Shown here in pieces: positions 1 to 64,000 of a DNA stretch of 64,000 nt. Where the stretch lies: NCBI RefSeq assembly GCF_039555335.1, contig NC_092637.1, positions 9,446,815 through 9,510,814 on the forward strand, written 5' to 3'. Position numbers and translations under genes: made by a program. The notes under the pieces were generated by a model. That model saw nothing but the letters and a program-made list of their open reading frames with translations, was not told the DNA's origin and ran no database searches. This DNA comes from Amphiura filiformis. Taxonomy: Eukaryota > Echinodermata > Ophiuroidea > Amphilepidida > Amphiuridae. The stretch's first letter is position 1. The number at the start of each line of letters is the position of its first letter.

Positions 1-1256
1 ACAACACCACGGCGCACAGAGCCCGACGCGTGAGGGAATTCCTTGAAAATGAGAATAGAGAACACCTGGACTAGCCGGCTTTGAGCCCGGACATATACCT
101 TATAGAGAACTTATGGACAGAAGTATCTCGCAGCTTAGGTAACATTGACAACCAACCTTTCACTCTGCAGGAATTTTGACACGGCCTCATTGCTTGCTGG
201 CGAGATATTCCACATGGAACCCTGGCAAACCTGGTCGAGGGAATGCCACATCGCATACGTGACCTTGAGCTGGCAAGGGACATATCGTTATCTGTATTCC
301 ATAGTGGCGTATAGTGGGGCGCCGCGAATAAACAACTTTTCGAGAAAATCGGGTTTGAAGAAATGCCAATTTAAAATCGAGTTGTGTGAATCAGACATTC
401 ATTATATTTTGTAAATGATGTGAAATTTCTGTAGTAAACTAAATAGATTTTATTGTTATATATTTTTCAAAAGAAATAAATACATACTATTGCTGGCAAA
501 CTGAAAACAAATCGCACAAAACTATTCGTCACTATGGAAAACAAGCAAAATGCAATACCCTAACCTAACGTTAACCTTACGCCACCTCGGTCGCCGTGTA
601 ATCCCTATGGCGTTACTTTTCGTCGTCTGTATTCCATAGTGGCGTATAGGTCACGATTTGTTACTATGACATGTAGCGAGGTATACGCCACTATGACATA
701 CAAAGTTTTTCATTTTTGCCGATATTTCTTAATTATAAAATGTGTATACAAAGTGGCGTATGGTCGATACGCCACTATGGAATACAAAATATTTCCATTT
801 GTAACTATACGCCACATTTAATTAATTAATTACTAATTAATTAGCTAGTTTTACTGATGAAACTAAAAAATGAAAGAGAACATCATTAAAAACATATGTG
901 CCAATTTTCAAAAAATGACCAAAAATCACTATACGCCACTATGGAATACAGCCGACGATATGGGAACATATCATAGTGAGAGTTTAAGTTTTTGTTCAAA
1001 CAATAAAGTTTGCTAGTATCAATAATCTCATTTTGAGATACAAAGAGACCACCAAAAAGTGTTGCAATTGTGTGATCCTTCCATTGTAATACGCTTCCTT
1101 GGGTAATTCTTTATTTACTTGACAAACTGTGTGATGTAAACATCAAAGGACATTTGTATCTTTTAATTAAATTCATCTGAGCACTATTCCAGAACAATAA
1201 ACCTGTTCCTAATATGAAACAAAAATAAAAATATTCTAAACTTTTGTCCAAGACTA
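1..1256 (+). mobile_element. Tc1/mariner-like element, 3' part, interrupted
   Basis: Bases 1-285 translate on the plus strand, with stops, into the end of a Tc1-type transposase: a DNTTAHRAR segment (second catalytic Asp region), then SPDIYLIENLW containing the third acidic residue, then a tail ending RIRDLELARDIS. After the MITE at 286-957 the sequence resumes (958-1256) and ends in the same terminus as the second copy at 9978-11339, an AAAATATTCTAAACTTTTGTCC-like end next to TA. The flanking DNA after 1259 also matches the flank of that second copy, so the two are products of a larger duplication, not independent insertions. The 5' end lies outside the window. Not functional: stop codons and insertion. 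Confidence 0.85.
286..957. mobile_element. Composite MITE with CACTATGG-containing terminal repeats
   Basis: Inserted in the Tc1-like copy. Ends are inverted: CTGTATTCCATAGTGGCG at 292-309 and its complement ending CACTATGGAATACAG at 951. The outermost bases CGT...ACG also pair. ATAT flanks both sides (282-285, 958-961) and the intact Tc1 sequence near 11020-11035 shows the uninterrupted target. Further copies of the terminal motif lie inside at about 621-649, 682-701, 747-790 and 806-813, so the element looks composite or self-inserted. No coding capacity. Confidence 0.75.
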
Positions 1257-1794
1257 TATAATTATGTTCTGCCTTGTTGACATCGGTTTTATCCTTTGTG
1301 ATTAGTAATTAATTAATTATTCCCGGCGGTTCTCCGGTCTGGAGTCACTTACAACCATAATCGGTATTATCGCTGCAAAATGTCAAAACGCTACATGGTA
1401 TTCAAACTGACTTATATATAGGTGTCCTTGGTAAAGTAGCTAATCGGATAGGCGGTCAACATAAGCTGATTATGATACTTTGATGTTATCTAGTTTGACG
1501 TGTTAGTTTGATAACCAAAATTGCTATTATGTTGCCCCAACATTAAATTCAAACTGTCTCATTTATTTGCTCATATATAACCGCCATGTTGTATCCATTT
1601 AACTATTTTCAATTTGAAAGCACATTAACAATAACAGATACTCAAAGTGGAAACATAACTGTTGTGCCTTGTTGACATCGGCTTTATCCTCTATGATTAG
1701 AATCTTACGCACGTCTAAGTTTTGCTATATTCAATTTGAAAGTACATTAACAATAATACAGATACTCAAAGGGGGAGGGCACATAATGCAGTAC

Positions 1795-1896
1795 CATTTG
1801 TGTCTTGTTGACATCGGCTTTAACCTCTGTGATTAGAATCCTACACACGTCTACGTGACCTCCCTCTGATGCTGCATACAGGGGTGTTGATCCATC
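1795..1896 (-). CDS. Ankyrin-repeat exon (102 bp)
   Basis: Minus-strand exon bounded by a CTTCAG acceptor and an ATG|GTAC donor. It encodes one 34-residue ankyrin unit starting DGSTPLYAASEGGHVDVC. The TPLYAA and VC.ILI motifs are diagnostic of the first and second ankyrin helices. Both exon ends fall between codons, so exon gain or loss keeps the frame. Nearly identical to the exons at 12005, 14042 and 17159. Confidence 0.75.
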
Positions 1897-2035
1897 CTGA
1901 AGTGAAATAAATGTACAGTAAGCGATCATTAGAACATACATAGGACATTTAAAAGTGTGCTCACGACAAACAGATACTCAAAAGGTGAAACATTATATAT
2001 GTTGTACCATCGATTTTACCCGCTGTGATCAGTAA

Positions 2036-4941
2036 CATGGTTCTGACAATAAAGTGTCTGAATTTGTCAATCTAATCTATTCTAATAATTTCTTTCCTTG
2101 CATTGATAGACCTACACGGGTTACTGAAAATAGCGCAACCCTTCTAGACAATATTTTGACCAACGATATGTCTGTTAAGATCAATTCTGGGGTCCTGGTT
2201 GTTGATATCGCTGACCATTTTGCAATTTTTACCATTACATCAAATATAAACCCCAGCAGCCATGTGAATCCTTTCACTCAAATATTTGAGAAGCGCCAAT
2301 TGAAGCCTGATAATATCAAGTGTCTGAAGAATGGTATATCTTTAACTAATTGGAATGAGGTTCATAGCGAATCTAACCCTGAAATAGCTTATAATATTTT
2401 TGATACTAAACTAAAAAAGTTACTGAATACCCATTGTCCGATAAAAACATCTAAAGTTAGTAAGCGCCAGACCCCTAAGAAACCTTGGGTAACACCTGGC
2501 CTAATTAAGTCAATTTTCACTAAAGATAAATTATATAAACAATACTTGGCTAAACCTAATCGTGAAAATAAACTTAAATACACAAAATTTCGCAATATAC
2601 TAAATTCCCTCCTGCGCGCATCCAAGAAAAATCACTTTAGTTTTCAGCTTAATCTTCATCTGAATAACATGAAAAAGACATGGCAAACTCTCAATAATAT
2701 TCTAGGTAGGAATAAACCGCCAAACATGCAAGTTATTTTACTGATGATGATGGTAATGTAATTAAAGATCCCGATAAAATTGCTGCAAACTTTAATGATT
2801 TCTTTACTAATATAGGTCCATCTCTTGCAAGTAAAATTCCGCCTCCTGATATATCCATTTTGGATCAAATTAAAACTTCTAATTCACCATTAAACTCCCT
2901 TTTTCTTTCACCTTGTTCTACCCAGGAAGTTCTCGACATCACACGTTCCCTTAAGGCGAGCACCAGTTGCGGTGTTGATGGCGTATTATTAAGCAGATTA
3001 TCTCTGAAATTCTTGATGTCATCATACATATTTTTAATAGCTCCTTATCATCAGGTATTGTTCCATCAAAATTGAAAACGGCCAAAGTGAATCCGGTTTT
3101 TAAATCTGGTGACAAACATAAATTCACCAATTATCGTCCCATTTCTATTTTACCATCTATCTCAAAACTGCTCGAGAAGATCATTTATAACCGGATCCTT
3201 GACTTCATTACTGATCACAAAATTCTCAGTCCGAACCAATTTGGCTTTCGCAAAAATCATTCCACTTACATGGCTATTAATAACCTGTATGACACCATAA
3301 CCACTGCAATTGACAATAAACTATGCACAGTAGGTATCTTCCTTGATTTAAGCAAGGCTTTTGACACCCTTGACCATTCCATTCTCCTTCAAAAACTTTA
3401 CCACTGTGGCATTAGAGGAACTTCCAATTTGTGGATCAAAAACTATTTAAAGGATAAACAACAATTTGTTGTCTTCAATGGGAAACATTCCTCCACTAAT
3501 ACCATCCATTGTGGAGTTCCACAGGGTTCGATCCTCGGTCCCTTACTTTTCCTCCTTTACATAAATGATTTGCCCAACTGCTCCTCTAAGCTTAAATTTA
3601 TTTTATTCGCAGATGATACTAATATAATCTGTACCAATAAAGATCCTAATACCCTTGAAACCCTGCTAAATAAAGATCTTGAAATAATTTCTAACTGGTT
3701 TAAATTAAACAAGCTGTCATTAAATGTAAATAAAACTAATTACATGATATTTAAAAGTAAATATAGTCGGAATCCCAACATTGACATTAAAGTTAAGATT
3801 GATAATAAACAATTAGGTCAAGTTAATACTACTAAATTCTTAGGGATCCTAATTGATGATAATTTAAGTTGGAAGTCCCACACCACTCACGTCTGTAATA
3901 TCATCTCTAAATATAACGGCATCATCAGAAAAGTTAAGCAATTTCTTCCAATTGAGTCCTTGCCAACCTTATACAACTCGTTGGTTTATCCTTACTTAAA
4001 CTATTGTGCAATTATCTGGGCTGATAATACTAATTCACACCGTGACTCTGTTCTCCTGTTGCAAAAGAAGCTCGTCAGAACCTGCACTAACTCACTCTGG
4101 TTAGCACATTCTGACCCACTTTTTTCAACACTTAAAACATTAAAAATTCATGATTTGTACATTCTTCAAATTGTAATTTTTATGTATCAATTTTATCATT
4201 GTCACCTTCCCAACGACCTACTTGATCAAAATTATTTTACTATCAACAGTGATGTGCATGTGCACTACAACACTCGTCATGCAGGTGATATCCATATTGA
4301 GCAAACCAACACGTGCCTTGCATATAACACCATCAGAATCCAAGGTGCATTACTTTGGAATAATTTACCACCAATCCTGAAAAGCGCACCCTCGGTAGCT
4401 GTTTTTAAACAACACATGAAAAACATCTCCTTGGAAAATATTTGCCAAGTGAATCGTAATTACATTCATGTTTCATTACTACTTTAAAACGGTCTCTCAT
4501 TTCTTGCTATCAGGTCAGCTTTATGTCGGCACCCTAATTTTTTGGTACATTATTTAGTTTACCATCAGTTTTATATTTTCCAATTATGTATCATTTCACT
4601 CCAAATTGTGTGCCCAGTGCATGGACAGCCTTGTGGCCATAACTGCTTGCTTTCACTATCTCGTCCATAGGCACTCAGTGCACGATTTTGAGTGAAAATT
4701 GTACCGAGCGTATTTTATTTTTGGTTAAATGTTGTATGTTGTAACTTTAGGCCGAGGGCACTGCACCTCACGCTCTGCGTTTAGCAGTGTCCTCATCCAT
4801 CTCATTGACGTTTTTCATAAAAATAGTTGCTTTTTCCATTATATTATTGTATATAAAATACATAATTATTGTATCTCATTGTATCATAATTATATTGTTG
4901 TATAATGAATGGATGAAATAAATTGATTGATTGATTGATTG
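2036..4941 (+). mobile_element. CR1/L2-like non-LTR retrotransposon, 5' truncated
   Basis: Flanked by a 5-bp duplication AGTAA (2031-2035 and 4942-4946). The paralogous segment at 12241 carries the uninterrupted site, so the boundaries are well fixed. The element starts inside its endonuclease gene, carries a reverse transcriptase, and ends in a (GATT)n-like tail at about 4921-4941, as CR1/L2-group elements do. The insertion lies in an intron of the ankyrin array. Confidence 0.9.
2054..4487 (+). pseudogene. Endonuclease/reverse transcriptase of the CR1/L2-like element
   Basis: Frame 1 (2054-2758) is the C-terminal part of an apurinic-type endonuclease, with TLLDNILTN and a DHFAIF motif, then a linker. 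A frameshift follows near 2755. From about 3072 to 4487 comes a nearly complete reverse transcriptase: NYRPISIL (fingers), FLDLSKAFDTLDH (motif A, first Asp), GVPQGSILGPLLF (motif B), LFADDT (motif C with both catalytic Asp), then a KFLGILIDD thumb motif and a typical C-terminal tail with ALLWNNLPP. The RT is open over 470 codons, but the protein as a whole is truncated and frameshifted, so the copy is dead by itself. Assignment to the CR1/L2 superfamily rests on these motifs; the exact clade is not certain. Confidence 0.85.
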
Positions 4942-5314
4942 AGTAATTAATTATATTAACTAATGATGCGTTATGATACCGTTTCACCGGTCTGGCGTCA
5001 CATACAACCATAATCGGTATTATCGGTGCAATATGTCGTACCTCTACACTGACTGACATATAGGTAACCTTGGTAAAGCAGCTGATCTGATAGGCGGTTA
5101 GAATTAGCTGATTAAAGATACTTTGACGATACTCAGTTTGGCGTGTTAGTTTGATAACCAAAATCGCTGCCACAAAATGTTGCCCCAATATTTAATTTAA
5201 ACCTTTCCTTTTGACTGTTTGCTTATATATAATCGCCATGTGATATCCATTCTACAATGTTTAATATTAAAGTACATTAACAATAATACAGATACTATAA
5301 GAGAAACATTATAC

Positions 5315-5416
5315 CTCTTGTGCCCTGTTGACATCGGCTTTACCCTCTGTGATTAGAATCTTACACACGTTTACGTGACCTCCCTCTGATGCTGTATACA
5401 GGGGTGTTTTCCCGTA
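5315..5416 (-). CDS. Ankyrin-repeat exon (102 bp)
   Basis: Minus-strand exon with a CCTACAG acceptor and a GAG|GTATAA donor, encoding one unit starting YGKTPLYTASEGGHVNVC. Same subtype as the exons at 12626 and 20415 (KTPLY instead of STPLY). Both ends fall between codons. Confidence 0.75.
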
Positions 5417-6659
5417 CTGTAGGAACATATAAGTAGAGTGAGCGATAATTAGATCATACATAGGACATTTAAAAGTGGGTTAACGACAAACAGATGCTAA
5501 ACAAGAGGCGAAACATTATACGTATATGTTGTGCCTTGTTGACATCGATTTTACCCGCTGTGATCATTAATTAATTATAAACAAATGATGCGTTATGATG
5601 CCGTTTCACCGGTCTGGAGTCACATACAACCATAATCGGTATTATCGGGGTAAAATGTCGTACCGCTACGTGGTATTTGAAACTGACTCCTTGTTAAAGC
5701 AGCCGATCTGATCTGATCTGAGGTGGTTAACATAAGTTGATCAACGATACTTAAACCAAAATCGCTAAAACATATCGTCGATAATTTTGTCATTTTTGTA
5801 ATTTTGAGAACAATGGTTCAAAAATGCATTTAAACATACTTATTCCTTATCTCCAACCTTTGCACAAGAACAAATGAAGGGAATAATCAGAAATAATTAG
5901 GGTGATTACGTACTGATGCCTGCTTGAACCATAATTTGTACTTTGCTCTCAAAATTACAAAAAAATGTCAAGGCAATTATCGTAGTAGGCTGGCGATATA
6001 TTGTTGCCCCCAAAATTAAATTCAAACTGTTTCGTTTGACTATTTACTCAGTATATAATCGTCATGTGGTCTCCATTTTGCTATTTTCAATACAGATACT
6101 CGAACGAAAAACATTATACCTCTATCTTCAAACATTATATTGGGTATATTTGGTACCATGGAATAGGTATGGTCTCCTCCTTTCATTGACATTAAAATAA
6201 GTATCAATCTCCTCCTTTCATTGATATTAAAATAAGTATCAATCAGATTTTCATCACCTTGTTGGCTTAGAAAGAAGGAAATTACTTTTCTAACATAACT
6301 ATACATGGAGTTTTCCCCTTGCCCTTCAACTTTGATAGCATACTTTTGCCCCGGGAAGGTAGGGTTGTCAGTGTTTTTAATCGTTAAACAATAGGATTGT
6401 TAGAAATTGTTCAAATGGCTCAACAATAAATAATGTTGATTTCAAACCATCCGCCCCGTTCGACGGGTTGCATTTGAATAGTTTAGCCATGACCATTATA
6501 CTTTGTTATTATTAGTAGATTTCTAAGCAAATGTGAAGCAAATAGTCGCCGTGTAGCTGAGGAAATTGCAAACAATATAGAACATTATTATAAAATGACT
6601 GTCTTTGTACTAGAAACACACATATACACAGAATACAGACACTTGAAGGGGAAACATAC

Positions 6660-6761
6660 CACTGTTGCCTTGTTGACATCGGCTTTCCCCTCTGTGATTA
6701 GAATCTTACACACGTCTACGTGACCTTCCTTTGATGCCGCATACAGGGGTGTTAATCCGCG
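6660..6761 (-). CDS. Ankyrin-repeat exon (102 bp)
   Basis: Minus-strand exon with a TTTAG acceptor and a GTG|GTATGT donor, encoding one unit starting RGLTPLYAASKEGHVDVC. A shortened relative is at 12949-13022. No stop codons; both ends fall between codons. Confidence 0.75.
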
Positions 6762-6929
6762 CTAAAGCAAAATAAACGTACAGTGATTGATATTAGAACA
6801 TACTGTGATGTGCCCTGAGTAATTTAATTTGATGATTTATCTTTGTTTACAAGTAAAATCTATTTCATGAGACATTTTAGGGATTTCACTTTCAACTTGA
6901 TCAAAAACAAATTGAATCATTTCTAATTT

Positions 6930-7312
6930 TTCATCATATGGGAATTCCGCTGAGATTGTAAAGTGAAGATGTCACGGGATTCCCCTCAGGAAGTGATGTC
7001 ATGTTAAAGCTTAATGTTATAATTAAGACGTGGGAATTTCCCAGACTGCAGAATAGTGTGAAGGTAGTAATTGGCTATTCACATAATGGGTTTTTCCAGT
7101 GCTTGGTATATAAGAAATGTAAACATGCTGCTGGTTAAGTACTGAGTAGTTAAAATATTATTGTGATTGTGTGATTATTTTTGTATATGCATTTGTTGTC
7201 ATATATTGTACCAATCATATTTTGCTTTCAATTAAAGACTTAGACTTTGTTAGCTTAATCAAACAGTGTAGTTGTGTTGTGCATTTTGGGTAAAAGGTGA
7301 TTTTGGCCTTGA
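6930..7312. mobile_element. Possible solo LTR or other insertion
   Basis: The related array segment near 13180 shares sequence up to about 6925 and then diverges, so something distinct follows here. The insert has a TATATAAG box near 7107-7115, a polyadenylation-like ATTAAAG near 7232, and begins and ends with TG/CA-like bases, which suggests a solo LTR. No target duplication could be fixed and no internal genes are present, so this is a weak call. Confidence 0.3.
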
Positions 7313-7328
7313 GTCAGTAATAATAATA

Positions 7329-7550
7329 AATAAATTTCGGAATTTATATAGCGCTTTTTCCAGAGGATTCAAAGCGCTGTAATTTCGCTGCGTGGTGAAT
7401 CATCACAATCAGATCGCATCAACTAGGCTAGTTGCAGCCGAACCCGGCGCAAACCTATCCGCACTTAGATTGTAACATCCACCCATTTTCTGCAGCTCCC
7501 CAAATTCCATTGGGTGAAGGAAGTTTCGTAACAATACGTAGGACATTAAA
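7329..7550. repeat. TTTATATAGCGCTTT-type dispersed repeat
   Basis: Contains AATTTATATAGCGCTTTTTC followed by an inverted AAAGCGCT, a short motif I associate with dispersed repeats of marine invertebrates. It then continues into GC-richer non-coding sequence. No ORF or tRNA-like boxes seen. Confidence 0.4.
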
Positions 7551-7559
7551 GTGGGTTAA

Positions 7560-8687
7560 CGACAAATAGGTACTAAAAGGCGAAATATTATATATGTTGT
7601 GACTTGTTGACATCGGTTTTACCCTAGTAATTAATGCCGCATTATAATGGCGTTTCTCCGGACTACGGAGTCACATACAACTATAATCAGTAGTATCGGT
7701 GCAATATGTCGTACGCTGCATGGTATTTGAAACTGACTGACATATATGTATCCATTTACCCGTGGACCGAAACCCCCATATTTTTGAGGTACTGACAAAT
7801 CAAGATACAAAATGTATGCCTATATGAGTGGATTTATATGGGTCATAAGCAACAACTGCTTGGCGTACAAGTTGGCGTACTAAATCAACCCGCTACACAG
7901 GGTCCCAACGGGGGGGGTGACCCCTAATTTATCATTTCATGTAAGATGGAAACTGTCACTCTAAAAGGAAATTTAGCAGCTTAATCATGAAAGCAAAATA
8001 TTATTAATTATGGCCTGTGGTGAAATGATATTTATGAATAGTGGTTGATGGGTGGGGTTAGTTGGGGAGGGATGTGTGGAAGAAGAGGGTAGGCAAATTC
8101 AACTTTGTATTTATAGTGCAAGTTTGGTGTCAAATCTCAGCACATTTGGCAGGCTGTAATGGTATATTATTCATATTTATGTTAAATATCTTGAAAATAG
8201 ATAATATATACGCGAATTTGGTACGAATATAAGTTGGTAGTGATAAATGTTACCAAACTTATGCCATGATGAAATAAAATCATTTTTGAAGATAAATGTG
8301 CAGACCTTAAAAGATTGAACAATGTTTAAGACTACTGCTATTCATTTGAAATAATGCACTTCATCTCCTCTGTGGAGTTATTTTCCATGGCACAAACAAA
8401 CCATGGATTTTTAGGCATTATATTTTTTGATGTATGTCAACAAAATTGCTTACATTTTCAGGATGATCTTTATTTCATGTTGTTATAAGCAAATATAATG
8501 TTTGTGTTGATTAAAGCATAAAATAGGTGAAGAGCTATTTCTAACGTCGTCGGCAGTGTTTGACTGTGTGGACACTAAATTACTCATTTGTATTAGTCCG
8601 TGGTGTCAAAAATCGTATCATTCTATATTCAAAACTATATAGCTAGCTTGGCATCACTGCAACCGTGTACTTCTGGGTACAAAGCAC
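7560..8687. other. Gene-free intronic DNA
   Basis: Starts with one more degenerate array block (7600-7750). Beyond that no coding region or RNA gene is visible. A short stretch at about 8427-8505 recurs at 21476-21548, showing that the duplicated blocks extend beyond the exon-bearing parts. Confidence 0.5.
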
Positions 8688-9272
8688 ATATGTTACTGGA
8701 CACCACAAATCAGCCGTAAAGTCGGCCCGGTCAATTTTGTTTTATTTCGTGTTTAGAAAATATATATCATAAGCTTTAAAATGGTACATCATTTGACTTC
8801 AAACGATATCCAGAAGCGGGGTTATGGTTTGTTGAACTCTATTCCTTCAACAAAATTATATCTTTTATTGGGTCTACATGTGTCTCTTTTTCCACATTTC
8901 TGGTAATACATATCAAACAGACATAATTGGCGGTCTTTTCAAATCAACCCCAAGTCAACGAGGTTCAGGAATGTCCTCTCATTGTTTATTGTTGATTATA
9001 CATACCTAGACAAAATACAATGCTTTGTAACCCACCACTTGACCAGGATTTAGCCAAAGCAAACAACGACAAGAACTATTCCATAGAAATAGGTAGAAGC
9101 TTATTATCCTCTTCAGCAATAGTATTATTGATTGGCTTAAACAGTGTTTGATGATATACTTGTCGCAATGAATTGATATATCTATGAATACGACCATCAC
9201 ACACATTTTACACTGTAACTCATAATACAATTTGCCGAGTTTACGGCTCATTTGTAGTGTCCACTCACATAT
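8688..9272. mobile_element. MITE, GAGCCGTAAA family, copy 1
   Basis: Inverted ends: ATATGTTACTGGACACC plus ACAAATCAGCCGTAAA at the left; the right end reads, on the other strand, ATGTGAGTGGACACT plus ACAAATGAGCCGTAAA. No coding capacity. A related element lies inverted at 34242-34847, with matching internal text around AACGATATCCAGAAGCGG. Confidence 0.75.
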
Positions 9273-9347
9273 TATATCCTGATGTTACTGTAAAATGTAT
9301 AAATATGTGTTGTAAAATATAAAGCTCAGTATTCTCGTTCCACTTAC

Positions 9348-9449
9348 ATTATCGGTTTGACTAGGATCTGCGTTGAATTCTTCAATAAGCATCTTGCACA
9401 CAGCTAGCCGTTGGTTTCTAGCAGCTGCATAAAGTGGTGTGCGTCCGTC
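9348..9449 (-). CDS. Ankyrin-repeat exon, divergent subtype (102 bp)
   Basis: Minus-strand exon with a TATAAAG acceptor and a strong AAT|GTAAGT donor, encoding one ankyrin unit starting DGRTPLYAAARNQRLAVC and ending NADPSQTDN. Exactly 34 codons like the other array exons but far more diverged in sequence, so it is probably an original exon of the gene, not a recent amplicon. It has the best donor site of all the array exons. Confidence 0.8.
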
Positions 9450-9977
9450 CTTTATACAAGCAACGGCATATCAAAACTTAACGTGAACATTGCAAATAGG
9501 CTATTATTTTATTGTTAATGATTTTATTCATATCAAGATATGATTTAGTTCAATTGATATTACAAGTGTTTCCTACCTGAGTGACTTTTCCAACTTACCA
9601 TCCTGTTGATGGGTTTGTGAGTTCAAACTAAATACTCACAAAATTATTGTTCCTAACAAAACTAGCGAGGCATATAGAGATCAGCATATTTATCCAGTTG
9701 AACGCATTTAAATTAGTATATAGATATGACCCTTAAAATCTAAATAAGGTTGCTTATAATAAGAGCCCATGTCAACTAGAAAGCGCACTGTCTTAAACAT
9801 GCACAAATATTCTTCGATTTAACACAATTAGGCAGATTTGCTAAGATTAAATATTATGCCATTTAGCACGTCCTGAAGCAAAATTAAAGTACAGCAAGCA
9901 ATATGGATATAAGATCATACAAAGGACGTGTAAAAGTGAGGTAACGACAAATAGGTACTCAAAGGCGAAGCATTATA

Positions 9978-11339
9978 CAGTCACGGACAAAAGTTTGGAA
10001 TATTTTAATTTTTTTTTGCACAGCCCTGTTTTTAAGTGCAGATTTCTTACCATCAATGACCCGTCAGCCAAGCAAAATGGATCACGGCTGTCTGGCAAGG
10101 TCTTAGGTACCATTCCATATCACACATTACGTAATGTAGGACAATGGCTTTGCAGTTATTTTAGCGATATGATTCATAAGGTTACATGCGCTTTGGCATT
10201 TCCGTGCGAAGAAACCAGATTTACTTTGTTGCATCTGTCTGTTGTATACGATATTTCTGATCATGGGGTGCGAGTTGAGCGCAGATTTATACGCCCGTGT
10301 CATTGACTTACTTAATCACGGCTACAAACAGAAGGATATTGGTGCCACTTTCGGAATTACACAAGGTGCCGTTTCTAAAATTTGGAACTACTGCACATAG
10401 TGTAGGTTTGCGCGCAAAATGACCAATAAGAAAGCCCATACTTCTGCAAGACATTGGTATGTGCACTTGCGTTGGTCACAGAGACCCAGGAATTGGACAG
10501 TAGGCTACTGGCGTAATATGATATTCAGTGACGAGGTCCGGTTCCTCCTCTACAGACAAGATGGCCAATTTAAGTTCCAAAAACAGGTTGATCAAGCCCT
10601 GCTTGAGGATTGTATCCAGGGAGGTGATGGTGGAATCACAGTATGGGGAGTATTCACAGTAGGTCGAAATCACACCTCTATATGCTAAAAGGACACATGA
10701 ACCAGGACCGATACCTGCATGTTCTTGATACAGTTATGCTTCCGTTTGTAAAAGAGGCTTAAGGAACATTATCGTGATCCAAGATGACAACACCACGGCG
10801 CACAGAGCCCGACGTCGCGTGAGGGAATTCCTTGAAAATGACACACCTGGACTAGCCGGCTTTGAGCCCTCGCAGCTTAGGTAACATTAACAACCAACCA
10901 ATCACCCTGCAGGAATTTCGACACGCCCTCATTGCTTGCTGGCGAGATATTCCACAAGGAACCCTGACAAACCTGGTCGAGGGAATGCCACATCGCATAC
11001 GTGACCTTGAGCTGGCAAGGGACATATCGGAACATGTCACAGTGAGAGTTTAAGTTTTTGTTCAAACAATAAAGTTTGCTAGTATCAATAATCTCATTTT
11101 GAGATCCAAAGAGACCACCAAAAAGTGTTGCAATTGTGTGATCCTTCCATTGTAATGCGCTTCCTCGGGTAATTCTTTGCTTACTTGACAAACTGTGTGA
11201 TGTAAACATCAAAGGACATTTGTATCTTTCAATTAAATTAATCTGAGCACTATTCCAGAACAATAAACCTGTTCCTAATATGATTGAAAACTGCATTTGT
11301 TACAAAAATAAAAATATTCTAAACTTTTGTCCACGACTG
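9978..11339 (+). mobile_element. Tc1/mariner-like element, full length but decayed
   Basis: 1.36 kb element with inverted ends CAGTCACGGACAAAAGTTT (left) and, on the other strand, CAGTCGTGGACAAAAGTTT (right). TA flanks both sides (9976-9977, 11340-11341), the insertion signature of the family. It sits between array blocks. Confidence 0.92.
10280..11052 (+). pseudogene. Tc1-like transposase, degenerate
   Basis: Fragments in several frames reproduce a Tc1 transposase in order: a helix-turn-helix part YKQKDIGATFGITQGAVSKI (about 10325-10385), then WTVGYWRNMIFSDEVRFLLY with the first catalytic Asp (about 10493-10553), then DNTTAHRARRRVREF around the second Asp (about 10785-10830), then the tail TLQEFRHALIACWRDIP (about 10903-10960). 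The segment carrying the third acidic residue is deleted (compare positions 85-130 of the first copy). Frameshifts and stops rule out activity. Confidence 0.88.
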
Positions 11340-11514
11340 TATAATTATGTTCTGCCTTGTTGACATCGGTTTTATCCTTTGTGATTAGTAATTAATTAAT
11401 TAATCCTGGCGTTTCTTGGTCTGGAGTCACTTACAGCCATAATCGGTATTATCGCTGCAAAATGACAAAACGCTACATGGTATTCAAACTGAGTTATATA
11501 TATAGGTGTTAATT

Positions 11515-11670
11515 ATACGATCTTTAGCTTCTTTTCGTTGTTGAAAGGGATTCAATCGTCCGGCGCGTCTGCGTGGTTTACTTCGCGAAGTAAACCACGC
11601 AGACGACGCGGCCGCATCGTTGTTAAACGGTGATGAACAACGGTGCAACATGATTGAATTCCTAATTATA
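11515..11670. mobile_element. Palindromic MITE, internally deleted copy
   Basis: Shares both ends and the GC-rich palindromic core GCGTGGTTTACTTCGCGAAG with the copy at 13510-13705, but lacks the left half of the stem (the TTGCACCGTTGTTCATCACC part). It interrupts the array text between TATATAGGTGT and its continuation. Confidence 0.7.
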
Positions 11671-12004
11671 TATAGGTGTCCTTGGTAAAGTAGCTAATCT
11701 GATTTGACGTGTTAGTTTGATAACTAAAATTGCTATTATGTTGCCCCAACATTAAATTCAAACTGTCTCATTTATTTGCTCATATATAACCGCCATGTTG
11801 TATCCATTTAACTATTTTCAATTTGAAAGCACATTAACAATAACAGATACTCAAAGTGGAAACATAACTGTTGTGCGTTGTTGACATCGGCTTTACCCTC
11901 TGTGATTAGAATATTACGCACGTCTAAGTTTCGCTATATTCAATTTGAAAGTACATTAACAATAATACAGATACTCAAAGGGGGGAGGGCACATAATGCA
12001 GTAC

Positions 12005-12106
12005 CATTCGTGTCTTGTTGACATCGGCTTTACCCTCTGTGATTAGAATCTTACACACGTCTACGTGACCTCCCTCTGATGCTGCATACAGGGGTGTTGA
12101 TCCATC
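12005..12106 (-). CDS. Ankyrin-repeat exon (102 bp)
   Basis: Minus-strand exon with a CTTCAG acceptor and an ATG|GTAC donor; DGSTPLYAASEGGHVDVC subtype. It lies in the segment that carries the empty site of the 2036-4941 insertion, so this segment and 1.26-5.0 kb are paralogous. Confidence 0.75.
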
Positions 12107-12625
12107 CTGAAGTGAAATAAATGTACATTAAGCGATAATTAGAACATACATAGGACATTTAAAAGTGTGCTCACGACAAACAGATACTTAAAAGGTGAAA
12201 CATTATATATGTTGTGCCATCGATTTTACCCGCTGTGATCAGTAATTAATTATATTAACTAATGATGCGTTATGATACCGTTTCACCGGTCTGGCGTCAC
12301 ATACAACCATAATCGGTATTATGGGTGCAGTATGTCGTACATCTACATGGTATTCAAAACTGACTGACATATAGGTAACCTTGGTAAAGCAGCTGATCTG
12401 ATGGGCTCTTAGAATTAGCTGATTAAAGATACTTTGACGATACTCAGTTTGGCGTGTTCGTTTGATAACCAAAATCGCTGCCACAAAATGTTGCCCCAAT
12501 ATTTAATTTAAACCTTTTCTTTTGACTGTTTGCTTATATATAATCGCCATGTGATATCCATTCTACAATGTTTAATATTAAAGTACATTAACAATAATAC
12601 AGATACTATAAGAGAAACATTATAC

Positions 12626-12727
12626 CTCTTGTGCCCTGTTGACATCGGCTTTACCCTCTGTGAGTAGAATCTTACACACGTTTACGTGACCTCCCTCTGA
12701 TGCTGTATACAGGGGTGTTTTCCCGGA
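12626..12727 (-). CDS. Ankyrin-repeat exon (102 bp)
   Basis: Minus-strand exon with an ATACAG acceptor and a GAG|GTATAA donor, encoding a unit starting SGKTPLYTASEGGHVNVC. Close paralogue of 5315-5416; intact frame. Confidence 0.75.
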
Positions 12728-12948
12728 CTGTATCAAAATATAAGTAGAGTGAGCGATAATTAGATCATACATAGGATATTTAAAAGTGGGTTAACGACAA
12801 ACAAATGCTCAAGAGGCGAAACATTTTATATGTTGTGCCTTGTTGACATCGATTTTACCCGCTGTGATTATTAATTAATTATTAACTAATGATGCGTTAT
12901 GATGCCGTTTCACCGGTCTGGAGTCACATACAACCATAATCGGTATTA

Positions 12949-13022
12949 TCCTCTGTGATTAGAATCTTACACACGTCTACGTGACCTTCCTTTGATGCCA
13001 CATACAGGGGTGTTAATCCGCG
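12949..13022 (-). pseudogene. Truncated ankyrin exon
   Basis: Acceptor side matches the exon at 6660-6761 (RGLTPLY start), but the donor side is replaced by a direct joining to the ATAATCGGTATTATC module of another block. This is an internal deletion between array units that removed the donor. Confidence 0.7.
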
Positions 13023-13186
13023 CTAAAGCAAAATAAACGTACAGTGATTGATATTAGAACATACTGTGATGTGCCCTGAGTAATTTAATTTGATGATTTA
13101 TCTTTGTTTACAAGTAAAATCTATTTCATGAGACATTTTAGGGATTCCACTTTCTTGCATCAACTTGATCAAAAACAAATTGAATC

Positions 13187-13500
13187 ATTTCAACAACTCC
13201 TCATATACCTTTGTACACGAGCCAACCGTTGTTAATCCGTGATGAATCCACACTTTTACTATAGCGTATGCGCGAACGCGAGCGAGACTACGCGTTACGC
13301 GAGAGCGCGTAAAAGTCGTCATGTTTGGAACCTGTGTGCGTATGCAAGCTTTACAAATTAAATTCAGTATTTTTTCAGCGGTTAAACATGGCAGTTTTAT
13401 TCTGTAGTTTTATCCCAGTTTTGTTGCTGATTTTAACAGAAAAATCATCGAAGTTTTTGTAAGGCTGAGTGGCAATGGTTAACTGACATTCCTCATGAAA
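13187..13500. mobile_element. AACAACTC...GAGCCAACCGTTG repeat, copy 1
   Basis: Matches 62690-62930 over TACCTTTGTACA, GAGCCAACCGTTGTTAATCC, GCGAACGC and GGAACCTGTGTGCGTAT blocks. It interrupts the array text after GAATCATTTC, which continues differently in the paralogue at 6925. Here it directly precedes the palindromic MITE, and the 62.7 kb copy has the same two parts in the same order, so the two parts are probably one element. Confidence 0.65.
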
Positions 13501-13509
13501 TAATCATGT

Positions 13510-13705
13510 TAATTATACGATCTTTAGCTTCTTTTCGTTGTTGAAAGGGATTCAATCATGTTGCACCGTTGTTCATCACCGTTTAACAACTCGCGTCCGG
13601 CGCGTCTGCGTGGTTTACTTCGCGAAGTAAACCACGCAGACGACGCGGCCGCATCGTTGTTAAACGGTGATGAACAACGGTGCAAGATGATTGAATTCCT
13701 AATTA
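13510..13705. mobile_element. Palindromic MITE with GC-rich stem
   Basis: A near-perfect hairpin: arms run from about 13550 to 13695 around the centre ACTTCGCGAAGT (13617-13628). Arm text includes TTGCACCGTTGTTCATCACC on the left and its complement on the right. No coding capacity. A deleted copy lies at 11515-11670 and a relative with an expanded loop at 62935-63050. Confidence 0.8.
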
Positions 13706-14041
13706 TATATAGGTGTCCTTGGTAAAGTAGCTAATCTGATTTGACGTGTTAGTTTGATAACTAAAATTGCTATTATGTTGCCCCAACATTAAATTCAAAC
13801 TGTCTCATTTATTTGCTCATATATAACCGCCATGTTGTATCCATTTAACTATTTTCAATTTGAAAGCACATTAACAATAACAGATACTCAAAGTGGAAAC
13901 ATAACTGTTGTGCGTTGTTGACATCGGCTTTACCCTCTGTGATTAGAATATTACGCACGTCTATGTTTCGCTATATTCAATTTGAAAGTACATTAACAAT
14001 AATACAGATACTCAAAGGGGGGAGGGCACATAATGCAGTAC

Positions 14042-14143
14042 CATTCCCAGCTTGTTGACATCGGCTTTACCCTCTGTGATTAGAATCTTACACACGTCTA
14101 CGTAACCTCTCTCTGATGCTGCATACAGGGGTGTTGATCCATC
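14042..14143 (-). CDS. Ankyrin-repeat exon (102 bp), copy A
   Basis: Minus-strand exon with a CTTCAG acceptor and an ATG|GTAC donor, encoding a unit starting DGSTPLYAASERGYVDVC. Its twin in the tandem duplication is 17159-17260. Confidence 0.75.
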
Positions 14144-14339
14144 CTGAAGTGAAATAAATGTACAGTAAGCGATAATTAGAACATACATAGGACATTTAAA
14201 AAGTGTGCTCACGACAAACAGATACTCAAAAGGTGAAACATTATATATGTTGTGCCATCGATTTTACCCGCTGTGATCAGTAATTAATTATATTAACTAA
14301 TGATGCGTTATGATACCGTTTCACCGGTCTGGCGTCACA

Positions 14340-16508
14340 CAGTGTCGACTTCCTATACGATAAATATAAATTTAATACTCCGTTGGTCAGCGACGGGCGA
14401 GTGGTATTTCACCGAACGCAAGAAAAGGAGTTCTATCTGATTGGCTAGCAATCGATCGCTTAGGTCGCTTAGTAGTCAACTACAAACTCAAAACTGAGCA
14501 ATGTATTCAATTCTATTATTGACGTAGATAAAGAGAGTGTTAGTGTGTCAATAATGTACATTGTATTGCAGCTGGATTTTACATGCGTTCCTTTATATAA
14601 ATATTTTCTCAAAGAGTTGAATATGATCACAATTTTTACCCAGGATTTCAAATTTGTTACCGCGAAATTGCAGTTAAACATATCCACAGCAAAATACCGG
14701 TCCTCACTAATTAGTGTATTTAATTTCCAGTTAGTGTATTTAAGATAAAACATGTGATTTATGATAAAATTTTCTTGCAAAGTTGCAATAGAAATATCAT
14801 ATGGGATACTGATATGGTAGGCCGCAACCGCCACAACGTGGAGCTGCTACGCGTAGCTGACTTTTTGCTCCGTGGAGCCAAATTGACCAATCATGATCAT
14901 GTTAGAGTTTTTCATTACTCGGAGGTAAAACTGACCAATCAAGTACGACTTACTCATTACGTGAAGCGAATTTATTCATTAAGAATTTGCCAGACGAGCG
15001 TCACGTAGTTGCAAGATATCCTCGGTCACGAAAGTTATGATTCAAAAAGTAGTTTATGAAAAGTACGAACCGACTTATTATTAAGATGGACATGCACTCA
15101 TAAGAAACTCATACATTATTGTACATAACTATATAGCTAGGCAGAGTGGTGGTAAACCATGCACACAGTTCTGCGATCTGCAGTGTATCGCCGGGAGCTA
15201 ATTTGTATAACTTGCGCGGTGTGGCCTGCGGAATTCGACCTTCAACAAACCAGTTCGGATTTACTTTATATACTAGTAGTAGGCCATACATACTGTAGTT
15301 TACTGTCCGTTTTCCTATACACAATACTCAGTGCGCTCACCATTGACGCGTGACCTCTACAAATAGTGTATGTTAGAAGTGTAGGCCATTGCCTAGTTGA
15401 CGTCACTGTGTAAAAAATAACCGGCCAATATTTAAAGTATTCTCTGAAATTCTAGAAAATATAGTTTTGCATGTCCTAAATTTTTAGCTAATTTAGGTGT
15501 TTGGAAATATTGGTACTTTTGTGTTTTAGGAAGGATATGTAAACGACAGATAACACCAAAAAATATGAAGAAATTATTTCTAAACCGTGTTAAGTCATTA
15601 AGCTTCACATTTTCAAGAACGCTGGTTAACAATAAGCAGACTATTGTCTCATTTCGTAAACAAAAGCCCACAGTATTGTTACCTTGCGTTCGCTTTATAA
15701 TCGTTCACCCAACTGAAACTATGATACCAGCTCATTGCTCATTGCACAGGTAAAACAGACACAAGTGCAGTGTGTATTTAACCAGAGAAGATCTGATGTA
15801 ACATAGTTGAGCTGTTTTCATTGAGTGTTATCTTGGTTTAATAGCTTTTAATGGGGTTTAAGTCCTTCAAAGGTCGTGGTGAATTCTACTGTAGACATGA
15901 CTGCATCATGATTATTTTAAAGTCAACAACATTCAACAATATGATCACCGTGATAGTATGACAGTATCAGTACCGTGGGTGTCAGTGATTCTGGCCTGAC
16001 ACAGTAGACAAACAAACAAACAAACAAACACGCCACACACATCACACATGCATGCAAGGTAACATTTACTATACACTAATCAAACAATGGTATTGATCCT
16101 GTACAACTGGTCGTGGTTTATTTACAATCGATTCATTTAAAATTCCCATAGTAAACATTAATTTTGGCAAGAGTTTTCTCTCTCTGGAACGAGGATGCAT
16201 CCACTGGCTCCGCGTAATGAAAAGATCTAACATGATTGATCAATTTAGCTCCGCGAAGCGAAGTAAGCTACGCGTAGCAGCTCCACGTTGTGGCGGTTAC
16301 GGCCAGCCATATACTGATCATGCGAAAATCGTAAAAACATAGAATAGAAACAGTGTGGCAGGCTCTCAAAATCTAAAATTGTATGCTTAGCCTGAATCGC
16401 TCGGCCTATCTCGAAAAACATCACCATGCGTAGCTGTTGAAAAACGTGAGGATTCATCGTACTATCACGGCAATTTTTGACACGAAGATATAGGGATGAT
16501 GACGGTGT
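14340..16508. mobile_element. hAT-like non-autonomous element, copy A
   Basis: Flanked by an 8-bp duplication GCGTCACA (14332-14339 and 16509-16516). Related array blocks (for example near 12294) show the uninterrupted GGCGTCACATACAACC target. Left end starts CAGTGTCGAC and the right end is loosely complementary (CACCGTCATC on the other strand). No transposase ORF is recognisable. It contains the nested element 14814-16310 and a (CAAA)n tract near 16010-16030. Confidence 0.8.
14814..16310. mobile_element. Nested 1.5 kb inverted-repeat element, copy A
   Basis: Exact 8-bp duplication ATACTGAT on both sides (14806-14813, 16311-16318). Inverted ends of about 85 bp begin ATGGTAGGCCGCAACC on the left and ATGGCTGGCCGTAACC, read on the other strand, on the right; both continue through CCACAACGTGGAGCTGCTAC. 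The interior is AT-rich, with short ORFs that look random. Confidence 0.88.
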
Positions 16509-16846
16509 GCGTCACATACAACCATAATCGGTATTATCGGTGCAATATGTCATACATCTACGTGGTATTCAAAACTGACTGACATATAGGCCTAGGTAAC
16601 CTTGGTAAAGCAGCTGATCTGATAGGCGGTTAGAATTAGCTGATTAAAGATACTTTGACGATACTCAGTTTGGCGTGTTAGTTTGATAACCAAAATCGCT
16701 GCCACAAAATGTTGCCCCAATATTTAATTTAAACCTTTTCTTTTGACTGTTTGCTTATATATAATCTCCATGTGATATCCATTCTACAATGTTTAATATT
16801 AAAGTACATTAACAATAATACAGATACTATAAGGGAAAACATTATA

Positions 16847-17048
16847 TACCGTGTGTCATAAGTCTGTTCCTCCCCCCCATAAGAAAACCATTTTAACATG
16901 CTTTAAATTAAACTTACACAATTAATTTGATGTTAATTTGTTACTGGTTATTGTTTTAGATTAATTAAAATGTCACTTAGCAATTTATTTGAAGTTGTTG
17001 TCTCTTTATGGTCGATAACCTCCGAAGGTATGCAAACCTCTCTCTGTG
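16847..17048. mobile_element. TA-flanked MITE, truncated copy
   Basis: Left half of the element that is complete at 19980-20411, starting TACCGTGTGTCATAAGTC. It is cut by the junction of the 3.1 kb tandem duplication after TGCAAACCTC. Confidence 0.75.
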
Positions 17049-17158
17049 ATTCTCTGTGATTAGAATATTACGCACGTCTATGTTTCGCTATATTCAATTT
17101 GAAAGTACATTAACAATAATACAGATACTCAAAGGGGGGAGGGCACATAATGCAGTAC

Positions 17159-17260
17159 CATTCGCATCTTGTTGACATCGGCTTTACCCTCTGTGATTAG
17201 AATCTTACACACGTCTACGTAACCTCTCTCTGATGCTGCATACAGGGGTGTTGATCCATC
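17159..17260 (-). CDS. Ankyrin-repeat exon (102 bp), copy B
   Basis: Minus-strand twin of 14042-14143 in the 3.1 kb tandem duplication, same splice sites and intact frame. Confidence 0.75.
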
Positions 17261-17455
17261 CTGAAGTGAAATAAATGTACAGTAAGCGATAATTAGAACA
17301 TACATAGGACATTTAAAAGTGTGCTCACGACAAACAGATACTCAAAAGGTGAAACATTATATATGTTGTGCCATCGATTTTACCCGCTGTGATCAGTAAT
17401 TAATTATATTAACTAATGATGCGTTATGATACCGTTTCACCGGTCTGGCGTCACA

Positions 17456-19642
17456 CAGTGTCGACTTCCTATACGATAAATATAAATTTAATACTCCGTT
17501 GGTCAGCGACGGGCGAGTGGTATTTCACCGAACGCAAGAAAAGGAGTTCTATCTGATTGGCTAGCAATCGATCGCTTAGGTCGCTTAGTAGTCAACTACA
17601 AACTCAAAACTGAGCAATGTATTCAATTCGATTGAAAACGATATTCTATTATTGACGTAGATAAAGAGAGTGTTAGTGTGTCAATAATGTACATTGTATT
17701 GCAGCTGGATTTTACATGCGTTCCTTTATATAAATATTTTCTCAAAGAGTTGAATATGATCACAATTTTTACCCAGGATTTCAAATTTTTTATCGCGAAA
17801 TTGCAGTTAAACATATCCACAGCAAAATACCGGTCCTCACTAATTAGTGTATTTAATTTCCAGTTAGTGTATTTAAGATAAAACATGTGATTTATGATAA
17901 AATTTTCTTGCAAAGTTGCAATAGAAATATCATATGGGATACTGATATGGTAGGCCGCAACCGCCACAACGTGGAGCTGCTACGCGTAGCTGACTTTTTG
18001 CTCCGTGGAGCCAAATTGACCAATCATGATCATGTTAGAGTTTTTCATTACTCGGAGGTAAAACTGACCAATCAAGTACGACTTACTCATTACGTAAAGC
18101 GAATTTATTCATTAAGAATTTGCCACACGAGCGTCACGTAGTTGCAAGATATCCTCGGTCACGAAAGTTGTGATTCAAAAAGTAGTTTATGAAAAGTACG
18201 AACCGACTTATTATTAAGATGGACATGCACTCATAAGAAACTCATACATTATTGTACATAACTATATAGCTAGGCAGAGTGGTGGTAAACCATGCACACA
18301 GTTCTGCGATCTGCAGTGTATCGCCGGGAGCTAATTTGTATAACTTGCGCGGTGTGGCCTGCGGAATTCGACCTTCAACAAACCAGTTCGGATTTACTTT
18401 ATATACTAGTAGTAGTAGGCCATACATACTGTAGTTTACTGTCCGTTTTCCTATACACAATACTCAGTGCGCTCACCATTGACGCGTGACCTCTACAAAT
18501 AGTGTATGTTAAAGGAAAAGGCCATTGCCTAGTTGACGTCACTGTGTAAAAAATAACCGGCCAATATTTAAAGTATTCTCTGAAATTCTAGAAAATATAG
18601 TTTTGCATGTCCTAAATTTTTAGCTAATTTAGGTGTTTGGAAATATTGGTACTTTTGTGTTTTAGGAAGGATATGTAAACGACAGATAACACCAAAAAAT
18701 ATGAAGAAATTATTTCTAAACCGTGTTAAGTCATTAAGCTTCTCATTTTCAAGAACGCTGGTTAACAATAAGCAGACTATTGTCTCATTTCGTAAACAAA
18801 AGCCCACAGTATTGTTACCTTGCGTTCGCTTTATAATCGTTCACCCAACTGAAACTATGATACCAGCTCATTGCTCATTGCACAGGTAAAACAGACACAA
18901 GTGCAGTGTGTATTTAACCAGAGAAGATCTGATGTAACATAGTTGAGCTGTTTTCATTGAGTGTTATCTTGGTTTAATAGCTTTTAATGGGGTTTAAGTC
19001 CTTCAAAGGTCGTGGTGAATTCTACTGTAGACATGACTGCATCATGATTATTTTAAAGTCAACAACATTCAACAATATGATCACCGTGATAGTATGACAG
19101 TATCAGTACCGTGGGTGTCAGTGATTCTGGCCTGACACAGTAGACAAACAAACAAACAAACAAACACGCCACACACATCACACATGCATGCAAGGTAACA
19201 TTTACTATACACTAATCAAACAATGGTATTGATCCTGTACAACTGGTCGTGGTTTATTTACAATCGATTCATTTAAAATTCCCATAGTAAACATTAATTT
19301 TGGCAAGAGTTTTCTCTCTGGAACGAGGATGCATCCACTGGCTCCGCGTAATGAAAAGATCTAACATGATTGATCAATTTAGCTCCGCGAAGCGAAGTAA
19401 GCTACGCGTAGCAGCTCCACGTTGTGGCGGTTACGGCCAGCCATATACTGATCATGCGAAAATCGTAAAAACATAGAATAGAAACAGTGTGGCAGGCTCT
19501 CAAAATCTAAAATTGTATGCTTAGCCTGAATCGCTCGGCCTATCTCGAAAAACATCACCATGCGTAGCTGTTGAAAAACGTGAGGATTCATCGTACTATC
19601 ACGGCAATTTTTGACACGAAGATATAGGGATGATGACGGTGT
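17456..19642. mobile_element. hAT-like non-autonomous element, copy B
   Basis: Second copy of 14340-16508 with the same GCGTCACA flanks (17448-17455, 19643-19650). It is a product of the segmental duplication, not a second insertion. Confidence 0.8.
17947..19444. mobile_element. Nested 1.5 kb inverted-repeat element, copy B
   Basis: Second copy of 14814-16310, with ATACTGAT flanks at 17939-17946 and 19445-19452. Confidence 0.85.
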
Positions 19643-19979
19643 GCGTCACATACAACCATAATCGGTATTATCGGTGCAATATGTCATACATCTACGTGGT
19701 ATTCAAAACTGACTGACATATAGGCCTAGGTAACCTTGGTAAAGCAGCTGATCTGATAGGCGGTTAGAATTAGCTGATTAAAGATACTTTGACGATACTC
19801 AGTTTGGCGTGTTAGTTTGATAACCAAAATCGCTGCCACAAAATGTTGCCCCAATATTTAATTTAAACCTTTTCTTTTGACTGTTTGCTTATATATAATC
19901 TCCATGTGATATCCATTCTACAATGTTTAATATTAAAGTACATTAACAATAATACAGATACTATAAGGAAAACATTATA

Positions 19980-20411
19980 TACCGTGTGTCATAAGTCTGT
20001 TCCTCCCCCATAAGAAAACCATTTTAACATGCTTTAAATTAAACTTACACAATTAATTTGATGTTAATTTGTTACTGGTTATTGTTTTAGATTAATTAAA
20101 ATGTCACTTAGCAATTTATTTGAAGTTGTTGTCTCTTTATGGTCGATAACCTCCGAAGGTATGCAAACCTCGGTTATTGTTGTTTTTCTGTTGAAATCCG
20201 AGGTTTGCAGACCTTTGAATCTGTCAATACATACAAAATTAACTCTAAAAATCTAGAACAACGGCCGACATATTTTTTTCTTTGCAATGCACCTTTGGAT
20301 TCATTGCAGCTAGTAGCCCAAAGGCAAATAAACAGAGGGGGTACTTCCATATTGATGCTACGCTCCATGGGTAGTCGGAATATAGGCGGAACGGACTTTC
20401 GACACACGGTA
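19980..20411. mobile_element. TA-flanked MITE inserted at a splice donor
   Basis: Inverted ends: TACCGTGTGTCATAAGTC at the left; TACCGTGTGTCGAAAGTC, on the other strand, at the right. The TA duplication (19978-19979, 20412-20413) is supported by the empty site in the paralogous block near 5310. It lies directly beside the donor of the ankyrin exon at 20415-20516; the duplicated TA keeps that donor as GTATA. Confidence 0.82.
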
Positions 20412-20414
20412 TAC

Positions 20415-20516
20415 CTCTTGTGCCATGTTGACATCGGCTTTACCCTCTGTGATTAGAATCTTACACACCTTTATGTGACCTCCCGCTGATGCTGCATACA
20501 GGGGTGTTTTCCCGTA
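20415..20516 (-). CDS. Ankyrin-repeat exon (102 bp)
   Basis: Minus-strand exon with a CTACAG acceptor and a GAG|GTATA donor, encoding a unit starting YGKTPLYAASAGGHIKVC. The intron now begins five bases before an inserted MITE. Confidence 0.75.
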
Positions 20517-20519
20517 CTG

Positions 20520-21907
20520 TAGCAAAATATAAGTAGAGTGAGCGATAATTAGATCATACATAGGACATTTGAAAGTGGGTTAACGACAAACAGATGCTCA
20601 AGAGGCGAAACATTATATATGTTGTGCCTTGTTGACATCGATTTTACCCGCTGTGAGTATTAATTAATTATAAACTAATGATGCGTTATGATGCCGTTTC
20701 ACCGGTCTGGAGTCACATACAACCATAATCGGTATTATCGGTGTAATATGTCGTACCGCTACATGGTATTTGAAACTGAATCCTTGTTAAAGCAGCCGTT
20801 CTGATAGGTGGTTAACATAAGTTGATCAACGATATTTTGATAACCAAAATCGCTAAAACATATCGTCGATAATTGCCTAAGTCATTTTTGTAATTTTGAG
20901 AACAATGGTTCAAAAATGCATTTAAACATATTTATTCACCAATCTTTGCACAAGAACAAATAAAGGGAATAATCAGAAATAATTAGGTTGATTGCGTACT
21001 GATGCCTGCTTGAACCATAATTTGTACTTAAAATCTCTCAAAATTAAAAAAGAATGACAAGGCAATTATCGTAGTAGGCTGGCGATATATTGTTGCCTTA
21101 ACAGTAAATTCAAACTGTTTCATTTGACTATTTGCTCAGTATATAATCGCCATATGGTATCCATTTTACTATTTTCAATTTAAAAGTGGTTTAACAATAA
21201 TACATATACTCGAACGAGAAACAAATACCTCTATATTCAAATATTATATTGGGTATATTTGGTATCATGGAATAGGTATGATATCCTCCATTCGTTGACA
21301 TTTAAATAAGTATCAATCAGGTGTTCATCACCTTGTTGGCTTAGAAAGAAAGAAATTACCTTTGCCGGTGTTTTAATCATTAAACAATAGGCTTTTAGAA
21401 ATTGTTCAAATGGCTCAACAATATATAATGTTGATTTCAAAACATCCATGGGTTTGGAGGACTTAAATTTTTTTTTGTATGTCAACAAAATTGCTTAAAT
21501 TTTCAGGATGATCTTTATTTCATGTTATTATAAGCAAATATAATGTTCCAGATAACGCTACTTAATAAATATATTAAGAAAAAGTACCTTACAATTGCAC
21601 TTTCTGTTAGTATTCCTTTTTGGACTTAAACTTTTTAACATGTTCTAGCAGCCTTATATAAAACCGTGACACTCGAAAGGCCATATCTCTGGAATGAAAT
21701 GTCCGATTAAGATTATTTAAATGCCAAAATGTTTTCTTCATCAATTCCCAGCCAATAAGTTAGGTCTGAATCAATTTAAAAGTACTTAAATTTTAGTGTA
21801 CATGCCTACTACTACGATTATTGCCTAAGTAATGTTTTGTAATTTTGGTGGCGCTCTACTAGATCAGCTGCACTTTTACTTCGCTCCGATTATACAAGCA
21901 TTTCCCT
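20520..21907. other. Array intron remnants, no gene
   Basis: Blocks similar to 5.6-6.4 kb (TCGTCGATAATT, GAACAATGGTTCAAAAATGC, ATACCTCTAT text) and to 8.43-8.50 kb. No coding region or RNA gene seen. Confidence 0.5.
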
Positions 21908-22079
21908 TAGTCCTGGCCCTGTCCTACAGACCCGTATACATTTGTCAAAGAGGAAAATTTGAAAGTTGATTCGAGTAGGGTATGCATAGGTGTTCCAAAT
22001 TCTAATAGGTAGAAAATTCCAAACCCGGGCAAACTCTGTATATGGCCATTTTTCAAAATGGCCACCAAAATGTACTTAT

Positions 22080-23260
22080 GAACCAGGTAAAATGACAATA
22101 ACTCTGAAACTACTTGACCTAGAGGGGTGATTGAGGTGTCTTTCCCCACTAAATCAAGGCTGTCTGATTGAATGAAGGGGGTTTCATGGATGTCTGAGGT
22201 CCAGGACACCCGGAATCCAAGGTGGCCGCCCGTAGCAACCATAAATCATCAGATTATCCAGATGATAATGACAATAATTCGGAATCTGCCTGACCTACAA
22301 GGGTCATTGAGGTGTATATCCCCACTAAATCAAGGCTGGCTGGGTGAATGAAGGGGGTTTCATGGATGACTGAGGTTCAGGACCCATGAAATCCAAGATG
22401 GCCGCCCATAGCAACCATAAATCATCATAGCCAGGTGAAATGACAATAATTCGGAATCTGCTTGACCTACAAGGGTCATGAGGTGTCTATCCCCACTAAA
22501 TCAAGGCTGGCTGAGTGAATAAAGGGGGTTTCGTGGATATCTGAGGTACAGGACACCTGAAATCCAAGATGGCTGCCCATAGCAACCATAAATCATCATA
22601 TTAGCCAGGTGAAATGACAATAATTCGGAAACTGCTTGACCTACAAGGGTCATTGAGGTGTCTATCCCCACTAAATCAAGGCTGGCTGAGTGAATGAAGG
22701 GGTTTCATGGATATCTGAGGTCCAGGATACCTGAAATCTAAAATGGCCGCCCATAGCAACCATAAATCATCATAATTAGCCAGGTGAAATGACAATAATT
22801 CGGAATCTGCCTGACCTACAAGGGTCATTGAGGTGTATATCCCCACTAAATCAAAGCTGGCTGAGTGAATGAAGGGGGTTTCATGGATGTTTGAGGTCTA
22901 GGACAACTGAAGTCCAAGATGGCCGCCCGTAGTTACCATAATCATCATATTAGGCAGATGAAATTATAATAATTCGGAATCTGCTTGACCTACAAGGGTC
23001 ATATTGAGGTCTCTATTCCTACTAAATCAAGGCTGTCTAATTGAATGAAGCGGGTGTCGTGGTTTTCTGATGTCTAGGACACCCCAATCTAAGATGGCCA
23101 CCCATAGTAACCATATAATATTCACATTAACCAGGTGAAATGACAGTTTCTCGGCAACTCTTTAATCTAGAAGAGCAATTAAGGTGAGGAACTTCGCTAA
23201 ATCAAGTCACACCAAATCCAGAATGCAGTCATAGCAACCACTATAAACCAAATGAAATGT
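22080..23260. repeat. Tandem ~175-bp repeats, left arm
   Basis: About seven units; the landmark GTGAAATGACAATAATTCGG recurs near 22086, 22258, 22431, 22604, 22780, 22951 and 23137. Each unit includes CCCACTAAATCAAGGCTG and CCAAGATGGCCGCCCATAGC text. Similarity falls towards the centre of the element. Confidence 0.88.
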
Positions 23261-23446
23261 CATCAATCAGAACCTGTGTACCTAGGCTAGTTTCCATGGT
23301 TATCTGAGGTCTTGGACACCTAAACTACCCATGATTTGACTCGGGGTATAGCTAGGTACATGAAATGTTGCCCACTTAACCAATGTTACGTTATTGATTG
23401 TTAATTTTGTTTGTTAATGTTACAGGTGAGTAGAGATTGACAGACA

Positions 23447-23640
23447 TGACAGAGGAAAAGGGAGAAAGTACATCTGAGATCGATGGACTTAATCTCCTTA
23501 TTCCCAAGCCTGCTCATGCCCCTCCAGACCCTGAAAAATGTATCATTTGTCAAAAGAAGAGCACGAAATCACAGTGACTTCAGAGTAGTGAAACTGGTAG
23601 GAACCGTTTAGGTTCTTGGACCTTATTATACATTCCAGTA
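23447..23640 (+). pseudogene. Degenerate transposon exon (CIICQ type), left arm
   Basis: Starts after an ACAG acceptor (near 23425) with an ATG at 23447 and reads MTEEKGESTSEIDGLNLL, then HAPPDPEKCIICQKK, then a TGA stop at 23577-23579. It is the inverted counterpart of the better preserved copy at 23932-24129. Probable zinc-binding N-terminus of a lost transposase; function not recognised. Confidence 0.5.
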
Positions 23641-23931
23641 CCATAACATGATTACAAGTTATAAAATGTTTCTTTTACTCATACCCTATCAGAGCAACAT
23701 ATCGCACAGTTAATATAAATAGGTTTGGTTTGGCTACTAGGCTCTGGACGGGGAACGACGGTGCTGCGCGTGACTGGCATGAGCTAGGTGGGCTTGAGGT
23801 TCCTCTGGTGGTATGTGGACGTTTCGTGTATTTGTATATACCTTTTACAACACGCAATCATGTTATGGTACTTGAATGTATAATCAGGTCCAAGAACCTT
23901 AAGCTTTTTGTGAACATCATCATCTTTGAGT

Positions 23932-24129
23932 TCAGCTACCTCTCATCACTGCTCGTACACGTTTCCTACCAGTTTCACCACTCTGAAGTGACTGTGATTT
24001 CTTGCTCTTCTTTTGACAAATTATACATTTTTCAGGGTCTGGAGGAGCATGAGCAGGCTTGGGAATAAGGAAATTAAGTCCGTCAATCTCAGATGTACTT
24101 TCTTCCTTTTCTTCTATCATGTCTGTCAA
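23932..24129 (-). CDS. Transposon-associated exon with CxxC motif, unrecognised
   Basis: Minus-strand reading frame of 65 codons starting MTDMIEEKEESTSEIDG, with HAPPDPEKCIICQKKSKKSQ and a SGETGRKRVRAV segment. An ACAG acceptor and an upstream pyrimidine stretch precede it as in the left-arm copy. CIICQ plus a basic helix is common at the start of multi-exon proteins encoded by invertebrate DNA transposons, but no catalytic domain is present here, so I do not name the family. Confidence 0.45.
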   Translation of the reverse strand: MTDMIEEKEESTSEIDGLNFLIPKPAHAPPDPEKCIICQKKSKKSQSLQSGETGRKRVRAVMRGS

Positions 24130-24482
24130 TCTCTACTCACCTGTAACATTAACATGCAAAATTAACAAATCAATAACGTAACATTGGTTAAGTGGGCAAC
24201 ATTTCATGTACCTATACCTCGAGTCAAATCATTTGCAAGAGTTATAACTGTGGAAATGTGCATGTGGTTGCTATGGGTAGCCATCTTGTATTTTAGGTGT
24301 CCAAGACCTCAAATAACCATGGAAACTAGCCATGTGTTCTAATTGATGATATTTCATTTGGTTTATAGTGGTTGCTATGACTGCCATCTGGATTTGGTGT
24401 GACTTGATTTACCGAAGTTACACATGTTAATTGCTCTTCTAGATTAAATAGTTACCGATATATTGTCTTTTCACCTGGTTAA

Positions 24483-25587
24483 CGCGGCTGTGTACTCTAG
24501 CCATTGTTTCTTTCTCAAAATTGAGTTTTTATGATATGTTTGTACCTTGTTATGTTTTTTATAAATACAAGGAATGAAAATCCAGATTTGTAAACTCCAA
24601 CTGCAATATTTTAAGGATTTTATTTCACTATTCCACTCGTGTTTGAAATTGAAAAGGAAAGAAAATCTTTGTTGTACCAGCAAGGTACACGCGCGCAACA
24701 ACTCATCGCGTTGCGTATCGCGCAATTTGTTAACGCACAAATACGCGACGCATACGCGACGCTTATCTACATGCGCGGCGCATCATATGGAAACACCACG
24801 GAAGCACTGATTTCACAAAAACCTAGTGGTCAAATGGCTCCGTTTTAGCTGATATAATGTGGGTTTTTCAAGTTCTTTCCCCGATTTAAATATCAAGTTA
24901 TGAATGGATTTCGCTCAAACTTCTCAAGGGGCTGTGGATTTACCCGATGTTCACGTAATATAAGTTACAAAAACGAAAACTGTCGCATTCTCCTGTGAGA
25001 TTCGATGAAAGTGCAAATGTGACCACTTTAAACTTCAACGGCCATTATTTCAATGTTCATTTTCTCGGTAAAATGACGATTTAGGTACACGATAACTCAA
25101 TAAATACAGCATCTATAGGTATGCGCAAATATGATCATCGTAAAAAGCATGATCGACTCAAGAAACGGTTTTCTCATTTTTTTATATTTTGGTCTATTTC
25201 CGATTTTGGGCATCATTTTGTGCAAATAGGCCTTTTGAATTTTAAAAGTTCATTTTGATGCCTTATATGGTCAATATCTCAAAAATAAGGCCAATATCAA
25301 AAAATAAAAAACCGTTTTTGGAATGGAGCCTTAAGATTGAGCTAAAAAGAAAATAAAATATTTTGGAAAGAGTGTTTTTTTGTTATGATGTACCTAACAA
25401 ATATTGCCAAAAACTCACTTTTTTGTGATTTTCTTCAAAATTGTTGTTTTTACCCCAAATCTGTATTTATATTAAGATTTATTGATGTCTTGCCTTCATA
25501 AAAATGTATACTTTTATATGTTTTGCGCGAATAATTACAAAGTTATTGCACTTTTACTACATGCATGTCTGAGAGTACACAGCCACC
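24483..25587. mobile_element. TTAA-flanked (Kolobok/piggyBac-type) non-autonomous element
   Basis: Flanked by TTAA on both sides (24479-24482, 25588-25591). Ends CGCGGCTGTGTACTCTAG and, on the other strand, GGTGGCTGTGTACTCTC form short inverted repeats. It interrupts the right arm of the foldback element; the left arm shows the uninterrupted text at about 23120-23140. No transposase reading frame. The TTAA target fits Kolobok or piggyBac; the choice between them is inference. Confidence 0.85.
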
Positions 25588-25599
25588 TTAATGTGAATA

Positions 25600-26480
25600 T
25601 TATATGGTTACTATGGGCGGCCATCTTAGATTGTGGGTGTCCTAGACATCAGACAACCACAACACCCTCTTCATTCAATTAGACAGTCTTGATTTAGTAG
25701 GGATAGAGACCTCAATATATGACCCTTGTAGGTCAAGCAGATTCCGAATTATTGTCATTTCATCTGGCTAACATGATGATTATGGTTGCTACGGGCAGCC
25801 ATTTTGGATTTCAGGTGTCCTAAACCTCAGACATCCATGAAATCCCCTTCATTCACTCAGCCAGCCTTGATTTAGTGGGGATATACACCTCAATGACCCT
25901 TATAGGTCAGGCAGATTCGAATTATTGTCATTTCACCTGGCTAATTTGATAATTTATGGTTGCTATTGGCGGCCATCTTGGATTTCAGGTGTCCTGGACC
26001 TCAGATATCCACGAAACCCCCTTCATTCACCCAGCCAGCCTTGATTTAGTGGGGATATACACCTCAATGACCCTTGTAGGTCAAGCAGATTCCGAATTAT
26101 TGTCATTTCACCTGGCTAATATGATGATTTATGGTTGCTATGGGCGGCCATCTTTAATTTCAGGTGTCGTGGACCTCAGACATCCATGAAACCCCCTTCA
26201 TTCACCCAGCCTGCCTTGATTTAGCAGGTATAGACACCTCAGTGCCCCCTGTAGGTCAGGCAGATTCCGAATTATTGTCATTTCACCTGGCTAATATGAT
26301 GATTATGGTTGCTACGGGCGGCCATCTTGGATTCCAGGTGTTATGGACCTCAGACATCCATGAAACCACCTTCATTCAATCAGACAGCCTTAATTTAGTG
26401 GGGAAAGACACCTCACTCACCCCTCTAGGTCAAGTAGTTTCAGAGTTATTGTCATTTTACCTGGTTCATAAGTACATTTT
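25600..26480. repeat. Tandem ~175-bp repeats, right arm
   Basis: Inverted counterparts of the left-arm units; the landmark CCGAATTATTGTCATTTCA recurs near 25745, 25917, 26092, 26268 and 26445. The short open frames at 25956-26652 are by-products of these repeats. Confidence 0.88.
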
Positions 26481-26834
26481 GGCGGACATTTTGAAAAAGG
26501 GCCATATACAGAGTTTGCCCGGGTTTGGAATTTTCCACCTAGTAGAATTTGGAAGACCTATGCATATCCTACTCGAATCAACTTTCAAACTTTCCTCTTT
26601 GAAAAATGTATACGGGTCTGTAGGACAGGGCCAGGACTACCTGCAGTTTTAACTATTTTGTGGATAATATTATAACTTTTTATGAACTTGTGAGTAATAT
26701 GTGACCAGTTTGAACTTCTGTGTGATAATTTTGAATTGCGTCTTGTCCAGTATTTTTCGACATTTTCTTCGGTTCGTTCATCACTGTGTTTACGTACTGT
26801 TGAATTCGTCAGACATGTACTGTAGGCCTACTTA

Positions 26835-27983
26835 GTGTTTTTCATGATGTATCGTCTAACATATTCGAAGGACACCTTGTTATCTATCCGAAAAGGTGTG
26901 ATAAACACTATTGAACCAAAACCATTCAGCCCAGACAAGTGGAATGAACTAAAACGATTGAACGTTGTTAGAAAAACAAAGCGTGGGCGACGAGGTGGAA
27001 AGCGTTTAAGACGAAGGATCCACTCGATTGTTACTAATCGATTACCGTCTCAGCAGTTTCTTGGAAATGAGAGTGCCACCAAAACAATAAATCCTCACAA
27101 CCTGATTCGTGTCAAAAAGTGCAATTCAAATACACCCTCTGCAAAGTTCGCAGTTTGGAATGGCCAATCAATTAGGGGGCGTAAGAAAGCTTCCGCAATA
27201 ATTGATCTTGTGATGTCCGAACATCTGGACATTTTAGCGATAACTGAGAGTTGGCTAACTGGTGATGAAAGAGATAATTGAATTCTTTCTGACTTGAAAA
27301 ATGCTCTTCCTGACTATGTTATGCATCATGTTCCGCGCCCGAAACGGGGTGGTGGTGTTGCAGTGCTCTTGCGCAGAGGATTTGACATCGTTATCAAACC
27401 GTCTTTTCTCGCCAAATCTTTCGAACAAATGGACGTGACAATTTCGTCGAAATCTTCATCCATAAGGCTATACGTCATTTACCGACCCTATCCATCCAAG
27501 GTTAACAAGTTCACAGCGAAGATGTTCTTCGATGAATTTTCTGCATTTGTGGAGACATGTACATCCCTTGCTATTCCATTTGTAATAGCGGGCGATTTTA
27601 TCTTCCATATGGACGTTCTGGATGATCGCGAAGCTATAATCTTTCGTGAACTTCTTGATTCCGCTTCATTTGATCAGCATGTAGACAAACCTACACATCG
27701 CTGCGGTCATATGCTAGATTTGGTGATTACGCGCAGCTCCGATTCCATCGTTTCTGATTTGACAATTGATGATACACTTCCATCTGACCATTTTGCTGCC
27801 ATTTGCAAGCTTGCTGTGTCACGTCCACCTGTCACCAAACATCAGTTTCGCTTTCGCAAACTACGTGACATCGATCTCAATGCATTTAATAATGACACCG
27901 CTGCTTCGTCTCTTGTGACTGATCCAGCCAATGACGTTGAGTCCCTCAGTACTCAATTTGACATGTCATGTCTGACTTGTTAG
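26835..27983 (+). pseudogene. Endonuclease domain of the CR1-like element
   Basis: Two same-frame stretches, separated only by an in-frame TGA at 27279-27281. The first half has a Lys/Arg-rich segment and then FAVWNGQSIRGRKKA and ITESWL, the first endonuclease motifs. The second half has RGGGVAVLL, YRPYPSK, AGDFIFHMD (normally GDFNFHxD, so the Asn is replaced) and the catalytic SDHF motif. The frame is lost near 27965, just at the start of the duplicated unit. Two defects (stop and Asn change) make it inactive. Confidence 0.85.
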
Positions 27984-29411
27984 ATTGTCATGCTCCGGAG
28001 GTTTCTAGAAGCGTTTCATTGCGACCTCATCCCCCTGGTATGATGAGGCGCTTCGTAAAGAAAAGCAGGAACGTCGTCGATGTGAGCGTCAGTTGTGTAA
28101 ATCTGGACTTGAAGTACACAGACAAACCTATCGTGATCAGTGCAAGAAATACTCAGCTAAGCTAGAGGAAGCAAAATCTAACTACCATAAATTGCAACTG
28201 ACGGACTGCGACCAAAAACAGTTGTTTCGATAGGTTGACAAAATGTGTTCGACTGGCTCCAACAGAACTCTTCCCTCCCATGACAGCACTGAAAAGCTGG
28301 CAAATGACTTCGCGGAGTTTTTTGCGGATAAGATCCGGAAAGTCAGAGATAAACTTGACAACATCACTCTGCAACCATCCGTGCCTTCTGAACAAAACCA
28401 TACCTCAACTTTCAGTCATTTCTGCGAGGTATCTGAAGAGACTATCCATCGAATCATCATGAAACCACCATCGTCGACATGCTCGCTGGACTCAATTCCA
28501 ACTTGGCTCCTAAAAGAATGCCTTCCTGAGTTACTTCCATCGATTACTAAAATTGTCAATCGTTCGCTCCTATCTGAAATCTTTCCTGCATCATACAATG
28601 TTTCTAGTGTAACTCCCTTGATCAAGAAACCTGGACTTGACGTTAATACACTGAACAACTACAGGCCTATCTCCAACCTGAAGTTTGTCTCAAAGGTTGT
28701 TGAGAGGGCGGCTTCAGCCCAGCTTCAAGAATACATGCTTGATAACGAACTGTATGGTAGTAGACAATCAGCGTATCGCAAGCATTTCAGCACGGATACT
28801 GCTCTAGTGCGAGTACAGAACGATATATTGCGTGCTGTTGACCAGCGTTCTGATGTTGTGCTTGTTCTACTCGATCTCTCGGCGCCTTTGATACAGTCGA
28901 CCATCATATATTACTTCGGCGGCTGAGAGATCGTTACGGAGTCCACGGTAAAGCGCTTGCCTGGTGTACTAGCTACCTTTGTAATCGTCAACAATCAGTT
29001 GTTATTGGCGACAGTGTATCTGCGACACACTTCATGAACTGCGCCGTACCTCAAGGATCTGTCGCTGGACCATTCATGTTTACAGTTTATGCTGCTCCGC
29101 TTGAAGACTTGATTAGGTCATATGGTGTTGAAACTATGATCTACGCGGACGATACACAGTTGTATCTTGTATTGGATCCTAGTAGCGACGACCAACTTCA
29201 AGACTGCGTTCGAGGCGTGAAAGCATGGACTGCAGAAAATAGATTGCTTCTGAACGATTCAAAGACTGAGGTGTTGCATTTATCTTCGCGATTTAGTAGG
29301 AATCCGACACCAATTTCTACCATCAAAGTTGGCGACTCAGAAGTTTACATTGCTTCAGAAGTGCGCAACCTTGGAGTCCTATTTGACCAGTACATGACGC
29401 TCATACCTCAA
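27968..29411 (+). pseudogene. Reverse transcriptase, first tandem copy (broken)
   Basis: Linker then RT: NNYRPISNLKFVSKVVE, QSAYRKHFSTDTAL, then motif A, where one G is missing from a GGG run (near 28880) so LLDLSGAFDTVDH becomes out of frame. Downstream, CAVPQGSVAGPF (motif B) and YADDTQLY (motif C) persist in another frame. One C is also missing from a C run near 28031 compared with the second copy, and a TAG at 28231-28233 is shared by both copies. Confidence 0.88.
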
Positions 29412-29878
29412 CACGGTTGTTTGATGGGATCATTTATTAGTTTTTCAAACAAAACATCATGTACAACCAAATTTTAGGCTTAAACAGCTAAATGTGATAT
29501 CATGCTAATATATACAGATGCTTTTGAGTCATTCTCAACTTTGATTTCCCCTCTTTTACAAAATTATTCACTTTTATAGCATTTTTATAGCTTTTTCGGA
29601 TATAAAATGTTATCTAATAATGACAAAATTGGTGACGCTATTTAGTTACTGGAAATTACTCTTTCAAGCCTTTAATACAGATACTTCCTTTTATTGTTTG
29701 ATGAAATATGTTTATAACATTTCCTTGTTGCTTGTTTCACCTATTCCAGCTGTTTTAATGGCATTATTAAACACCTACCCCTTGCAAATAAACAAATATG
29801 ATTTAGGATAAATAGCGCCATCTATAGTTTGCATTTAGTTAATAATGAAGCCAATTCTATATACATCAAACAACCGTG
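29412..29878. mobile_element. 467-bp MITE inside RT, first copy
   Basis: Perfect 15-bp inverted ends CACGGTTGTTTGATG at 29412 and 29878, flanked by TCAA (29408-29411, 29879-29882). Removing the element plus one TCAA rejoins the RT reading frame as LIPQ-VNNVCRAAYLQNW, the normal continuation of the family. Confidence 0.93.
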
Positions 29879-29882
29879 TCAA

Positions 29883-30435
29883 GTGAACAATGTGTGTCGT
29901 GCTGCGTATCTCCAAAATTGGCCGTATTCGGAAATACATCGACGTTTAGTGCATGCATTTGTGACATCCAGACTTGATGCTAACAATAGTCTGCTCTTTG
30001 GTCTAACATGTTCTGCAATTTCTAAGCTTCAACGGGTACAAAAGAGTGCCCTGCGACTTGTTTCAGGAGTCAGTGGCCATCGCGTTAATATCAACGATTT
30101 ACGCCGAAATGAGCTGCACTGGCTTCCTGTGAAAGATCGAATTGTCTTCAAAATCCTCATGATCACATACAAATCTTTGAATGGACTAGCTCCACCTTAA
30201 TACCTGAAAGAACTTCTTAACACCTACAAACCGAGCCGCTCGCTTCGGTCGTCGTCGCTTTCTCTCCTTGAAGTACCACGGACTGTAGCAACATCAACGT
30301 ACGGAGAGCGTGCCTTCTCAGTTTCTTCACCTAAGTTGTGGAATGGGTTACCTCAGCAGATTAGGAATGCCGCGTCACTTGCCACCTTCAAGAAACTGTT
30401 AAAAACTCATCTTTTTATCAATCCAACTGTTTAAA
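29883..30435 (+). pseudogene. RT C-terminal region, first copy
   Basis: Continuation of the RT after the MITE: VNNVCRAAYLQNWPYSEIHR, then LTCSAISKLQRVQKSALRLV and the ELHWLPVKDRIVFKI motif, then a TAA within PPYLKELL (near 30200) and the C-terminal RAFSVSSPKLWNGLP. Typical C-terminal domain of CR1-like elements. Confidence 0.85.
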
Positions 30436-30546
30436 TTATATGTGTTTTGCTGCTATGTTGTGCGTGGTATCCAGTTAAGCAGACGTTTTAATTTTTCTCA
30501 CCTCTGTCGGTTTTTTCCATCCGCTCAGTACTCAATTTGACATGTC

Positions 30547-31992
30547 ATGTCTGACTTGTTAGATTGTCATGCTCCGGAGGTTTCTAGAAGCGTTTCATTG
30601 CGACCTCATCCCCCCTGGTATGATGAGGCGCTTCGTAAAGAAAAGCAGGAACGTCGTCGATGTGAGCGTCAGTTTTGTAAATCTGGACTTGAAGTACACA
30701 GACAAACCTATCGTGATCAGTGCAAGAAATACTCAGCTAAGCTAGAGGAAGCAAAATCTAACTACCATAAATTGCAACTGACGGACTGCGACCAAAAACA
30801 GTTGTTTCGATAGGTTGACAAAATGTGTTCGACTGGCTCCAACAGAACTCTTCCCTCCCATGACAGCACTGAAAAGCTGGCAAATGACTTCGCGGAGTTT
30901 TTTGCGGATAAGATCCGGAAAGTCAGAGATAAACTTGACAACATCACTCTGCAACCATCCGTGCCTTCTGAACAAAACCATACCTCAACTTTCAGTCATT
31001 TCTGCGAGGTATCTGAAGAGACTATCCATCGAATCATCATGAAATCACCATCGTCGACATGCTCGCTGGACTCAATTCCAACTTGGCTCCTAAAAGAATG
31101 CCTTCCTGAATTACTTCCATCGATTACTAAAATTGTCAATCGTTCGCTCCTATCTGAAATCTTTCCTGCATCATACAATGTTTCTAGTGTAACTCCCTTG
31201 ATCAAGAAACCTGGACTTGACGTTAATACACTGAACAACTACAGGCCTATCTCCAACCTGAAGTTTGTCTCAAAGGTTGTTGAGAGGGCGGCTTCAGCCC
31301 AGCTTCAAGAATACATGCTTGATAACGAACTGTATGGTAGTAGACAATCAGCGTATCGCAAGCATTTCAGCACGGAGACTGCTCTAGTGCGAGTACAGAA
31401 CGATATATTGCGTGCTGTTGACCAGCGTTCTGATGTTGTGCTTGTTCTACTCGATCTCTCGGGCGCCTTTGATACAGTCGACCATCAGGTATTACTTCGG
31501 CGGCTGAGAGATCGTTACGGAGTCCACGGTAAAGCGCTTGCCTGGTGTACTAGCTACCTTTGTAATCGTCAACAATCAGTTGTTATTGGCGACAGTGTAT
31601 CTGCGACACACTTCATGAACTGCGCCGTACCTCAAGGATCTGTCGCTGGACCATTCATGTTTACAGTTTATGCTGCTCCGCTTGAAGACTTGATTAGGTC
31701 ATATGGTGTTGAAACTATGATCTACGCGGACGATACACAGTTGTATCTTGTATTGGATCCTAGTAGCGACGACCAACTTCAAGACTGCGTTCGAGGCGTG
31801 AAAGCATGGACTGCAGAAAATAGATTGCTTCTGAACGATTCAAAGACTGAGGTGTTGCATTTATCTTCGCGATTTAGTAGGAATCCGACACCAATTTCTA
31901 CCATCAAAGTTGGCGACTCAGAAGTTTACATTGCTTCAGAAGTGCGCAACCTTGGAGTCCTATTTGACCAGTACATGACGCTCATACCTCAA
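30547..31992 (+). pseudogene. Reverse transcriptase, second tandem copy
   Basis: The better copy. After the shared TAG at 30811-30813 the RT is open from 30823 to the MITE and keeps all catalytic motifs: VLLDLSGAFDTVDH (motif A), CAVPQGSVAGPFMF (motif B), YADDTQLYLV (motif C), and LGVLFDQYM. It lacks an endonuclease of its own, since the duplicated unit starts downstream of it. Confidence 0.88.
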
Positions 31993-32459
31993 CACGGTTG
32001 TTTGATGGGATCATTTATTAGTTTTTCAAACAAAACATCATGTACAACCAAATTTTAGGCTTAAAGAGCTAAATGTGATATCATGCTAATATATACAGAT
32101 GCTTTTGAGTCATTCTCAACTTTGATTTCCTCTCTTTTACAAAATTATTCACTTTTATAGCATTTTTATAGCTTTTTCGGATATAAAATGTTATCTAATA
32201 ATGACAAAATTGGTGACGCTATTTAGTTACTGGAAATTACTCTTTCAAGCCTTTAATACAGATACTTCCTTTTATTGTTTGATGAAATATGTTTATAACA
32301 TTTCCTTGTTGCTTGTTTCACCTATTCCAGCTGTTTTAATGGCATTATTAAACACCTACCCCTTGCAAATAAACAAATATGATTTAGGATAAATAGCGCC
32401 ATCTATAGTTTGCATTTAGTTAATAATGAAGCCAATTCTATATACATCAAACAACCGTG
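31993..32459. mobile_element. 467-bp MITE inside RT, second copy
   Basis: Same length, same inverted ends and same TCAA flanks (31989-31992, 32460-32463) as the copy at 29412-29878; carried along by the tandem duplication. Confidence 0.92.
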
Positions 32460-32463
32460 TCAA

Positions 32464-33106
32464 GTGAACAATGTGTGTCGTGCTGCGTATCTCCAAAATT
32501 GGCCGTATTCGGAAATACATCGACGTTTAGTGCATGCATTTGTGACATCCAGACTTGATGCTAACAATAGTCTGCTCTTTGGTCTAACATGTTCTGCAAT
32601 TTCTAAGCTTCAACGGGTACAAAAGAGTGCCCTGCGACTTGTTTCAGGAGTCAGTGGCCATCGCGTTAATATCAACGATTTACGCCGAAATGAGCTGCAC
32701 TGGCTTCCTGTGAAAGATCGAATTGTCTTCAAAATCCTCATGATCACATACAAATCTTTGAATGGACTACCTCCACCTTAATACCTGAAAGAACTTCTTA
32801 ACACCTACAAACCGAGCCGCTCGCTTCGGTCGTCGTCGCTTTCTCTCCTTGAAGTACCACGGACTGTAGCAACATCAACGTACGGAGAGCGTGCCTTCTC
32901 AGTTTCTTCACCTAAGTTGTGGAATGGGTTACCTCAGCAGATTAGGAATGCCGCGTCACTTGCCACCTTCAAGAAACTGTTAAAAACTCATCTTTTATCA
33001 ATCCAACTGTTTAAATTATATGTGTTTTGCTGCTATGTTGTGCGTGGTATCCAGTTAAGCAGACGTTTTAATTTTTCTCACCTCTGTCGGTTTTTTCCAT
33101 CCGTTC
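32464..33106 (+). pseudogene. RT C-terminal region, second copy
   Basis: Same content as 29883-30435, with the same TAA after PP near 32780. One T is missing in the CATCTTTTATC run relative to the first copy, so the ends of the two frames differ. Confidence 0.82.
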
Positions 33107-33844
33107 GGCTTGTCCGTTCCACGGAGGTGATGATCTGTTTTTGCTCTCTCCTACTCGTCTGCTGCCTGGATGCCATGCATGAATCAATTTTGTGCAATCT
33201 TTCTTTTCAGATTGCTTATGTTGTTTTTAAGTCATATGTATATTGTTTGTTTTGGACCTATACTATGTTAGCTTTTTAAATCACGTTTTATCGTATGGTC
33301 ATGTTTATGAGTGCTGGTTTCACTCTCTGAACTTTGTGTTTTTTATCTCTTTGTATATTTAATGCGGTTTTATCATTGTTTTTTTATAACTTTTAATTTT
33401 GTCGTACGGCTACATGGTATTCGAAATTGATTGAGTAACATATAGGTGTCCTTGGTAAAGTATTTAATCTAATTGGTGGTTGATATTAGGTGATTAACGA
33501 TACTGTGACGATACTTTAAGGCGCCAGACACAAATTTGTTCGATCTTCGGATCAACCGTCGATGCTGCTTCGATGTTTGTTATTAATGAACTATCAACCA
33601 ATTAATCAGTATTAACGCTAAATTTATATTGAACAATATCACTACAGGAACAGATTACTATTTTATCACAATTAATAATAATAAATTAATTGATTTCATA
33701 AATAATAAGGATCGACCAAGCATCGATGGTCGATTGAAATATCGAACTAATTTGTTTCTATTGTCTTAGTTTGACGTGTTAGTTTGATAAGCAAAATCGC
33801 TATTTTGTTGCCCCAACACTTAATTCAAACTATTTCATTTGACT

Positions 33845-33993
33845 CTTCTCTATCTGATTCATTAGCTCAGTTGGTAGAGCATCGGTCCGGTGATCCGAAG
33901 GTCCCAGGTTCAAATCCTGGATGGTCAGTGAAATTTTTTCACTGGCTGTCATTTATGTATGTGGAGACTTGTTTTTAAAAACCTTTCTCATAG
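33845..33993 (+). mobile_element. tRNA-derived SINE
   Basis: 149 bp flanked by a 10-bp duplication TCATTTGACT (33835-33844, 33994-34003). The head is tRNA-like: TAGCTCAGTTGGTAGAGC (A box, from 33863) and GGTTCAAATCC (B box, 33907-33917) at normal spacing, with a cloverleaf-like CGGTCCGGTGATCCGA anticodon arm whose stem is imperfect. A short unrelated tail follows. The target duplication argues for a retroposed SINE and not a resident tRNA gene. Confidence 0.88.
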
Positions 33994-34093
33994 TCATTTG
34001 ACTGTTTGCTCATATATACATAATCGTCATCAATTTTACTATTTGCAATTTGAAAGTGCATTAATAGTAATACTCGAAGGGGAAACATCATAC

Positions 34094-34195
34094 CTCTAGT
34101 GCCTTGTTGACATCGGCTTTACCCTCTGTGATTAGAATCTTACACACGTCTACGTGACCATTCTCTGATGCCGCATACAGGGCTGTTACTCCGTT
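34094..34195 (-). CDS. Ankyrin-repeat exon (102 bp)
   Basis: Minus-strand exon with a TATATAG acceptor and a GAG|GTATGA donor, encoding a unit starting NGVTALYAASENGHVDVC. It is separated from the other array exons by the 26.8-33.4 kb insertion, yet flanked by the same intron text, so it belongs to the same gene. Confidence 0.75.
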
Positions 34196-34241
34196 CTATA
34201 TAGCAAAATAAAAGTACAGTGAGCGACATTAGAAAATTGAT

Positions 34242-34847
34242 TATATATGTGACCCGGCAGCACAAACGAGCCGTAAATTCCCTAAATTGTATTCTGTGTT
34301 ACGGTGTAAAATGTGTACGAAGGTCGTATTCATCGATAACTTAAGTTGGCCCGACATCCGTCTCATTTTGACAGTTAAAAGCTAATCAATAATCATATTG
34401 TTGAAGTGGATAATAAGCTTCTCCCTTAGATGGCCGGCTATAGAACTTTTAATAGCTATGGTCTTTGTTTGCTTTTGCTAAATCCTGTTCAAGTTGTGGG
34501 TTACCAGGCATTGTATTTTGTACAGGTATGCATAACCAACAATTAACAATGAGAGAACTTTCTTAAACCTCGTTGACTTGGGGATGATTTGAAATGACCG
34601 CCAATTATGACTGTTTGATATATATTGCCAGCAATGTGGAAAGAGAGACACATGTAAAAACGTAAAAAGCTATAATTTTGTTGAAGGAGCAAAGTTTAAC
34701 AAACCATAACTCCGCTTCTGGATATCGTTTGAAGTCAAATGATATACCATTTTTAAGTTTATGATGTTTATTTTTTAAACACGAAATAAAACAAAATTGA
34801 CCGGGGAGGAATTTACGGCTCATTCGCCGTGGACGGTCACATATATA
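34242..34847. mobile_element. MITE, GAGCCGTAAA family, copy 2
   Basis: Ends TATATATGTGACCCGG and, on the other strand, TATATATGTGACCGTCC. Subterminal ACAAACGAGCCGTAAATTCC and its complement GGAATTTACGGCTCATTCG pair as well. Interior text matches 8688-9272 in the opposite orientation. No coding capacity. Confidence 0.82.
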
Positions 34848-34989
34848 AAAAAAACCCAAAAAAACCCTACAACAACATTTTAAAAATGTTGTCAAAATAG
34901 ATTTGGGCAAATATTGTTGTAAAATGTTGTTATAACCTTCTTTTAAAACTTGTTGTATTTAATGTAAATTATTTAGTTTGGATTATATT

Positions 34990-36683
34990 TCAGAACGGAG
35001 AGTGCCTGGAAATAAATGCATGAAGCATATGTGAAGGATACCCACGAATGCACTACTGTATCAAGATCAGCACTACAAGCAAGGAAGAATCACCTAAAAG
35101 AGACATCTGACAAAGTTAATCAGGAAATCCTGGAACAAAATATCAGCCAGGTAGAGAAAGCAGATCAAAATTGCCAGCACAAAGCTGCATGGGACCTGAT
35201 AAATAAGATCAGTGGAAGGAGAGCTGCCAGAAAAGGTCAGATCAAAGGGGACACACAGAGTGAGAGACTGCATTCTTGGTTTACCCATTTCCAGCAGCTA
35301 CTTGGGAATCCACCAGTCATCACCAATGAGGAGCCGATAGAGCAGGCACATTGGGAATTTTACATGCGTACAGATGCTTTCGATCAGGAAGAGTACGAGG
35401 CAGCAAAGAAGGTCATCAATGAAGGAAAAAATGCAGGTGATGATGAAATCACACCAGAAGTTTTAAAGAGATGAAACCTTGATGACATCATACTCTTATT
35501 TCTGTAATGAGGCATTACTGCATTGTAGGAAACCTGAGCAGCGGTCAATTCTCAATCTCATCCCAATTCCAAAAAGCGGTGATCTCAGAGAGGGCAGGAA
35601 CTACAGAGGCATCTGCTTATCATCCATAGTGGCAAAGACCTACAACAGACTACTACTCAACAGACTTCGTCCCTTCCTTTATCCTGTACTACGAATGAAC
35701 CAAAATGGCTTCCGCCCTGGAAGGTCTACTGTGTCACAAATACTGGCCTTGAGAAGAATTATTGAAGAGATAAACAACAACAATCTGCAAGCAGCACTGG
35801 TCTTCATCGATGTTAAAAAGGCGTTTGACACCATCCATCGAAGGATCTAGGAAAATGCTAGACATTCTAAGAGCATATGGAGTACCAGAGAAACTCGTGG
35901 CGGCTATTGGAAACACCTATGAGAATAATGTTGCCCATATTACCACACCAGATGGAATCACCGACGACTTCAAAATTCAGGCTGGAGTACTACAGGGGGA
36001 CACACTTGCACCATTTCTATTTGTAACAGTCCCGGACTATGCTCTCAGGAAAACACTACAGGGTTCCCACTAAAAACAAGGAGAAGTCGGAGGATAGGCC
36101 CGCAAACAATTACAGATCTCGATATTGCTGACGACATAGCACTATTGGCCGAAAGTCTCAGTGATGCCGAAGAGCTACTCCATCTTGTTGAGACTGCAGC
36201 ACTAACAGTCGGTCTCAGCATGAACGCTAAGAAAACCAAGGCAATGGTTTACAATATGGCCGCATCCCCAATCCAAGCACTTGATGGAAGCGAGCTTGAA
36301 GTAGTTGACGACTTCAAATACCTTGGCAGCAGTGAAAAAGATTTCTTAAAACCAATCTTTTCATCACCACGGTCGAATCAGTTCTGATGTATGGTGCAGA
36401 AACCTGGACAATTACATCAAAGTTTAGGAAGGCGCTTGATGGTTGTTACACAAGACTACTGAGAAAAGCACTTAATGTTACCTGGCAGTCGCACACCACC
36501 AATAAGGAGCTGTGCGGCAACTCTTCCAATTTCCGAAAGGCTGAAAACTAAAAGGCTGAGATTTGCTGGATACTGTGCCAGAAGTGAAACAGAGGCAGCT
36601 TCCAGAGTTTTGCTGTGGCAGCCTACGCATGGTAAAATAGCAAGAGGACAACCACGCAAGGACTACATTAAAGCCATATTATA
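34990..36683 (+). pseudogene. RTE/jockey-like reverse transcriptase remnant
   Basis: Fragments in several frames give one RT in order: a Glu/Lys-rich linker (35016-35474), NYRGICLSSIVAKTYNRLL and NQNGFRPGRSTVSQILALRR, VFIDVKKAFDTIHR (motif A, about 35805-35845), AGVLQGDTLAPFLFV (motif B), DIADDIALLAES (motif C, about 36118-36155), DFKYLGS, then YGAETWT and GQPRKDY near the end. At least five frameshifts or stops; no boundaries with target duplications identified. Clade placement is approximate. Confidence 0.85.
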
Positions 36684-39600
36684 ACATTTGCTGAGGAAGA
36701 CGCCCTCACTGAATTTTTAAAATTCCTTTTTTACACGATTAAATTGTACTTTATTAAACCAATATACCCTGCAAAAAATCAAGATTCTAAGTGCTGTAGT
36801 TTTGTCAAAATCCGTGATTTTGAATAAATGGCTGATTCAGCCCTTTATTATTACGATGGAATTATTAGTCGAACGCATACACGATGTTCATAACACACAG
36901 TACGTCACGGCGTGCGGGACGGTGATATACATAACAACAAAGGGTCGTACCACAACATGACCGAAGGAGTGGTACGTATTGGCGACATGTGCGCTGGTAG
37001 TAAATTCCAATTTTCTTTGCTTTGCCGTAGTTGTTCGGCTTAAAAATAAAAGGAGATATATCTGACAGTAAAAGCTAACATTTTATGGCAAAGAAATGCT
37101 AATGTATTTTGTTTGAAAATGTTATAATATTGCTTTAAGCAACTAATCGAGGATACTGAGCTAGAGAGACAAGACATTAGGAACTGCATGCAGAACAGAG
37201 TCGTGTGGAGAGTCATCAGCGGAGTCCGACTAGACAAGTCGACATAAGCATGTACGCAAGGATTATATTAGGCAAGAAATGCTCCTAATTGGTTGGTCAA
37301 TGTTATACTAAGACTTTTTGGCAACACGTCTTACCACCCCTCTCTGATTGTCAAACATGTTGGTACCCTGAAAATGTATAATGGGTCTGCTCATTTCATT
37401 GATACTAACATGCTCCGTATCAGATTTTCATCAGGTTGTTAGCCTATTTAGAAAGAAAAAATGACTATTCTAACATAAATTATATAGGGTGTTTCAAGCC
37501 CATATTATCAATATAATTTTGATTATAGCACCTTCAACCCGTCAACCATGATAGCATACATTTGTCTCAGGTAGACAGGTCGTCAATTTTTTCACATTTA
37601 AATACCACCTTCTTGAGCAGTATTTGGCGTATTTGAACGTTGCATAATTTAAAACAATATAATGATACTGGAAATGTCGCTGGGATTGTGTGACGCTTCT
37701 TGATATTCAAAATAGTGCTGCGTGAACTAGCTCTATTGTATAGAATTAATGTTGGTATCAACACAATTATACATTTTTTTACCAAAAAATGTGAATATTA
37801 AAATAGATATAACTTAAGTATGAACTTGAATTTCCTGAAGAGAATGCATATTACGTGTACATTCATTACCCGTTATATGCCTCTTTATTATTGATCCTTA
37901 AATTTCAGACATTGTTACCCCACGAAACCATTCGACATCGTAATTCTCTTATGTAATATGAAGAGATAAAGAAACTTGCCCTTCTTAAAAAGTATTTTTA
38001 CTACAAATGCGGATATGTTAAATGCAATTTTATAAAGATTCACAATAGCTGACACACTCTTACGTGTAGCATTTTCTTTGACTATTAATTTGAGATACTC
38101 ATTATTACCGAAAATGTATTTGACCAAAGAAGCAACTATATTCAATATTTTGTTTATAGTTTTCAGCCATTTCATATCTATCCGAGTCAAAGCTTGACAT
38201 TTGTTTTTCATTTTGTTAAAATTAAGTTATCTTGGTATATACAAAGGAATCAGCGCAAATTCGTGGGTAACATACATGAACGTACATTACAATAATACAC
38301 CACAAACATAGGCAAAATATCACGGATATAAAAAGTGTTCAATAGTGTTAAACAAAATGTATGTATTTTGCAAAAAATCATTTATGCATATTAAGAAAAT
38401 TTATCTTTCAATTAATTGATCACCACACAACGATTCACTAATAATGTTTTTTCTTTTTCCGCAAGTCAAGACTTAGAGTTAAACGGGTTCATGTTGCCCT
38501 CTTTGGGAGAATTTTTTCGCGTTTTTGTGGGAAGTGATCACATACTGAAGATATGGCTATTGTCATTACAAATGAAAAAAAATGGTTAATTGTAATTACT
38601 GTAATTTTATGTTTTGGTTTCTTAAGGTTTTTTTCCTCAAAAAGAAAAAACAGGAAATGTTGAAAAACAAAAACAAATCTTTAATATGCACAATGTATGG
38701 CAATACATTATATTTTGGAATATAAATCCAAAATGTATTTATTTTATTTAATGTCACGTAACTTACGTAGCTATGGTTGAATTATATTTGTTTAATATAT
38801 TAAATTTTGACTTAAATCCAGTTCAACGTGGAATCTATAACAATAACTGTTTCTTATATGAAACATGTTCGCATGCTGAAAATAAACTCATTATTGGTAA
38901 CGTGGTTGCTACTGAAAGCTCTAAAAAATCAAAATAAGTTAATACCCCTTAATTAATGACCATTATTACAAAAATGGTTTATGTTATGCCAAATATAATG
39001 TATTCAAAGCAGATTTTTTTTCTACGTATTATATAACATAAGCCAAGATTTGAAAGTTGGAACATTGCAACTTTCAAATCTTCATTGACTGATATTCACT
39101 ATCTATTGAAAGAAATCTGTTCGGATCTCTCATTGGATCATTCTATTTGTTTCATGCATTTGGAGGATATCAAAACAAGTGATAATCAATAACAAATGAT
39201 GATAATTATTGTGATTATTCACTTAATGTCAAATTGAAACAGTAAGATTTCCATATTTTCTGACCAACAAGATCATCAATAGCCTACAATTGCAAATTGT
39301 CCTTTTAATGGTAAAGTTAGATTAAAAATTTCCTGATTAGTAAGTGTTACCAATTTAACTATTGGTCTTCCACTTCTTGTGAACTTGTTGGTCACAGAAA
39401 ATATTGAACTTTTCATGTTGCAATATCAAATGTTTTGACTTCTGCGAAAAAAATAAATTCCAATGAGAGCCGAAATCATCACCTTCCATAGATACTGAAT
39501 GCAAGGAAATATGATTTTGCTGCCACTTTCAAATCATCAAATGAGGTGTCATAATGCGTAAAAATAAATTATGCTTCAATGCTTTTTTACAATTTTGCAT

Positions 39601-39761
39601 ACGATGATACGATAACCCTTTTTGGAATGATGGTCCTTCATTAAGGGGGCAGTTACTTTTTTTTTAATGTGTTTATGTTGAATTCATGAAGCGGTGGCCA
39701 GGAATATTTATACATGTATAGACGTGTTGTCACTATACCAAATTGAGGTTACTATACATAC
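36684..39761. other. AT-rich gene-free DNA
   Basis: No RNA gene, no convincing coding region. About 37380-37480 resembles array intron text near 6180-6310 (TATCAGATTTTCATCA, AGAAAGAA). The 98-codon frame on the minus strand at 37915-38211 looks random in composition. Confidence 0.45.
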
Positions 39762-39881
39762 CATCGTTACTTTATTCACCCACTCATTGCTGGCTCTAAC
39801 CAATTCCTTGAATGCATCGATATTTTCTGATAGTACGTCAACTAATATGTCCAAGTGTTTTTCGCTGTGTCCCGGATATAC
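39762..39881 (-). CDS. Candidate exon (120 bp) of the ankyrin gene
   Basis: Minus-strand exon with a TTATTACAG acceptor and an ATG|GTATGT donor. It is exactly 40 codons, reading from VYPGHSEKHLDILVDVLSEN to SNEWVNKVTM. The amphipathic helical pattern resembles that of the exon at 43338-43419. Same strand, and same end-between-codons layout, as the ankyrin exons further downstream. Not recognised as a named domain. Confidence 0.5.
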
Positions 39882-40080
39882 CTGTAATAACAAGCAGGAA
39901 TAACACATGAATACCATTGTCTCTAACATTGTAAGATATTTCGAATAAAGGTTGTTGGTATAATGTATTTAAAAATATGCTCAAATGAAAACGACGAAAC
40001 GAAAAATTAGTGCACGTATTGATCTTGATAGTTATTCATATTATTTCACATAACTGCATCCCTGACAAAAAAATAATTGA

Positions 40081-40081
40081 A

Positions 40082-40152
<71 letters not shown>

Positions 40153-40178
40153 GCAACAAAAACAATAAAAAAAAAAAA
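40081..40178. repeat. (CAA)n microsatellite
   Basis: About 23 CAA/ACA triplets, degenerating into CAG and AAAAAC at the right end. It causes the spurious poly-Cys and poly-Leu frames. Confidence 0.98.
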
Positions 40179-40279
40179 AAACCACCAAACCACCAAACAA
40201 AAACAGAGCAAATGATATGGTGAATAACTGAATATTCAAAAAGCAAAATAGGCCAGAATAATAGCATCCACTTAAACTT

Positions 40280-41056
40280 GGTACACGAATAGACTACAAA
40301 AAAGGCAATACATTAACAGCAATTAAATTATAAAGTTTTTGACGGTTTTGGACAATTTTATTAAATAGTGGGGTCAATAACTGTAATGATCGTGCACTTC
40401 TGGATAAAAGAACTAAACTTGTAATGGACATTCCTTGGGGGCTAAATGCAATAAAAGTTTTAGTATGGGTGCCCTCAATTCCCTCATAGGCCACGGCCCT
40501 TTTCTTTTGGGGTAAAATATATTTGATATTTTTCATGAAGTTGGCCCAGACTTAGTTCAAATTTTACCAGAGTTTCCAACGTGCACCAATATATTACCAG
40601 AAACAGTGCGCAAAATTTTCGTGTTCCCAAATCCACTACCATCACTTCTGGCTCTTTTTATTATAATGCCATTCAGGATTGGGCCAACTTACCAAGTGCA
40701 ATCAAATCAATTTCTGATAAACCAAGTTTCAAAAAGTCTGTAAAAACTCATCTTTTTAACCAAATTTAGTTTCTAATGATTTTAATCATGTTTAAATCCT
40801 TTTTTTTACTTTTAATATTCACTTGTATATAATATCTATTTGTATGTATCTGTTTTTATTTATGCCTTTTGCCCTTCTATGTATAAAGGACCCCTTCGGA
40901 AATAAGCCTTTGGGCTTAAAGGGCTATCCTGTGATATCTCCTTGCATTGTTTTTATGTACATTATATGTTATTTATCTTAATGCATTTTATATCTATTTA
41001 CCTTGTATTTTTGTATGTGCAATATGGAGATACCGAATCAAATCAAATCAAATCAG
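40280..41056 (+). mobile_element. 3' end of a CR1/L2-like non-LTR element
   Basis: Plus-strand frames encode the last part of an RT ORF: LDKRTKLVMDIPWGLNAIKV in broken frames, then at 40581-40766 HQYITRNSAQNFRVPKS, FYYNAIQDWANLPSAIK and KKSVKTHLFNQI. A 3' untranslated region and a (AAATC)n tail at about 41036-41055 follow. 5' truncated. Confidence 0.75.
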
Positions 41057-41434
41057 GTGTGAGCCCCAATCGCTTGACCAGCAGACTTCTGCTAACCATG
41101 CTATTATGTCGTCCATATCTCTTCCACCAATAGAGATTAAATCCTTTCGCCATCTTGTGGGTACAAATGATACGCGTGTGCATGCGTCGGACACCACGCG
41201 CAGGGCGCAGCTTGCCACGCAGCTGTTATTGCGCATCGACACGCTGATTTTGCTGTTCACGCATGGAGATCGAACAACCATCGCAGCGTGTGCCCACAAG
41301 ATGGCGGCATATGACGTCACGCTGACGGCCTCTATTACATTTTTAAATGTAATTGGAGGAAGAGGAAGAGATAAATTACTCGCGAAGAGCCGTTCAACAT
41401 CCTCTAACTCGTCTATAAGGACAATCCTAACTCT
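41057..41434 (-). CDS. Candidate exon region, end uncertain
   Basis: Minus strand, after a TTTTTCAG acceptor: open frame RVRIVLIDELEDVERLFASN and on for over 120 codons. The first 18 codons are helical and acidic like the neighbouring candidate exons and follow the phase left by 43338-43419. Downstream, a 14-bp inverted repeat CGCCATCTTGTGGG (41149-41162, complement 41293-41306) and higher CpG content suggest an inserted MITE, so the true exon may end early (a GTAATT donor near 41383). Function not recognised. Confidence 0.35.
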
Positions 41435-41479
41435 CTGAAAAATTTGGATTTGGTCCTCCCCGACTGATACCGTAACCAT

Positions 41480-43093
41480 GCCAATAATGTATACGGCCCT
41501 CTACATTTATGACTGGTTTAATGCTCGAAAAGCGGATCAGTGATACTGTAGTCAGTGTCCTAAATCGGTAAATTACCGAGGGTTACTTACATTGGTAATA
41601 TTACCCGGTAATTTACCAAATGTTATTTTACTTACCAGAAAATAGGTAAATAAGTGTTTCGAGTCTTAAATTCTAAAATTTTAATATTTGTATATGCCAT
41701 TCAACATCTAATATATTATATTTTACATTTGTTACAGTATTTTGATTTATGGTTGACTGTTGATTTATTTAACTGCTTTGAAAATGCATAGAGTACAATA
41801 AACCTTACAAATCGCCCCTCCCCATTAACCATTGGCACGGAGGTAAGAATACAGAATTGTTTGATTTTTCTGATAATGTATATATTATCACGATATGTTC
41901 TATAATGTACACATGGAAAATTGTACACGCTAAAGAGGAATCTGAAACTGCAGAGGTATCTAGTGATGAGCTAGAGGACAACCCTACATTATCAAGAATG
42001 GTATAAACATACCATAAATGCTACTCGAGAGATGAAGACTGAACGAGAAATACATCAACGAAGGTAAAGATGAGAAGCAGTCAACAGAAAAGGCCAATGT
42101 GAAGACCTTTAGGGCGGTTAAACATTTCTTTTTCGAAAGTCACATTACATTTCTCTCTCACATAACGGGCATATGAAAACGATGACATTCATCAGAATAT
42201 CTTGGCCGTTCTTGAAGACAAGACGGATAAAGGCATGGACATACGCAAAGCACTTAGAAGAGTGCTGCCTAAACATCCAGCGAAATTTGACGGACTATTC
42301 GAACAAGAAGATAATGAAGATGAGGGGTGGAATTAGAATATGCCAAAGTACAGTGAAAAAACTGAACTGATTTTCTTTGGATCTATATATACTAAGCGTA
42401 AACTAAACAAATATCCTGATTTTCCATCAGAAGTGACGATCAAATTATCAATGCTAAACATTCTGTAGTTTGGTCTTGAACTAAATCAATATCTTGACGA
42501 TGAGCAAATTCTCGGTTCAAATTCCTTTACAGACAAGCAAATTGTTTTAATCATAGCGTCAAAAAGAAATTCCGCTTCAGTCTCATCTTGGTGTGCAGGC
42601 GTTTCCAAATATCACGCTCATAGACCGAGCTCAAACAAAATTATTCATTTCATCCTGAATAAGGATTTTTGATATCAGTAACAGGGTTGAGCAGTTCCAT
42701 CTGAATCATGTTTTAAATACATTTTACAACACCTTACTTGACTACATGAATGAGAATTTGACAAGAGTGTCAAGTGTGCATCAACATAATACAAGTTCAT
42801 AGGATCAAGTCTTTCATTTTTGGTTCTTTTTATTTTAATCCTATCAAAAATTGGAATATATTGCTGGAAAATATTAAATTCGTTTAACTGAAATACAAGT
42901 ATAAGAAATGTGTAATTTTTTAAACCAAATGAATGTCTATTTTTTGGTTTAGTGTTTTTATTTTATTTTTCTATTTTGGTGTGTTTATGAAGATTTTAGT
43001 CCTTTTATAGGTCAATGTTTACTTTTTAATATGTTAAGACAAATATGTTAAATAAATTGAGTTCAACTATATACAAACATCAATTGTAAATTA
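41480..43093. other. Gene-poor stretch with a decayed coding remnant
   Basis: 41550-41640 is an AT-rich inverted repeat built from GGTAAATTACC-like text. At about 42180-42330 a plus-strand frame without a start reads NDDIHQNILAVLEDKTDKGM and continues through LRRVLPKHPAKFDGLFEQED, which looks protein-like but ends in a stop; further frame fragments run to about 42660. Possibly a decayed transposon gene; not recognised. Confidence 0.35.
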
Positions 43094-43258
43094 CAGTGTT
43101 TTAGCGCGCCGTCAGTTATCATAGTACCGGTGCAGTCGGTCACTGTGTGATGAGTCCTGATGAAGTCAGAGCCACATCTGACGAAAGCTTGCCACTCACA
43201 CAGTGACAGGCTGCACCGGTACTATGATAGCCGACGGCGTGCTCCTTACAACACAGTG
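43094..43258. mobile_element. Long hairpin with hammerhead-like core
   Basis: Arms of roughly 50-60 bp pair with few mismatches: TATCATAGTACCGGTGCAG (left) and its complement (right), extending inwards through CACTGTGTGA / TCACACAGTG. Between the arms lies CTGATGA (43157-43163), a stem GTCAGA/TCTGAC (43165-43170, 43177-43182) and GAAA (43183-43186), the conserved parts of a hammerhead ribozyme. I cannot place a proper stem III with a UH cleavage triplet, so activity is doubtful. Confidence 0.7.
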
Positions 43259-43337
43259 ACATATCATGAATTCCTGTTGAGAAAGCTTACTTATTATCGA
43301 TTGTTTTTTCTTTACATTTAACATACCGGGTACTTAC

Positions 43338-43419
43338 ATAACCGGAGGGGTTCCTCCAATGCTGTATAGTCGCCAAGAACAAGTCCACATTTCTACTTTG
43401 AAGAGCTTCTATTATACGC
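43338..43419 (-). CDS. Candidate exon (82 bp) of the ankyrin gene
   Basis: Minus-strand exon with a TTATTTGCAG acceptor and a TAT|GTAAGT donor. One base completes a split codon, then 27 codons read RIIEALQSRNVDLFLATIQH and end WRNPSGY. EALQSxNVDLFLATIQ is the kind of helix-turn-helix found at the start of ankyrin arrays. Good splice sites raise confidence; start of the gene not found. Confidence 0.5.
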
Positions 43420-44040
43420 CTGCAAATAATATTCAATGCAAAGTTATTCGTTGGGTAATAAAATTCAAGTTACGTGGTTAAGTAATAAACCTCTTAACAG
43501 ATCAGAACCGTAGCATCCATGATAGTGGTGGATTTCATAACTTTGCTGAATACAGTGAGTAATAATACCATCCTTCATCCTTTAACACCTCAACAAAATA
43601 TCTCATCGACATTTTTCTTCCGTATGTACTACACGCGGGCATATATTTGGTAAGATAAGATATTATGTCTAAAATGTCAAAAGTACAAATGCTTACCGTC
43701 GAAATGTTCGATCATCATAGTCCATTGTGACTTAAACCAGATTAGCCTAGAAGTGTAATGATTTATCGTTTTTTATCCTGGTGGAAACAATTAAACACAA
43801 TGGATTACATGGAATAGCAATAATGAGGATTGAATGTAATCAAGACACGATTTATGACCATATGTGATAATCAAAATAATATAGGCCTATATAAAGAATT
43901 AGTTAACTAGTTTTATACTCGAGTCAACTACAGCCGAGTCTGAGTCAAAGGTCTTTAATGTCTAGCCCGCGTCCGAGTCTGCGTGCGAATCCAAGTGTGA
44001 CAGTGTGCTGGTCGTCCTATATCTTGTAAGTGAGGTTATA
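43420..44040. other. No gene seen
   Basis: AT-rich, no ORF of note and no clear repeat structure. It would lie 5' of the candidate exon at 43338-43419, so a promoter or upstream exon could be here, but none is visible. Confidence 0.4.
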
Positions 44041-46215
44041 ATTACACAGCCGTGACGTTAGTCACGGCTGTGTCTTTTTTCTTACAGGTTCTTTCTTCTT
44101 CTTCTTCTGTCAACCATTACATTTGCTCTAGCACTCACATGCTTACATCGATTTTGACCTAACTTGGTCACAATAATCATTGACCGTGCCCCTACATGTC
44201 ATATGAAACTTGTGGGGTCAAAGGTCACGCAGGGGTCATAGGGGTCAAAACACGTGATTTCAACTAAAAATGCATCTTCTCCCACAACTTGTACACATGC
44301 ATTGCTATTACCCAGTGACTATGTGGTGTACACATATTTGGGGTCAAAGGTCATTAAGGGGTCACTTCCGGTATAAAACGAAAAACCTTCACACATTTTT
44401 ATTAGCTAAGTAAAACATAGCACAGTAACGGTATGTTCACATATGATCTGCAGTCATCCAATGTATATGTGGTATTTTTTTATTTGGGGTCAAAGCTCAT
44501 TTAGGGGTCACTTCCGGTATAAAAAGAAATATCTTTAAAATGCATCTTCTTCCACAAATTATGTGGGACAGAGACGCCATTTGTACACATGCATTGTTAT
44601 TACCCAGTGTCTATGGGGTGTACACAGATTTGGGGTCAAAGGTCATTAAGGGGTCAATTCCGTTATATAACGAAATACCTTCAAAAATTTTTATTAGCTA
44701 AGTAAAACATGGGACAGTAACAGTATGTTCACACATGATCTGCAGTCACCCAATGTATATGTGGTATTTTTTTATTTGGGGTCAAATGTCATTAAGGGGT
44801 CACTTCCGGTATAAAACGAAATATCTTTAAAATGCATCTTCTTCCACAGATTATGTAGGACAGTGATGCCACTTGCACACATGCATTGTTATTACCCAGT
44901 GTCTATGGGGTGTACATAGATTTGGGGTCACAGGTCATTAAGGGGTCACTTCCGGTATAAAATGAAAAACCTTCAAAATATTTTATTTGCTATGAAAAAC
45001 ATAAGACAGTAACGGTATGTTCACACATGAATTGTGATTACCCAATTCATATGTGGTATTTTTTTATTTGGGGTCAAATGTCATTAAGGGGTCACTTCTG
45101 TCTGAGACGAAAAACCTTCAAAATGCCCGTTCTGCCACAAGTAACATAGCAAAGTGGTGCCATGCATTGACATTAGCCAATGTCTATGGGCGTTTTCACA
45201 TATTTTGGGGTCAAAGGTCATTAGGGGTCACAACACGGCTGTGTTCGTGGGTTAGACCACAGCTAAGTCTAGTTCTTTCTTCTTCTTCTTCTTCTTCTTC
45301 TTTCTTCTGTCAACCTTTACATTTGCTCTAGCACTCACATGCTTACATCGATTTTGACCTAATTTTGTCACAATGATTATTGACTGTGCCCCTATATGTC
45401 ACATGAAACTCGTGGGGTCAGAGGTCACGCAGAGGTCATAGGGGTCAAAAACGTGATTTCAACTAAAATGCATCTTCTCCCACATCTTATGTAGGACAGC
45501 GGCCTCACTTGCACACATGCATTGTGATTACCCAGTGTCTATGTGGTGTACACAGATTTGGGGTCAAAGGTCATTAAGGGGTCACTTCCGGTATAAAACG
45601 AAAAACCTTCACACATTGTTATTAGCTAAGTAAAACATAGCACAGTAACGGTATGTTCACATATGATCTGCAGTCACCCAATGTATATGTGGTATTTTTC
45701 TTTAATTGGGGTCAAAACTCATTAAGGGGTCACTTCCGGTATAAAAAGAAATACCTTTAAAATGCATCTTCTTCCACAGATTCTGTAGGACAGTGACGCC
45801 ACTTGCACACATGCATTGTTATTACCCAGTGTCTATGGGGTGTACACAGAGTTGGGGTCAAAGGTCATTAAGGGGTCACTTCCGGTATAAAACGAAAAAC
45901 CTTCAAAAATTGTTATTTGCTAAGAAAAACATAGGACAGTAACGGTATGTTCACACATGAATTGTGGTTACCCAATTCATATGTGGTATTTTTTTTTTTT
46001 TGGTCAAATGTCATTAAGGGGTTACTTCCGGTCTGAGACGAAAAACCTTCAAAATGCCCCTTCTGCCACAAGTAACATGGCAAAGTGATGCCACGTGCAC
46101 ACATGCGTTGACATTAGCCAATGTCTATGGGCGTTTTCATATATTTTGGGGTCAAAGGTCATTAAGGGGTCACAACACGGCTGTGTTCGTGGTCTTAGAC
46201 CACAGCTAAGTCTAG
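44041..46215. repeat. Tandem repeat block rich in GGGTCA/AGGTCA motifs
   Basis: Two related halves (about 44090-45285 and 45290-46215), each starting with a TTCTTCTTC tract and CAACCNTTACATTTGCTC text and made of internal units of roughly 300 bp. Exact GGGGTCAAAGGTCA occurs at about 44214, 44341, 44635, 45207, 45561, 45856 and 46149, with one-base variants between. Each half ends ACACGGCTGTGTTCGTGG, and the left border is a palindrome ACACAGCCGTGAC/GTCACGGCTGTGT (44044-44073). No coding capacity. Confidence 0.9.
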
Positions 46216-46228
46216 TATATTTTCTTAC

Positions 46229-46572
46229 TTAAGGGGGTACTACACCCCTGGCCAATTTTGTGCCTAGTTTTGCATTTTCTCGAAAATTATAGCGCATTGG
46301 TGGTGACCAGTAAGATATGTATATTATAGGGGCAAGGACTACAACCACTGCACGGAAAATTCAGCAACTCAAGGCAAGTAGTTATTGATATATTGATCAA
46401 ATAATGATTTTCCCTCATTTTTGACTGTAACTCCACTATTTGACTGCAATTTCCAGTGCACTAGTTGTAATCCTTGCCCCTAAAATATACATATCTTACT
46501 TGTCACCAATGCTCTATAATTTTTAGAAAAATGCAAAATAGGCACAAAATTGGGCAGGGTGTAATACTATAA
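46229..46572. mobile_element. Foldback MITE, TTAAGGGGGTACTACACCCC type
   Basis: Left arm: GGCCAATTTTGTGCCTAG followed by a TTTGCATTTTCTCG stretch. Right arm: complementary text around GCAAAATAGGCACAAAATTG, ending in a GGGTGTAATACTAT tail. Second inner pairing: AAGATATGTATATTATAGGG and its complement. TTAA at the left border (46229-46232) suggests a Kolobok-type MITE. Confidence 0.75.
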
Positions 46573-46891
46573 AGGTATACGATGTATTGTTGGTCGAAGC
46601 AGCAGAAGAAAAAAGTAGTTCACAGTATCTTGTGAATGGTAGTGAGCTTTAGCAAAAATTGCATTGCTCAATTCATAGCGAGCATCACAGATATACTTTT
46701 GTAGGTCCTGTGGTTCTTAAGTTATGTTGTAAAGAAGGCTGAAACAACAACACTTTTGTAAAACGTACATAACTCATTAACAGCAATACAAAACATCAAA
46801 GTGTTATTTTTTAATAACATACTTCCTCAGTATTGATTAAGATAATGATTTTTTTTTGGCTGTTTCGACCAACAATACCTCGTATACCCTT
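46573..46891. mobile_element. Foldback MITE, TATTGTTGGTCGAA type
   Basis: Left arm starts AAGGTATACGATGTATTG and continues TTGGTCGAAGCAGC; the right arm is the complement of AAGGGTATACGAGGTATTG and TTGGTCGAAACAGC. TTAA follows at about 46889. It abuts the preceding MITE almost directly. No coding capacity. Confidence 0.78.
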
Positions 46892-47080
46892 AAAGCCTTT
46901 AGTTAATATACGATCTTTTTTCAGAATATACCTTTATTTTTTTTAACTGATTTTTTGGCTTAATTGTAATACTTGTTCTAACTTAAATCTATGAGCAAAC
47001 AGTCAAATTCGCCCTATTTGTAGTAAAACGGGATGATTTTCTGTTGGTTCGACATATTATGTCGGAACGACTCGCAAATC

Positions 47081-47163
47081 GTAGTCTCCTACGAAACCAG
47101 TTTGGTTATGCTCCCTCCACACGCGGAGGGAGCGTAACCAAACTGGCTGCGTAGGAGACTAAC
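47081..47163. repeat. Perfect-stem palindrome
   Basis: A hairpin with roughly 38-bp arms: GTAGTCTCCTACG, ACCAGTTTGGTTA and GCTCCCTCC on the left, complements on the right, and a loop of a few bases near 47120. A small palindrome TTCGACATATTATGTCGGAA lies just upstream (47048-47067). Probably a short foldback MITE. Confidence 0.8.
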
Positions 47164-47169
47164 TCTGAG

Positions 47170-48200
47170 GCCGTACTCGCCGTCCTAAATCCAAAAAGTG
47201 CGAGATATTTCGAGGGATAGAGGTGAAGTTTCTGATGTTGTTTCTTTGCAAATTTCCAATGTTTTTCGTGAACAAATGTATTGGGAACTTTCATAATGAT
47301 TACATATTAACTATTTTATAATTTTGGAAGAAAAATTTAAAAGGATTGTACATTAAGGCTTTAAGGAGACAAGATATTATCTTAAAGGGCCACTTCGTGA
47401 TCCATTTTACACCCCCAACTTTGAGATTTATTACACCATCAGAAACCTAGGACTACCGACTATTTGATGTTAGTGTGCATATAATTTATTTCATATTCGG
47501 TCAATTTACAGCGATATCGTCCGATTTGGGCTGTTGACAGCACGATGACGTTTTAATCATAAGAAAATGACGAATTCTTCTGTACCTTTTAACACATAAA
47601 AGAATAGGAACCTGGTTTACTGGTGTGATCCCTTACCTTCCTGTGTATACATGGTATAAGAAACTTGTATGGGCAACGCACTTCACATCTCCGCGACAGA
47701 ACATTTACAATATTTATCCAGGTTGCTCGATGTTTAAGTGAGTGATTATTTCTGTTTTATGGTTTTCGACTACACTTACATATACATCGCAGGGGGTGGG
47801 GGGTATGCTAAAAATGGCTCTAGACAGAATTGTTGATATTTTAAGCTTACATAAAAATCTTATACTGACGCTTCATCATGCTAAAGTACTAGTGGTTTTT
47901 TTTTTGGGTGTTTTCGGGAATAAAATCTATATCTTTACGAAAGGTCAAAATTTTGATATGATAGACGGCTTTTAACCCCAGCTACATATACTTTAAGTAC
48001 ATCCTTAGATTTATACAATTTACTTCGAGGGCTGTTAAATTTCAAAAATATCAATCTTTAATAATTTGCCATAAAATTTGTATTATATCGCAAATTTCTA
48101 CGTTTTCAAAATGCAATTCTATATGTCTGATGTGCTCTCAGGTCCCACAACAAATATGTGAAAATGTCGCTATCCGAACCCTTAAAGTAAATATTGAAGG
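47170..48200. other. No gene seen
   Basis: AT-rich DNA without a credible reading frame, RNA gene or repeat structure. Confidence 0.4.
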
Positions 48201-48362
48201 TTATTAATACGATGAAAGGTAATCATTCTTTGATCATAAGTGATAGTCTGTGTAAGGAACTGGCAACCCAGCATACCTTTCAGGCGTGTACGTTATTTAT
48301 ACGATGAAAGGTAAACATTCTTCGTGGTCATAGGTGATAGTCTGTGTAAGGAACTGACAACC
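48200..48362. repeat. Tandem pair of ~70-bp repeats
   Basis: TACGATGAAAGGTAA ... GATAGTCTGTGTAAGGAACT occurs twice (about 48208-48271 and 48298-48363), about 90 bp apart. Confidence 0.75.
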
Positions 48363-50145
48363 AGGGATGTCAACTCTCCACTAACGAAACTCTGCACAGG
48401 ATTTCGAAAATATAAATTATGCAAATGAGGCAGAAATCGAACAGCGCCACTCATTAACATGACGTCAAACGCGTCATCGATATCCTGGCTTTCAAATTCT
48501 GTCGATCGAGCTAGTCTCCAGTACATGTTGCATTTTGCTCATTTTAAAAACTGTGGGGGTGGGATATGGCAAGAGAACTGTGAAAAGACTACGTATCAAT
48601 CCATCGGAAATATGGCAGCTTCCCCCGATGAATTCTGCCAACTCTGTCGTGAGATATCGTAAGATTTCTACGGCGATTTTGTCCCAATTTGAGATCGCAC
48701 GTCAGTAAAATCAACGTAAATCGGTATGTACCCGACCCTAGATTTGTCAGATTTAACGGATTTTCATATTTTTGTCAGGAAAGGGGTATTTTTATTTGAA
48801 AGTTAGTATTTCAAGTATTCATTTGGTGCCAAATTCGGAAAGGCACACGCAAAATTTAACAAGCACAGCTACAATATGCATGGCCGGGAAGTGGGTTTTT
48901 AGTGGAAATTTTTGCAATTGCAATGCACGATTGCACGCATCTCCGTCACAATGCAGGAGGGGTCAGACGCGGTGTGGTGGTCGATTCGTCGGCGTGTACG
49001 TGTGTATAATAATGATAAAAATCATGACATCAGATGGACATGCATGATGATAAATTAGCTGTTTTATGCATGATAATCATGTAATATGATATTAATTAGT
49101 GATGATGATGATGGACGGTTTAAAAAATAAATATGATTTATGAATTTTCATATGTCATGCATGCTATATCTTGATGAGTATGACTAAACTATATGCAATT
49201 GCAATGTATTTTATTAGATTTCAAATTTCTAGATATTGCATTTAATATTGATCAATTATTTATGATTTATGATGTCAATATCATCATGTATATAGCACTC
49301 GTACGATTGTGATATTTCAATTAACAAGCATATGCCAGCGCCAGTTTAGCGTAGCGTTGCGTTAACGTCAGGTTGCGCTTGTTGACCATGATTGTCCTTA
49401 TGAATTGTGTCCAAATTCCAAAATAAAAAATATAAATAGTCAGTGGCATCGCATGGCAATAGGGTATATTTGTATCAGTTTCTGATTCATTTATTGGAGT
49501 GAAAGGGGGGCAAATATGCAAATTGAGGAGCGATCTGCCCCTTTTCATTCCCACAATGCATCAGAAACCAATAAATTTGCAATCAATAATATACCCAGTT
49601 GCGGCACATACACTAGCTAGGGCAGCAGGGGTGGGTGGGGACCCCACTAAAAAATAAATAAAGGGGCCCATGCTGAATGGGGCCTGGGGTGTTGCCTTTG
49701 TCAAGATGTCAACCAGGTTTCCAGCTTTAAAAAAAAAATGCTAATGGTTTCAAACCTTCGATTGGATATATCCTGACAACGATTGTGTGCACGCAGTAAA
49801 TTCATGCCTATTTTCGGCACAATACGTGTATGTGCATATGAATTTTATACTCTGTCTTGGTGCTCTATCTGCATATGTTGATGTTGTCATTTGTCCAAGG
49901 TTTATCAATTATACTGCTCGAACATAAATTGAATAAATAAAAACGGTTGCTGCTAAGATCTATTTTTACAGGTTTTGTTTTATTTCTCTTTATTCAGATT
50001 TCAGGAAATCCAATCCAACACTTGCTTAGGCTCTAAACAAATCTGCATACCGTATATGTGAACCTTCATTTTGATTGCATATTTGACTACCTCAGTAAGT
50101 ACAAATGAAAGGCAGCCGGCAATTACATTTTAAACAATATACAAA
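48363..50145. other. CAGGGATGTCAACT terminus, then gene-free DNA
   Basis: CAGGGATGTCAACT at 48363-48376 looks like a hAT-type transposon terminus; no matching second end nearby. A short frame at 48612-48662 (MAASPDEFCQLCREIS) is followed by GTAAGA and might be a transposase first exon, but nothing downstream supports it. The rest, including GC-rich text at 49620-49690, shows no gene. Confidence 0.35.
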
Positions 50146-50212
50146 ATACCACTTGTCATTAATTTTTGAAAATAAATAATTCAATAAAATTAATAAAAGT
50201 GGTATTTTGTAT
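50146..50212. repeat. Short foldback repeat
   Basis: ACAAAATACCACTT and its complement AAGTGGTATTTTGT frame an AT-rich loop of about 35 bp. Confidence 0.7.
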
Positions 50213-50661
50213 TTTGTATTTGAATTTAACCAGTTCTTTAAACCTTTGCATTTTATATTACAATTAACATTTTCAAAATGTTGTTTTCTTTTTACATGCA
50301 CAGTGACAAATCACAAGATGAGACCAAGGGTGCCATCTCTCTATAGCATCAATCTACTGATGAGACCACTCAACAATCTCTCTATAGCATGATCTACTGA
50401 TGATTCCTGCATGTTAACGTGGATTGCGATTACTTTGCTCTCTTGTGCCTAGCTGTTGCTAAATATTAGCAAAACTTGGTTATGCCATCAGAGTACGGTG
50501 TTTGCACTTTCACAAATCAGCATATTCTACTAACAACGGATTAATGCAAGACTAACCAGCAGCAAAGTGACGCTTCTACGTACGGCCAGCCAACTGATGG
50601 AGCTTTGCATATATCGTGAAGATCAACCAGCTCAGCTTTACAGTATCCTTTCGTATAATTA

Positions 50662-50848
50662 CAAGCCTCGAAATAAGCAGATTTTAATTGCAGGGCCTAC
50701 ACATTAAATACAAAAACCGATTTAACTACCAGGCTCTATTTGGAAAATATGTAGAGCGTGGTTAACATGATTATGGTGTGGACCAGGAGCCAAAATGTCA
50801 TGACCATTGGGTAAATGGTTCCTGGGTGCCTGCTTATTTCGAGGCCTG
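50662..50848. mobile_element. 187-bp hAT-type MITE
   Basis: Inverted ends CAAGCCTCGAAATAAGCAG and, on the other strand, CAGGCCTCGAAATAAGCAG. The flanking 8-mers TATAATTA (50654-50661) and TATTATTA (50849-50856) match at 7 of 8 positions, fitting a hAT target duplication. No coding capacity. Confidence 0.82.
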
Positions 50849-51144
50849 TATTATTATCATATTTCATTAATATTGCATAATACTCTATTTGTAATAAAAC
50901 TACAATTGCAATGCACAACGAAACATCAATATCACACTTTGTGGATAATGTTGGCATAAATTGAATTTTGTTCTGTTCATCACTTTCTGGAGTCAGTCTA
51001 ACAATAATTCCTACTAGCATGTTCCATTCAAAAGTATATTTCCTTATAACACATTCAAACTAAATTCTTTGTGTTAAGTAGTTAATTAAATTTTCAAGTT
51101 CAAAACAGTTTCTACTTGTAGAGCATGTATTAATACTGCTTACA

Positions 51145-51470
51145 TATTAAACGGAAACTATTGTTGTAATAGGCGAAAATTTAATTTCGCAATTGTTACA
51201 TCAATGCAATACAATGATACAAGTGATTATTAAAAAAATCATGACTATAATAAACTGAAATACACTTAAATATTAAACGGAAACTATGGTTGTAATAGGC
51301 GAAAATTTAATTTCGCAATTGTTACATCAATGAAATACAATGATAAAAGTAATAATTAAAAAAATTTATTGTTGTAATAGGCGAAAATATAATTTCGCAA
51401 TTATTACATCAATGCAATACAATGATACAAGTGATAATTAAAAAAAATTATGACTATAAACTGAAATAAA
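51145..51470. repeat. Three tandem hairpin repeats upstream of RAG1-like
   Basis: Three units of roughly 100-125 bp. Each contains GTTGTAATAGGCGAAAAT, then its near-complement AATTTCGCAATTGTTAC, then CATCAATGCAATACAATGAT. The first two units also share TATTAAACGGAAACTAT. The GGCGAAAATTTAATTTCGC core is a perfect-stem hairpin. It ends about 60 bp before the RAG1-like start codon. Confidence 0.85.
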
Positions 51471-51525
51471 CTTGCTTTTTTTAGAACAGGACTTGAATTA
51501 AAACAAACAATAATTTATTGATTAC

Positions 51526-51527
51526 AG
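51526..51527 (+). other. Splice acceptor before the RAG1-like start
   Basis: TTTATTGATTACAG is followed after three bases by the ATG at 51531, suggesting a 5' untranslated exon upstream whose intron ends here. Inference from sequence only. Confidence 0.45.
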
Positions 51528-51530
51528 ATA

Positions 51531-52508
51531 ATGGCTGAAAGCAAATTGGGGCCAATGCAAAAACACCTTGAAAAACTTGGTAAACTGTGTAGAATGTGCG
51601 GAGAGGGAATGCCCGTGGTGAAGAATAGGACTGTAAAGCGTGTTGAGCAGTTTGCTGACGCATTCATGGTCGCCTATAAATATGATGTGAAGTTGGACGT
51701 TCGCGAAGTCCACCCGGAGAAGGTCTGTGGCAAGTGTGAGGGTAAGCTATGGCGATATAATCCTGACAAGCCGAGTTCCATGCCAGATCTACATGTCTTT
51801 AGCCCACACACTGTGGACTGTAAGATCTGCAATAAACAGCGAGGTCGTCCTCCAAAGGCGAAGGCTGAAGAGCATCCACATCCAGAGCAACCACCTGCTA
51901 AAATCACAAAGCAAAGTGCCACTAGGAATTTGTTTCAAGATCAACAAATAGAATCCATAGCCCCTGAACAGTGCATTGATTCTGCCATGGCTGCCATTCT
52001 GCAATGTTGCTGTTGCAACAAAATACCAGGGAACCCTATTTCTTTAACTTGTGGTGACATTGTGTGCAATGAATGCATCAGATCATACATGACAACAGGT
52101 CAATCTGTGTGCCCATCATGTATGAAACCCTTCACAGCTGATGAAGTTGAATATAACACAAAATACTTCGCCATCATTAATGAACTTCAGTTTAAGTGCA
52201 AGTACCACACAGAAGGTTGCAAACACATTACTAACAGGCCCTCCCTTTCAGAACATGAACAAAATTGTGATTTTAAATATTTCAGTAACAAATTCCTTGT
52301 CCCATCAACATCCAGAGGCTCCTACAAGAAGAGACCTCTGTTCGATGTCACAGAATCACACAGGAAAGAAAGAACACGCGATGCGCAGAGCTTACTAGAA
52401 AAATGGGCATTGAAGGCGAAGGAGAGCCTTCCAGATACGTTAGCGTATCTCCTCAAACGCAGTGGTCGAAAACCAATGATCCCCGTCTTGGTTCTATCAC
52501 CCAACTGA
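51531..52508 (+). pseudogene. RAG1L: RAG1L N-terminal zinc and RING-like region
   Basis: Reads 325 codons from the ATG, though the family-like part ends near codon 310. CRMC (residues 20-23) and CGKC (66-69), then HTVDCKIC (93-100), match the vertebrate RAG1 N-terminal zinc layout including the VHPEKVC context (60-66). A RING-like domain follows: Cys 159/162, 174, 179/182 and 194/197 with vertebrate spacing, but the ring His is an Asp (CGDIVC, residue 176). A further zinc finger uses Cys 223 and 230, His 242 and Cys 246. After KAKESLPDTLAYLLKR the frame is lost (near 52460) and the last 15 residues are foreign. Confidence 0.9.
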
Positions 52509-52741
52509 TAGAACATGGGTCATTGGGGAAGAAATTAACAGCCGACCAATGCTTAGCAGCTCTGCGCATCACAACCCTTCAGAGTAAACAACAATACGCA
52601 GAGCAATATTCTATTCTTAAGCACACCCTAGGAGAGGAAGGCAATGTTTATCAGCCCCCATCCCAACTCTCATCTAGAGAATTTTCATACATGCCTGGCA
52701 CAGCAAGATATCAGATCTGCGGAGACAACACCACTTATGCA
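52455..52741 (+). pseudogene. RAG1L: RAG1L segment between RING and core
   Basis: Frame +2 relative to the first segment. Reads TQWSKTNDPRLGSITQLIEH, then KKLTADQCLAALRITTLQSK, then NVYQPPSQL, SYMPGTARYQICGDN. The last part corresponds to the vertebrate RAG1 stretch around QIFQPLHALR and LLPGYHHFE just before the catalytic core. It ends at the target site TGCA of the inserted element. Confidence 0.82.
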
Positions 52742-54059
52742 CTTATCAAATGCAACCCCGGCCCCTGGGGACCCGGGGATGGCCGGGTCGTGGGCCGTGG
52801 ATTTTGGGTTTAAAAGTTCAAGTCCCAGGTAAACACCTGGCCAGTCCCGGACCCACCCGGACAAAACTTTCAGCCATTCCCCGCCCCCCCCCAAGTTCCC
52901 GGCCCTGAGCATCATAGCCTTGGATATTAATATGGTTTTAATATTATTGCGGCAATCTTGTCATGCGGGCTCAAATTTCGACTGCCGACCTCTGAACATG
53001 CTGGGTGGATTCAAAGGCTTCAAAATATAGGTCTACATGTGTGCCCCATTGCAAATACGTCAGTTACTCACCATGTTGCGGAACATCTAAAAACGATAAA
53101 CGAAATTAGGTTACAATAGCGCAGTGCAGCATAATTATTTCCTCTCCTTCCTATATTAGGTTTAGGCCTATATACTTGCTCAACTGTTTGAGTATCAACG
53201 CACGGCTAGAACAATGTGCACAGTTTACCTATAGGCATGGAATCTAAAAATTTGATATAGGCCTACCCCTTTTTGTTTAGAATAGATCAAAGTACATCTG
53301 ATGTCTACGTTTGGAAATCGCAATGTCTCTAGTAATTATTGTTAAACACTCCAACATGAAAATGTAATATAGTTTTAAAAATTGTATATTAACACAAGAT
53401 ATTGAATTCAATTTTTATATCATGTATGTAGCCATGTAGCAGTCGATAGCAGATGTTATAGATTCTTTTATTATCACGGTCAGTTTTGTTTTTGAGTGTA
53501 GGCCTAATAATTTAAAACTTTACTCTCGGCAGGTGGTTAAAAACTGTTTAAAAAAACCAATACATTTGGCATAAATAAGCGTACAGCAGGCTCTCGTTTG
53601 CACGTGCATATCCAAAAGCCAGTGTGGTCTGGTTAACCATGCTAACTAACAGATACATGGCCTACTACAGCCAAGATTTTGTTTTTGGAATGGATTATGA
53701 ACAGTAACATTAATTTGGCGACTCAGTGGATTATTAGTATATATCCACGGCTCAAGTACGGCCAAGTGAAAGGATTTCCCAGCCCATAAATGCGGGCATC
53801 CTTACTATCAAACCACGACCATGTTCACGGCCCATTTTACTGGTTGGAAAACCGCGGGTAAGTTACAACATAATCCCGGCCCTCCCCTGGGGAAGTCCCG
53901 GCCCAATTTCCCGGGGTTTTAGACGACGTCAATTCTTATACCAGTCCCGGCCAACACCCGGCTCCCCCCGGGACACTTTTTGAATCAAATCCCGGGTCAC
54001 ATGATGTCAAGTCCCGGACCATCCCCGGGTCCCCAGGGGCCGGGGTTGCATTTGATATG
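52742..54059. mobile_element. 1.3 kb GC-rich-ended DNA element inside RAG1L
   Basis: Inverted ends of about 45 bp: CTTATCAAATGCAACCCCGG then CCCCTGGGGACCCGGGGATGG-like text on the left; CATATCAAATGCAACCCCGG with the same continuation, on the other strand, on the right. TGCA lies on both sides (52738-52741, 54060-54063) and is the likely target duplication. Subterminal regions are full of CCGGGAC-type motifs, the middle is AT-rich, and no transposase frame is seen. The superfamily is not clear. Confidence 0.87.
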
Positions 54060-55237
54060 TGCATTATTCCCATACCCCCATAAAACAAAATCAATCAAAT
54101 CCCAATGACATACAGGACACAAATATATCACTAGAACCAATCGACATCCTACAAGATTTCCCCTCCCAAGCCCATGAAATGGCAACACCTAATTTAAAGG
54201 GCTGCCGCTTCCTTTATGCTGATGCCATAGCCAAGACCTTAGAAGAACTGGATCCCCTGATAAATGAGGCACTGATGAATAAAGGGTTGAATCCCCAAGA
54301 TGAAGAACACAAACTGCGTGTTATCATTAAGGACGGGGCAGATGGGATGGGCGATGTTTCGGTTCATAAAGAGAAAGGCGATAGATTCCTTCCAGACAAA
54401 GCTTTCCGGTTTGATTTTTGCATTGTGTCGGTCAGAGTGGAAATAAACGGCAAAGAGGAGGACCTCTATGAAAATCCGACGCCCAATTCCGTGCGATGTA
54501 ATCGCCCATTGTTGGAGGCCATAGCAGATGAAAATAATCATGGCTCTGTTTCAGTTATGATGGCCCCCATTGAATTGGAAAGAGAGTATTTGAATGATAA
54601 GATAATGCGAGTTGATTGCTGTGGGCAATGGCGGCAGTATGCGCCTAGATTCTTTACCAGTATGATAGATGAGAAATTTAGTCGGGCTGAGGGTGGGTTA
54701 AAAGGTACAGGGGCTAATCAAGTATGTACATTATGTAATGCAACCAATGAAACATGTAAATCTAATCTAGGGGGGTTCAAAATTGATCGCACATATGCAG
54801 AGACAGTGAAGAAGGCACGTCAACTAGATATTAATCCATCCAAATTATCCAGGCCTGAGCTTGAAAAGCAGCTCCAAGCAGAGGGTGTCAAGTCCAGGCC
54901 TGTACTTCTCTCAGAGCCAGCTGAGCAGGGTATAGATGCGACACACGCAGATATTAATCTTGCGTCCTTCTTCAAAAAAGTCATCGTGCGTGAAATGGCA
55001 GGTCTGCAACAATGGAAGGCGAAGGAAAAAGATGGTGTGAAGTCAATGTTGGATGCTGCGGAAGTAGACTTAAACAACCACCTAAAACGGCACATTGGGA
55101 TCAACCCTCAACTGATGATGCCTGGCAACTACGCCCGTCAATTATTCAGCGAGGCCAATCAAGATGTAATTTTAGAGCTTATCCCAGATAGCAACCGGCG
55201 TCAACTTCTAGCAGAAGTCCTTTCCTTGTTTCGCTAA
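54060..55237 (+). pseudogene. RAG1L: RAG1L catalytic core, first part
   Basis: Numbering from the codon at 54059. GADGMGDV gives the first catalytic Asp (residue 95, D600 in mouse). LPDKAFRFDF and NPTPNSVRCNRPLLEAIADE follow, with Glu 158 matching E662. SMIDEKFSRAEGG gives the second catalytic Asp (204, D708), exactly 19 residues before the CTLC zinc pair (223/226; C727/C730 in mouse). Then come LNNHLKRHIGINPQLMMPGN, NYARQLF and LELIPDSNRRQLLAEVLSLF, all aligned to the vertebrate core. An in-frame TAA stops the frame at 55235-55237. Confidence 0.94.
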
Positions 55238-55666
55238 GTACGCACAGTCTATCGTGCCCTCAAGCCCCTCAGCACACATAAAGAACTCACACTAAATATC
55301 AAAAACACAGCACTGCAAATGGGACATATTCTGAAAGATGACTTCTCCTATGTTCCGTGGACCAACTACTTGCACAAAATTATAGAACACACTCAGGAGC
55401 TAATTGAAATGAAAGATGGACCAGGGACCATAGGAGGACTCAGCGGAGAGGGGAATGAGGCGGGAAATAAGCTGTTCCGGATCATTAGATACAAATTGTC
55501 ACGTAAGGGGGATACATATGGAGGGTTGAGGGATGTGCTGTGGGTACATTGGTTATACAGTAGCCCAATGTTACATGCCATGGGAACCATCGTCAGAAAA
55601 CAAAAACAATGTCAAATTTGTTTTTGCTATGGGCACAACAAAACATCATGTCATAAAAAAAAGTGA
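55238..55666 (+). pseudogene. RAG1L: RAG1L catalytic core, last part, with C-terminal zinc knuckle
   Basis: Same frame as the preceding segment past the TAA, no indel. VRTVYRALKPLSTHKELTLN leads to SYVPWTNYLHKIIEH, whose two His (spacing 5) complete the zinc site (H937/H942 in mouse). SGEGNEAGNKLFR holds the catalytic Glu (codon 55457-55459, E962). VLWVHWLYSSP matches the vertebrate helix after it. The end is a CX2CX4HX4C knuckle (CQICFCYGHNKTSC, 55610-55651), a tail known from invertebrate RAG1-like proteins and absent from vertebrate RAG1. Normal stop TGA at 55664-55666. Confidence 0.94.
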
Positions 55667-56144
55667 ACTGACACTTACAAAACACAACCAAATATGTTGT
55701 ATTGCAGGGATGTTAAAAGTGGTAAACTTGCAAAAATATCTGCAGGTGAAAATATTGACTTTACAGTAGGTAGGCCTGTATGAAATATAATTGAACAGAG
55801 GTTTTCAAGAGCAAGAAGTCCAAGAGCTGTCATTATGTAAAATTGATAAAATTATGTCATGCTCCCAGTTACTTTGCAAGATCAAGTAAAAAATGTGTTT
55901 TAGCTGACACTTCCACTTTTCATAATTATTGTATACTTGTATTAGCACTACTCTACTGTATAAATTTTCATAAGGACTTTTCGCAAAATTCTCAAGTGAA
56001 TATGAAATTTTTTGCAATAGGTTGTATAATTGTATTGTACGGTTACCAATGTCGCAAAAAATCGCAAATTGTATTTGGTAAAAGTGGTAAAACAGCAAAA
56101 ATATTTGCTGGTAAAATTTCTCAATTTTAATTATAAGTAATAAT
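55667..56144. other. Intergenic space between convergent RAG1L and RAG2L
   Basis: 478 bp between the two stop codons. Two related stretches, AAGTGGTAAACTTGCAAAAA (55718-) and AAGTGGTAAAACAGCAAAAA (56082-), are direct repeats. No other gene; presumably both 3' untranslated regions. Confidence 0.7.
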
Positions 56145-56993
56145 TTACCTGCATCGAGGGCATACAAATTTGCCTGAAGGGACAGATACAAGCTTCAAGC
56201 AATACATGTGATACCACTTTTCACATCTCCCCTCACATTGAACCCACACAATATCTCCTTCTAAGGCTACCTCTGCTATGATACATTCATCTGCAAGATC
56301 ACATGGGTCTGTTGAAATATGTTTTGATGTAAAATAAAATATGTGTTTGGTAGTTCCCCCACATAACATAATGCACTTGTCATCCAATTTGAGCATGTTG
56401 TGACCAGCTGTCTTAAATATTGATTTCTGAGCTTCAACAGCATGCATAGAATTCTCTGACAGATCAATAATATGCATAGTGTTGGAAGTTTCAGGAATCC
56501 CAGGTCCGATCACAGCATGTTCAGATTGGAATCCACCGTACACACACAAATATTATCTGTGTACAAAATGCACTATGGTATGAGAGGTGTACTGGTGTTA
56601 CTATGGGATGTGTGAATTGCATGCATGTAAGATGGAATTGCCTGCGGTGTAGGTTGTCAATGTGAAGAATGTTAATGTCATGCAGTGAAAGCCTGTGTGT
56701 CTGTATATTCCCTGTGTAAGATGCCCCCCCAATAATGTAAATGTTGTTGTTGTGGAGAGTTGATGTGTGGTAAGCTCTGCCAGGTAGCTGAGGAACTCTC
56801 AGTTTCTCCCACGTATAAGTCTCTACATTAAGCAAGTAAAAATGACCATCCTCGCATGAGGTCAGAAATGGTCGAGGCAATGGCACAGCTCCTCTGCTCT
56901 TCTCTGCTGGTCTGTACTTGTTGGCCATGGTGACTCCTCCATGTAAGATGGCATGACTCTTATCCACCATAGTCATCGAGTGTCCAAAGCGTG
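56145..56993 (-). pseudogene. RAG2L: RAG2L exon 4: kelch blades 3-6 and PHD finger, frameshifted
   Basis: Starts after TTTCCAACAG with ARFGHSMTMVDKSHAILHGG, then LPGRAYHTSTLHNNNIYIIG. At about 56540 the frame slips in TTTGTGTGTGTAC: one more GT unit would continue FVCVYGGFQSE, the next kelch blade. The following frame reads GHNMLKLDDKCIMLCGG and a PHD finger with all eight ligands: CDLADEC, CEGRC, WYHMYC, CPRC (C4HC3). The stop TAA (56147-56145) directly follows CPRCR; the bases there, CAG|GTAAAT, also form a perfect donor, so a further 3' exon cannot be excluded. Confidence 0.9.
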
Positions 56994-57940
56994 CTGTTGG
57001 AAAAAACATTGAAATTTGTAATTTTACAAATTATGATTTCTGGGGCAGGGGACTGAGCTAGGTGTAAATGTATGACACTGTTTTGGTTAAAGGTACATAG
57101 CAAGTATTAAGAACAAAGCAAAAGTTTGATTTTATCTTTTTGTATGTTTTAATTTTAGTTTTGAATTTTCAGTTTTGTTTTTTACTTTGCATCAATTTTT
57201 TCACCTGTTCTACATTTTTTGTCTACAAGTCAAAGAAAGGTTTTCTGAGACAAACATTTTCCCTCAACTGTTCAGACAGACTAAAAAGTCAGTAATTTTA
57301 CTGTAGCTTCAAGTTTGTTCTTCTATTGTTATATTGATGTGGACTTTTGTAAATTAAACATGCTGTAAAATAATGGCATGAAATAAATTTGGGTTAATTT
57401 TGTAACTCAAGGTTTATTGAAAAGGTTTCATGCCTTAAGGCCAATTATAATTGATTTCATGTTTACTGTTGGGGATTTTGAAAAGTGGACGAGGTCACGT
57501 TTGATTATTAATTATCTATTATTTTCTTTATTTAGTTTTAATTATTACAACCGAGTCACAGAATATCAACTCGTTTTGGCTAGAGCTAGTATTTATTTGA
57601 TTTCACAACAATACTTGATTTTATATAAAAAAAAAGTAAAGGTGAAGTTAATAATTATGTTCTTTGTTTATCCATAATTATTAAAAAGTCAGTAATTGAA
57701 ATTGGTTACTTCAATTTAAAGGAGAAAATCAAAAATGAAAATAAATTTTTTGTAATTTTCAATTTTGAATGCAGGCGGTAAACAGTAAACATGAAATCAA
57801 TAGTAAAATTTTGGCATTATCAAGATTTGTTATATTTTTCATTTTGTGACAGTTAATAAAATGTTTTGCTGAATGAGATAAAAATTTGTTTACAGACGTT
57901 TGTTAAATTTCAAATGTAAGAATATTTACACACACAGTAC
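56994..57940 (-). other. RAG2L intron 3
   Basis: 947 bp of AT-rich DNA with GT-AG ends. Short open frames here have no protein-like character. No repeats with clear borders. Confidence 0.65.
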
Positions 57941-58177
57941 CTTCAGGTATGTCCCCTTTTTGAAGGTCCTTTGATATGGTCGCCTCATTCTGATATGGAC
58001 TTTCTACGATTGTGCAATCAAAGGAGGGCTTGCTGCTGCGTCCTCTAGGCACCTCCTTCAATACCACCAAATTGGAGGACGCAACAAGGTATCGCAGATC
58101 TTGTCCTCCAAACAGCACCAACTGGCTCCTCCCATCAACCACCATTGCAGCATTGTGCAACGCACCAAGAGTAGCAC
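57941..58177 (-). CDS. RAG2L: RAG2L exon 3
   Basis: 237 bp. AAATAG acceptor, GAAG|GTACTG donor. Reads G-ATLGALHNAAMVVDGRSQL, VLFGGQDLRYLVASSNLVVL, then KDLQKGDIPE. Contains the second kelch Gly-Gly. The IPE end joins exon 4 as IPE-ARFGHSM, the same sequence context as VPEARYGHS in vertebrate RAG2. Confidence 0.87.
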
Positions 58178-58345
58178 CTATTTAAAAATAACACAAGAAA
58201 ATAAAAACATGTAGGAAGTAAATTTAAGCGACCGTCAGTCATTTCCTTCATGATGTATAAAAGCAGATTAATTTACAAAAGCAATTTGACAAGAAACATT
58301 CATGGTCATATACATTGTTGGAAAGTACTAAAATCAAATACTGAC

Positions 58346-58492
58346 CTTTTATGTTGCACTCATGGAAACCGAGGATCTTCACATCCTCGTCCTCATCTAA
58401 CTCCACCCTCAACTGGACCAGCTGAGATGCAAAGGGCCAGGTTGCCTCCTCCTTTCTCCGAGCACCACCCAGGAACAAATATTTCCCTTCAT
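58346..58492 (-). CDS. RAG2L: RAG2L exon 2
   Basis: 147 bp. AACAG acceptor, AAAAG|GTCAGT donor. Joined to exon 1 it reads D-EGKYLFLGGARRKEEATW, then ASQLVQLRVELDEDEDVKIL and GFHECNIK. First kelch Gly-Gly; acidic stretch VELDEDEDV. Open throughout and consistent phase on both sides. Confidence 0.85.
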
Positions 58493-59973
58493 CTGTTGTA
58501 CATGTACATGGAGGAAAAGGTGAATTGCACAATAATTATCAGTACATTAAACTGAGTGTTTTATTTCTCTGTATTTTTTTTAGTTCCAGAACAACTACTG
58601 TATCTTCATTTTTATGTTTGGCCATGTATTTGAAATCAAAATATTTACATAGGCCATAAAATCCCGATTTCTTCTTTACTGAGCCAACATTTATTAAGTA
58701 TACAAACTTCATTTTGAAAAGGAAAAAAATTAAAAATAGGCCTATAAATTAATTTGTGTGTATCATAGTCAAACAACATAAACAATATTTTATTCCCAAA
58801 CATTACCACTAAGCATTTCCAACAGTACAATTAGAGAAGACATCTTTTATATAATTAGAGAATAAACGATAGGAATTTTTATTTTGCCTATCCTCTACCG
58901 TGTGATAGACGACAGACAGGTCCAATATTTTGAGTAGTGGATGCCGGCGCAGCCGGTATCCACTACGATAAAAATAATGGACCTGCCTGTCGTCTATCAC
59001 ACGGTAGAGGATAGGCAAAAAAAAAAATTCTATCGTTTATTCTCATTCTTAATCAGTTAAATATTATTTTAATAACTGTAAACAATTTTTTTAAAGCAAA
59101 AACTAAGTTACTAAGAATATCGTTTAATTAGGCAAAACATAAATACAAAAAATAAAAGGTTTGTTGAGGAGCTTCAAAATGCATGCGGGATTTAATTATT
59201 ATTTTGGGTTTTTTTTTCATGACTTTGCAGCTTTTGATTTTTTTTGTATAGTGATTTTTATTGCATTTTTGGTGACGTGGAAAAACAATCTGATTTAAAA
59301 AATCAAAATGAAAAAAAAATTTGCTTTACTTTTTTTATCAAATCCCACGATTTTATTAAAATGTGCATGGCATAGGAGCTTTGAGACTTAAACCTTTTTT
59401 AAAATATTTATTTGACAGCGGACACAAAACACAAGTACCATCAAAGGAAAAAACAAACAAAGACATAAATATATGAATGTAATAATTATGCAGGCCTTTT
59501 TATTTTGGCAAGACAGAACGTTGGTAAAAGTTGTCACCAGGACCAAAAAAGTACTGGTTAAAATATTGAAGGCGAAGCGTAGCAAGGGAAGCTCTCGCGC
59601 CTCGCACTATCTTTTTGTGAACGCTAGGGATCGGGGAATAGGCTTTTAGGGTACCACCCCCCTAAAAAAAATTTCGTGCTCTTTTTATGATGAAATATCA
59701 TCATATCAGATCATCCACTTCCGCAAATGTAAAAAAAAAAAAAAAAAAAATTGCACTTCATTCATACTTTTACTTTAGCTTACTGGACGTTTGATGTCAA
59801 TAATATTATAAATGATCACATCACATTCACATCATCATCATGACAATTGACATCACAACACAATTCACATCACACACATTCGAATATTCGATATCATCAT
59901 GCATGCATTATACAATAAAACATCGACATCGACGACATACGACATCATCAACATAATAATATTATAAGCTTAC
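58493..59973 (-). other. RAG2L intron 1
   Basis: 1.48 kb. It contains the foldback MITE at 58859-59043, AT-rich text, a GC-richer patch near 59575-59625, a poly-A run near 59726-59750 and CATCA-rich simple sequence at about 59800-59955. No gene. Confidence 0.7.
58859..59043. mobile_element. Foldback MITE in RAG2L intron 1
   Basis: Long perfect arms: AGAATAAACGATAGGAATTT and CCTCTACCGTGTGATAGACG on the left, complements on the right, around an inner stem TGGATGCCGGC/GCCGGTATCCA. No coding capacity. Confidence 0.85.
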
Positions 59974-60112
59974 CTGTTGTAGCAACACAGTGACCCTCTG
60001 GCGGAAAATAACCCTCCCCTCCATCCATTTCCAGCTCGTGCTTCTTCCTGGTCATTTTCCGCTTGTTGGCAGAATATAGACGTGCAGTCAAAAATCTATG
60101 ATCTTCTAACAT
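59974..60112 (-). CDS. RAG2L: RAG2L exon 1
   Basis: 139 bp from the ATG at 60112-60110 (MLEDHRFLTARLYSANKRKM) to a CAG|GTAAGC donor. Ends PPEGHCVATT plus one base. The ATG is the last one in the frame before the conserved part; an upstream in-frame ATG at 60202 would add 30 unconserved residues, so the shorter start is preferred. Corresponds to the first kelch strand region. Confidence 0.75.
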
Positions 60113-60389
60113 GTTTGCGAATGCAGAAGCTAGGATTCGAACAAATATAAAACTATCGAAATTGCAACAAACACACGTCCGACTACGACTCGACCCCTGC
60201 ACCCGCTGAGCTGCGCGCTGTGTGTCAGCATGCCGCAGAACCCGTCTGAGCAGCGGGGCTTTCCCAAACTCAACACATTTGACCTAGCTCATTATATATG
60301 CGCGTTATTTGACCTTTGCCAAAAAAATCGCATTGCGCACGCTCAGTATTGCAAATGAAATCCAGTACACAGTGAATGGGGATATTTCG

Positions 60390-60632
60390 TAAGTGCTCTC
60401 ACGCATTGACCGTGAGTCTCACGCATTGGCTCCCTTTCTAACGGTCTCACGCCTAGGTAGTATAATCTCACTCCTAGGTAGTCAATCTCACGCAAAATGT
60501 TGGAAAATTAGTAAAATCTCACGCATCGTCAAAATAATTTGTTGTCCCTACCCCCCCCAAATGAACATTGTAGTCGACAAATCCTGGTACGGCTCTGTCT
60601 CACGCCAGTCAATTCCAAAAAGTTGACAGCCC
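60390..60632. mobile_element. Truncated DNA transposon end (CTCACGC-rich)
   Basis: Repeated TCTCACGCATTGACCGTGAG-like motifs lead to a terminus GTTGACAGCCCTG at 60620-60632, the complement of CAGGGCTGTCAAC. The same terminus type, CAGGGATGTCAACT, is at 48363, but flanks do not match and the subterminal text differs, so they are treated as separate. The left end of this copy is missing. Confidence 0.6.
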
Positions 60633-60996
60633 TGCGGTGGGTGGCTATACTTTTTGCGTTGACATATGTGGGCACGTTGCCTGGTTTGAGGAACGGTCTA
60701 TGTGTTTCGCGGTTGAGATCAAGTGTAACGTCCAAGTAGTTAACGATATTCTTATTTCCTTCTATAGTTATACGCAGTCCATTGTCTTTGAAGATTTCGC
60801 ATATCTTCTTCTTGATTTTTTCCACGGTGTTTGGTGGTTGGTGGAATACCGCCAGATCATCGTCTCTGTATAAGCCAATTGCGCTGCCATAGTGGGATTT
60901 AAGTTGGGAAAGCAGATACACTACTACTAATTCGCAGCATTCCGCTCCGTCGTATGAGCCCATGGTGATATCAAATTGTGTGTTATTTTTCTTTAC
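60633..60996 (-). pseudogene. Penelope-like reverse transcriptase, inverted 5' fragment
   Basis: Minus strand: [20 protein letters not shown], then [15 protein letters not shown] (catalytic YRDD), [20 protein letters not shown] and [15 protein letters not shown]. These are typical Penelope-like RT motifs. Broken near 60640. Its start abuts the start of the plus-strand fragment, and the two share about 25 codons. Confidence 0.88.
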
Positions 60997-61008
60997 CCAT
61001 GGTTCTGC

Positions 61009-61913
61009 AGAACTACGATCTCAACCGCGAAACACATAGGCCGTTCCTCAAACCAGGCAACCTACCCACATATGTCAACGCAAAAAGTAGCCACCCACCG
61101 AGCGTCATCCGCGCAATACCCGTGGGAATTAACCGCAGGTTGTCTGATATTTCGTCCAACGAAAGAGAATTCAAAGAAACAACCCAAGTGTACCAGGACG
61201 CCTTGAAAAGAAGCGGATACGACCACAAGTTGGAATTTAAACCAAAAACCGAGAAACGGAAAGCTCGAAACAGAAAAAGGAACATCACCTGGTTCAACCC
61301 ACCCTTTGACCTCACCGTAAACACAAACGTCGGTTGTCAGTTCCTGAAAATCGTGAACGAAAGCTTCCCAAAAGGCCACGCTCTCCAACAGATATTCAAC
61401 AAGAATACACTAAAATTATCATACAGCTGCATGCCTAGCATTAAATCATCCATAGACGCTCATAACAAAAATTTAACTAAGGTGCCAGAAACGGACGACA
61501 ACAAGCCTTGCAACTGCCGAATAATGAACGAGTACCCGCTGGACGGGAAATGTAAAACACCAAATATCATATATCAGGCAACCGTAAAGACCAATCACAG
61601 TGAAGAAACCTACGTGGGACTAAGCACAGATATGCAAACCACAATCAATCTTTCAAAAATCAGCACAGAAGCATCAAACTAAACTGTCTAAGCATATCTG
61701 GTATCTAAAGGACAAAGACACAAACTTCACTATTAAATGGAAACTACTGCGACAAGCCCGGCCATATTCTAACATCACCAAACGATGCAACCTATGTATC
61801 ATTGAAAAGTACTTTATCATATGCCGACCAGAAATGGCAACACTCAACAAGCGTTCCGAACTACTCAACGCATGCCGGCACAAAACAAAATTTAAGTTAA
61901 AAAATTTAAGTTA
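61009..61913 (+). pseudogene. Penelope-like element, 3' part with GIY-YIG endonuclease
   Basis: Reads [40 protein letters not shown], a Lys/Arg-rich linker KRKARNRKRNITWFNPPFDL, the Cys motif CNCRIMNEYPLDGKC, and [20 protein letters not shown], the start of a GIY-YIG nuclease. A frameshift near 61675 follows, then [34 protein letters not shown] and [17 protein letters not shown] complete the domain. Domain order is standard for Penelope-like elements. Confidence 0.9.
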
Positions 61914-61974
61914 AAAGAACCAAACCAGAAGGAGTTGCTTAGCGACGAACGCCCTGAAATGCTGGCATTTTACC

Positions 61975-62150
61975 TAGTAGTGGCGTATCCAGCGCCCAAA
62001 TACCGGGATAAAAGACACCAAATTTGTGATTGGCCTGTTTGAGGTCACAACTATCCTTATTTTAGCCCATTTCAGCATTCGAATTGACAATTTGTGCGCA
62101 CTTCGCGCTCAAAACGTCCCGGTAATATAGGTAGAGATATACCACTGATA
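61975..62150. mobile_element. Small foldback element
   Basis: Left end AGTGGCGTATCCAGCG with ATACCGGGA; right end, on the other strand, AGTGGTATATCTCTACC with ATTACCGGGA. Imperfect arms, no coding capacity; borders approximate. Confidence 0.5.
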
Positions 62151-62689
62151 ACTAGACACTAAGACAGTGCCCACTCCGAGCACGGTTACTTTCAAACAGG
62201 ACTGGTTACTTTACGGACAGGTTACTTTCCGGCAGACAAGTTACTTTTAGGAGCAGCATGTCCTGAAACATTGAAACATTTTTTGCAGCTTTTATCGGAA
62301 TTTATTATTGCTAATAAAATAAAGAAGATTTTCTTACAGTCATGTTTGATTTTATTCTCTCCCTCGTGCAATAACTGTATTCTTGTGTGCTTGAAATGTC
62401 CAAATTAGGTACAATCATTAACTTTGTACATATCTATTTTTCAATTCTAACATACTGGCCCCCAAACCCTCGAAATATATCCGCCCGCCCCACTTTTATG
62501 GGAAGTCGACATGGTGAGATACATTGTATCTTGCCAAGACAACATTCAATTTGATTGAACTCGATATGACGAGAAAATATAGCTCACCAAGACAACATGC
62601 TATTTTTTATTTCGTCATCTAATAATGTGGATGGCACATAGATGCTTCCGTAGACCCAAAAATAGAAACCAAAAACCCGATAATGCACT
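62151..62689. other. No gene; short GGTTACTTT repeats
   Basis: GGTTACTTT recurs four times at about 62182-62250. The remainder is AT-rich with no reading frame of note. Confidence 0.45.
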
Positions 62690-63055
62690 TTCAACAACTC
62701 TTCCTATACCTTTGTACAGGAGCCAACCGTTGTTAATCCATGATAAATCCACAGTTTTACAGTATCGTATACGCGAACGCAAGCGCGCATAAGCGTTACG
62801 CGTCATCGTGTGAAATTCGTCATGCCTGGAACCTGTGTGCGTATACACGCTTAGACCTACAAGTTGAATTCAATATTTTGAAGGTAGCGGCTATAGCCGC
62901 TAAACATTGCAGAGAAATCACCGATGTTTTTGTAAGGCGTCCGGCACGTCTGCGTGGTTTACTTCGCTCGGGCAGCTAAAGCTGTCCTCGCGAAGTAAAC
63001 CACACATACGACGCGAACGCATCGTTGTTAATCGCTGATGAACAACGATGAAAAT
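62690..63055. mobile_element. AACAACTC...GAGCCAACCGTTG repeat plus palindromic core, copy 2
   Basis: First part matches 13187-13330 (TACCTTTGTACA, GAGCCAACCGTTGTTAATCC, GGAACCTGTGTGCGTAT); second part has the GTCTGCGTGGTTTACTTCG stem of the palindromic MITE, with an extra GGGCAGCTAAAGCTGTCC-like loop, and ends TTGTTAATCGCTGATGAACA. Shows the two parts belong to one repeat. Confidence 0.75.
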
Positions 63056-64000
63056 TTACTTCCAAACTTAGTTTTATACAGGAAACAAACTTTTTGAAAT
63101 TATATATGCAAGAGAACAACAAAGTTGGTGTTTTTGACCCAAAATGTAGGAAATCTGCATGTTTCTTATGTTCACCATGGTTATGTTCTCCTTTCTTTAT
63201 TCCAAATAAGATATTTTAGTTTTGAAAAGAGGTCCTAAAATTTTTAATATTTTGTACTTTTCCCCTTACGAACACAGCATTGCATCAGTATGAGACTTGG
63301 TAGTCAGAGCCCCAAGCCTACACAAAATGAGCTGGGTTACCTTGAAAGAACTTATTTTAAACTAATGTATATTGATAGTCTGGAACCTCAGGATTATGAA
63401 TTCAGAGGTCGTATTTTTCTCCAGGATTGCAAAAAAATAGATATTGCGCAATAATGATGACGTCATCAAATTTTGGATAAAAAAATGCAAAATGTATAAA
63501 AAAAATTCTTTTCTGTATGGATACATTAAATACCCCTCCTTTCATTTCTGTTACGTTAGAAGCAGTATTATATTCAGATATTGTGTTAGGAAAATTTTAA
63601 TTTAATTTTTCTCCTTGACATGTGTACTAAATATAATGTTTGATTGCGATTTTCTCAATAAGGCGTTTTTTCACTTTTACGTGGCTATAGATATTGGCTA
63701 CTTTCTCTGATAAACATATATTTTAACCAATTTTTAAATATTTCAAACTATTTTCATATGCATTTGGATGTTCTTAGTAAGAAAAAAATATGTTTGATTC
63801 CAAAATATATATTTGTATAACGTCTATCGGACAAAATATGATGACGTCATCAAATCTAACTCCACATCTAAAAAAATTCGAAATAGTTTTTATTGCTTTA
63901 TATGATGACAAGCATCGTTACCTTTAATTTCAACGCATGTCAGAACCGCACACTCAATTTGTTTACGATTTATGAACGACAGAAACTATTGATATGCATT
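63056..64000. other. Gene-free DNA with two TGATGACGTCATCA palindromes
   Basis: TGATGACGTCATCA at 63455-63468 and 63839-63852, each followed by AAAT. It matches the CREB/ATF consensus TGACGTCA but may simply be part of a dispersed repeat. Nothing else recognisable up to the window end. Confidence 0.5.

Follow-up and report, generated by a model that had tools for sequence, protein, structure and literature searches.

Is the convergent pair of recombinase-like genes found in the brittle star Amphiura filiformis a copy of a RAG transposon, and in what state is that copy preserved? Vertebrate V(D)J recombination derives from RAG transposons, the antibody-gene recombinase RAG1/RAG2 being descended from them. 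Within the stretch of 64,000 nucleotides analysed here (the window), the original prediction had described a convergent RAG1-like/RAG2-like pair 478 bp apart and read it as a decayed, ProtoRAG-type transposon locus in an ambulacrarian-like genome. Both genes were found, the RAG1-like gene (RAG1L) at 51531-55666 on the plus strand and the RAG2-like gene (RAG2L) in four exons at 60112-56145 on the minus strand. They are separated by exactly 478 bp (55667-56144) in the convergent order of RAGL transposons, and the host is an echinoderm. Once the probable transposon ends are included, the whole feature widens to 48374-60400, and we are confident that 48379-60395 is a RAGL transposon copy of about 12.0 kb, a further member of a kind already known. 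Neither these ends nor the nested transposon, the two frame breaks and the in-frame stop described below figure in the original prediction. Elsewhere in the window, a reverse transcriptase frame at 30814-32055 has 3808 protein matches, of which the 120 listed include none with an echinoderm name, and the stretch 60529-61682, which may be Penelope-like, gave no Pfam match.

The N-terminal piece of RAG1L (51531-52505) matches Pfam PF12560 (RAG1_imp_bd; E 2e-8), is collinear with residues 143-421 of full-length RAG1 (E 1e-8) and resembles the RAG1 dimerization domain 1rmd (E 5e-5). It comprises a zinc/importin-binding region (about 51636-51926) and a RING/ZDD-like region (about 51996-52286), as had been predicted, with aspartate in place of the usual RING histidine. 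The piece reads on towards the core and continues in another frame at 52463-52737 (open reading frame 52289-52813), where LTADQCLAALRITTLQSK resembles, by eye, the sequences of relatives; this shifted piece (52289-52810) matches Pfam RAG1 only below the cut-off (E 0.077). The core (54064-55234) holds the first three catalytic acids together with a CTLC zinc site, and matches Pfam RAG1 at E 1e-46 (computed on 54056-55234) and 6b40 at E 5e-100. An in-frame TAA (55235-55237) splits it from the C-terminal piece (55238-55666), which contains the H-x4-H zinc site, the fourth catalytic acid and the CTT zinc motif CQICFCYGHNKTSC and again matches Pfam RAG1 (55238-55663, E 3e-14). The predicted full DDE core is present: the catalytic acids lie in the motifs DGMGDVS (54341), ADEN (54524), IDEK (54665) and GEGNEAGNK (55445), so that all four are in place, as are both zinc sites and the C-terminal zinc motif typical of invertebrates. 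The best solved relative of the core is amphioxus ProtoRAG RAG1L (338 bits), the best vertebrate RAG1 reaching 163 bits. Valine and methionine occupy the positions corresponding to mouse E649 and R848, respectively. These residues are states of the kind tied to uncoupled cleavage, to which E649V has been linked, and to transposition, to which a hydrophobic residue at R848 has been linked (PMC7204232).

RAG2L consists of exon 1 with the start codon (59974-60112), exon 2 (58346-58492), exon 3 (57941-58177) and exon 4 (56145-56993), all on the minus strand and with GT/AG borders placed by eye and homology. Exon 4 encodes kelch repeats 3-6 and the PHD finger (about 56303-56148) and contains a frame break at about 56.54 kb. 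The six kelch motifs of the original prediction were recovered as six GG motifs, a seventh GG at residue 31 preceding the propeller. The PHD finger fits the invertebrate RAG2L pattern Cx4-7Cx14-16Cx2-4Cx4Hx2Cx11-18Cx2C (PMC7204232), and there is no acidic hinge. RAG2L matches Pfam RAG2 at E 3.5e-8, and its best solved match is amphioxus RAG2L (E 4e-27, 98 bits), followed by RAG2 chains at 30-31 bits (3jbw only 18.7) and the next kelch protein at 27.1 bits. An annotated A. filiformis protein, P0201 (326 aa), ties the locus to this host; it can be read exactly from the window, in pieces, over 325 of its 326 residues: residues 1-68 (exon 3), 69-223 and 225-326 are identical, and P0201 jumps the frame break of exon 4. 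This RAG2-like protein is annotated as 'uncharacterized', and with such a label the locus is easily missed.

We read the locus as a transposon copy, not merely a gene pair, because a CAC-headed inverted pair is accompanied by a 5-bp target duplication. The probable ends, CACTAACGAAA at 48379 and CACTTACGAAA at 60395, are each flanked by CTCTC (48374-48378 and 60396-60400) and bound an element of 12.0 kb. The probable left terminal inverted repeat (CACTAACGAAACTCT, 48379-48393, plus strand) shares 10 of its 12 terminal bases with the right one (CACTTACGAAATATC in inward reading, 60381-60395, minus strand); likeness fades past about 11 bases, to 15/30 overall, and the left end fits the published CACTWMC..AAA ends only if one extra base is allowed. 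Among positions 43.5-51.5 kb, 48379 is the best match to the right end; the seven next listed candidates for a left end match at 9/12, and none is preceded by CTCTC. Three more plus-strand sites match the right end at 10/12 (10346, 52740 and 55672), none with a CTCTC flank, and when ten further stretches elsewhere in the window were given the same layout, the two best pairs from each stretch matched at 7-10/12 with one mismatch in the duplication. A pair with an exact 5-bp duplication and the consensus arose in 0 of 2000 dinucleotide shuffles, and an equally good pair without the consensus in 17 of 1000, the consensus having been relaxed to admit one optional base, and the consensus-free thresholds chosen, once the pair was already known. 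We regard 48379 and 60395 as probable and well supported RAGL transposon ends, observed in a single copy and judged by criteria fixed afterwards. From the left end to the start of RAG1L is 3.15 kb, a long distance; the intervening 5' non-coding part (48394-51530), assigned to the element by the left end only, includes an 82-bp tandem repeat (51281-51452), and a possible splice acceptor is seen by eye immediately 5' of the RAG1L start.

As assembled, the copy does not have the intact reading frames of an active transposon. RAG1L is interrupted at 52738-54063 by a nested transposon of 1.3 kb with terminal inverted repeats of about 50 nt (94%), whose borders can be placed only to within a few bases, the duplication being either TTA or TGCA; the long inverted repeats rule out an intron at this position. 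Besides the TAA, there are two frame breaks, one near 52.46 kb in RAG1L (placed roughly, by homology) and the one in RAG2L; one of them falls in a GT run. With the two breaks and the stop in place, neither protein can be read through in this assembly. The A. filiformis assembly was built with flye from Nanopore R9.4.1 reads and has a QV of 31.6, that is 0.00068 errors per base (PMC11310086). Over the 1386 codons counted, this rate leads to an expectation of about 2.8 errors, compared with three small lesions seen. Thus, the small lesions are about what the error rate predicts and could be assembly errors, whereas the nested insertion gives the predicted decay its one firm support.

The original prediction had also called for a phylogeny of the core. 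The tree places the window RAG1L with invertebrate RAG1Ls, outside the vertebrate branch (100/100), and it is not close kin of vertebrate RAG. Its sister is the ENA protein P0021 (454 aa; 100/99; 60-61% identity), whose sequence departs from RAG1L near its end. For placement among the invertebrate groups, AU tests gave p-AU values of 0.169 for an echinoderm clade, 0.13 for that clade with Ptychodera and 0.373 for a bivalve-like group, and since none was rejected, we favour neither vertical nor horizontal descent. A member of family RAGL_B would group with amphioxus, echinoderm and bivalve RAG1L, apart from vertebrate RAG1 and from families A, C and D; the separation seen here is the one from vertebrate RAG1, in a tree whose rows include none assigned to families C and D or to the hemichordate portion of A.

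Among characterized systems, amphioxus ProtoRAG (BbRAG1L/BbRAG2L, 6b40) provides the closest solved structures for both proteins and shares with the window element the convergent pair, the DDE core, the CTT zinc motif and CAC-headed ends with a 5-bp duplication. It differs in that its RAG2L is without a PHD finger (PMC7204232) and in its first seven end bases, CACTATG (PMC8289069) compared with CACTAAC/CACTTAC here. TransibSU of sea urchins and the bat star, together with SpRAG1L/SpRAG2L, shares the echinoderm host, the convergent pair and the N-terminal zinc region, and sea-urchin RAG2L also has the PHD finger (PMC9885083). Core identity is 46-48% to the five named echinoderm rows covering most of it and 43% to a partial sixth. 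The echinoderm RAG1Ls studied are, however, reported to be without RING/ZDD (PMC4411706, PMC7204232 and PMC9885083). All four named echinoderm RAG1Ls with an aligned N-terminus are without it as well, whereas the window RAG1L, departing from the echinoderm type of TransibSU, carries a RING/ZDD-like stretch (about 51996-52286) in collinear alignment with RAG1. Bivalve RAGL_B has in common with the element the ZDD (in Mollusca), the RAG2L PHD finger and the 5-bp duplication, and its TIR consensus is CACTWMCAAAC (PMC7204232), from which the window ends differ by one additional base before AAA. Core identity to the Mercenaria and Pinctada rows is 50-51%, yet bivalves are another phylum, and the tree does not firmly join the window RAG1L to them. 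Vertebrate RAG1/RAG2 shares the RAG1 domain order, RAG2 kelch and PHD parts and the tail-to-tail order; core identity to vertebrate RAG1 is about 26-32%, and the window pair differs in its missing acidic hinge, invertebrate-type PHD finger and transposition-type RAG1L residues.

These comparisons bear on what else the locus could be. If a Transib-like transposon had come to lie next to a host kelch-PHD gene unrelated to it, a RAG1 core would be accounted for, since Transib elements have one in common (PMC4411706), and, amphioxus RAG2L aside, the kelch part scores not much higher against RAG2 than against another kelch protein. We give this reading almost no credence: amphioxus RAG2L is the best solved relative by a wide margin, the PHD finger has the invertebrate RAG2L pattern, RAG2L adjoins RAG1L tail to tail where plain Transib has the transposase only, and canonical Transib is without the N-terminal zinc regions (PMC4411706). 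It is improbable, too, that a resident, domesticated RAG1L/RAG2L host pair later broke down between ends that resemble termini by chance. The type I pairs of sea urchins, also arranged tail to tail, are considered domesticated (PMC9885083), the purple sea urchin locus is without TIRs (PMC4411706), and the coding parts carry few lesions; the CAC-headed pair with its exact duplication, rare by chance even if evaluated post hoc, and the residues matching mouse E649 and R848, which are those of transposing relatives, argue instead for a transposon.

A different alternative refines the RAGL transposon explanation, with which it is compatible. The element may be working, or have worked very recently, with the small lesions as assembly errors and the nested insertion alone real, perhaps in one haplotype. 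The agreement between expected and observed lesions, the intact active-site and zinc motifs, the frame break in a GT run and a genome heterozygosity of 3.22% for A. filiformis are consistent with it. Base-calling error cannot, however, explain the nested insertion, and the aspartate at the RING histidine also speaks against it; we consider a working element possible but somewhat doubtful.

For the RAGL transposon copy at 48379-60395, we infer a cut-and-paste mechanism from homology with amphioxus ProtoRAG. In an intact element, RAG1L and RAG2L would come together on the pair of CAC-headed ends and cleave beside CAC by means of the DDE active site; reinsertion at a target cut with a 5-bp stagger would leave the CTCTC duplication. 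Because another transposon lies in the RAG1L gene, the copy as assembled can no longer make this protein, and it may also carry the small lesions. Because the ends look complete, a functional RAGL enzyme from elsewhere could in principle mobilise it.

Echinoderm RAGL transposons have already been drawn as fossilized (PMC9435367), and neither brittle stars nor ophiuroids are named in the four RAG papers examined for them (PMC9885083, PMC9435367, PMC8355894 and PMC7204232). With its two genes, its probable ends and a catalytic residue set that is intact, the present copy adds brittle stars to the echinoderms with RAGL. The RING/ZDD-like sequence points to retention of this domain in at least one echinoderm, in a phylum described as without it, and such retention is relevant to the question of whether the transposon already had the domain set of vertebrates. 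It is a speculative and rather unlikely prospect that a brittle-star lineage harbours a young, perhaps still mobile RAGL with a RING-bearing RAG1L, a kelch-PHD RAG2L and recombination-signal-like ends. If true, active copies would be expected elsewhere in the Amphiura genome, at least one lineage of echinoderms would have kept the RING while those of urchins and sea stars lost it, and the element would display the complete architecture that had been postulated for the forerunner of vertebrate RAG.

The locus, read on both strands, holds a RAG1-like (RAG1L) series of open frames on the plus strand (51531-55666) and a RAG2-like (RAG2L) gene on the minus strand (60112-56145), separated by the 478 bp that the original prediction had given for a convergent pair. 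Pfam recognizes the RAG1 importin-binding region at 51531-52505 (+, E = 2e-8), a RAG1 core piece at 54056-55234 (+, E = 1e-46) and a RAG1 C-terminal piece at 55238-55663 (+, E = 3e-14); a frame-shifted RAG1L piece at 52289-52810 (+) matches Pfam RAG1 below threshold only (E = 0.077). Among solved structures, the core is closest to the RAG1L of the amphioxus transposon ProtoRAG (PDB 6b40; 338 bits, E = 5e-100), with vertebrate RAG1 second at 163 bits. Alignment with 12 relatives and a motif check locate all four catalytic acids, both the CTLC and the H-x4-H zinc sites, and the invertebrate motif CQICFCYGHNKTSC at the C-terminus; the labels of the catalytic and zinc residues are carried over from vertebrate RAG1 and presumed to apply here. 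A plus-strand RAG1-like gene with a full DDE core, as predicted, is borne out by the Pfam and 6b40 matches and the catalytic acids.

RAG2L consists of four exons with GT/AG borders, joined in phase as far as a frame break in exon 4. In a motif check of the joined protein (X at the break), the six kelch GG motifs are followed by a short linker that has no acidic hinge and then by a PHD finger, in agreement with the proposed multi-exon kelch-PHD gene. Against solved structures amphioxus RAG2L stands first (98 bits, E = 4e-27). RAG2 chains score 30-31 bits (E = 1e-6), a different kelch protein 27 bits and the RAG2 sequence 3jbw no more than 18.7 bits. Pfam RAG2 scores 33.3 bits (cut-off 21), whereas the general kelch model reaches 99.6 bits. 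The PHD finger matches the invertebrate RAG2L Cys/His pattern of PMC7204232, as do all four relatives tested (P0202-P0205; the six RAG2L database matches also include P0206 and P0201, the latter this locus itself). P0201, the best of the six, is an A. filiformis 'uncharacterized protein' of 326 residues; its residues 1-68, 69-223 and 225-326 occur exactly in the six frames of the window, and it passes the frame break through a splice of its own. Intron 1 contains a foldback at 58858-59044 (two 74-nt arms, 93% identity, 39-nt loop), probably a small inverted-repeat element.

The N-terminal zinc motifs and RING-like domain of the original prediction likewise hold up: besides the importin-binding match, the N-terminal piece aligns in collinear order to residues 143-421 of RAG1 (E = 1e-8), and its RING part matches the solved structure of the RAG1 dimerization domain (1rmd, E = 5e-5). 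As the BRCA1 RING is a better match (E = 8e-7), we call the region similar to the zinc dimerization domain (ZDD) because its position and order fit, and not on the RING alone. This copy has an aspartate in place of the usual RING histidine. Of 80 RAG1 relatives, many of them N-terminally incomplete, 14 show a RING pattern. In the alignment, none of the four named echinoderm proteins that include an N-terminus (P0014, P0015, P0016 and P0025) has the region, and neither has the amphioxus row P0024. Absence from a predicted protein is nevertheless weak evidence, since P0024 lacks the region despite the ZDD reported for amphioxus RAG1L in a passage of PMC7204232. Passages of PMC4411706, PMC7204232 and PMC9885083 state that the RING/ZDD is missing in the echinoderm RAG1Ls studied; PMC9885083 also mentions, for one urchin protein, an N-terminus that is poorly conserved and 'which includes the ZDD'. 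A transposon with a RING-bearing RAG1L and a kelch-PHD RAG2L was predicted as 'TransibVDJ' (PMC4411706), and ZDD- and PHD-bearing mollusc elements were reported later (PMC7204232), so that the combination was already known.

A scan of the left (47000-51531) and right (60100-63990) flanks looked for inverted termini that begin with CAC and are bordered by a 5-bp duplication. The top-ranked pair, CACTAACGAAA (48379) and CACTTACGAAA (60395), has an exact CTCTC duplication and agrees at 10/12 terminal bases and 15/30 over a longer stretch. Ten other stretches with this layout served as controls; the two best pairs of each reached 7-10/12 and had one mismatch in the duplication. ProtoRAG is described as requiring CAC and making 5-bp duplications (PMC8289069), and for protostome elements the end consensus CACTWMCAAACKTYKBB is given, again with 5-bp duplications (PMC7204232). 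Three sites in the 64 kb carry CACTWMC-(optional base)-AAA: 48379 (+), 60395 (-) and 55672 (+). When 8 kb on the left and 3.9 kb on the right were shuffled with dinucleotides preserved, the end pattern arose on both sides in 4 of 2000 cases and pattern plus duplication in none; an equally good pair, with no consensus required, arose in 17 of 1000. All these figures are flattering because the optional base and thresholds were set once the pair was known, the consensus-free 17/1000 being the safer one. Further plus-strand sites with 10/12 identity to the right end lie at 10346, 52740 and 55672, none preceded by CTCTC. The site at 55672-55687, CACTTACAAAACACAA, strongly resembles a RAG-like transposon end and lies in the intergenic gap, 5 bp past the RAG1L stop. 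Base composition would give 0.8 occurrences of TAGGCCTA in the whole window (1-64000), where there are 8. RAG1L starts 3.15 kb downstream of the left end; a sequence like a splice acceptor directly before this start suggests a non-coding exon further upstream. Just beyond the right end, at 60529-61682, lie a 73-nt inverted pair (60648-60720 / 61017-61089) and frames that we take to resemble a Penelope-like element; a Pfam search gave no match for them.

The copy was predicted to be decayed, which stands for the nested transposon of ~1326 bp that splits RAG1L (52738-54063; inverted ends of ~50 nt, 94% identity, GC-rich). Its borders are compatible with a TTA or TGCA duplication, of which the 3-bp TTA would presumably indicate a PIF/Harbinger-like insertion. 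The three small lesions, in contrast, need read support to count as real: in RAG1L the frame is broken near 52.46 kb (+) and stopped by a TAA at 55235-55237 (+), and in RAG2L exon 4 it is broken near 56.54 kb (-). The reason is that the error rate given for the flye assembly, 0.00068 per base (PMC11310086), predicts ~2.8 errors over the 1386 counted codons. Taking the TAA as real, one stop in 1386 codons limits the unconstrained time to ~15 million years at most (95% upper limit; neutral rate 1.885e-9, PMC11310086), a rough value as the codon pieces were picked for being open. The same source places a burst of mostly DNA transposons at 10-15 million years ago. Elsewhere in the window, a 2.58-kb stretch with a reverse-transcriptase frame stands twice head-to-tail (27945-33106, 99.5% identity), either a real tandem or an assembly duplication; there are also two 3.1-kb direct copies (13935-20171, 98.8%), mutually inverted minisatellite arrays of ~175-bp units (21908-26639; 22083-23145 and 25603-26464, ~91%) and a pair of 146-bp tandem-repeat arrays whose higher-order period is 292 bp (44287-46173).

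Among the open-licence papers listed, no title or abstract start concerns this locus, although an earlier ophiuroid mention is possible, and 'RAG' has 0 occurrences in the main text of the A. filiformis genome paper (PMC11310086), which reports an N50 of 68.86 Mb and a GC content of 36.67%. The only listed paper with both 'brittle star' and RAG1, a 2012 review (PMC3308324), treats just the sea-urchin pair in the passages concerned. For echinoderms, PMC9435367 mentions fossilized RAG-like transposons and RAG1L copies that have diverged, in passages that do not name brittle stars. In a 46-row RAG1 tree (the window and 45 of the 80 proteins), the window RAG1L falls outside the vertebrate RAG1 branch, with P0021, a RAG1 relative, as sister (support 100/99). 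Among invertebrate RAG1Ls, its grouping with an echinoderm clade (eight rows, five named echinoderms; p-AU 0.169), with this clade plus two Ptychodera rows (0.13) or with twelve bivalve-like rows (three named bivalves; 0.373) is in no case rejected, so that the tree demonstrates neither echinoderm descent nor transfer.

ProtoRAG moves by RAG1L/RAG2L-mediated cut-and-paste. At the positions that we take to correspond to mouse RAG1 E649 and R848, numbered in part from PMC7204232, the window RAG1L carries valine and methionine, respectively. E649V or A is reported to promote uncoupled cleavage, and a hydrophobic residue at R848 to promote transposition (PMC7204232). Going by its homology to ProtoRAG, an intact copy would be excised at its CAC ends by the RAG1L/RAG2L complex and then pasted into a 5-bp staggered cut.
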